This document shows positions 1 to 34,517 of a DNA stretch of 34,517 nucleotides, piece by piece. The position numbers were made by a program, and so were the translations under genes. The first letter of the stretch is position 1. Each line of letters starts with the position of its first letter. The notes beneath the pieces were generated by a model. The model made no database searches. It saw only the letters and a program-made list of their open reading frames with translations, and was not told the DNA's origin. The DNA comes from Rickettsiales bacterium (lineage in GTDB: Bacteria; Pseudomonadota; Alphaproteobacteria; Rickettsiales; Rickettsiaceae), in NCBI GenBank assembly GCA_947456795.1, contig CANGTI010000004.1, positions 1 to 34,517 on the forward strand, in the 5' to 3' direction.

Positions 1-882
1 CTTGGTGAGCTCGAGCTGATACTGGGGAAAAAGCTGATACACAGGTCCCCTAGTGGAGAGGTGACGAGTAGCTTTAGTGGCAGATTCTTTATGCCAACAG
101 ACGCTGGTATGAAGTGGTATCTTTTGATTGGAGAGTTGTTGAGAGGTTTAGGGGATGAATCTAGTCCGTCTTTTGAGTGGATGGCTGGGATCGGTTTGGG
201 TGAGGTAAGGCACACATTGTTAACATCGACTATGGTGGTCGTTTCTTTTTCTTTAAGTGGTAATATGCAAAATCTTAAAATTTTTACTAATGATTTTTTA
301 TCTTTTTATTTTTTAGAGCCTTTGTTGGAAGAGTTGATGCAAAAACACAATTCGATGACATTTTCCACCTTTGGTTCTGAGAAGGAACATCTTTCTGACT
401 TTGACATTTATTTTCTTCCCCACGAACTACCGCTTCCCAATCTTTCTTCAGAATTAATAATTGAAAGCAAGCTTGGTCTGTATGCGCATCCTTCCTACAT
501 CGACAAACATGGTGTTCCAAAAAATCTAGGAGAGATAGAAAGTCACGTTATGGTGCGCAACAAAGCGTGCAGAGTCATTCAGTCTTTAGGTATGGATAAG
601 TACAAGACCATAAATAATTATAAGCCCCTTTTTTATAAAAAGAGTTGTATAGAGTTTGATACTTATCTTTCTATGCTTAGGCTTTGCGAGAGGGGGCATG
701 GCATTATGCCTGGCACTGAGATTGGCATACGCAAGATTTGTACAACATTGCAAAAACTACCTTTGCTTGAAGACGAAGGAGATTATTCGTATTTTAAGTT
801 TACTCTTGGTTGGCACGAAAAGCATAATTCTTCTCAAATTGTGGAGGATTTAAAAAACGGTCTTCATGCTTTTTGTAATTAG
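1..882 (+). CDS. LysR-type transcriptional regulator, 5' end outside window
   Basis: The reading frame is open from base 1, so the true start lies upstream of the window; the GTG at 61 is inside the gene. The first residues read LGELELILGKKLIHRS, which matches the end of the LysR winged helix-turn-helix (the usual I-x-x-LE-x-x-LG-x-x-LF-x-R pattern), followed by the typical (L/P)T-x-AG at about residues 33-36. The rest (about residue 85 to the end) has the alternating pattern of a LysR effector-binding domain, including a 'G-LGLYAHPSYI' type strand and 'LCERGHGIMPG', the usual region before the last strand. The effector is unknown. It lies 49 bases upstream of an MHS transporter on the same strand, so it may regulate that gene or share its transcript. 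Family assignment is fairly secure even though most of the DNA-binding domain is not visible. Confidence 0.8.
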   Translation, partial: LGELELILGKKLIHRSPSGEVTSSFSGRFFMPTDAGMKWYLLIGELLRGLGDESSPSFEWMAGIGLGEVRHTLLTSTMVVVSFSLSGNMQNLKIFTNDFLSFYFLEPLLEELMQKHNSMTFSTFGSEKEHLSDFDIYFLPHELPLPNLSSELIIESKLGLYAHPSYIDKHGVPKNLGEIESHVMVRNKACRVIQSLGMDKYKTINNYKPLFYKKSCIEFDTYLSMLRLCERGHGIMPGTEIGIRKICTTLQKLPLLEDEGDYSYFKFTLGWHEKHNSSQIVEDLKNGLHAFCN

Positions 883-920
883 GATCTTTGCTTTGCAATT
901 GTTTAATCTCAATCATATTT

Positions 921-926
921 AGGGGG
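921..926 (+). promoter_or_regulatory. Strong Shine-Dalgarno site of the MHS transporter gene
   Basis: AGGGGG lies 5 bases before the ATG at 932. This is notable because most starts in the window have no recognisable Shine-Dalgarno sequence; it supports the chosen start. Confidence 0.6.
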
Positions 927-931
927 ATGTA

Positions 932-2215
932 ATGGAAGTTTTGAGTATTCGTGATAACAGAGCGGGGGTGAGGCGTACTACATTTGCAACCTTGATCGGG
1001 ACTGTTTTAGAACAGTACGATATGGTGATTTACATCCATTTGATTCCAGTTATTGCTCCTTTGTGTTTTGCTCCTAGTACTGACGGAGGACAAAGTATTT
1101 TGCTACAAGGCTTTTTTAGTTTCGCTATGGGCTATCTTTTGCGACCTATTGGGGGGATACTTTTTGGACATTTGGGAGATAGATTTGGTAGAAAAAGGGC
1201 CCTTTTGGTTGCAATTGGGTGTATGTCGGTTCCTACTTTTATCATAGGTGCTTTGCCATCTCATGCGCAGATTGGAGTTCTATCTGGGGTAATTTTATAC
1301 TTAGCAAGGGGCGTACAAAGTCTTTCTGTTGTTGGGGAGCTCGCAAGCTCTGCCATCATAACAGTTGAAAACGCTCCATTGAGTCGTAAAAATTTCTTTA
1401 GCTGCCTTTGGAGTGCTTCCTTTTTTATGGGGGGTGTGTTAGGGGGGGTATCGGGATGGTTTTTTACTCAGTCGTTTATGCCTTCTTGGTCTTGGCGGCT
1501 TGCCTTTTTTTTAGGGGCCTTTATTGCAGTTGTTGGTCTCTACATTAGGGTAAAGGCAGTTGAGACAGCCGAATTTCAATTGCTTGTAGAGCAAAAAAAG
1601 TTACTCAGACTGCCTGTGATGGAGACTTTGAAAAAGGATTGGGTTAGTCACCTTTGTTATATTGGAATGATTAGTAGTGTTGTTGCTGTATACACATATA
1701 TGGTTGTTGTTGGACCTGGAATCATGAGAAAGAACTTTCACTTTAGTGTGCATGCAACTCTTGAAGTTACCACTTTAGCTACTCTTGTTACGGTTCTTTC
1801 AATACTGATTTTTGGCTTTATTGCTGATTTGATCGGCAGAAAAAAAGTTTTTGTATTTGGGCTGTTTTTGATCTCTGTCTTTATTACTCTTGCGTTTAGA
1901 GAATCCGAACTTGGGTCTTTAAAGAGTTTTTTGACTTTTCACTTTTTAGCAGCATTTGGTGTAGGAGTTTTGAATTCTACTTATGCTTTGTTATCAAAGT
2001 CGATGTATTTGACTGAGAGACGATGCTCTGGTAGCTCATTTGCAGAAGGTCTAGGAGCTGCGATTTTTGCAGGTGCTGCTCCTTTTGCGTTTGCCTTTCT
2101 TAGAGTAAAAACAGAAAGCGCTTGGGGTCCATCATTGTATATATATTTGTGCGCATTTTTGGCAATGGTTGGAGTGTATTTTGCCCCCAATTTTTTAAAG
2201 AGCGAGTCTAGCTAG
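932..2215 (+). CDS. MFS transporter, metabolite:H+ symporter (ProP-like) family
   Basis: A 427-residue integral membrane protein with about 12 hydrophobic segments. The N-terminal 'GTVLEQYDMVIY' corresponds to the MHS-family motif G-T-x-(L/I)-E-x-(Y/F)-D. The MFS loop motif GHLGDRFGRKRA follows at about residues 85-96, and a second copy, FIADLIGRKK, at about 296-305 marks the second six-helix bundle. Members move osmolytes or organic acids such as proline/betaine, citrate or alpha-ketoglutarate by proton symport; the substrate cannot be read from the sequence. The protein lacks the C-terminal coiled coil of E. coli ProP. ProP-like paralogues are common in Rickettsiales (family knowledge). It follows the LysR gene on the same strand and is convergent with priA. 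Confidence 0.85.
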   Translation: MEVLSIRDNRAGVRRTTFATLIGTVLEQYDMVIYIHLIPVIAPLCFAPSTDGGQSILLQGFFSFAMGYLLRPIGGILFGHLGDRFGRKRALLVAIGCMSVPTFIIGALPSHAQIGVLSGVILYLARGVQSLSVVGELASSAIITVENAPLSRKNFFSCLWSASFFMGGVLGGVSGWFFTQSFMPSWSWRLAFFLGAFIAVVGLYIRVKAVETAEFQLLVEQKKLLRLPVMETLKKDWVSHLCYIGMISSVVAVYTYMVVVGPGIMRKNFHFSVHATLEVTTLATLVTVLSILIFGFIADLIGRKKVFVFGLFLISVFITLAFRESELGSLKSFLTFHFLAAFGVGVLNSTYALLSKSMYLTERRCSGSSFAEGLGAAIFAGAAPFAFAFLRVKTESAWGPSLYIYLCAFLAMVGVYFAPNFLKSESS

Positions 2216-2427
2216 ATAGTCCTGATTTTTGGTGATGATGATCTAGGATGTGTTTGCATAGGGCATCTATATTATTGAGTATCTGAAATTGACGCTACGG
2301 TCTTATGAAATGTGCGCGTCTAATACATGTGAAGAGAAGCTAAGAGTTTAATAAGATAAATCTAGTTGTTGCACAGTGATGTTTGACCCTAGGAAAAGCT
2401 GATGCATACAAGTGTCGATTGGTTCTT

Positions 2428-4401
2428 TCACGAGAGATCATAAGGATCAACGTCGATTTTGATGTGCACTTTGTTAGGCCTTTTTATTGTGCTTAGCCAT
2501 CTTGCTAGGTGATCTTTGAGATCGACATCTTTTTCTGCTATTAGCAACATCTTAATTCTACTTTCCTTATTGATTTGTGCAATTCTGGCATCTACAGGTC
2601 CAAATATCTTAACTTTCGTATGCTTTAAGTGTGTAAATCTTAGTTCCGATGAGTATTTTTCTGCACTTTTCTTGCAAGAGGAAGAAATGAGTATTTTTAC
2701 AGCTCTACTAAAAGGGGGTAGGTTTGTCTTTTTGCGCTGATCTAGCTCCCATTGTATAAAGCCTAAAAAATCGTTTTCTTTTACTAGTTGCATAAATTTG
2801 CTATTGGGAAAATATGTCTGTATACAGACAAGACCTTCTTTTTGTTCTCTTCCTGATCTGCCTCCTACTTGATGTAAAAGTTGAAAAGTACTTTCAAGGG
2901 TGCGAATATTTTCTCCTGAAAGTCCTATATCTGCATCAATTACTCCCACCATTGTTAAATTTGGAAAATGATGCCCCTTAGTAATTATTTGAGTACCAAT
3001 GAGTATGTCTAGTTTGTGTGCTGCAAAATTGCGAAATGTAATGTCTATTGTTTTATTGTAGGGACTATCTCTGCTGACAATTGCGGATTTATAATTGGGT
3101 AACCGAAGCGCTAGTTCTTCTGCTATTCTTTCCACTCCTGGTCCACATATTACGTTACTTTCTTTAGATTCGCATTTTGTACATATTTTGGGTATTGGCT
3201 TTGTATGATTGCAATGATGACATTTAAGCACTGCTTGTTGTTTGTGTAATACTAGCCAAGTACTGCAGAATATGCATTTTTGTCTTAATCCACAATTTGA
3301 GCATAACACTAAAGGCGCGTAGCCTCTTCTGTTTAGAAAAAGTAGTACTTGATTTCCATTTTCTAAAGCTTTTAGCATTTGAATGTACATTTGGTCGCAT
3401 ATCCAGAATCTAGGCCTTTCATTTTGTTTGGTTATTTCTAGGATTTGTACTTTGGGCATTTGTGCTTGAGCAAATCGCGTTGGCAATGTGACGTAAGCAT
3501 ACTTTTTTGCGAGCATGTTTTGATAAGTCTCGGTGGAGGGGGTTGCAGAGCCAAGCAGTACGAATGTTTTGCATAAGAATCCACGCAGCACGGCCATATC
3601 TCTTGCGTTGTAACAAAAATGACTTTCTTGCTTGTATGATTGATCGTGTTCTTCATCTACAACTATTAACCCTAGATTTTTATAAGGTAGGAATAGGGCG
3701 CTGCGTACTCCAATAATGATTGATGCAGTTCCAAAGATTATTTGCTGTAAAGCTTGAGATTTCTTTTTAGTACTAATTTTTGAATGCCAGACTATTGGGG
3801 TTATTTTAAAAACCTTGTGAAAATTGTTTAACATTTGTGTAGTTAACGCAATTTCGGGGAGCAAGATTAACACTTGCATACCTTGCTCTAGGTATTTTTG
3901 CACAAGGTGCATATAGATAGCAGTTTTGCCAGAACCTGTGACTCCGTGAAGCAAAGTCGTATAATACTTTTGATCTTTAATGATTTGGGATAATTTTTCA
4001 AAGGCATCTTTTTGCTCTAGCGAAAGGATTGGTAACTCCGTTTGTTGATCTTGCTGTTGTCCTAAAGAGAGCTCTAGTATTTTAATTTGGACTGGAATTG
4101 CTGCCTTAATAGATGCTCCTAATGCAACGCAGTAGTAAGTGCTTGCAAATTGTAAAAACTCTAGGTATTGAGAGTCTAGGGAGATGCCAATTTTATTATG
4201 AATTAGCCTGATATTATATTTGAATGGTTTTGAATCAATCAAATCAATTAGTATTGCGGACATAGTTTTATTTCTAAAGGGTACCTCTACTAGATCTCCT
4301 ATAGAAATCTCTAAGCCAGTGGGGATGTCATAAATAAGGCTTTCTATGTGCTCTTGGGGTAGTGCAACTAGGGCCAATTTTTTCTTCGAATTGCTTGTCA
4401 T
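2428..4401 (-). CDS. priA: Primosomal protein N' (PriA), replication-restart helicase
   Basis: A 657-residue superfamily 2 helicase that reloads the replicative helicase at stalled forks. Visible motifs are Walker A GVTGSGKT (153-160), DEEH box (VVDEEHDQSYKQ), LGSATPS (motif III), and VGGRSGRE (motif VI). All four paired-cysteine knuckles of the PriA zinc region are present (CSNC, CIFC, CHHC, CTKC), so both zinc sites look intact. The N-terminal DNA-binding domain precedes the helicase core. Length is slightly under the E. coli protein (about 730), mostly in the N-terminal part. The ATG at 4401 directly abuts a TTAA-N7-TTAA box, so expression could depend on CtrA. It is divergent from the unrecognised gene at 4529 and convergent with the MHS transporter gene. 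Confidence 0.95.
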   Translation of the reverse strand: MTSNSKKKLALVALPQEHIESLIYDIPTGLEISIGDLVEVPFRNKTMSAILIDLIDSKPFKYNIRLIHNKIGISLDSQYLEFLQFASTYYCVALGASIKAAIPVQIKILELSLGQQQDQQTELPILSLEQKDAFEKLSQIIKDQKYYTTLLHGVTGSGKTAIYMHLVQKYLEQGMQVLILLPEIALTTQMLNNFHKVFKITPIVWHSKISTKKKSQALQQIIFGTASIIIGVRSALFLPYKNLGLIVVDEEHDQSYKQESHFCYNARDMAVLRGFLCKTFVLLGSATPSTETYQNMLAKKYAYVTLPTRFAQAQMPKVQILEITKQNERPRFWICDQMYIQMLKALENGNQVLLFLNRRGYAPLVLCSNCGLRQKCIFCSTWLVLHKQQAVLKCHHCNHTKPIPKICTKCESKESNVICGPGVERIAEELALRLPNYKSAIVSRDSPYNKTIDITFRNFAAHKLDILIGTQIITKGHHFPNLTMVGVIDADIGLSGENIRTLESTFQLLHQVGGRSGREQKEGLVCIQTYFPNSKFMQLVKENDFLGFIQWELDQRKKTNLPPFSRAVKILISSSCKKSAEKYSSELRFTHLKHTKVKIFGPVDARIAQINKESRIKMLLIAEKDVDLKDHLARWLSTIKRPNKVHIKIDVDPYDLS

Positions 4402-4417
4402 TTAAGCAATGGTTAAC
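4402..4417. promoter_or_regulatory. CtrA-type binding box (TTAA-N7-TTAAC)
   Basis: TTAAGCAATGGTTAAC fits the full alphaproteobacterial CtrA consensus TTAA-N7-TTAA exactly, and its reverse strand contains TTAACCAT, the preferred half-site. It sits between the divergent priA (ATG ends at 4401) and the gene starting at 4529. Being against the priA start codon, it would repress priA if its promoter lies here, or act about 110 bases upstream of the other gene. Rickettsiales retain CtrA (established knowledge); binding here is inferred. Confidence 0.55.
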
Positions 4418-4528
4418 TAATTGTTGATATCGCTTTAATTATCTGATAGTAGTCGTATGTGTTCTTTTTTGCTATTTAGCATTCATCCTATGAGAGATCA
4501 CGCTCATCCTTCTTAATATTTAAAAACT

Positions 4529-6073
4529 ATGAATAAAAGCTCGAATATTGTTTCTAATGTAAAGAAAATCTTTGCTGTTTTGGTTTTTTCCTTGATTACG
4601 TATTCAGGGTACAGTACTTGGAGCGCGTACCAGTACTCTAAGTCTTCTTCTCCTTTTGAGATGGGAGCTTGTAGGCTTGGATCTTATGGGCTTGCTTTGC
4701 TGCAAAGCCCAAAGGGTCAAGAAGATTTGTTATGTATGTTGCATTTAAATGGCTCCTTGAATCTGGAAAGGGTGTGGCATGATTTGCACGGAATGGGACA
4801 AATTAATGATCCTAAAAGAGCATTTCAATCTATAAGCAATGCTTTATTCGTTGCGGGTGCTAATCAAGAAGATTCTGGATTGCTTAATTTGAAATCCCTC
4901 AGAAAGAATTTCTTAAAAGACTCTGGTTTGGATGCTCAAGATGCTGCGGATCTTATACTTTATATGGTTCAAAATTCATTTAATCGTAAAATTGGTCAAG
5001 AAAGATACGAAATTGCTTTGCATCAATGGACTCAAGAGAGTAAGGATGCATATTTGAAAGCAGCAAGGGGCCTGCATCTGATTGACAGAATAGAACCAAA
5101 ACAACAAGTGTATCATCAGTGTTGGGTTTGTGGCGCATCAAGGCTGGGTCTTTTAAAAAGACTTATTGACACGGAGTACATGCTCAATAAAAAAGGGATT
5201 AAGATTACAGATAAAAAGTATGTTTTAACTGGCAATAGAGAGCTCTGGGCTAATATTGATGGTATTGAGCCTAGTATCCGTGCAGCACTTTTGAAGGCTA
5301 AGGAAGAAAAATTGGATTTGGACGAATTCTCCGTTGTCTCCCATGCGGGAGAGTCAAGAACCCTAGAAGGGAAAGAGTATATTGAATATCTAGCAAAAAT
5401 TAATGGAGTAACTTTGAATTTGACCAAACCTTTTGTGAGTTGTGAAGATGCCAATCAATGTGCTGTTGGTAGGTTTCCTGGTAGAGAATATCCAAATTAT
5501 CAGGGAAAAGTTGAAAAAAGGTTGAACGAAACTTTAATGGTTAAAGATCTTATTAACAGCTTTTTTCCTGATAAGCAATTTTACCTAATTGATAGCCCTG
5601 GCATTGATGGCAAGCGCCCAGATACTTTGAGTACGACGATGGAAGCGGCCCAGAATTTGGCAAGAGAAATCTCTGAAGGTAAATTTGGAGAGGAGAAGAG
5701 TTTTCAAATTTTCTATCAAAGTAACAATCCTTTCATAGAGCGTCAGGCTTTAGTTGCTCAGCAAGCAATTGATGAAGCATTAAAAGAATTTCACTTAGAT
5801 TCTAAAGGCATTAGGGTTACCGTAGAAGGTGTGGGTTTTGCTTGTAATGATGGTTCTCCAGAATTGATTGCCGCAGAGCTTGCAGCTTTAATTGCAGAAA
5901 AATGGCAATTATGTAAGAAGCATGATGCCATTTCTGGTGTGCATCCAAAGAGAGATATAGCAAATTTGCTTTTTCAGAAAAGGAGCAATGATGTCACAGT
6001 GCCTTTGCTCCCGGTCTTTAAATCTGGTTGGAGCCTCAAGGGTTGGCTAGTAGCATTTTGGGACAATCGTTAG
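4529..6073 (+). CDS. Uncharacterised membrane-anchored protein, possibly DUF218 (SanA/YdcF)-like
   Basis: A 514-residue protein I do not recognise with confidence. Residues about 13-33 form one hydrophobic segment after a basic start, so it is likely exported and anchored, or secreted. The middle and C-terminal order of motifs resembles DUF218 proteins (ElyC/SanA/YdcF): a 'CWVCGASRLGLLKRLI' strand followed by 'KKYVLTGNRELW' (an sGgx-like second strand), an acidic 'NETLMVKDLI', then 'RPDTLSTTMEAAQNLA' and 'QIFYQSNNPFIERQALVA', which resemble the family's S-x-N-T-x-E-N helix and the final T-s-x-(F/Y)-H-x-x-RA element. Key His and Asn residues are replaced, so this is only a structural resemblance. 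The N-terminal 200 residues match nothing I know. No Shine-Dalgarno sequence is visible; the start follows a stop-rich divergent region. It is divergent from priA and convergent with fabZ (37-base gap). Confidence 0.75.
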   Translation: MNKSSNIVSNVKKIFAVLVFSLITYSGYSTWSAYQYSKSSSPFEMGACRLGSYGLALLQSPKGQEDLLCMLHLNGSLNLERVWHDLHGMGQINDPKRAFQSISNALFVAGANQEDSGLLNLKSLRKNFLKDSGLDAQDAADLILYMVQNSFNRKIGQERYEIALHQWTQESKDAYLKAARGLHLIDRIEPKQQVYHQCWVCGASRLGLLKRLIDTEYMLNKKGIKITDKKYVLTGNRELWANIDGIEPSIRAALLKAKEEKLDLDEFSVVSHAGESRTLEGKEYIEYLAKINGVTLNLTKPFVSCEDANQCAVGRFPGREYPNYQGKVEKRLNETLMVKDLINSFFPDKQFYLIDSPGIDGKRPDTLSTTMEAAQNLAREISEGKFGEEKSFQIFYQSNNPFIERQALVAQQAIDEALKEFHLDSKGIRVTVEGVGFACNDGSPELIAAELAALIAEKWQLCKKHDAISGVHPKRDIANLLFQKRSNDVTVPLLPVFKSGWSLKGWLVAFWDNR

Positions 6074-6110
6074 TGTGTTTAAAGACAACATTAATGTTAT
6101 TGATCATTTT

Positions 6111-6542
6111 TTAGTCGGTATCACCTGTCATTGCACTGATTGATGCCGACGCTGCTTTTTTATCATTTACGGTGGCCATTGCATCAAATTTCCACATTGG
6201 TCCCTTTTGTTGAATGATTTTGACTTCTAGTACTAATATGTCTCCGGGTGTGACAGTCTTTCTAAATCTTGCGTGATCTATACCAACGAGATATACGATT
6301 TTGGACTGACTTTGTACAGTTTTGGAGGCAAGGATTGCCGCCAGTTGTGCCATGGCCTCTATTATCAGTACTCCTGGCATTACTTTATGGGATGGAAAAT
6401 GTCCAACGAAATAGGGTTCATTTGCAGAAACATTCTTTATTCCTTTGGCGAATGCACCTATTTGTAGCTCGATAACTCTATCGACCAGTAAAAATGGATA
6501 CCTGTGAGGCAGAATCTTTTCAATTTCGTCGATGTTGATCAT
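6111..6542 (-). CDS. fabZ: 3-hydroxyacyl-[acyl-carrier-protein] dehydratase FabZ
   Basis: A 143-residue hot-dog-fold enzyme that removes water from (3R)-hydroxyacyl-ACP to give trans-2-enoyl-ACP in fatty-acid elongation. HRYPFLLVDRV near the N-terminus and GHFPSHKVMPGVLIIEAMAQ are family signatures, with catalytic His48 and Glu62. The length is normal. In many proteobacteria fabZ sits between lpxD and lpxA; here it stands alone, back to back with fabI (151 bases between starts), which carries out the next step of the cycle. No Shine-Dalgarno sequence is visible upstream of the ATG. Confidence 0.96.
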   Translation of the reverse strand: MINIDEIEKILPHRYPFLLVDRVIELQIGAFAKGIKNVSANEPYFVGHFPSHKVMPGVLIIEAMAQLAAILASKTVQSQSKIVYLVGIDHARFRKTVTPGDILVLEVKIIQQKGPMWKFDAMATVNDKKAASASISAMTGDTD

Positions 6543-6630
6543 AAATTAGGGGCAATTAATAAATTTAAAGGCGAGTTTATTGTGAGTTTTGGGTCTAGTT
6601 AAGTCAAGTATTTTGCCTTCCTTCCTTGAG

Positions 6631-6659
6631 TTGACTGGCCTTTAAATATCTATTAAAAT
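6631..6659 (+). promoter_or_regulatory. Candidate sigma70 promoter of fabI
   Basis: TTGACT (6631-6636), a 17-base spacer and TAAAAT (6654-6659) give near-consensus -35 and -10 boxes about 35 bases before the fabI ATG at 6694. Confidence 0.6.
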
Positions 6660-6693
6660 CCTTTCGATATATTAACTATAGTGACTCTTACTT

Positions 6694-7500
6694 ATGTTGT
6701 TAAAAGGAAAAAGGGGTTTAATTACAGGTGTTGCAAATGAAAGATCGATTGCGTGGGCAATTGCTAAGATGGCAAGTGATCATGGGGCGCAAATAGCTCT
6801 TTCTTATCAAGGAGATATGTTAAGTAAGAGAGTTATTCCCTTAGCAGAAACGATTGGATGCCAACATCTTTATCAAGTAGATTTTTCAAATCAGGAATCT
6901 GTTGATTTGATGTTTGATTCTTTAGAAAACGATTGGGGTCAGTTGGACTTTGTTCTGCATTCGATTGTTTTTGCTCACAAAGAAGACTTAACTGGGCGAT
7001 ATCTCGATACTCCTTTTGAGCATTTTAAAGATTGTCTCAGTATTTCGTGTTACTCAATGAACGCTTTAGTTCGCGGAGCTGAAAAATTAATGCACAATGG
7101 GGGCAGTATAGTCACTCTTACGTACCATGGAGCTAGTAAAGTAGTCCCTTCTTATAATATTATGGGTGTTGCAAAGGCAGCCCTGGAATCCAGTGTGCGG
7201 TATATCGCCTCTGAGATTGGCAAAAATGGTATAAGGGTTAACTCAATTTCTGCTGGACCTATAAAAACCTTAGCAGCAAGTGCGGTACGAGGCATGAGCC
7301 ATATGCTAAAAAAAATACCTCATGTTGCACCCTTAAGGCGTAACATTAATGGAGAAGATGTAGCTGGTGCAGCTCTATATTTCTTCTCTGATCTGTCCAA
7401 AGGTGTGACCGGCGAAAATCATTATGTAGATGCTGGATACAATATTATGGGATTCTTAGATGCTGTTGAAGAGATCAACAAAATCCAAGACGCTGAGTAA
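6694..7500 (+). CDS. fabI: Enoyl-[acyl-carrier-protein] reductase (NADH) FabI
   Basis: A 268-residue short-chain dehydrogenase-type enoyl reductase that completes each elongation cycle. The N-terminal 'GLITGVANERSIAWAIAK' is the FabI form of the nucleotide-binding motif, clearly unlike FabG. The catalytic residues are Tyr144, Tyr154 and Lys161 in TYHGASKVVPSYNIMGVAK, at almost the same positions as in E. coli (Tyr146, Tyr156, Lys163). Length matches the family (about 262). It has its own candidate promoter and no visible Shine-Dalgarno sequence. FabI is the target of triclosan and isoniazid-like drugs in other bacteria. Confidence 0.96.
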   Translation: MLLKGKRGLITGVANERSIAWAIAKMASDHGAQIALSYQGDMLSKRVIPLAETIGCQHLYQVDFSNQESVDLMFDSLENDWGQLDFVLHSIVFAHKEDLTGRYLDTPFEHFKDCLSISCYSMNALVRGAEKLMHNGGSIVTLTYHGASKVVPSYNIMGVAKAALESSVRYIASEIGKNGIRVNSISAGPIKTLAASAVRGMSHMLKKIPHVAPLRRNINGEDVAGAALYFFSDLSKGVTGENHYVDAGYNIMGFLDAVEEINKIQDAE

Positions 7501-7627
7501 GATAGAAAAGGCAGTGCTTAGTGGAGATTTTTTTGCTAATTTACGCCTTTTGAAAGATCTTATTGCACTTAAGCTCTTTCTTCTATTTGAAATGCCACTT
7601 TAAATATGTACAATCAAAGTCAGCTGT

Positions 7628-7657
7628 TTGACTGAGGCATGGAGTCATTTTTATGCT
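7628..7657 (+). promoter_or_regulatory. Candidate promoter of tRNA-Ser
   Basis: TTGACT (7628-7633), an 18-base spacer and TATGCT (7652-7657), ending 16 bases before the tRNA 5' end. The spacing fits transcription starting close to the mature 5' end. Confidence 0.5.
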
Positions 7658-7673
7658 TTCTTTAAACTTTTTT

Positions 7674-7767
7674 GGAGCGGTGGCTGAGTGGCTGAAAGCG
7701 GCGGTTTGCTAAACCGTTGTACGGTGTAAAAATCGTACCGGGGGTTCGAATCCCCCCTGTTCCGCCA
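7674..7767 (+). tRNA. tRNA-Ser (anticodon GCU)
   Basis: A 94-base cloverleaf with a long variable arm, as expected for serine tRNA. The acceptor 5' strand GGAGCGG pairs with CTGTTCC (7757-7763, with G-T pairs); the discriminator is G and CCA is encoded (7765-7767). The anticodon loop TTGCTAA sits on a GCGGT/ACCGT stem, giving GCU, which reads AGC/AGU. The T arm contains GGTTCGAATCC. It stands alone between fabI and mutL. Confidence 0.97.
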
Positions 7768-7916
7768 GTAAAACTTTATGGTTTATTCTTCCTGAGAATC
7801 TATCACCTAATCTGCGTGTTTTGACTGCGTTTTCTATAGAGTAAATTTTAGATAGACAGCTGGGTTATTTATATCATCGTATTGATATTATAGGCATAGG
7901 TTGTAAATATTTTTTA

Positions 7917-9671
7917 ATGTCTAGTATTCACAGACTATCAGATTCTACGATTAATCTTATTTCGGCTGGAGAGGTCATTTTAAATCCTGCTTCTGTTGTA
8001 AAGGAGCTTGTTGAAAACTCAATTGATGCTGGCGCTACCAAAATAGAGATTTGGTTAGAAAATGGAGGCAAGACTTTTATTGTCGTAAAAGACAATGGCA
8101 TTGGCATGTCTTTGCAAGACTTACGTCTTTGTGCGCAGCGATACACTACTTCTAAATTAGATCAAGCGGATCTGTATAATATTGCTACTTTAGGTTTTAG
8201 AGGGGAGGCTTTAGCGTCAATTTTGGCAGTGAGTAGGCTTTGTATTACAACGCGATATCATAAAGGGCATGATGCCTACAAACTCAACGCACATTTAGAT
8301 TTTCAAATTCAGTCCGCAGTTTTTGATGTTGGTACAAAAATAGAAGTCAGAGATTTGTTTTATACGACTCCGGCAAGGTTGAAGTTTTTAAAATCTGACA
8401 AAATTGAGGCATCTACGTGCCTTGGAGTGGTAAAAAATATTGCTCTTGCGCATCCATTTATATCATTTGCTTGTTACTTAGATCATAAGGAAGTGTTTCA
8501 TGCTTCTTGTTCTAAAGATTTATCTTTCAGAGACTGTTTTCGTTCCAGAGTTTCTCTAATTTTGGGACAAGATTTTGTGAATTCATCAATAGAAATGAGT
8601 TTCAAAGAAGGACTTACCCATATTTCAGGTTTGATTAGCATTCCCACTTACACGCGTGCTAGCAGTTTCGAACAAATATTTTTTGTTAACTCTCGCTTCG
8701 TAAAAGATCCGATTTTAAAATCATGCCTAAAGCGAGCCTATAGTGATGTTGTGCCTTATGGGCGTCATCCAGTTGCTGTTGTTATGTTGGAAATAGATCC
8801 ATATTTTGTTGATGTCAATGTGCACCCAGCAAAAACAGAGGTTAGATTTCGTGCTCCTAAAGATGTCTCATATCTACTTGTAGAAGGTATTAAAAATCTG
8901 ATTAGCAGTAGTGCAAATGTATCTATAGAGAGGGCGTATTCAGATGTGACATTTGATTGGCCTTCCTCAGAAACAAGGTACAGTATTGCAAACAATTTTA
9001 ATGAGTCGGAAAGTTTATTTGAATCTAGTCCTCCTTACCTTCAATCGTTGCAACAAAGCCCTCAAGAACTAGAAGATGGGAATAGTTTTCCCTTAGGTAG
9101 TGCCTGTTTTCAATTCAATGGGACATTTATAGTGAGCCGCACTGCAAATAGCGTCGTGATTGTTGATCAACATGCAGCTCATGAACGTATTGTTTATGAG
9201 TCTGTTAAAGAATCTTTTTTGCATAAATCCATTGAGAGTCAGCCTTTATTGGTTCCTGTTAAAATACAAATTGCTTCAGATCTTTCGTATAGTTATTTTC
9301 AAGAAAATCAAAACATATTGAGGCAATTTGGGTTACATATAGAGGTGGATGATGAAGAAAAGGTTGTGCTTGTGCATGCAATTCCATTGGTACTTTTGGG
9401 CACTGATATTGCTTTTTTAATCAGAGATTTAGAAGATGATTTTTTAGCCAGCAAAGAGTCTCAAAGTCTTCAAGATAAAATCGAATACATTTGCAAAACT
9501 TGGGCATGTCACAATTCGATTAGAGCAAATAGGTCTCTTAGTGTTGACGAAATGAATCAGATACTGCGCATGATTGAGTCAACCAGCAACGCAGGACAAT
9601 GCAATCACGGCAGGCCTAGTTATGTTAAATTTACTAGCAATCAAATTGCTAAGTGGTTTGAACGTACCTGA
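7917..9671 (+). CDS. mutL: DNA mismatch repair protein MutL with endonuclease motif
   Basis: A 584-residue mismatch-repair ATPase that links MutS to strand excision. The N-terminal GHKL ATPase shows ISAGEVILNPASVVKELVENSIDAGA, KDNGIGM and LGFRGEALASI. After a variable linker (about residues 335-395) comes the C-terminal dimerisation domain. It contains DQHAAHERIVYE (Asp417, Glu423, Glu428), which fits DQHA-x2-E-x4-E, the metal-binding nuclease motif of MutL proteins from bacteria without MutH; the partner motifs ACHNSIR and CNHGRPS are also present. So it probably nicks DNA itself. The start MSSIHRLSD is typical for the family. The ATG lies directly after an AT-rich region with no Shine-Dalgarno sequence. 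Confidence 0.96.
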   Translation: MSSIHRLSDSTINLISAGEVILNPASVVKELVENSIDAGATKIEIWLENGGKTFIVVKDNGIGMSLQDLRLCAQRYTTSKLDQADLYNIATLGFRGEALASILAVSRLCITTRYHKGHDAYKLNAHLDFQIQSAVFDVGTKIEVRDLFYTTPARLKFLKSDKIEASTCLGVVKNIALAHPFISFACYLDHKEVFHASCSKDLSFRDCFRSRVSLILGQDFVNSSIEMSFKEGLTHISGLISIPTYTRASSFEQIFFVNSRFVKDPILKSCLKRAYSDVVPYGRHPVAVVMLEIDPYFVDVNVHPAKTEVRFRAPKDVSYLLVEGIKNLISSSANVSIERAYSDVTFDWPSSETRYSIANNFNESESLFESSPPYLQSLQQSPQELEDGNSFPLGSACFQFNGTFIVSRTANSVVIVDQHAAHERIVYESVKESFLHKSIESQPLLVPVKIQIASDLSYSYFQENQNILRQFGLHIEVDDEEKVVLVHAIPLVLLGTDIAFLIRDLEDDFLASKESQSLQDKIEYICKTWACHNSIRANRSLSVDEMNQILRMIESTSNAGQCNHGRPSYVKFTSNQIAKWFERT

Positions 9672-9765
9672 TTTGTAAGAATCTGCGTAAGAGCAGTAGA
9701 AGTATTTTCGTAATTTTTATATAAGTGACTCAGTAAAGCCTAAAGTGTTTGGAGTAGATCTTTCT

Positions 9766-9820
9766 AAAAACAGATTGAGCGCTAGTCCAGCAGAAAAATT
9801 CTGATTGACTAAGCGCTCAA
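9766..9820 (-). terminator. Long hairpin terminator downstream of the ATP/ADP translocase gene
   Basis: TTGAGCGCT (9775-9783) pairs with AGCGCTCAA (9812-9820); after a one-base bulge AGTC pairs with GACT, and after a short internal loop CAGAA pairs with TTCTG around an AAA loop. That is about 18 base pairs. On the minus strand the stem is followed four bases later by five Ts (9770-9766). It begins 28 bases after the translocase stop. On the plus strand no T run follows, so it serves the minus strand better than mutL. Confidence 0.65.
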
Positions 9821-9848
9821 ATGTATCGGTAAAGAACTTTCTAAATCT

Positions 9849-11378
9849 TTAGTTATCGGAGCGTTCTTCTTGCATTTTTTGTTCAAATAGACGAGATAGT
9901 CCAAGAACAGAGTACAACCAAAGCAATGTTATTATTATAGATAGTATTCCTAGCAATGGCGCTATGCTCATTTGAGTGGCAGTAGGAATTAGAACGAACA
10001 ATATCTGTTGTATTACACCTGAACTAGATTTTGCCAATCTTCCTCCAACTCCATCAACTGCGGCTTTGCCTTGAGTCTTGATGCTGTCATCAAGGGGAAT
10101 GTAAGCCATTTCTTTTGTTGGATCGAAAAGAGAATACTTTGCAGATCTTACTATTATGATCAATCCAGCACCTATGAATACAGCAAGAGCAACTGGACTT
10201 AAACCAAAAGCGCTTAGTAAAACTGATGCTTGTTCTTTAAAGATAGCAAGGAGGAAGAAGGAGCTTCCGGCAACCAGCACTACTAAAGGAGTAATCAGAG
10301 CGCATGTTTTCCAGCTCAGTCTTCTTGTAAGATTTGCACCAGCTATCATGAGAAAAGCTGCAAATACACCGGTCGCTAGGGAGTAGGCTCCATAAAACTC
10401 AGTCATACCAGCTTGATTACCCATGAAAAGTAATTTCAGTTGATTTTTGAATGTTGCATCAACAAAACTTATGGTCATGTTGTATCCAAAAATCAGAAGA
10501 GCAATGAATCCTAGGTATTTGGATGTCAGTATTATTCTTAAGCCTTCTATGAAGCCTAATTTAACCTTTTTCTTTTTCTTTGCTCCAATTTCTTCAGGAT
10601 TGTAGAGCTCTTTATCTGTAAGTACATTTTTTTGTATCCAGTTGTGCAAGTATAAAATTACACAAAAAGCTATGGACAAAGAAAGGAATACCCAATTCAA
10701 AATTTTAGGCCATTTTCCTTCTTCTACAGAGATGTGGGAATGCATTCTTGTTAGAATAATTAGCAAAGGTCCAGATATCATTAATCCGAAATTTCCAACT
10801 AACCCAAATAGAGGATACATTCTTTTTGCTTCTCTAACTCTGGTAATCTCATTTGCAAGCTGCCAAAATATGACTGAAATTCCTACGCTTCCCCATAACT
10901 CCGAAAATATGTAAAACAAAGACAGTCCCCAGTTACCAATAAGGGCAACAATGTGACGTGCTCTAGGATAGGCGATTGCCATTTTGTCTATCCATTCTGG
11001 AGATGCATAAAGAAGATCGGCGTTTGGAAAAACGACATAGCCCAGAGTTGCAAAAACTCCGAAAAAGAATAATACAGTGCTTCTAAATAATACGGGCTTT
11101 GAAAGTGTGGTAGATAGCTTTCCGTAGCATGCCATCAATATTATCACACAAGGAAGGGTTCCCCATGCTTTTAAAAAACTGAAAGATTCTGAACCGCATC
11201 CATGAGCGGTGAGCACTAAAACATCTTTGATGTCTCTCAATATTGTGTAATTAAAAAGTACAAAAAACATCATCAAGGCCAATGGCAGTACTTTCTTTGC
11301 CTCCTTTCTGGTTACGGGCCAAATGTATGCACGTAGTCCAGTAAATTTAACTTCGTTTGTTTGATCGCTAATAGACAT
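9849..11378 (-). CDS. tlc: ATP/ADP translocase (Tlc/NTT family)
   Basis: A 509-residue polytopic inner-membrane protein that exchanges host ATP for bacterial ADP or imports other nucleotides. The N-terminal 'YTILRDIKDVLVLT' after the first membrane segment, 'ELWGSVGISVIFWQLANEITRVREAKRMYPLFGL' region in the middle, and 'NVLTDKELYNPEE' loop match the Rickettsia and Chlamydia translocase family; about 11-12 hydrophobic segments are visible. The family is found in obligate intracellular bacteria and plastids, making this the best lifestyle marker in the window. Whether it is a true ATP/ADP exchanger or a broader nucleotide importer cannot be decided. Only this copy is in the window, though Rickettsia have several. 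It has a consensus promoter, a hairpin-plus-T8 leader and a strong terminator, so it looks like a one-gene unit. No Shine-Dalgarno sequence precedes the ATG. Confidence 0.95.
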   Translation of the reverse strand: MSISDQTNEVKFTGLRAYIWPVTRKEAKKVLPLALMMFFVLFNYTILRDIKDVLVLTAHGCGSESFSFLKAWGTLPCVIILMACYGKLSTTLSKPVLFRSTVLFFFGVFATLGYVVFPNADLLYASPEWIDKMAIAYPRARHIVALIGNWGLSLFYIFSELWGSVGISVIFWQLANEITRVREAKRMYPLFGLVGNFGLMISGPLLIILTRMHSHISVEEGKWPKILNWVFLSLSIAFCVILYLHNWIQKNVLTDKELYNPEEIGAKKKKKVKLGFIEGLRIILTSKYLGFIALLIFGYNMTISFVDATFKNQLKLLFMGNQAGMTEFYGAYSLATGVFAAFLMIAGANLTRRLSWKTCALITPLVVLVAGSSFFLLAIFKEQASVLLSAFGLSPVALAVFIGAGLIIIVRSAKYSLFDPTKEMAYIPLDDSIKTQGKAAVDGVGGRLAKSSSGVIQQILFVLIPTATQMSIAPLLGILSIIITLLWLYSVLGLSRLFEQKMQEERSDN

Positions 11379-11386
11379 AACTGAAT

Positions 11387-11422
11387 AAAAAAAAGTTGTT
11401 ACTACTATAAGTAGCTTTTTTT
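11387..11422 (-). promoter_or_regulatory. Terminator-like hairpin in the translocase leader (possible attenuator)
   Basis: Eight As (11387-11394) plus G lie opposite C plus seven Ts (11415-11422), around a CTACT-ATA-AGTAG hairpin (11402-11414). Read on the minus strand, as in the translocase mRNA, it is an A7-hairpin-T8 structure whose T run ends 8 bases before the ATG. It lies between the consensus promoter and the start codon, so every transcript would carry it. It could attenuate transcription or mask the ribosome site. On the plus strand it could also act as a terminator. Confidence 0.5.
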
Positions 11423-11447
11423 GTTAATGAATCAAGAATAGGGCACG

Positions 11448-11477
11448 ATTATATCTGTTCTAGAGCCCAAGTGTCAA
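11448..11477 (-). promoter_or_regulatory. Consensus sigma70 promoter of the translocase gene
   Basis: On the minus strand TTGACA (11477-11472), an 18-base spacer and TATAAT (11453-11448): both hexamers match the sigma70 consensus at every base. It lies about 70 bases upstream of the translocase ATG. It is the best promoter I saw in the window. Confidence 0.8.
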
Positions 11478-11600
11478 TAGGCTAATAAATTAGAGGCAAT
11501 AGCGTGGCGTCGTTGGTATTTTTTATTGATTATGCTGAACTAAGGGTTTGCAGGATTTGCATTTTAAATATTGTAATTTGATTAAATTGATATTAATTGC

Positions 11601-11628
11601 TTGAAAATAACCACTTATAGATTATATC
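11601..11628 (+). promoter_or_regulatory. Candidate promoter of the small secreted protein
   Basis: TTGAAA (11601-11606), a 16-base spacer and TATATC (11623-11628). It lies upstream of two 10-codon ORFs and the gene at 11735. Confidence 0.35.
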
Positions 11629-11654
11629 TTTTTTCAAAGGGGGTGTTTAGGATT

Positions 11655-11724
11655 ATGAGTAATAAAAAAGAAAAGGGAAGGAGTTAAATATATGAAGAAA
11701 TTATTAACCAAAATTTATTATTAG
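11655..11724 (+). other. Two 10-codon ORFs with Shine-Dalgarno sequences in a leader
   Basis: ATG at 11655 opens MSNKKEKGRS, stopping at 11687; ATG at 11692 opens MKKLLTKIYY, stopping at 11724. The first follows AAAGGGGG; the second is preceded by GGAAGGAG at 7-8 bases, the strongest ribosome site in the window, which itself overlaps the end of the first ORF. The gene at 11735 starts 10 bases after the second stop. They may be translated leader peptides, a decayed signal-peptide gene, or chance. A near-match to a CtrA site (TTAA-N7-TTAT, 11704-11718) lies inside the second ORF. The rest of 11379-11734 holds the two divergent promoters and the translocase leader hairpin. Confidence 0.3.
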
Positions 11725-11734
11725 GTAGAGATTT

Positions 11735-12178
11735 ATGAGTCGAATTATTTTTGTTTTGACTGCAGGTTTGTTTTTGAGTTCTGCTGCTTTTGCGCAAATT
11801 GCGCCTTTATATTCTGAGGTCATTCAGATGCCAAGGCTGAATCAAAATGACAAGCCACAAACTGAGGATTATGAACACGTCATCAATGATTATACCAAGT
11901 ATCTTGCCAGTGTTTCTAAGGCAGTTAAAGAAGAAGAAATGCAGCATCTTACAGAGATGTCCAAAATTGATAAGGAAATTGCCAAACTGCGTCATAAAAA
12001 AGCAGTTTTAAATTCCAAACTTTCTGAGGCAGTGAGAAATCATCAAAATACAAAAATGATGTTTGAGCAAAAGCTGAGCTCTTTGTCAAAATTTAACAAG
12101 TATTCTGGTGACAAGGTATTAAAAAATTATAAGAAGAGCAAAAGAAATACGGAAACTTTGAAAACATCCGAGGAATAA
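11735..12178 (+). CDS. Small secreted coiled-coil protein, unknown function
   Basis: A 147-residue protein with a clear signal peptide, MSRIIFVLTAGLFLSSAAFA, with likely cleavage before QIAP (AFA motif). The mature part is very rich in Lys, Glu and Gln; residues about 50-115 have a heptad-like pattern typical of a coiled coil (VSKAVKEEEMQHLTEMSKID, then KEIAKLRHKKAVLNSKLSEA). The tail is basic and polar. Size and export suggest a periplasmic or surface protein; it resembles Skp/OmpH in general build but lacks the Skp N-terminal signature, so I assign no function. A weak AGGTAGAG sequence lies before the start. It is divergent from the translocase gene and convergent with secA. Confidence 0.8.
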   Translation: MSRIIFVLTAGLFLSSAAFAQIAPLYSEVIQMPRLNQNDKPQTEDYEHVINDYTKYLASVSKAVKEEEMQHLTEMSKIDKEIAKLRHKKAVLNSKLSEAVRNHQNTKMMFEQKLSSLSKFNKYSGDKVLKNYKKSKRNTETLKTSEE

Positions 12179-12279
12179 ATTAACGATTTGCTTTGTTTCG
12201 GATTGCAACAGATCTATAAACTTAGTCAGTGATGCACCTGCTTGGCGCTAAATTTGAAGTGACTTGTTGGGGGCAATTT

Positions 12280-14883
12280 CTACAATCCTTTTTTTACTCC
12301 ATGGCAATGTTTATATTTTTTGCTTGATCCGCAAGGGCAGGGCTGATTTCTTCTGATGGTTGATAGATTTTTGCCTTGCCCCGTTATGTTTAAACTTTCA
12401 TTTAGTGAGTCTTCCATTTCCATGAGGCACACTCTTTGTACGAAAAGTGTGTTAAATCTTTCAAGCATTGTTTTAAAAGAATGAAAAGCTTCGGACTTAT
12501 ATTCATTTAGAGGATCTTTTTGTGCGTAAGCTCTATTTTGTATAGCTTCTTTGATTACCGCTAATTCAGCGATATGTTCTCTCCAAACTTGATCTAGTGA
12601 GCTTATTTGCACTATCTTTGTTGAGTAATGGACCTCGTATTGCCCCCATTTTTCTTCCTTTATAAGATATTCCTGTTTTATTGCTGAAATTAATGCTTCT
12701 GAAAATTTTTGAGCTTTAATGGTTTCTTCAATGTAGTCTTTTGACATGTCGATACCAAAAGTTGTCTTACATTTTTTTAGCAATTGATCTTTTGTTTCTG
12801 GAATGATGCAATCTGCTTCGTCTGTAAAGTTTTCTATTGTGCTGCATATTAGGTCTTGAGAAGTTTCAAAAAAAGCACTTTTGGCAGCCTCAGACTCTAA
12901 GAAAGAATCTCTTTGTTGGTATACTAAAACCCTTTGTTCATTTATTACGTTGTCAAATTTTAATAAATGCTGTCGTGACTCGTAGTATTGATTTTCGACT
13001 CTTTTTTGAGCGGTAGCTATGGCCATGTTAGCAAGGGGATGGTTTATAGATCCTCCTTCTGGATTTAAACGCTTTCTTAAAAAAGCTATATTTTTTTCAG
13101 AAGCAAAGAGCTTGATTAAATTGTCGTCAAGCGATAAGAAAAATTTGGAAACTCCGGGATCTCCCTGACGTCCAGATCTACCTCTTAACTGATTATCTAT
13201 GCGCCTACTATCGTGTCTTAAGGCTCCAATTACAAATAAACCCCCCGCGTCTAACACCATTTTTTTTTCTACAATACATTGCTGACAAAGTTCCTGATAT
13301 TTTTCTTGTTTTTCTTTTTCAGTAATGTTTGGATTGTTGGCTAGATAGGCTGAAAACATCATTTTAGCATTGCCTCCAAGCATTATGTCGGTTCCTCTAC
13401 CTGCCATATTTGTAGCTATTGTTACCCTTTTAAGGCAACCGGCTTGTGCTATGATTGATGCTTCTTGGGCGTGATTTTTGGCATTTAACACACAATGGAG
13501 TATCTGATTTTGGGATAGCAATTGAGACAACGCTTCTGATTGTTGAATATCCCCCGTGCCTAACAAAATCGGTTGCCCGATTTGATTTTTTTCTTTTACT
13601 AGTTGCAGTATTGCCTCATGCTTTGCATCTGTTGTAGTGCAAATCATATCGTCTTGGTCTTTACGCTGTAGAGGTTTATGAGTAGGTATCGAATGTACGC
13701 TTAGGTTGTATATTTTTTTGAATTCCTCAGCTTCTGTTGCTGCAGTTCCCGTCATACCCGCAAGGTGAGTATATGTACGAAAGTAATTTTGAAAGGTGAT
13801 TGAGGCGATTTCTTCATTTTCTTCTCTGACTGGCACATCTTCTTTTGCTTCAATTGCTTGATGAAGTCCTCCACCGTATCTCCTGCCTTCAGAAATTCTT
13901 CCAGTATTTCTGTTAATGCAAAGGACTCTTGAGTCTTTTACTATGTAATCTACATCTTTGTGAAATAGGGTGCGGGCTCTGAGGCTTTGATTGATTTGAT
14001 ATACGAGGTTGGCATTTTCCATGTCGTACAGTTCGGTGTTTTGTTTCAGCAATCCGGCATTGTGTAACAGGTCTTCTATTTTGACTGTGCCTTCTTCAGA
14101 AAGAGAGGCGGTTCCCATTTTTTCATCAACACAGTAATGTGCTTTATCTAATGTAGATACTATTGAATTGATCGCTAACCACGTTGCCAAATTTTCTCTG
14201 GAAGGGCCTGATAAAATCAACGGAGTTCTTGCCTCATCTATTAAAATAGAATCTATTTCATCTATGCATGCTGCATGCAATTTTCTTTGAACTTTTTCTT
14301 TGACGTCATATTTTGTGTTATCTCTAAGGAAGTCAAAACCCAACTCATTATTTGTGGCATAAGTGATGTCGCATTGATAAGAGGCCTTTCTAGACTCATC
14401 ATCCATACCAGAGAGTATGCATCCTACTGAAACTCCTAGAAATTGAAATATTTCTCCCATCCAAGATGCGTCTCTTTGAGCAAGGTAGTCGTTTACTGTT
14501 ACTATGTGCATACCCTTTGATTCTAAAGATCTAAGATAAGCAACGGTTGTTACAACTAGTGTTTTTCCTTCACCTGTTGCCATTTCTGCTATTCCTCCGT
14601 TATATAGAACCAATCCTCCAAGTAGTTGTACATCAAAATGTCTCATATTAAGGACTCTTTTTGAGGCCTCCCTTACTGTTGCAAAAGCCTGTGGCAATAT
14701 TTGTGTTAGACTTAAACCTTGTGTTAAATCTTTTTTAAATTGATTTGTTTGTTCTTTGAGTTGTTGGTCGCTCAAAGAAGCAAATGCGCTTTCTAATGAA
14801 TTAATAATTGCGACCGTTTTTTGAAATTTTCGCAATCTCTGATTTTCAGAAGAGCCAAATATTTGTCTCAGTATGGATAACAT
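12280..14883 (-). CDS. secA: Protein translocase subunit SecA
   Basis: An 867-residue ATPase that drives unfolded preproteins through SecYEG. The Walker A motif is MATGEGKT (101-108), the DEAD-type box is in DEIDSILIDEARTPLILSG, and 'RGTDIMLGG' and 'QLRGRSGRQGDPG' are motifs of the second nucleotide-binding fold. The C-terminus ends with the zinc and SecB-binding tail CPCGSSKKYKHCHG (C-x-C-x8-C-H), so SecB-type delivery is possible. The length is close to the E. coli protein (901). It is last in a minus-strand run after prfB, with 104 bases between them that contain an inverted repeat. The start codon lies after a weak GAAAGAA sequence. Confidence 0.97.
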   Translation of the reverse strand: MLSILRQIFGSSENQRLRKFQKTVAIINSLESAFASLSDQQLKEQTNQFKKDLTQGLSLTQILPQAFATVREASKRVLNMRHFDVQLLGGLVLYNGGIAEMATGEGKTLVVTTVAYLRSLESKGMHIVTVNDYLAQRDASWMGEIFQFLGVSVGCILSGMDDESRKASYQCDITYATNNELGFDFLRDNTKYDVKEKVQRKLHAACIDEIDSILIDEARTPLILSGPSRENLATWLAINSIVSTLDKAHYCVDEKMGTASLSEEGTVKIEDLLHNAGLLKQNTELYDMENANLVYQINQSLRARTLFHKDVDYIVKDSRVLCINRNTGRISEGRRYGGGLHQAIEAKEDVPVREENEEIASITFQNYFRTYTHLAGMTGTAATEAEEFKKIYNLSVHSIPTHKPLQRKDQDDMICTTTDAKHEAILQLVKEKNQIGQPILLGTGDIQQSEALSQLLSQNQILHCVLNAKNHAQEASIIAQAGCLKRVTIATNMAGRGTDIMLGGNAKMMFSAYLANNPNITEKEKQEKYQELCQQCIVEKKMVLDAGGLFVIGALRHDSRRIDNQLRGRSGRQGDPGVSKFFLSLDDNLIKLFASEKNIAFLRKRLNPEGGSINHPLANMAIATAQKRVENQYYESRQHLLKFDNVINEQRVLVYQQRDSFLESEAAKSAFFETSQDLICSTIENFTDEADCIIPETKDQLLKKCKTTFGIDMSKDYIEETIKAQKFSEALISAIKQEYLIKEEKWGQYEVHYSTKIVQISSLDQVWREHIAELAVIKEAIQNRAYAQKDPLNEYKSEAFHSFKTMLERFNTLFVQRVCLMEMEDSLNESLNITGQGKNLSTIRRNQPCPCGSSKKYKHCHGVKKGL

Positions 14884-14912
14884 ATGTTCTTTCGATTAGT
14901 AAAATTTAGATT

Positions 14913-14943
14913 TAGTCTTTGACCCCTAAGAGTCCAAAGACTA
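14913..14943 (-). promoter_or_regulatory. Hairpin between prfB and secA
   Basis: TAGTCTTTG (14913-14921) and CAAAGACTA (14935-14943) form a perfect 9-bp inverted repeat with a 13-base loop that can pair further with a bulge. It lies 29 bases upstream of the secA start. The minus strand continues AATCTAAATTTTAC, not a clean T run, so it is either a weak prfB terminator or a structure in the secA leader. Confidence 0.4.
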
Positions 14944-14987
14944 ATCCTTATATATTAATATTTAAACTTTATTTTGCTATTTAGCTT

Positions 14988-16098
14988 TTAACCGTTTTGC
15001 TTGTTTGCAGAGTAAATTGCAAGACTTTTAGACACAAAATTTTCTAAATCTCCATCAAGCACTTTTTGTATGTCTACTTCCTCGTGACCAGTTCGTACAT
15101 CTTTTATGAGCTGATAAGGTTGTAACACATAAGAGCGAATTTGACTGCCCCATCCTATTTCTGGTTTAGCTTCATGCCCTTGTTGTAATTGATCTTTTTT
15201 CTTTTGTATTTCTAGCATGTGTATTCTTGCCTTGAGCATATTCATTGCTATTTCTTTATTTTTATGTTGAGACCTATTGTTTTGACAGTGCACAACTATT
15301 TTGGTTGGCAGATGAGTAATGCGCACTGCTGAGTCCGTAGTGTTTACATGTTGACCTCCGGCTCCAGAAGATCTGTATGTGTCGATTTTGAGGTCCTGTT
15401 CATTGATTTTGACTTCGATTTCATTTTCTATTTCTGGGTAAACCCAGATACTAGAAAAGCTTGTCATACGTTTTCCGCTGGAATTAAATGGAGATATTCT
15501 TACTAACCTATGGACTCCTGACTCGGTTTTAAACCATCCATAGCTATTTTTCCCTGTAATTTTTACTGTACAAGACTTAATTCCAGCATCTACTCCGTCT
15601 ATTGAGTGAATTATTTCGGACTTGAGTTTTAGTCGTTCAGCAAATCGCAAATACATTCGTAACAGCATAGAGGTCCAGTCGTTGCTTTCTGTACCTCCAG
15701 CGCCCGAATTAAAGTCTATAAAACAGTTATTGGAGGAGGTAGCATCTGAAAACAGGCATTCTGTTTGTAAAACACTAGCTTCGTTTTTTAAGACAAGCAT
15801 TGATGCTAATAATTGCTCAGAAAGTGCCTCATCCTTTTCATTTTTGAGCATTTCTGCCATTTCTTGGCACTCTGTAAAAGCCTTACAAAGACCATCTACT
15901 CTATTCAACAAAAAGTTTATTCGAGCTTTTTCCTTTAATAATATACGAGCCTTAAGATCGTTATTCCACAGATCGTCTTTTTTTTCTTCTTGCTCTATAT
16001 CTGCTAGTTTTTTTCTTAAAGATTCGAGGTCAAAGACACCTCGTAATTAAGGAAACTGAATTTTTTATAGAATCTTGTAATGCTTCAAAATTTTCCAT
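14988..16098 (-). CDS. prfB: Peptide chain release factor 2, with programmed +1 frameshift
   Basis: Release factor 2 ends translation at UGA and UAA. The gene runs from ATG at 16098 in one frame for 22 codons (MENFEALQDSIKNSVSLITR then CL), meets an in-frame TGA at 16032-16030, and continues in the +1 frame (DLESLRKKLADIEQEEKKDD) to the stop at 14988, for 369 residues in all, close to the family's 365. The main frame contains the tripeptide anticodon SPF (in VRISPFNSSG) and the catalytic GGQ (SSGAGGQHVNTTDSAV). An annotation starting at 15911 would lose about 62 residues of the N-terminal domain. It lies 62 bases after ftsY on the same strand. A weak AGGTAGAT sequence precedes the start. Confidence 0.96.
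16030..16042 (-). promoter_or_regulatory. prfB programmed frameshift signal
   Basis: On the minus strand GAGGTG (16042-16037), one base, then CTT TGA C. The slippery CTT-TGA-C is identical to the E. coli signal. The internal Shine-Dalgarno-like GAGGTG is perfectly complementary to the 16S rRNA end and, aligned to E. coli AGGGGGTAT, keeps the same register before CTT. Autoregulation by RF2 level is established for this signal. Confidence 0.93.
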
Positions 16099-16160
16099 TG
16101 TTTATCTACCTGATTTTGTTTGAATTTAATTGATAATGAATTGTACACGTACTTTTGTTA

Positions 16161-17090
16161 CTAATTATTGGGCAAATAGGTCTGGGCAAATAGGTCGTTA
16201 GAAAAAGATTTTGCATCAAACTCTATCAAATCCTGCATTTTTTCTCCTATGCCCGTAAAATATATTGGCAATTTGTATTGATTCGCAATTCCTATGATTG
16301 CACCTGCTTTTGCGGATCCATCTATTTTAGTGAGAATTAATCCGTTAATGTTGACATTTTGTTTGAAGATATCTATCTGAGTAAACGCATTTTGACCCGT
16401 TGAAGCATCCAATATTAAAATATTGTGCTTTACTGACCCGTTAGTTAAATTATTTGACAATATTTTGTTAATTTTTTTTAGCTCTTGCATCAAATTAGCG
16501 TTGTTACTCATTCTTCCTGAGGTATCTATTAACAGTAGATCATAATTTTCGTTTTGTGCTTTTTGCAAAGCCAGGTATGCAACTCCTGCTGGGTCTTTTA
16601 CTGAGTCTGTTGCAAAAAAGTCGGTTTCTGATTTTTCTGCAAGTGATTGTAGTTGCTCAATTGCTGCGGCTCTAAAAGTGTCACAGGCAGCTATTAAAGT
16701 TTTATAACTCTGCTCTCTAAATCTTACTGCTAATTTTCCTATTGTAGTTGTTTTTCCATTTCCGTTAGTTCCACAAAGCAACACCACATTTACTGTGCCT
16801 TTTACTATGTTTAAATTCTGTTGGCATGGCAATAGTATTTCATACACTAATCTTTTTAATAATTCCAAAGGCGTTGTTTGGGAATGTTTTATATCGATCT
16901 TGAGATGCTTCATTAATGTTCGCGTAGTGTTGATGCCAAGATCTGCTTTTAATAAAATTTTCTCCAGCAACTCTTCATCTTGAGGGCTAAAAACTTGATT
17001 GTGTCCGAGCAAGTTTTTCAAAGAGGCGCCCAGGGTTTGAGAGGCTTCTTGTAAAGTTTTTACAAAGCTGCCAAATAAAGAATTCTGCAT
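16161..17090 (-). CDS. ftsY: Signal recognition particle receptor FtsY
   Basis: A 309-residue SRP-type GTPase that receives ribosome-nascent chain complexes at the membrane. The N domain (about residues 1-95) is followed by the G domain with GTNGNGKT (107-114), DTFRAAAIEQL, DTSGRM and TKIDGSAKAG. No methionine-rich M domain follows, which separates it from Ffh. The acidic A domain of E. coli FtsY is absent, as in many alphaproteobacteria. A 14-bp tandem duplication at the 3' end replaces the original stop and adds six residues (TYLPNN) after DLFAQ. It lies 29 bases downstream of the TPR gene on the same strand. Confidence 0.95.
   Translation of the reverse strand: MQNSLFGSFVKTLQEASQTLGASLKNLLGHNQVFSPQDEELLEKILLKADLGINTTRTLMKHLKIDIKHSQTTPLELLKRLVYEILLPCQQNLNIVKGTVNVVLLCGTNGNGKTTTIGKLAVRFREQSYKTLIAACDTFRAAAIEQLQSLAEKSETDFFATDSVKDPAGVAYLALQKAQNENYDLLLIDTSGRMSNNANLMQELKKINKILSNNLTNGSVKHNILILDASTGQNAFTQIDIFKQNVNINGLILTKIDGSAKAGAIIGIANQYKLPIYFTGIGEKMQDLIEFDAKSFSNDLFAQTYLPNN
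16169..16196. repeat. 14-bp tandem duplication at the 3' end of ftsY
   Basis: TGGGCAAATAGGTC occurs twice, head to tail (16169-16182 and 16183-16196). Fourteen is not a multiple of three, so the second copy is read in another frame. Without one copy the gene would read ...DLFAQ then TAA, a typical FtsY ending. Confidence 0.95.
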
Positions 17091-17119
17091 GACGCTTTTA
17101 AATACAAAAGTGTAATTGA

Positions 17120-19777
17120 TTAATTTTTCGGTAAGTTGGTGCTCAAAAGTTCTGATTTATAGGTCTCTAATAAATCATTGAGTTGGTTAATTTCTTGGAA
17201 ATGGATAAGTTTTTGATATGTCTCTAAGGGGTTATTTGAGGCTAAATTTGTTAGACTTGTAGAGATGCGAGTGTCCACTTTTGCAAGCTCTGCTGTAAAC
17301 ATTTTTAGTAATGAAGTCTCTTTTTGCATCATGCAACAAATACCAAATCTTAAAATATCTTGTTCTGTGGCTTTAGAGATTTGAGGGTTTTTATGTGTCA
17401 CGATACTCAGTAAGTAGGGTTTGATTAAATCAATGTATTCTTTCCATCTGCTTGATCTAAAGAAAATTTCTTTTTTTAGAATAAAACTTTCTTTACTAGG
17501 GTCATGGTCCACATACTGTAGCGCAAGATCATACTTATGCATAAGTGTTGCAGCAATTGATTTTAGTCGTAATCTTTTTTGATGTTTTTCAAATGAAGTA
17601 GTTTCGTTATAAAGAGTGTTGAGTAAGGACAGTGCTTTTTCTTGTTTGTTATTGATAAGCAGCACGTATGCTAAATTTTCTGCCAAGCCTTCTTTTACTT
17701 TGCCAACTGTTCTGTATTGAATCTGATGCTCTAGAATTTCTTCTGCTTGATCTAGTAGTCCCAAATCTATCAGATTGTTGGCAATTGAAAGTGCTATAAA
17801 ATCTCCTTTGCTTCCTGTTGGCATTAGATCTTCAAACTCATAAAAAATGGCTAAGCGCCTCAAAGGATCCAGACTTGCTAAAAAACTATTACTTAAAAAG
17901 ATTTGTGTATAAATGTCTTCAATACGGGGGGTGCACAAAGGATCAAAATCTAAGAAATCTTTGACGTATTTGAGTATACGTAGTTCCGCAGTAAGGTCAT
18001 TTTGTTCGTGATACAGATCGGCAAGATACATTAAAAAATCCTGCTCTACTTGATTATCATACCTATCTATTTGAGAGCTTTCTAGCTCTTTTATGGCATC
18101 TCTCAGAGAGATTTGTTGATCTTGATACCTAAGTTTAGTCAGATTTTTCTTTAGCATCATTCTATTGGACCTTTGCACGGGCTTTGTATCCAAACTTTCT
18201 AAGACTTTGTATGCAGCCTTTTTATTACCCATTTGATAATCAAGCATTGCTTTGTAGTAAAGCAATTTTTCTTGCACGGATTCTATTTCTGGGGATCGTA
18301 ACTTTGATAGCAATGCCTTTGTATCTGAGAGCTTATTTTCTTTGCAATATTCTTCTAATGCAGCAAATGTCAGTTTCCAATATACTTCGTCATGGTATTC
18401 GGATATGAAATTGTCCAGATCAAACAAAATTGATTTTTTCATGTCATTTTTGTTAATGACATTTTTCCAAAAAAGCATTTCTCTCTTATTTGTTCTTTTT
18501 TGATTGTTAATCATATTTATTGTCTTGTGGGCAGTCTCTATATCGTTGGTCATGTAGTTAGCCACGGCATACAGCAGTTGTACTTCCATTTCTTTTGCAA
18601 ACAATTCGCTATCTTTAAAATTATCTAGCAGATGAGCAGCTTCGTGATAATGGCCTTTGCTAAAATGTAAGTTTGCGAGTCTTTTCGTACAAAGATATTG
18701 AATTTCTTGCTTGTCTGAGGCCTTGAGGGCTACTTCTAATTCATGTTTTTGATTGAGAAAATTACCCTCATAATGCCAAGGTAAGTCTGACTCTATGTGA
18801 ATATTCGCATTTTCTGATTCTGCTTTTTTTACTATGATTTGGTTTGCTTTATCTATGATAAGACATGGCTGAGCTTTCCAAACAAATACAAGACCCTGAA
18901 GAGATTTTTGCAAATGAAAATCTTCAAAGACTTGTTCCTGATTTTGTCCAAAGACCAAGTCTTTTACTGTGACTATGTTTATGTGTTCCTTGGTTTGCTC
19001 GTCTTGTACTTTGCAGATTTTGTAGTCTGATAGAATCTTCCAAATGTGTTGATCTTTGCACTCTTCATATTCAATATCATTTTGTTTGGTTATCTGAGAT
19101 GCGTCATTGCCAAGTAAAATTTCTACTGTTTGATTTGGACCGTATCGTAATTTTTGATACTCTAGTTTGCCTATATCACATGCAAGTATTAGAGCATCTT
19201 GCGATTTAATGCTTCTGAATTTTAGTTTATCTTTTGACCCAAAAGTGAGTGATTTTACGTTTCCGGTCATTGCAATCCATAGCTCGGTATTTCTCTTAAA
19301 AATCGCCAATGAATCAAAAGAATGAGGAATGCTTATGACTGGATTTGTGTTATCATCTGCGTAAGTGTAGACAAGATTTTTGTTTTGGGGTGCTTTCAGA
19401 GGCTCTTTTTCTGTATATAGGTTGATCAAAGAGTGCGTTGTGCCTGTTTTAGTTTCTGCTCGATAATGTTTGTTAGGTAGCATTATTTTAATAGCTCTTT
19501 TATCTTTTTGAGTGTACTGGATTGATGCGAGTTTATTAAAATTTGCATCTGTATTGATGTGACTAATTGCTCTATAAAAACGGGCAGTGATAGAATTTTT
19601 TTCGTAACTAAATACTGGAAAAAGGTCTTTTTCGTGGAAAAAATTTATAGACAAAGCTTGATCTGATTTTTGAAGCGTAATATTAATTGTTGCTGCAAAG
19701 ATTTGTGTAGATGTGAGCAACCACATCAAAACGAGAGTAGATTTAAAAAATTGTTTCAAGTCTTTGGGCTGGAACAT
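17120..19777 (-). CDS. Large exported protein with TPR-like repeats
   Basis: An 885-residue protein with a signal peptide (about residues 1-28, ending QIFA). Residues 29-110 form a beta-rich region (TINITLQKSDQALSINFFHE and following) that resembles the AMIN-like N-terminus of large alphaproteobacterial TPR proteins. From about residue 340 it becomes helical with degenerate tetratricopeptide-like units such as LANLHFSKGHYHEAAHLL, MLDYQMGNKKAAYKVLESL, LIDLGLLDQAEEIL and YVLLINNKQEKALSLL. No catalytic motif is visible. It is probably a periplasmic scaffold; whether it binds peptidoglycan or an envelope complex is inference. It is first in the run leading to ftsY and divergent from hscA (168 bases). 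Family assignment is by pattern only. Confidence 0.8.
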   Translation of the reverse strand: MFQPKDLKQFFKSTLVLMWLLTSTQIFAATINITLQKSDQALSINFFHEKDLFPVFSYEKNSITARFYRAISHINTDANFNKLASIQYTQKDKRAIKIMLPNKHYRAETKTGTTHSLINLYTEKEPLKAPQNKNLVYTYADDNTNPVISIPHSFDSLAIFKRNTELWIAMTGNVKSLTFGSKDKLKFRSIKSQDALILACDIGKLEYQKLRYGPNQTVEILLGNDASQITKQNDIEYEECKDQHIWKILSDYKICKVQDEQTKEHINIVTVKDLVFGQNQEQVFEDFHLQKSLQGLVFVWKAQPCLIIDKANQIIVKKAESENANIHIESDLPWHYEGNFLNQKHELEVALKASDKQEIQYLCTKRLANLHFSKGHYHEAAHLLDNFKDSELFAKEMEVQLLYAVANYMTNDIETAHKTINMINNQKRTNKREMLFWKNVINKNDMKKSILFDLDNFISEYHDEVYWKLTFAALEEYCKENKLSDTKALLSKLRSPEIESVQEKLLYYKAMLDYQMGNKKAAYKVLESLDTKPVQRSNRMMLKKNLTKLRYQDQQISLRDAIKELESSQIDRYDNQVEQDFLMYLADLYHEQNDLTAELRILKYVKDFLDFDPLCTPRIEDIYTQIFLSNSFLASLDPLRRLAIFYEFEDLMPTGSKGDFIALSIANNLIDLGLLDQAEEILEHQIQYRTVGKVKEGLAENLAYVLLINNKQEKALSLLNTLYNETTSFEKHQKRLRLKSIAATLMHKYDLALQYVDHDPSKESFILKKEIFFRSSRWKEYIDLIKPYLLSIVTHKNPQISKATEQDILRFGICCMMQKETSLLKMFTAELAKVDTRISTSLTNLASNNPLETYQKLIHFQEINQLNDLLETYKSELLSTNLPKN

Positions 19778-19879
19778 TTGAATTGTTGATTTGAAAATAC
19801 TCTAATGTGGCGCATACAATCAAGGAAGATGCATGTCTATAGAATGTACTTTGCAACCGCAAATAGATAAAGAGTTAGG

Positions 19880-19907
19880 TTGCAGCTTTAATAAGGAATT
19901 GTATAAA
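19880..19907 (+). promoter_or_regulatory. Candidate promoter of hscA
   Basis: TTGCAG (19880-19885), a 16-base spacer and TATAAA (19902-19907), 38 bases before the ATG at 19946. Confidence 0.55.
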
Positions 19908-19945
19908 TCTCCTTCACGTTAGGTTCTTAAAATTTAAAATAAAAC

Positions 19946-21712
19946 ATGGTGATAGAAATAGCTCGTGCTAAAGCTGAGGATAAATTAATAGTAGGCATAG
20001 ACTTTGGTACTACCAATTCAATTATAGCAGCGGTGATTCAGGGTAGGGTACAAATTTTGGCAGAGATGCCTTCGGTTGTAAGTGTTTGTAAAGACGGGAG
20101 ATTAGTTATTGGAAAAAAAGCTGGGTGTGTAACAATTTCTTCCATTAAACGTCTCTTAGGCAAGACTTTTCAAGAGTACGAAATGGTAAAAGGTTACTTT
20201 GATCCAAAGATAGAAATTGTTTTTGCGGAAAATGAAGATTTAAAAATTAAGGTTTGTGAGAAAATCTTTTCACCCATCGAAATTGCAACAACAATACTGC
20301 AGCATCTAAAAATTTTAGCAGAAATCAAAATAGGGCAAAGCATTGATACCGCCGTTATTACTGTCCCTGCATATTTTGATAGCAATGCTAAAAAAGGAGT
20401 AGTGATGGCTGCAAAGGCTGCTGGCATGCATATCTTAAGAGTTATTGCAGAACCCACTGCGGCTGCATATGCTTATGGCCTAGAAAAAAATGTTTTAGGT
20501 CAGTATTTGGTTTTTGATTTGGGAGGAGGAACTTTTGACGTTTCAATTCTTAAAATGAATCAAGGTATTTTCAGAGTCTTAGCTGTGGGAGGGGACTCAT
20601 TTCTTGGAGGGGACGACATCGATTCTATATTGTTGAATTACATTTTTACTAAACATCAATTGATTGATTCCAAGGAGTGCTTAAATATCAGAGATGCTGT
20701 ACAAAAAGCAAAAGAGCAGCTTTCAATCAGTGACAGCGTAATTCTTGAGATATTTCAAGGACAGTTTCAGATTACAAGAGATGTACTGGAACATTTGATT
20801 GAAGGTATTGTGTGTAAAGTAATGGAGATTACAAAGAATTTAGTTTCTTCTGAAGGTATGGAGCTTCAGGGTATTTTGCTTGTTGGGGGCAGTACAAAAA
20901 TGCCAATTTTTGAGACGTCTCTTAGGTCTGCGTTTCCTACTACTAAAATACTTAAAGATTTAGATCCAGACAGAATCGTTGCAATGGGTGCTGGGCTTCA
21001 GGCTTATAATCTTTCCCATCAGAGTAAGGACGTATTAATAGATGTAAACCCCTTGTCTCTTGGTATAGAGCTTATGGATGGTTTAGTAGAGGTAATAATA
21101 CCTCGCAATAGCTCCATTCCCACATATGCCTCTAAGAGATTTACAACTCATTTAGATGGTCAAACCGCAATGCAGTTCAACGTTGTGCAAGGAGAGCGAG
21201 ATTTGGCAAAAAATTGTGTTTCTTTAGCCAAATTTGAACTGAAAGGTATTCCAAAGCTAAGAGCTGGGGAGGCTCAAATAGAGGTTTTGTTTGCTTTGGA
21301 TGCAAACTGCGTGTTGTCTGTCACAAGTACCGAAATTTCTACTCAAATTTCTCAAGAAATTGTGGTGAGTGCAAGCTACGCGGGAGAAGAGGTAAAGGAG
21401 ATGTTAGCAAATGCAATGGAGCATTTTGAAGAAGATTTTAATCAAAGATTGTTGTTGGAGATAAAAAATAAATCAAAAGGATTAATAAAAAGCATTTATA
21501 GGGTCGTGCAAAAGGAAGTAATTCAGCAAGAATATAACAATGTCCATCAGGATATTTTGGCCCTTTCTCATGCTTTAGAAGAAAAAAGTATAGATGAAAT
21601 ACAGTATCTACTTGAGCAGTTAGAGGGTTCCTCCTTGCCATTGTTTTCAAACGTATTGGAAGCAAGCATAAGGCATGCTGTTGTTGGCAAGATTGTAAAA
21701 GAGATAGAATAG
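19946..21712 (+). CDS. hscA: Iron-sulfur cluster assembly chaperone HscA (Hsp70 family)
   Basis: A 588-residue Hsp70 that, with HscB, releases iron-sulfur clusters from the scaffold IscU. Hsp70 signatures are VGIDFGTTNS, VFDLGGGTFDVSIL and GILLVGGSTKMP. HscA rather than DnaK is supported by the N-terminal extension before GIDFG, the 'PLSLGIELMDGLVEVIIPRN' linker and start of the substrate domain, and 'GERDLAKNCVSLAKFELKGIP', which parallels the E. coli HscA sequence closely. The C-terminal lid is short. In most proteobacteria hscA lies in an isc cluster with hscB and fdx; here neither neighbour belongs to that pathway. No Shine-Dalgarno sequence is visible. Confidence 0.92.
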   Translation: MVIEIARAKAEDKLIVGIDFGTTNSIIAAVIQGRVQILAEMPSVVSVCKDGRLVIGKKAGCVTISSIKRLLGKTFQEYEMVKGYFDPKIEIVFAENEDLKIKVCEKIFSPIEIATTILQHLKILAEIKIGQSIDTAVITVPAYFDSNAKKGVVMAAKAAGMHILRVIAEPTAAAYAYGLEKNVLGQYLVFDLGGGTFDVSILKMNQGIFRVLAVGGDSFLGGDDIDSILLNYIFTKHQLIDSKECLNIRDAVQKAKEQLSISDSVILEIFQGQFQITRDVLEHLIEGIVCKVMEITKNLVSSEGMELQGILLVGGSTKMPIFETSLRSAFPTTKILKDLDPDRIVAMGAGLQAYNLSHQSKDVLIDVNPLSLGIELMDGLVEVIIPRNSSIPTYASKRFTTHLDGQTAMQFNVVQGERDLAKNCVSLAKFELKGIPKLRAGEAQIEVLFALDANCVLSVTSTEISTQISQEIVVSASYAGEEVKEMLANAMEHFEEDFNQRLLLEIKNKSKGLIKSIYRVVQKEVIQQEYNNVHQDILALSHALEEKSIDEIQYLLEQLEGSSLPLFSNVLEASIRHAVVGKIVKEIE

Positions 21713-21810
21713 GAATTCTTCAAAGGTTGTGTTTTTTTAGCAATTATCTATAATAAATGCTTCTTGGAGATCTATCTAGTAGATTTTCTGAGCTATCCAC
21801 GTTTAATTAT

Positions 21811-21829
21811 ACAATCTTTGTGAGATTGT
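21811..21829 (+). terminator. Possible hscA terminator hairpin
   Basis: ACAATCT (21811-21817), loop TTGTG and AGATTGT (21823-21829) form a perfect 7-bp stem followed by TTTCTT. The stem is AT-rich and the T run is interrupted, so it is weak. It lies between hscA and tRNA-Glu. Confidence 0.35.
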
Positions 21830-21884
21830 TTCTTGCAAAGAAGCAAAGAAGGAATTAACCTCGCATTGCTGAATACAGAAAAAA

Positions 21885-21959
21885 GGCCCCTTAGTTTACC
21901 GGTTAGAACGTCGCCCTTTCACGGCGAAGATACGGGTTCGATTCCCGTAGGGGTCGCCA
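21885..21959 (+). tRNA. tRNA-Glu (anticodon UUC)
   Basis: A 75-base cloverleaf. The acceptor strand GGCCCCT pairs with AGGGGTC (21949-21955), the discriminator is G and CCA is encoded (21957-21959). The anticodon stem TCGCC/GGCGA encloses CTTTCAC, giving UUC, which reads both Glu codons. The T arm contains GGTTCGATTCC. It ends four bases before the stop codon of the convergent metG. An 8-base tandem repeat, GCAAAGAA twice, lies at 21835-21850 upstream. Confidence 0.97.
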
Positions 21960-21963
21960 TTTT

Positions 21964-23511
21964 TTAAAATTCTGTCAATTCTGCATCTACTTTCTTAAAG
22001 ATGATCTCTAAGGACTGTAATTTAGTTTCAGATTCTATCGCAAACTCGGCCGCTGCATGATGAAGAGTGCGCTTATTTAGAGGCACTGTAAGCTGATTTA
22101 AAATTTTACTTGCCGATTCTGGTATAAAGGGCTGCAAATAAATTCCGATGTGCCTGATAATCTCAAGAGCAACATAAATGGAAAATGCTGCGTTCGCTTT
22201 GTTGGTCTTTAAGGAGTGCCAAGGTGCGGTCTCTTCTAAGTGCTTGTTTGCTGCATTTGCAAGATCAATGATGCATTTTAATGCTTCGTGAAATTGCATT
22301 TCTATAACTGAATTTTTGAGACTGTTCAGTACGGTTTTGGACTGAACTAACAATGGATGAGAGAGGATATCCACCTTTTCAAGTTCAATTTTAGGTACTT
22401 TGCCTTCAAAATTTTTATGAGTAAAAGTAAGAGTCCTTTGTACTAGATTACCGATTTTATCAGCTAGCTCGTTATTTACTCTTTTAATAAAGGCTTCTTT
22501 AGAAACGCTGCCATCATTTCCAATTGCTATTTCTCTCAGCAGAAAGTATCTCACCGAGTCTGTGCCAAATTCTGTTGCGAGCTTTATTGGGTCTACTACA
22601 TTGCCTAAAGACTTTGACATTTTTTGTCCGTCTTTCATCAACCAGCCATGTACTACTAGGTGTTTTGGCATAGGCAAATTGAGTGCCATTAGGAATGCTG
22701 GCCAATATACCGCATGAAATCTTAAAATATCTTTGCCTATTACGTGAGCGCTTGCAGGCCAAAATCTTTTAAACTCTGTGTTATTTTCGTTGGGATATCC
22801 CAAAGCAGAGATGTAATTCACTAGAGCGTCTAACCATACATATATTGTATGCTTTGAATCTTGTGGAACTGGAATACCCCAGCTACAGCTTGTTCTAGAA
22901 ATTGATAAGTCTTTTAAACCGCTTTTAACGAAATTGATGACTTCATTTTTTCTACTGATAGGAAGAATGAAATTTGGATTTTCTTGGTAAAATGCAAGTA
23001 ATGGTTCTTGCCATTTAGACAGTGCAAAAAAGTAGCTATCCTCCTCGATCCATTCAACAGGCGCTCCAGAAGGAGATAGTAGATCCTCAGTCAATTCAGA
23101 TTTTTGAAAAAATGCCTCATCTCTAACGCAATACCATCCGCTGTATTTTCCCAAATAAATATCTCCGCTATTTTGTAAAGATTGCCAGACGTGATCTACT
23201 GCAATTTTGTGCCTTTGCTGGGTTGTTCTGATGAAATCATCATTACTTACATTGCAAGAAAGCATTAATTCTTGAAACATTGTGGACATTTGATCCGTAA
23301 ACGCTATACAGCTTTGACCTGCTAAATTTGCAGCCTGCTGAATCTTTTGTCCGTGTTCATCAGTGCCTGTGAGGAGTTTTACTTCGTTGCCTAAAAGGCG
23401 ATTTAATCGTGCGGCAGAGTCTGCAATGATTGCAGTATAAGCGTGCCCTATGTGAGGCGCACTGTTCACATAAAAAATAGGCGTAGTAACGTAATAATTA
23501 TTCATACACAA
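21964..23511 (-). CDS. metG: Methionyl-tRNA synthetase
   Basis: A 515-residue class I synthetase that charges initiator and elongator tRNA-Met. HIGH is at 20-23 (PHIGHAYT) and KMSKS at 297-301. 'TGTDEHGQKIQ' binds methionine. The insert 'YSGWYCVRDEAFFQKSEL' has the short form lacking the four-cysteine zinc knuckles, as in many alphaproteobacteria. The C-terminal tRNA-binding domain of E. coli MetRS is absent. Translation may start at the ATG two codons downstream (MNNYYVTTPIFYVNS), which fits family N-termini better than MCMNN. The stop codon lies 4 bases from tRNA-Glu on the other strand. Confidence 0.96.
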   Translation of the reverse strand: MCMNNYYVTTPIFYVNSAPHIGHAYTAIIADSAARLNRLLGNEVKLLTGTDEHGQKIQQAANLAGQSCIAFTDQMSTMFQELMLSCNVSNDDFIRTTQQRHKIAVDHVWQSLQNSGDIYLGKYSGWYCVRDEAFFQKSELTEDLLSPSGAPVEWIEEDSYFFALSKWQEPLLAFYQENPNFILPISRKNEVINFVKSGLKDLSISRTSCSWGIPVPQDSKHTIYVWLDALVNYISALGYPNENNTEFKRFWPASAHVIGKDILRFHAVYWPAFLMALNLPMPKHLVVHGWLMKDGQKMSKSLGNVVDPIKLATEFGTDSVRYFLLREIAIGNDGSVSKEAFIKRVNNELADKIGNLVQRTLTFTHKNFEGKVPKIELEKVDILSHPLLVQSKTVLNSLKNSVIEMQFHEALKCIIDLANAANKHLEETAPWHSLKTNKANAAFSIYVALEIIRHIGIYLQPFIPESASKILNQLTVPLNKRTLHHAAAEFAIESETKLQSLEIIFKKVDAELTEF

Positions 23512-23681
23512 ACTTAACTTGCTATTGGCTTATTCTCTTGTGATTTTATCGAGTTTACAAGTTCATAATTTTGCACAGGAGCCTGCCTAATTATGACTTT
23601 TTTGGGCTGTTGGAGAATTATTATTACTATGCTAGACTCCTAATCTTATTCTTTTGGCTATTTTATTTAGGCTGGTTTTAG

Positions 23682-24974
23682 ATGCATAAAATAGGGTTTT
23701 TCTCAGTAATTTCCTTAGTGATGGGAAGTCAGCTTGGAGTTGGTATTTTTATGCTGCCTGGACGTTTTGCTCAGTATGGTGCTTTAGGGTTGTTTGGGTG
23801 GGTGATAGCAGGCATTGGGGCAATGCTACTTGCGTTTGTATTTGCAGCATTATGCGGCAAATTACCTCGTAGTGGCGGTCCTTACGTATATGTGAGACAA
23901 GCATTTGGTGATGCTGCTGCCTTTTTTACTGGATGGGCATATTGGTTAATTTCTTCAATCACCAATGTGGCTTTGGTTATAGTGGGTATCGAGTATTTAG
24001 TTGCGGGATGTAGTCCAACTATGACCTTATTTTTGCAAATGGGAGTGCTGTCATTGGGCACGTGTTTCAATTGTTTTGGCATTCGTACTTCCGGAAAAAC
24101 AGAATTATTTTTTTTAGTTTTGAAAATTATTCCAATGCTGGCAATTCCCATTGCTGGAGTAATATTTTTTAACCCTGATCATTTTGTACCTTTTAATCCT
24201 ACCGGTCAAACGTGGCCCTGTGTCTTGCAAAAAGTCAGCTTACTTGCGGTGTGGAGTTTTATAGGAGTAGAAGCGGCTACTACTCCGGCTGAAGTGGTAG
24301 TAAATGCTTCTAAAACCATTCCAAGAGCTATTTTTGTAGGTACAATTCTTGTTAGTATAATATACATTACTAATAGTGTTGGAATCATGTCTATGGTTCC
24401 ATCAGAAATTTTACAAAACTCTATTGCGCCTTACGCAGAAGCATCAAAAATACTCTTTCCTCAGGGCCAAAATACAATTTATGGACTAATTTTACCATTT
24501 GCGATTGGAATTACTTGTCTTGGAAGTTTAAACGCATGGACTTTGTCTAGTAGTTATGTAGCTTATAGCCTTGCAGCCGACTCTTTGTTTCCGAAAATTT
24601 TTCTTAAAAAGAACAGATTTGGCGCTCCTTATGTGAGTCTTTTATTTGGATACTTAATTCCTGGGGTGTGTTTGGTTTTTTGTATGAACCAAAATTTCAA
24701 AGACGGACTGATGATTATCATTGACATGGCAGTGGTAACCTTTCTTATCATTTATTCATTATGCACTTTAGCATTTTTAAAAATAATGCTCCTTGATAAA
24801 GAGGGGAATTACAAAAATATTCGCTTGTTATTAGGGCTTTGTGCATTAGTGTTTTGCTGTTGGGGCGTATTTAGTAGCGGTCTGGTTTCCATAGTGACAT
24901 GTCTTGGACTCTTTGCTTTTGGTGCACCAGTCTATGCGTACAGAGTTTATTCTATGAAATCTAGCAGTCTTTGA
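23682..24974 (+). CDS. APC-family amino-acid permease or antiporter
   Basis: A 430-residue membrane protein with about 12 hydrophobic segments. The N-terminal 'SLVMGSQLGVGIFMLPG' matches the first-helix G-S-G-I-F motif of the amino acid-polyamine-organocation family, and 'LPRSGGPYVYVRQAFG' matches the conserved loop after helix 2. It is closest in build to the basic amino-acid antiporter group (AdiC, PotE, CadB), but the substrate cannot be read. In an intracellular bacterium it probably imports host amino acids. It is divergent from metG and ends 6 bases from the rsfS stop codon (convergent). Confidence 0.88.
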   Translation: MHKIGFFSVISLVMGSQLGVGIFMLPGRFAQYGALGLFGWVIAGIGAMLLAFVFAALCGKLPRSGGPYVYVRQAFGDAAAFFTGWAYWLISSITNVALVIVGIEYLVAGCSPTMTLFLQMGVLSLGTCFNCFGIRTSGKTELFFLVLKIIPMLAIPIAGVIFFNPDHFVPFNPTGQTWPCVLQKVSLLAVWSFIGVEAATTPAEVVVNASKTIPRAIFVGTILVSIIYITNSVGIMSMVPSEILQNSIAPYAEASKILFPQGQNTIYGLILPFAIGITCLGSLNAWTLSSSYVAYSLAADSLFPKIFLKKNRFGAPYVSLLFGYLIPGVCLVFCMNQNFKDGLMIIIDMAVVTFLIIYSLCTLAFLKIMLLDKEGNYKNIRLLLGLCALVFCCWGVFSSGLVSIVTCLGLFAFGAPVYAYRVYSMKSSSL

Positions 24975-24980
24975 TACGCC

Positions 24981-25418
24981 CTAAGATGCTAGATGACCCT
25001 CAGTTTGGATGCCAAGATGGTCTTGATATTTTTCGGCGTGTTTTTCAAGTAACTCATTTATTGAATATTGAGCTCTTGATTCCTGAGTAAAAAGATGAAG
25101 GATGACATCTTCAAGGTCTACTATTATCCAGCTGCTACCCTTCATGCCTTCGCAATTTGCGGAATAATTGGAAACTTTTTTGATTAAGTAGCTTACATGG
25201 CTTGCTGTAGCTCTAAGCGTTGGTTCTGTGTAATGTTCTGCAATTATTATATACTGAGCCAAATTATGGTTTGCAAATACCTCAATATTAGATGCCCTTC
25301 TTTCGTTGAGAATTTCTAATACTGAATCTTTTAATTGTTCCACGCTGTCTATAGGCTGCTGCAATTTTTCTGCGTTTAAAGAATAGGGTGTTTGCCTATA
25401 AGAGATGAAATCTTCCAT
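24981..25418 (-). CDS. rsfS: Ribosome silencing factor RsfS (Iojap/YbeB)
   Basis: A 145-residue protein of the family that binds ribosomal protein L14 and blocks subunit joining when nutrients are short. The C-terminal half carries the signature: 'EGMKGSSWIIVDLEDVILHLFTQ' (the EG-x-x-x-x-x-W-x-x-x-D motif) followed by 'ESRAQYSINELLEKH'. The N-terminal region is about 25 residues longer than in typical members (about 105-120 aa). An AGAGGT Shine-Dalgarno sequence lies 5 bases before the ATG, one of the few good ones here. It is often next to nadD; that gene is not in this window. Confidence 0.88.
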   Translation of the reverse strand: MEDFISYRQTPYSLNAEKLQQPIDSVEQLKDSVLEILNERRASNIEVFANHNLAQYIIIAEHYTEPTLRATASHVSYLIKKVSNYSANCEGMKGSSWIIVDLEDVILHLFTQESRAQYSINELLEKHAEKYQDHLGIQTEGHLAS

Positions 25419-25593
25419 ACGTACCTCTAAAAACTACTACTGGGTCAAGCCTATACCTACAAGCAGATTTTCGCAATACGGAGAAGGGGTGTTTTGTGAG
25501 TCCATACAAAAGCCCCCCAGAAAATGCCTTTCTGAATGTTGACTTTCAATAGCAATTGAGGTTTTTATCGCCTAGAATTAGATATTTGATTGT

Positions 25594-26178
25594 TTAAGGA
25601 AAAGTTGCATTAATAAGTGCATTGTACCAATAATAGTCGATTGTGGTGAAATGGTCTGCCTCTTGCCTGCTATTATCATCCTGAAAAATACGCTCCATTT
25701 CTTGACCCATTATTACTAAAGATTCTGAATTCCATTGTAAAGTCTGGGTAAGGACTGCAATTTTTAAAAAAGAGTTGTAGCTAGCTTCTAGAGGGGGATG
25801 CAAATCATACGCAACTTCATTTGGAAGTGATAGGTCAACGTGGCTATCTAAAAATCTGGGTTCTGCGGCAGCGTGGTTGTATTTCCAATGCATGTTCCTT
25901 TGATCCACAAGAGTGCCAAGCTGATCGAATAAGGGATGGTCCCTTAGGTGAATATTTGATGCTGTTGTAATAAGATTTGGGAAATAAGTTCGGATCTTAT
26001 CTGATACTACACCTGACTCCAGAATATTTTGTGCTGAAAGAGCTTGTATCTCTAAATATCCATTTCGGATTACTTCCTTTAGTTTGGTAAGTTCGTCCTG
26101 TCCTCTACCATTACTCTGCTGCAAAAGGGTTGCTATATCGGTGCGGAGGGGAGTTTGAGGATAGGTTGGGTTGAGCAT
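25594..26178 (-). CDS. Hypothetical protein, 194 aa
   Basis: I do not recognise this protein. It has 194 residues, no signal peptide, no membrane segment and no known motif. It begins MLNPTYPQTPLRTDIATLLQ and ends with an aromatic-rich tail (TTIDYYWYNALINATFP). The middle has several His residues. Helix prediction by eye suggests a mixed helical soluble protein. The gene lies between fabF and rsfS, on the same strand as both, with 122 bases upstream and 175 downstream, so it may be its own unit. No Shine-Dalgarno sequence is visible. Codon use looks similar to its neighbours. It may be lineage-specific. Confidence 0.65.
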   Translation of the reverse strand: MLNPTYPQTPLRTDIATLLQQSNGRGQDELTKLKEVIRNGYLEIQALSAQNILESGVVSDKIRTYFPNLITTASNIHLRDHPLFDQLGTLVDQRNMHWKYNHAAAEPRFLDSHVDLSLPNEVAYDLHPPLEASYNSFLKIAVLTQTLQWNSESLVIMGQEMERIFQDDNSRQEADHFTTIDYYWYNALINATFP

Positions 26179-26300
26179 AATCAGAATTTTATGTACGTGA
26201 AAAAATCGTCATACTTCACCGGTATCATTTCCTCAATTATTCGTCAAGCATCTTCGTACTGTTGGAATTTTATGTTCACTTGAGGCCGCTTTGTAAAGAA

Positions 26301-27569
26301 TTAAACCCGTTTGAGTACTATGCTTGCGTTAGTTCCGCCAAAGCCAAAGGAGTTACTGAGTACGTAATTGAGTTGCGCATTAATTGGTGTGTGAGGTACT
26401 AGATCAATTTTAGCCTCTACTGGAGGAGAGTCTAAGTTGATTGTTGGAGGCACTATGCTATCTCGCATGCTTAAGGCGCATAGAATCAATTCTACGCTAC
26501 CAGCAGCGCCCAACATATGCCCTAAAGAAGACTTTGTTGAAGACATTAGAATCGATTTATTTTTTTCAAAAAATAAATTTTGTATTACCTCTAATTCAAT
26601 TTTATCGCCAAGTTGAGTAGAAGTTCCATGAGCATTAACATAGTTCACATCTTCATAGTTGATGTGGGCGCTTTTTATAGCTCTTTCTATGCAGAGTCTG
26701 GCTCCTTTGCCTTCTGGGTGAGGGGAAGTTATATGATATCCGTCTCCGCTTAGTCCGTACCCAGCTATTTCAGCATAAATTTTTGCTCCACGCTTTTTTG
26801 CTTGCTCATATTCTTCTAGTACGACTACTCCCGCGCCTTCGGACATAACAAAACCGTCACGATCCTTGTCCCAAGGTCTTGATGCCCTTGTTGGATCGTT
26901 GTTAAAATTAGTAGATAAAGCGCAGCATGCACAAAATCCCTTCACTCCCAAAGGAGTAATTGAGGACTCTGCACTTCCGGCAATCATAATGTCTGCATCT
27001 CCTCTAATAATGATTTGAGCTGCCTCTCCTAAGGCGTGTGTGCCAGTTGTGCAAGCCGTTGCCAAAGCCATATTTGGGCCAGTAAGCTTATATTTGATCG
27101 ATACCTGTCCTGCAAGCAAATTGACTAAAGTAGAGGGGATAAAGAAGGGGCTTACTTGTTTTCTGTGCAATGCAATGTCTTGTGCTGCATCTTCTATGTT
27201 GCCAAGGCCTCCGATTCCAGATCCCATGCATACTCCAGCTATTGATCCGGTTTCTTCGAGTGCTGCAAAATTTACTCCAGAGTCAATTACCGCTTCCTGT
27301 GCTGCTGCAACTCCGTAATGTATGAAGCGGCCCATTTTTTTTACTTCTCTTGCAGCAACATAATGCTCAGGATTAAAACCTTGTTGGGCATCATGATGAA
27401 TTTCTCCGGCTACCTTACAAGGAAAGCCTGAAGTATCGAATCCACGAATAGTTCCTATACCGCTTTTTCCTGCAATAAGGTTCCTCCATGTTGTGGGGAC
27501 ATCAAGACCTAGAGGGGTTATTAGCCCTAGACCAGTGATGACGACGCGTCGGGGTTTTAACGAAGGCAT
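26301..27569 (-). CDS. fabF: 3-oxoacyl-[acyl-carrier-protein] synthase II (FabF)
   Basis: A 422-residue condensing enzyme that elongates acyl-ACP with malonyl-ACP. The Cys-His-His triad is complete: Cys173 (LATACTTGTHALG), His314 (NAHGTSTQLGD) and His351 (SSLGHMLGAAGSVE). The N-terminus 'RRVVITGLGLITPLG' is typical of FabF. The length is normal (about 413). It lies downstream of acpP with 94 bases between. It may be cotranscribed with acpP. A weak GAG sequence precedes the start. Confidence 0.97.
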   Translation of the reverse strand: MPSLKPRRVVITGLGLITPLGLDVPTTWRNLIAGKSGIGTIRGFDTSGFPCKVAGEIHHDAQQGFNPEHYVAAREVKKMGRFIHYGVAAAQEAVIDSGVNFAALEETGSIAGVCMGSGIGGLGNIEDAAQDIALHRKQVSPFFIPSTLVNLLAGQVSIKYKLTGPNMALATACTTGTHALGEAAQIIIRGDADIMIAGSAESSITPLGVKGFCACCALSTNFNNDPTRASRPWDKDRDGFVMSEGAGVVVLEEYEQAKKRGAKIYAEIAGYGLSGDGYHITSPHPEGKGARLCIERAIKSAHINYEDVNYVNAHGTSTQLGDKIELEVIQNLFFEKNKSILMSSTKSSLGHMLGAAGSVELILCALSMRDSIVPPTINLDSPPVEAKIDLVPHTPINAQLNYVLSNSFGFGGTNASIVLKRV

Positions 27570-27663
27570 TATCTCAATTGCAACAGAGTTTCAACAAAAG
27601 AAAAAATCTACTATAAGTTTCACTGAACAATAAACTGCTCACTCGGAAAGACAAAAACAATAG

Positions 27664-27963
27664 TTAATTTTTGTCTGATTTTGTTTCTAATTTTTTATCT
27701 GACGTGATTTTGTGAAGATGATCTACGATTTGAGCAATTGAAGTAATTTTTTCTGCTTCTTCCTGAGGAATTTCACAATCAAATGCTGCCTCTAAAGCCA
27801 TTATTAATTCTACTTGATCGAGGCTATCCGCACCTAAATCTTCTACGAGCTTTGCTTCTGGGAAGACTTTTGTTTGGTCTATTTTTAGAGTTTCTGCTAT
27901 AAGGCTCATCACCTTTTCTTGAATAGCAACCTTATCGTTAAATCCGTTTGTTTGTTCAGACAT
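27664..27963 (-). CDS. acpP: Acyl carrier protein
   Basis: A 99-residue acidic carrier protein for fatty-acid synthesis. The 4'-phosphopantetheine site is Ser47 in DLGADSLDQVELIMALE, with the acidic recognition helix following. The typical ACP has about 78 residues; here there is an N-terminal extension of about 10 (MSEQTNGFND) and a basic C-terminal tail of about 12 (ending KKLETKSDKN). Order of genes on this strand is recA, fabG, acpP, fabF. A TATACT -10-like box (28030-28035, minus) and a small hairpin (28000-28019) lie in the leader. Confidence 0.96.
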   Translation of the reverse strand: MSEQTNGFNDKVAIQEKVMSLIAETLKIDQTKVFPEAKLVEDLGADSLDQVELIMALEAAFDCEIPQEEAEKITSIAQIVDHLHKITSDKKLETKSDKN

Positions 27964-27999
27964 GATTAAGATTTATTTAAAGTTTACAAATAAAATAGC

Positions 28000-28019
28000 T
28001 TGAAATTCACTAATTTCGA
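28000..28019 (-). promoter_or_regulatory. Small inverted repeat in the acpP leader
   Basis: TTGAAATT-CACT-AATTTCGA: an 8-bp stem with one G-T pair and a 4-base loop, starting 36 bases upstream of the acpP ATG and just after a TATACT box (28030-28035, minus). It may be an operator or leader hairpin; support is weak. Confidence 0.25.
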
Positions 28020-28108
28020 ACCAACTGATAGTATACACTTTGTACCATAAAAAGGGACTTTGCGCTAGTTAGATGCAAAAGAAATCACCGGAAAATTTCA
28101 AGGAGCAT

Positions 28109-28837
28109 TTACACCATCAACATTCCTCCGTTTACATGCAAAGTATGACCAGTTACATATCTAGCCTCATTGCTTGCAAGATAGGCAACGGAGTGTGCAA
28201 TATCTTCTGGAGTGCCAAAAGTGCCCTGAGGAATCGATTCCATAATAGCTTGCTTATATTGATCGTTTAGACTGTTTGTCATGTTTGAGACAATAAATCC
28301 TGGAGCTACTGTGTTAATAGTAATACCTCTTTGAGCAACTTCTTTTGCTAAAGCTTTAGTCATGCCTATCATTCCAGCTTTTGAAGCGCAGTAGTTTGAT
28401 TGTCCTTTACTTCCAGCCACTGCAACTACAGAAGCAATGTTGATTATGCGACCGTACCTTGCTTTTACCATGATTTTAAGAGCCTCGCGGTTTAAGATAA
28501 AAGTAGAAGTAAGATTGATACCAATAATTTTTTCAAAATCCTCTGTGGACATTCTAATGCCTAATCCGTCCTCAATTGCTCCTGCATTACACACTAAAAT
28601 GTTGACGTCTTCTGCCTGTTTTATAAGATTAACGCAAGAGTCATGATCACGCAGATCGCATACGGCTATTGTGTATCTGTCTTGCAGTTTTTCTCCCAAT
28701 TGTTCCAATTTTTTTAGATTAGTGCCGCTAAGTACCACGTGCGCTCCCATCTTGTGTAAAGTAGTTGCAATAGAAGCTCCTATATCACCAGATGCACCAG
28801 TAACGATGGCTTTGGCATTTTGAACTAGACTAAACAT
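28109..28837 (-). CDS. fabG: 3-oxoacyl-[acyl-carrier-protein] reductase FabG
   Basis: A 242-residue short-chain dehydrogenase that reduces 3-oxoacyl-ACP with NADPH. The nucleotide-binding motif is TGASGDIG (13-20), NAG is at 84-86 and the catalytic residues are Ser136, Tyr149 and Lys153 (YCASKAG). 'VNTVAPGFI'-type sequence (INTVAPGFI) follows. The size is normal. It begins 12 bases after the recA stop with no Shine-Dalgarno sequence of its own, so it is probably cotranscribed, perhaps translationally coupled, with recA. In most bacteria fabD takes this upstream position. Confidence 0.96.
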   Translation of the reverse strand: MFSLVQNAKAIVTGASGDIGASIATTLHKMGAHVVLSGTNLKKLEQLGEKLQDRYTIAVCDLRDHDSCVNLIKQAEDVNILVCNAGAIEDGLGIRMSTEDFEKIIGINLTSTFILNREALKIMVKARYGRIINIASVVAVAGSKGQSNYCASKAGMIGMTKALAKEVAQRGITINTVAPGFIVSNMTNSLNDQYKQAIMESIPQGTFGTPEDIAHSVAYLASNEARYVTGHTLHVNGGMLMV

Positions 28838-28849
28838 TGATTTCTATTT

Positions 28850-29836
28850 TTATTTTGGAGCGAGCATTTGTTTGCGAATTTTTGCAGCAAGCTCCTCCAT
28901 TAACTCAGGCCTATCCTCTAGATATTTTTTAGCAGCCTCTCTTCCTTGAGCTATTTGTTTGCCTTCGTAAGAGTACCACGAGCCAGATTTTTCTATTAAT
29001 CCGCATTGAGATCCCAGATTGACCACTTCGCCTGAAAAGGATATGCCACTATCGTACAGTATATCGATATTTACGATTTTAAAAGGAGGGGCGACTTTGT
29101 TCTTTACTACTTTGATTTTGACTTGATTTCCTATGTCCTCATCGTTGTCTTTTATGGACCCTGTTCTTCTAATATCAAGACGTACTGATGCGTAAAACTT
29201 CAAAGCATTTCCACCAGTTGTAGTTTCTGGATTGCCAAACATTACTCCTATTTTCATTCTAATCTGATTGATAAATATCAGTATACAATTTGTTTTAGAA
29301 ATAGATCCCGTAACTTTTCTAAGTGCCTGACTCATGAGTCTTGCTTGAAGCCCTACATGACTATCACCCATTTCTCCTTCAATTTCTGCTCTTGGAACAA
29401 GGGCCGCAACGCTGTCTACAACAATTAAATCAACTGCCCCAGATCTGATTAGCGTATCAACGCTTTCTAATGCTTGTTCACCACAATCAGGTTGAGATAC
29501 GATAAGGCTATCTACATCTACTCCTAGTTTTTTTGCATACACTGGATCCAAAGCGTGTTCTGCATCTATAAACACACAAGATCCTCCAGATTTTTGTGCT
29601 TGAGCAATAGCATGCAAAGTGAGGGTCGTCTTGCCTGAGCTTTCTGGTCCGAAAATCTCTATTATTCTTCCTTTAGGTAGTCCTCCTACTCCAAGAGCGA
29701 TGTCAAGGCTTAAAGATCCCGTTGAAAGGGTGTCTATCTCGATTCCAGCCTTTTCTCCAAGCCTCATTACAGAGCCTTTTCCATATGCTTTTTCGATTTG
29801 ATTAAGAGCCGTATGAAGAGCCTTTTCTTTATCCAT
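28850..29836 (-). CDS. recA: Recombinase RecA
   Basis: A 328-residue strand-exchange ATPase that carries out homologous recombination. The Walker A motif is GPESSGKT (63-70), and '[19 protein letters not shown]' (DNA-binding loop region 1), '[39 protein letters not shown]' region (Walker B end and loop 2) are complete. The C-terminal tail is short compared with E. coli (353), lacking most of the acidic end. An 18-bp palindrome lies upstream. It is followed by fabG. Confidence 0.97.
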
Positions 29837-29872
29837 GAAGCAGATCGTATAAGTAAACTGAGAACAGAGTTA

Positions 29873-29902
29873 GTCTATATTATTGCATGCAATAATTCTA
29901 CA
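29873..29902 (-). promoter_or_regulatory. Palindromic operator and promoter candidate upstream of recA
   Basis: ATTATTGCATGCAATAAT (29878-29895) is a perfect 18-bp palindrome without a loop, 41 bases upstream of the recA ATG. On the minus strand it lies between a TTGTAG (29902-29897) and a TATAGA (29878-29873) with an 18-base spacer, the normal place for a repressor site. It does not match the alphaproteobacterial LexA box GTTC-N7-GTTC. Confidence 0.45.
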
Positions 29903-29964
29903 ACAGATGAATTTGTTGGTTAAATCGCATTAAGCAATAGTGCAGATGGTGGCAAAAATTGCTA

Positions 29965-30507
29965 TTAAAATGCTATTTTTTCTAAGGTTTTGCATATCCA
30001 TTCTTTACCTAAAACGTCAAAAACACTAGTCACAAAATGAGAGCATAATTCAGCGCAAAAGCTTTCTATTGCCCATTGGGGGTGCGGCGTTGCTACCACT
30101 GTTTCGGCTATTTGTAAGGCATTTTGAGCGTTTAGATAGCTGTCAGTGCTGATGATTAAACAAATCACAAATAATATAGAGCATAATAACAAACCCCTGA
30201 TAAAGCCCAATGCTGCTCCAAGAATTCTATCTAGCACAGAAATTTTTGGATATGGTATGACTCGCTCTATAAGCAATATTAAAAGCAATGCAATTACATA
30301 AGCACTGATTCCGGCGCTAACGTTGAGAAAAAGCGTACTCTGTATGTAGGGTTCACCTAAATTTTGCAATAAGGGAAAAAGGAAAAATAGGAGTATTAAG
30401 GTAAGAAAAAAGAAAAGCAAGGAGTACAGAGACTTAATTCCACCCCGCCACAAGCCAAAAGCACTCGACGTTAAGATTAAAAATAGGCCTGCAAGATTAA
30501 ATATCAT
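29965..30507 (-). CDS. CvpA family membrane protein
   Basis: A 180-residue inner-membrane protein with four hydrophobic segments, as usual for the CvpA (colicin V production) family. 'SAFGLWRGGIKSLYSLLFF' near the N-terminus corresponds to the conserved G-x-x-RG-x-x motif, and 'LDRILGAALGFIRGLLL' (about residues 99-115) is the family's D-R-x-x-G-x-x-x-G-x-x-(R/K)G motif. The function is poorly known; in E. coli CvpA affects envelope stress and bile resistance. It lies upstream of recA on the same strand (128 bases). It has no visible Shine-Dalgarno sequence. cvpA often precedes purF, which is absent here. Confidence 0.85.
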   Translation of the reverse strand: MIFNLAGLFLILTSSAFGLWRGGIKSLYSLLFFFLTLILLFFLFPLLQNLGEPYIQSTLFLNVSAGISAYVIALLLILLIERVIPYPKISVLDRILGAALGFIRGLLLCSILFVICLIISTDSYLNAQNALQIAETVVATPHPQWAIESFCAELCSHFVTSVFDVLGKEWICKTLEKIAF

Positions 30508-30729
30508 AATTACATTGATAAAGGAGAAACTTTCAAATACGTCATCTAGTAGTATGGCTAAGAAGCCTCAATATCACAACAATAATACATTGGATAATTG
30601 GATATCTTCCTGGAAATCTTGACAATGCGGGGTAAAGAGGGGTATCTAGCTTATAGCTAAACGCAGCAGCGTGTTGTTGTATATAAATTGGATGAATTAA
30701 ATTAGAATTTGGCCTTTTAAGAGAATTTA

Positions 30730-31551
30730 ATGTTAACACGCTTATTTTTTTGCCTTTTTGCCATCTTTTGTTTTTGCACAAACAGCGTTGCCTGGTGCGT
30801 TCGGGACATAAAAGATATACAAAGATGCATTAAAACAATATCTTTTTATGAGAGAAAATACTCAATACCAAAGGGTATTCTGCATTCTATATCACTAGTA
30901 GAAACGGGTACATTTTACTCGAATCCGAAATACAGAGTTCCTTGGCCTTGGACAGTCAATGTTGAGGGACGTGGACGTCATTTTGACACGCATCAAGAAG
31001 CTAAAGCCTTTATCAGGCAAGCAATTAGAAGAGGGCAGACCAATATAGACGTTGGGTGTATGCAAATAAATCTTCGTGCACATCCTAATGCGTTTAGCTC
31101 TGCTACAAGCGCACTTGATCCTGAAAATAATATTCGTTATGGAGCCGAATTGCTTAGGAAAAAATATGCTCAATATGGCAGTTGGGAAAAGGCGGTAAAA
31201 TGCTATCACTCCTCTAATCCTTTGAAGGGTCTTCGTTACTATTACAATGTAGAAAATGCAAGAAAAGAAGTAGATTATGGTTTGGCATTGCTTCACAATA
31301 AGCACAGACAATTTACAATTGCAAGAGCTAGTACGCCAGTTGCTCCGGTTGCATCAGTCAGCAGAAAATTAGTTTCAGAGGTAAGTTTTGATAGATCCAA
31401 AGCTTCCCACCGTAGGAGTAAAAAAAGCGTGAGACATAGACCTGCTGGAGGGCTCCAATGCAGCTCTTTTTTGTCTAAATTGGTAGCCCAGATTGCTAAA
31501 AATAGTAATGCTAAAGGCTCTGTTGCTTACAAAAAAAGAGTAACGCGCTGA
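30730..31551 (+). CDS. Secreted lytic transglycosylase (SLT domain)
   Basis: A 273-residue protein with a signal peptide (MLTRLFFCLFAIFCFCTNSVA). The SLT-type muramidase domain covers about residues 40-190: the catalytic Glu58 is in SISLVETG, followed by GCMQINL (G-x-MQIN motif), ENNIRYGAELLRKKY and AVKCYHSS (usual AVxxYN). It cleaves peptidoglycan glycan strands to leave anhydro-muramyl ends, for example during envelope remodelling or secretion-system assembly. The C-terminal 80 residues are basic and rich in Ser and Arg and match no domain. It lies between cvpA and an unrecognised gene. Its presence implies at least residual peptidoglycan. Confidence 0.88.
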   Translation: MLTRLFFCLFAIFCFCTNSVAWCVRDIKDIQRCIKTISFYERKYSIPKGILHSISLVETGTFYSNPKYRVPWPWTVNVEGRGRHFDTHQEAKAFIRQAIRRGQTNIDVGCMQINLRAHPNAFSSATSALDPENNIRYGAELLRKKYAQYGSWEKAVKCYHSSNPLKGLRYYYNVENARKEVDYGLALLHNKHRQFTIARASTPVAPVASVSRKLVSEVSFDRSKASHRRSKKSVRHRPAGGLQCSSFLSKLVAQIAKNSNAKGSVAYKKRVTR

Positions 31552-31698
31552 TTCCAATTATTCCATAAATGCAAAATTTTTATTTGCTTTCATGGATGCA
31601 ATCTGTCTTTTTGAATCGAGCATTTGCTCTTTCAAAGAGACTTCAAAATAAGGAATTTTGTATATCCTTTATATCTCTAGCCTACAAGGCATTGTTAT

Positions 31699-32661
31699 TT
31701 ATAAAGCATTTTGTGCGTCTAGGTGCTCGTGCATTATTGGTTGTTGCTCTGCTTCTATTTCGGTTGTTACCATTCCTGCTAATTGCACTCTCTCTTCTGC
31801 AGATGCAGCGGTACGCTGCGCCTCTATTTGTGATTGTTCTCTACTTAACACAAGGAGTTGGCTATATTTTTGCGCTATCTCATCAAACTCGCTTTGTGTA
31901 TTAAGGTTCCACTTGCGCTCCCATATGCTATCAAGATATGTTTTGCATGTGAGGTAAGACTGAGGATCTCTAACGATTTGCAGGTTCGGCATCATGCACT
32001 CATACTTGCACACAATTGAAACCATTGCTCTTATTGTGTGAGCGGTGTGCATATTGCATTCTACTGTGTGCTCGACTAGTTTGTTGAATTCTGACCCATA
32101 CTTCTTTTCTAAAATTTCTCTCTTCGCTTGCTTCTCAGGAGGCTCTTGTGGGATCTTGAGGTTCGTTTTGTCCTTACCTTCTTGCTTTACATTTAGGAGT
32201 TGAGCACGAGTGATTGAATCTTCTAAGATTAAATCTTGTAAGGTTAAATTTGCGACACATTCGAGGTCTGATACATGCGAGACTCTTGTCAAACTAACGT
32301 AATAAAAATCGCTTGTTAAAATAAAGAGTTTTTTGGTGTATAGGCGAATATCCAATTCCCCATATTTTCCTTGAGAAGAAGACAAACAAATACAAAGCTT
32401 GTCTTCTTCAGATTTGCTTTCTTTTGATCGCAATTCTTCATCCGAGGATAAAAATGATTTGTAAAGATCGTAAAGAAACCAAGTGATGTTTTTATGCATA
32501 GCAGCCATTTCACCATTACTATTGCATTTTGTTATAGCAATTTGAGTTGCCAGATCTTCATATAAGTCTTTCTTTGCTTCTAAAGATTGGAGTACATTCA
32601 GTCTAAAGGCTTTATTGACGCAAGATAAATTGAGCAAAGTCTTTAGAGCAATATTTTTCAT
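31699..32661 (-). CDS. Hypothetical protein, 320 aa, helical
   Basis: I do not recognise this protein. Its 320 residues start MKNIALKTLLNLSCVNKAF. There is no signal peptide or membrane segment. Much is Glu/Lys/Gln-rich and likely helical: residues about 160-200 (KQEGKDKTNLKIPQEPPEKQ) are charged and proline-containing, and the C-terminal 60 residues (LSREQSQIEAQRTAASAEER and following) are coiled-coil-like. Seven or more Cys residues are scattered along it. It is divergent from maeB (173 bases between starts) with an inverted repeat between them, and convergent with the lytic transglycosylase gene. Its composition and lack of known homologues make a lineage-specific or host-interaction protein possible, but nothing in the sequence proves it. 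Confidence 0.65.
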   Translation of the reverse strand: MKNIALKTLLNLSCVNKAFRLNVLQSLEAKKDLYEDLATQIAITKCNSNGEMAAMHKNITWFLYDLYKSFLSSDEELRSKESKSEEDKLCICLSSSQGKYGELDIRLYTKKLFILTSDFYYVSLTRVSHVSDLECVANLTLQDLILEDSITRAQLLNVKQEGKDKTNLKIPQEPPEKQAKREILEKKYGSEFNKLVEHTVECNMHTAHTIRAMVSIVCKYECMMPNLQIVRDPQSYLTCKTYLDSIWERKWNLNTQSEFDEIAQKYSQLLVLSREQSQIEAQRTAASAEERVQLAGMVTTEIEAEQQPIMHEHLDAQNAL

Positions 32662-32718
32662 TTTGGTATTTAATTAAGGTTATTCTTTTGAGTGAAAACC
32701 CAGAATGATTTCTTTGTA

Positions 32719-32751
32719 AACTTTTTTTTCTAAATAGCGCCTAAAAAAGTT
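32719..32751. repeat. AT-rich inverted repeat in the maeB upstream region
   Basis: AACTTTTTT (32719-32727) and AAAAAAGTT (32743-32751) form a perfect 9-bp inverted repeat with a 15-base loop. It lies between the divergent 320-aa gene and maeB. No clear terminator features follow on either strand; it may be an operator or composition effect. Confidence 0.3.
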
Positions 32752-32834
32752 AAAAAAAGCTATTGTTGATGTACAATGGTCTAATCTGGTAATCCTTTTT
32801 ACTAGTCAGTGAGATTGAAACTATAAGTATCGCC

Positions 32835-34109
32835 ATGGCACAAGAAGACCTATATAAGTCGGCTTTGAAGTATCATACTGGTCCTGGTGGGGCTGGTAAA
32901 ATCGCTATTATTACAACAAAGCCTATGGAGACCAAGGAGGATTTATCTCTTGCATATTCTCCTGGCGTTGCAGCTCCTTGCATTGAAATTCAAAAAAATC
33001 CTTCTGCTGCATATTCTTATACTAATAAAGGCAACACTGTTGCAGTGATTAGTAATGGTACAGCTGTATTGGGTCTTGGTAATTTAGGCGCTATTGCCTC
33101 AAAACCCGTGATGGAAGGCAAGGCCGCATTATTTAAGAAATGTGCAGATATTGATGCCTACGATATAGAGGTTGCAACAGAAGATCCGCACGAATTTATC
33201 AATGCGATTAAGTACTTAGGCTGCACTTGGGGAGGTATTAATTTAGAAGATATAAAAGCACCGGAGTGTTTCCTCATCGAAACTCAATTGCAAGAATTAC
33301 TCGATATTCCTGTTTTTCATGATGATCAGCATGGAACCGCTATGGTATTACTTGCCGCTCTGACAAATGCTCTGGAAATTCAGGGAAAAAGCTTAAATCA
33401 AGCAAAAATAGTGATTAACGGTTCCGGGGCTGCTGGAATTGCCTGTGGAAATCTGTTGAAAAGTTTGGGAGTAGGGTCTCTTATTATGTGTGACTCTACT
33501 GGGGTAATCTACAAGGGTAGAGGAGTGGGCATGAACCAGTGGAAAGAGTGTTTTGCCCTGGATACCTCGGATGTAAAGTCTTTGGCGGATGCAATGCAGG
33601 GTGCTGACGTATTTGTTGGCTTATCTGTTGCTGGGGCATTAAGTGCAAAAATGGTTGAATCTATGGCAAAAAACCCAATTGTTTTTGCTTTGGCTAATCC
33701 AAATCCAGAAATTACTCCTCAAGAGGTTGCAAGCGTGAGAAGTGATGCGATTGTTGCAACCGGAAGATCCGACTATCCTAATCAAGTAAATAATGTTATG
33801 GGTTTTCCTTATCTGTTTAGGGGGGCGCTAGATGTTAGGGCAAAAACAATTACCACCAATATGATAAAGGCAGCGGCTTATGCTGTTGCTCTAATTGCAA
33901 AAGAAGAAGTGCCAGAAACAGTCAAAAGCGCTTATAACAGAAATGACATGATTTACGGCAAAAACTATATTCTTCCGACTCCTTTTGATTCTAGATTGCT
34001 GACGAATGTTGCTGTTGCCGTTGCCGAGGCTGCTATGGAAGATGGAGTTGCAAGAGTCAACCTCAATCTGGATGAATATGCTTTGAGTCTTTCAAAGCTT
34101 GGTAAGTGA
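32835..34109 (+). CDS. maeB: Malic enzyme (NAD(P)-dependent, malate to pyruvate)
   Basis: A 424-residue oxidative decarboxylase of the MaeB group, making pyruvate, CO2 and NAD(P)H from malate. Visible signatures are '[14 protein letters not shown]' near the N-terminus, '[22 protein letters not shown]' (metal-binding Asp residues), the dinucleotide-binding '[16 protein letters not shown]', and '[11 protein letters not shown]'. E. coli MaeB has about 759 residues with a phosphotransacetylase-like second domain; this protein stops after the catalytic part. Cofactor preference cannot be told. No Shine-Dalgarno sequence precedes the ATG. It is directly followed (2 bases) by the start of a decayed dehydrogenase gene. 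Confidence 0.95.
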
Positions 34110-34111
34110 AT

Positions 34112-34388
34112 ATGAAAACTGTAGAACATGCGAATATGCGCTAATGGAGGTTTCGGTATAAGTTTGGAGTGTCTGAGGCAAGAGTCGGTAGACTCTAGCA
34201 CAAACATAATAATTGTAATGCCTTGTGATTTATCAGAGCTCAGCAGTGCTCAAAACATTTTTCAGTCCTGCAAGCAAATGTCTGTAGATGTTAAGATTTT
34301 AATCAACAATGCTGGATGCGGAATGTTTGGGGATCATGCATCGGCAGATCAAATTTTTTGGAGCAGAAACGAAATATATCTTCCGTAG
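34112..34388 (+). pseudogene. Remnant of a short-chain dehydrogenase/reductase gene
   Basis: ATG at 34112 opens MKTVEHANMR, stopping at once. In the next frame (+1) comes ANGGFGISLE, a dinucleotide-binding motif (usual TGxxxGxG), followed by IIIVMPCDLSELSSAQNIFQ and ILINNAGCGMFGDHASAD, which are clear SDR landmarks (the D at the end of strand 3 and the NNAG motif). Between GISLE and the IIIVMPCDL strand there are only about 14 residues instead of about 30-35, so a segment is deleted. After GMFGDHASAD the frame ends at 34388 in unrelated sequence, with the catalytic Tyr-Lys half missing. The start lies 2 bases after the maeB stop, so the ancestral gene was probably cotranscribed with maeB. I see no gene in the remaining 34389-34517. 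Confidence 0.75.
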
Positions 34389-34517
34389 CAGCAATCAGAC
34401 GGTACCGCGCATAAGGAACTAGACTAGAAGATTATTATGTGTGTGTAACTATACATAGTGTGCTTATGCTTATTGATTAAACACGGGTATAAGGACTAGC
34501 CAAGCACGCATGCATTC

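Follow-up and report, generated by a model that had tools for sequence, protein, structure and literature searches.

In the 34,517-nucleotide window, the whole stretch of DNA that was analysed, we found a tlc gene on the minus strand (9849..11378, 509 aa, ATG at 11378) whose product is, by its match to two family models, a TLC-family NTP/NDP exchange transporter, i.e., a putative ATP/ADP exchanger (TIGR00769, 439.5 bits at a cut-off of 387.2; PF03219, 506.3 at a cut-off of 21). The window's genome, G000, comprises 573 kb in 5 contigs and belongs to a reduced, intracellular Rickettsiaceae-type bacterium, which tlc would allow to exchange ATP with its host. Its closest relative is a sister species, the uncultured Rickettsiales bacterium C-4_bin-230 (G001), with a tlc that is 70% identical, and all comparisons within the genus are based on these two genomes. 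Candidatus Sneabacter namystus (G018, hereafter Sneabacter) is the next relative with 55% identity in tlc, and the tlc at locus L042 is 51% identical. The gene and the features before it are as follows.

9849..11378, minus strand: tlc, NTP/NDP exchange transporter of 509 aa, family models TIGR00769 and PF03219
11472..11477, minus strand: -35 hexamer TTGACA, read directly, identical in the sister species
11448..11453, minus strand: -10 hexamer TATAAT after an 18-nt spacer, read directly, hexamer and spacer identical in the sister species
11440..11447, minus strand: G+C-rich discriminator CGTGCCCT (CGCTCTCA in the sister species), read directly, its role being putative
11439, minus strand: likely transcription start, the first A downstream of the discriminator and 9 nt from the -10 hexamer, predicted from sequence
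11415..11422, minus strand: A7-G (A7 at 11422-11416, G at 11415), possible 5' outer arm of the hairpin, the run not kept in the sister species
11402..11414, minus strand: leader hairpin CTACT-TAT-AGTAG (CTACT 11414-11410, TAT 11409-11407, AGTAG 11406-11402), CTACT-CAA-AGTAG in the sister species, from alignment and shuffles
11387..11394, minus strand: T8, possibly contributing 7 T, together with C 11395, to a 3' outer arm, the run not kept in the sister species

The tlc promoter, TTGACA-N18-TATAAT at 11477-11448 of the minus strand, has the hexamers and the spacer (16-18 nt) of a sigma-70 promoter, reaches a consensus score of 12/12, and its -10 hexamer ends 69 nt before the ATG. The first-pass annotation, which had described an exact promoter about 70 bases before the start codon and called it the strongest in the window, is borne out on both points, and the latter even extends to the whole genome, where this is the sole exact match with spacers of 16-18 nt. 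The genome of the sister species likewise holds a single exact match with these spacers, again before its tlc, while the Sneabacter genome holds none. Since a dinucleotide model predicts about 0.7 exact matches by chance in the whole of G000, the lone match proves nothing by itself; judged from the sequences, the weight lies in its position before tlc and in the fact that the sister species has its only match there as well. Among sampled genes, defined by the first ATGs of ORFs of at least 150 codons, which are not proven starts, tlc scored 12/12 and all others at most 10 (86 genes in G000, with the same outcome for 63 in G001); shuffled upstream regions did not exceed 10 in either sample. In the intergenic alignment of the two species, CTATTGACACT and GATATAATCG belong to the longest stretches of identity. 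A strong promoter thus almost certainly drives tlc.

Further promoter-like sequences were seen in G000. Between the divergent genes, a conserved block on the plus strand (11601-11628) reads by eye TTGAAA-N16-TATATC, with TTGCAA-N16-TATATC as its counterpart in the sister species, and from its sequence this perhaps serves as promoter for a small exported-looking protein at 11735-12178. A second TATAAT is found within the block on the minus strand, at 11626-11621. The only other TTGACN-N16-18-TATAAT in G000 is located at L125 (G000:C3:22683-22719) and is followed by CCTGCAACT, and the reversed control pattern also has 1 match in this genome.

For the family as a whole, a genome-wide count of TTGACW-N16-18-TATAAT in 40 genomes yielded 201 matches as compared to 256 for the reversed pattern (summed), so that most such strings have to be regarded as chance, and gene-anchored controls were therefore used instead. 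With a rule that requires an exact TTGAC, 16-18 nt and a -10 hexamer with A at position 2 and a score of at least 4/6, we found such a promoter before tlc in 20 of 27 distinct Rickettsiaceae leaders among the matches listed (28 loci, with several genomes per genus), or, by our own tally, in 12 of 18 genera. The corresponding figures among the matches listed were 0/18 for recA (20 loci, 2 of which were dropped for having no ATG) and 5/22 for fabI (22 of 22 loci), each set containing about one genome per genus and being counted irrespective of a possible operon position. At the sequence level, TTGAC promoters are common before tlc in Rickettsiaceae, and much commoner than before recA and fabI. 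No comparable promoter was found before the Sneabacter tlc or before that of L042, where the best score was 8/12. A tlc paralogue, present in G000 (L120), G001 (L122) and Sneabacter (L123), shows by eye TTGACT-N17-TAGAAT or TACAAT, each followed by a G+C-rich stretch.

Downstream of the -10 hexamer, the minus strand continues with CGTGCCCTA and, further on, with A7-G, the hairpin, TAACAAC, T8 and 8 nt up to the tlc ATG. This order of elements had been noted at first pass and was confirmed by reading; it had been taken for the build of an intrinsic terminator, from which regulated read-through, possibly sensitive to the nucleotide level, was proposed. Such a transcription attenuator would have a parallel in Rickettsia prowazekii, whose terminators share the order of A run, stem and T run and are described as host-dependent in their efficiency (PMC3027695). 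The stem of the tlc leader consists of five pairs, two of them G-C, and falls short of the stable, G+C-rich stem of terminators, and the 7 nt TAACAAC separate it from a T run that should follow directly, so that the leader fails a terminator rule with a permitted gap of up to 2 nt and passes only if gaps of up to 7 are allowed. A terminator scan of positions 5000-20000 did not call the hairpin. The leader folds no better than its shuffles (z -0.22), a 5-bp hairpin being present in 21500 of 40000 shuffled leaders, and the stem has an energy of -3.8 kcal/mol, where two terminators of R. prowazekii have -10.0 and -10.9. In the sampled genes, terminator-like signals behind stop codons are no more frequent than expected by chance (1/86 in G000 with a shuffle mean of 1.6, and 0/63 in G001 with a mean of 2.2), and in the window only two tRNAs, and nothing in the tlc leader, match Rfam at the gathering score. 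The T run, moreover, is lost in the sister species.

With a weak stem that is missed by the scan and folds like shuffled sequence, the leader element is very probably not a terminator, and an attenuator is a highly improbable explanation; control by read-through thus lost its support. The expectation that stem and T run would be kept in close relatives held for the stem, which recurs in the sister species, and failed for the A and T runs, which do not. Because both runs are absent there, the variation in homopolymer length that had also been suggested likewise gains no support as a switch. A low-energy fold of the G001 stretch (z -3.03, with 1 of 200 shuffles as good) was rejected as a candidate, as it draws on discriminator bases upstream of the likely start.

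The CTACT/AGTAG stem starts 33 nt after the -10 hexamer in G000 and 34 nt after it in G001, with the loop changed from TAT to CAA and the rest of the leader strongly diverged. In 11 of 40000 shuffle pairs an identical stem arose at positions that differed by no more than 2 nt, and this particular stem arose in 3 of 40000 shuffles of the G001 leader, which carried one extra 5' base in the test. Its letters are unchanged, so there is no compensatory change within the stem in a comparison of two genomes. The flanks of the hairpin can pair in both species, with different letters in each: 8 pairs in G000 (A7-G with C-T7) and 6 pairs in G001 (TAAATA/TATTTA), a pairing that was reached in 341 (G000) and 273 (G001) of 20000 flank shuffles. 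The A and T runs may, on this weak indication, represent the arms of a bulged stem; in folding, G000 gains hardly any stability from the outer arm.

We consider it rather likely, from the conservation of its sequence and position, that the leader hairpin is functional. A plain constitutive promoter with an incidental leader, in which the shared stem is residual similarity without function, would be in keeping with the fact that a hairpin alone is expected by chance, that the flanks differ and that two genomes of the genus were compared, but it would have to account for an identical stem in the same place of an otherwise strongly diverged leader, as found in so few shuffle pairs; we therefore regard it as a serious though unlikely explanation. 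The hairpin could alternatively be read as DNA, with CTACT-N3-AGTAG as an operator immediately past the start site, to which a dimeric regulator would bind. A perfect 13-bp palindrome in the same place in both species with a changed centre is what such a site might look like. The five other places with CTACT-N3-AGTAG (one in G000, three in G001, one in Sneabacter) are, however, all inside ORFs, which leaves no further intergenic copy in these three genomes and no regulon, so that a palindrome regulon was rejected, and a possible outer pairing with different letters in each species fits RNA better. An operator is thus an improbable alternative to a structure in the leader RNA, which would contribute either to stability or to keeping the start region, which has no Shine-Dalgarno site, open.

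No Shine-Dalgarno-like 4-mer precedes the tlc ATG, as the first reading of the sequence had stated. This is nothing special in G000, where it is the genome-wide rule. Such a 4-mer is in place in 1 of 22 window genes, and in samples of first ATGs of ORFs of at least 150 codons, which are not proven starts, it was counted in 8/86 starts of G000 (9 and 0 in two control stretches), 2/63 of G001 (5 and 3), 3/68 of Sneabacter (7 and 4) and 7/50 of G031 (4 and 1). With one 16S match per genome, G000 and G001 share GGATTACCTCTAACAG and Sneabacter has GGATTACCTAAAGAAG, whereas two other members of the family, G010 and G023, show GGATTACCTCCTT and have kept the canonical CCTCC. The 3' tails of the 16S without the CCTCC anti-Shine-Dalgarno are ACCTCTAACAG in G000 (L131) and G001 (L130) and ACCTAAAGAAG in Sneabacter (L129). 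By its 16S sequences, the window's genus has lost the canonical anti-Shine-Dalgarno, and so has Sneabacter, which explains leaders without Shine-Dalgarno sites. Since starts of this kind are the rule in the lineage, the tlc start is no sign of the special translation control that had been considered.

The only window gene with a Shine-Dalgarno-like 4-mer (25394-25418, minus strand, ATG at 25418) reads AGAGGTA-CGT-ATG, in which AGAGGTA is fully complementary to UACCUCU in the altered 16S tail. As for a new Shine-Dalgarno motif that would match the altered 16S, TAGGT/TTAGG precedes 9/86 starts in G000 (controls 2 and 1), 3/63 in G001 (0 and 1), 8/68 in Sneabacter (4 and 1) and 2/50 in G031 (0 and 1); these numbers are small, and the G000 tail fits the motif incompletely.

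A translation switch, in which the leader hairpin would alternate with a longer, AUG-covering fold, was also weighed. Once 15-30 nt of coding sequence are included, the hairpin of G000 indeed yields to a fold of this kind, with a hairpin probability of 0.14-0.28 and the first two AUG bases unpaired with a probability of 0.03-0.26, and starts without a Shine-Dalgarno site have been described as dependent on little local structure (PMC3121790). The alternative fold of G000, however, has an energy like that of shuffles (z -0.34), and in G001 the hairpin stays in place while the AUG is partly covered by a weak fold of another kind. Such a switch is therefore quite unlikely. Our preferred reading, a strong tlc promoter combined with a conserved leader element that is not a terminator, has a probability of about 75%.

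The promoter itself has a G+C-rich discriminator of the kind found in rRNA-type stringent promoters. Across 21 distinct tlc promoters, G+C content is 0.46 in the 8 nt that follow the -10 hexamer, compared to 0.12-0.32 in other windows from -60 to +32; the promoter-picking rule is blind to these 8 bases. The survey covered 37 tlc loci, of which, besides the 21 counted, 7 were without a TTGAC promoter and 9 were dropped as near-identical (by difference), and its Wilcoxon p of 2.4e-5 is too good, since the loci are related. G+C after the -10 hexamer averages 0.37 in 22 promoters that score at least 10/12 and belong to other genes, whose starts were again taken as first ATGs of ORFs of at least 150 codons, and by our own count 0.51 in the subset of 9 from G000 and G001, so that a G+C-rich discriminator may be a general trait rather than a sign of tlc-specific control. 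The rRNA promoter of G000 and G001, by eye TTGACT-N17-GATAAT-CCCTCATG, is of the same type as the tlc promoter, with a poorer match to the consensus. G000, G001 and Sneabacter have each retained a frame of about 700 codons with a RelA/SpoT domain, as well as a zinc-finger protein of the DksA/TraR type. In E. coli, G+C-rich discriminators are associated with open complexes of low stability and with inhibition by ppGpp/DksA, and transcription from rRNA promoters begins 9 nt past the -10 hexamer (PMC9304144, PMC7822876), the same distance as that of the first A after the tlc discriminator.

The tlc promoter would appear to provide high and mainly constitutive expression of the importer. Its rRNA-like discriminator could cause the open complex to be short-lived, in which case tlc output and rRNA synthesis would both follow the initiating nucleotide and ppGpp/DksA. 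Control by ppGpp or by the initiating nucleotide is nevertheless doubtful, because the promoters of other genes are G+C-rich as well. A link to the nucleotide level is conceivable through the discriminator at initiation, and not through a terminator, and the best description of the sequence is a strong housekeeping promoter that is possibly rRNA-like in its control. More speculative, and in our view improbable, is the full scheme, in which the Rickettsiaceae ATP importer would be wired like an rRNA gene, with a promoter that senses the cell's own initiating nucleotide and ppGpp, and in which the conserved hairpin of the window's genus would add a further level of control to an mRNA translated by ribosomes without the canonical anti-Shine-Dalgarno. 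If rRNA-like wiring proved true, energy import and ribosome synthesis would rise and fall together. The ATP importer stands out in a very small genome by having the one exact promoter, whose discriminator suggests a possible coupling of energy import to growth that would need no dedicated regulator.

The tlc of R. prowazekii belongs to the same transporter family; according to the titles of Cai and Winkler (1993, 1996, 1997), it is reportedly regulated at the transcriptional level, so no claim of novelty is possible for tlc regulation as such. Literature searches on tlc control gave no title on a tlc leader or promoter among the matches listed. The R. prowazekii terminators RP703-RP704 and RP826-RP827 resemble the tlc leader in their order of A run, stem and T run, but are reported with nine-pair stems flush with the T run and about -10 kcal/mol (PMC3027695), in contrast to the five pairs, the 7-nt gap and the -3.8 kcal/mol observed here. 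E. coli rrn P1-type (stringent) sigma-70 promoters are described with near-consensus hexamers, a G+C-rich discriminator and a start 9 nt past the -10 hexamer (PMC7822876, PMC9304144), as is likely for tlc; the tlc promoter differs in driving a transporter gene and in its 18-nt spacer, the likeness being one of sequence. Searches on loss of CCUCC gave no title on Rickettsiaceae among the matches listed, which is no proof of absence, and the main text of PMC10783764 has no word beginning with 'Rickettsi'. Bacteria without CCUCC and with few Shine-Dalgarno sites include Hodgkinia and Fokinia according to that source (PMC10783764), and another gives 128 taxa that lack the consensus (PMC6107228). 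Like Hodgkinia and Fokinia, the bacteria studied here, one genus and Sneabacter, both Rickettsiaceae, combine an altered 16S tail with no clear Shine-Dalgarno enrichment, and they thus add members to a known but uncommon state.
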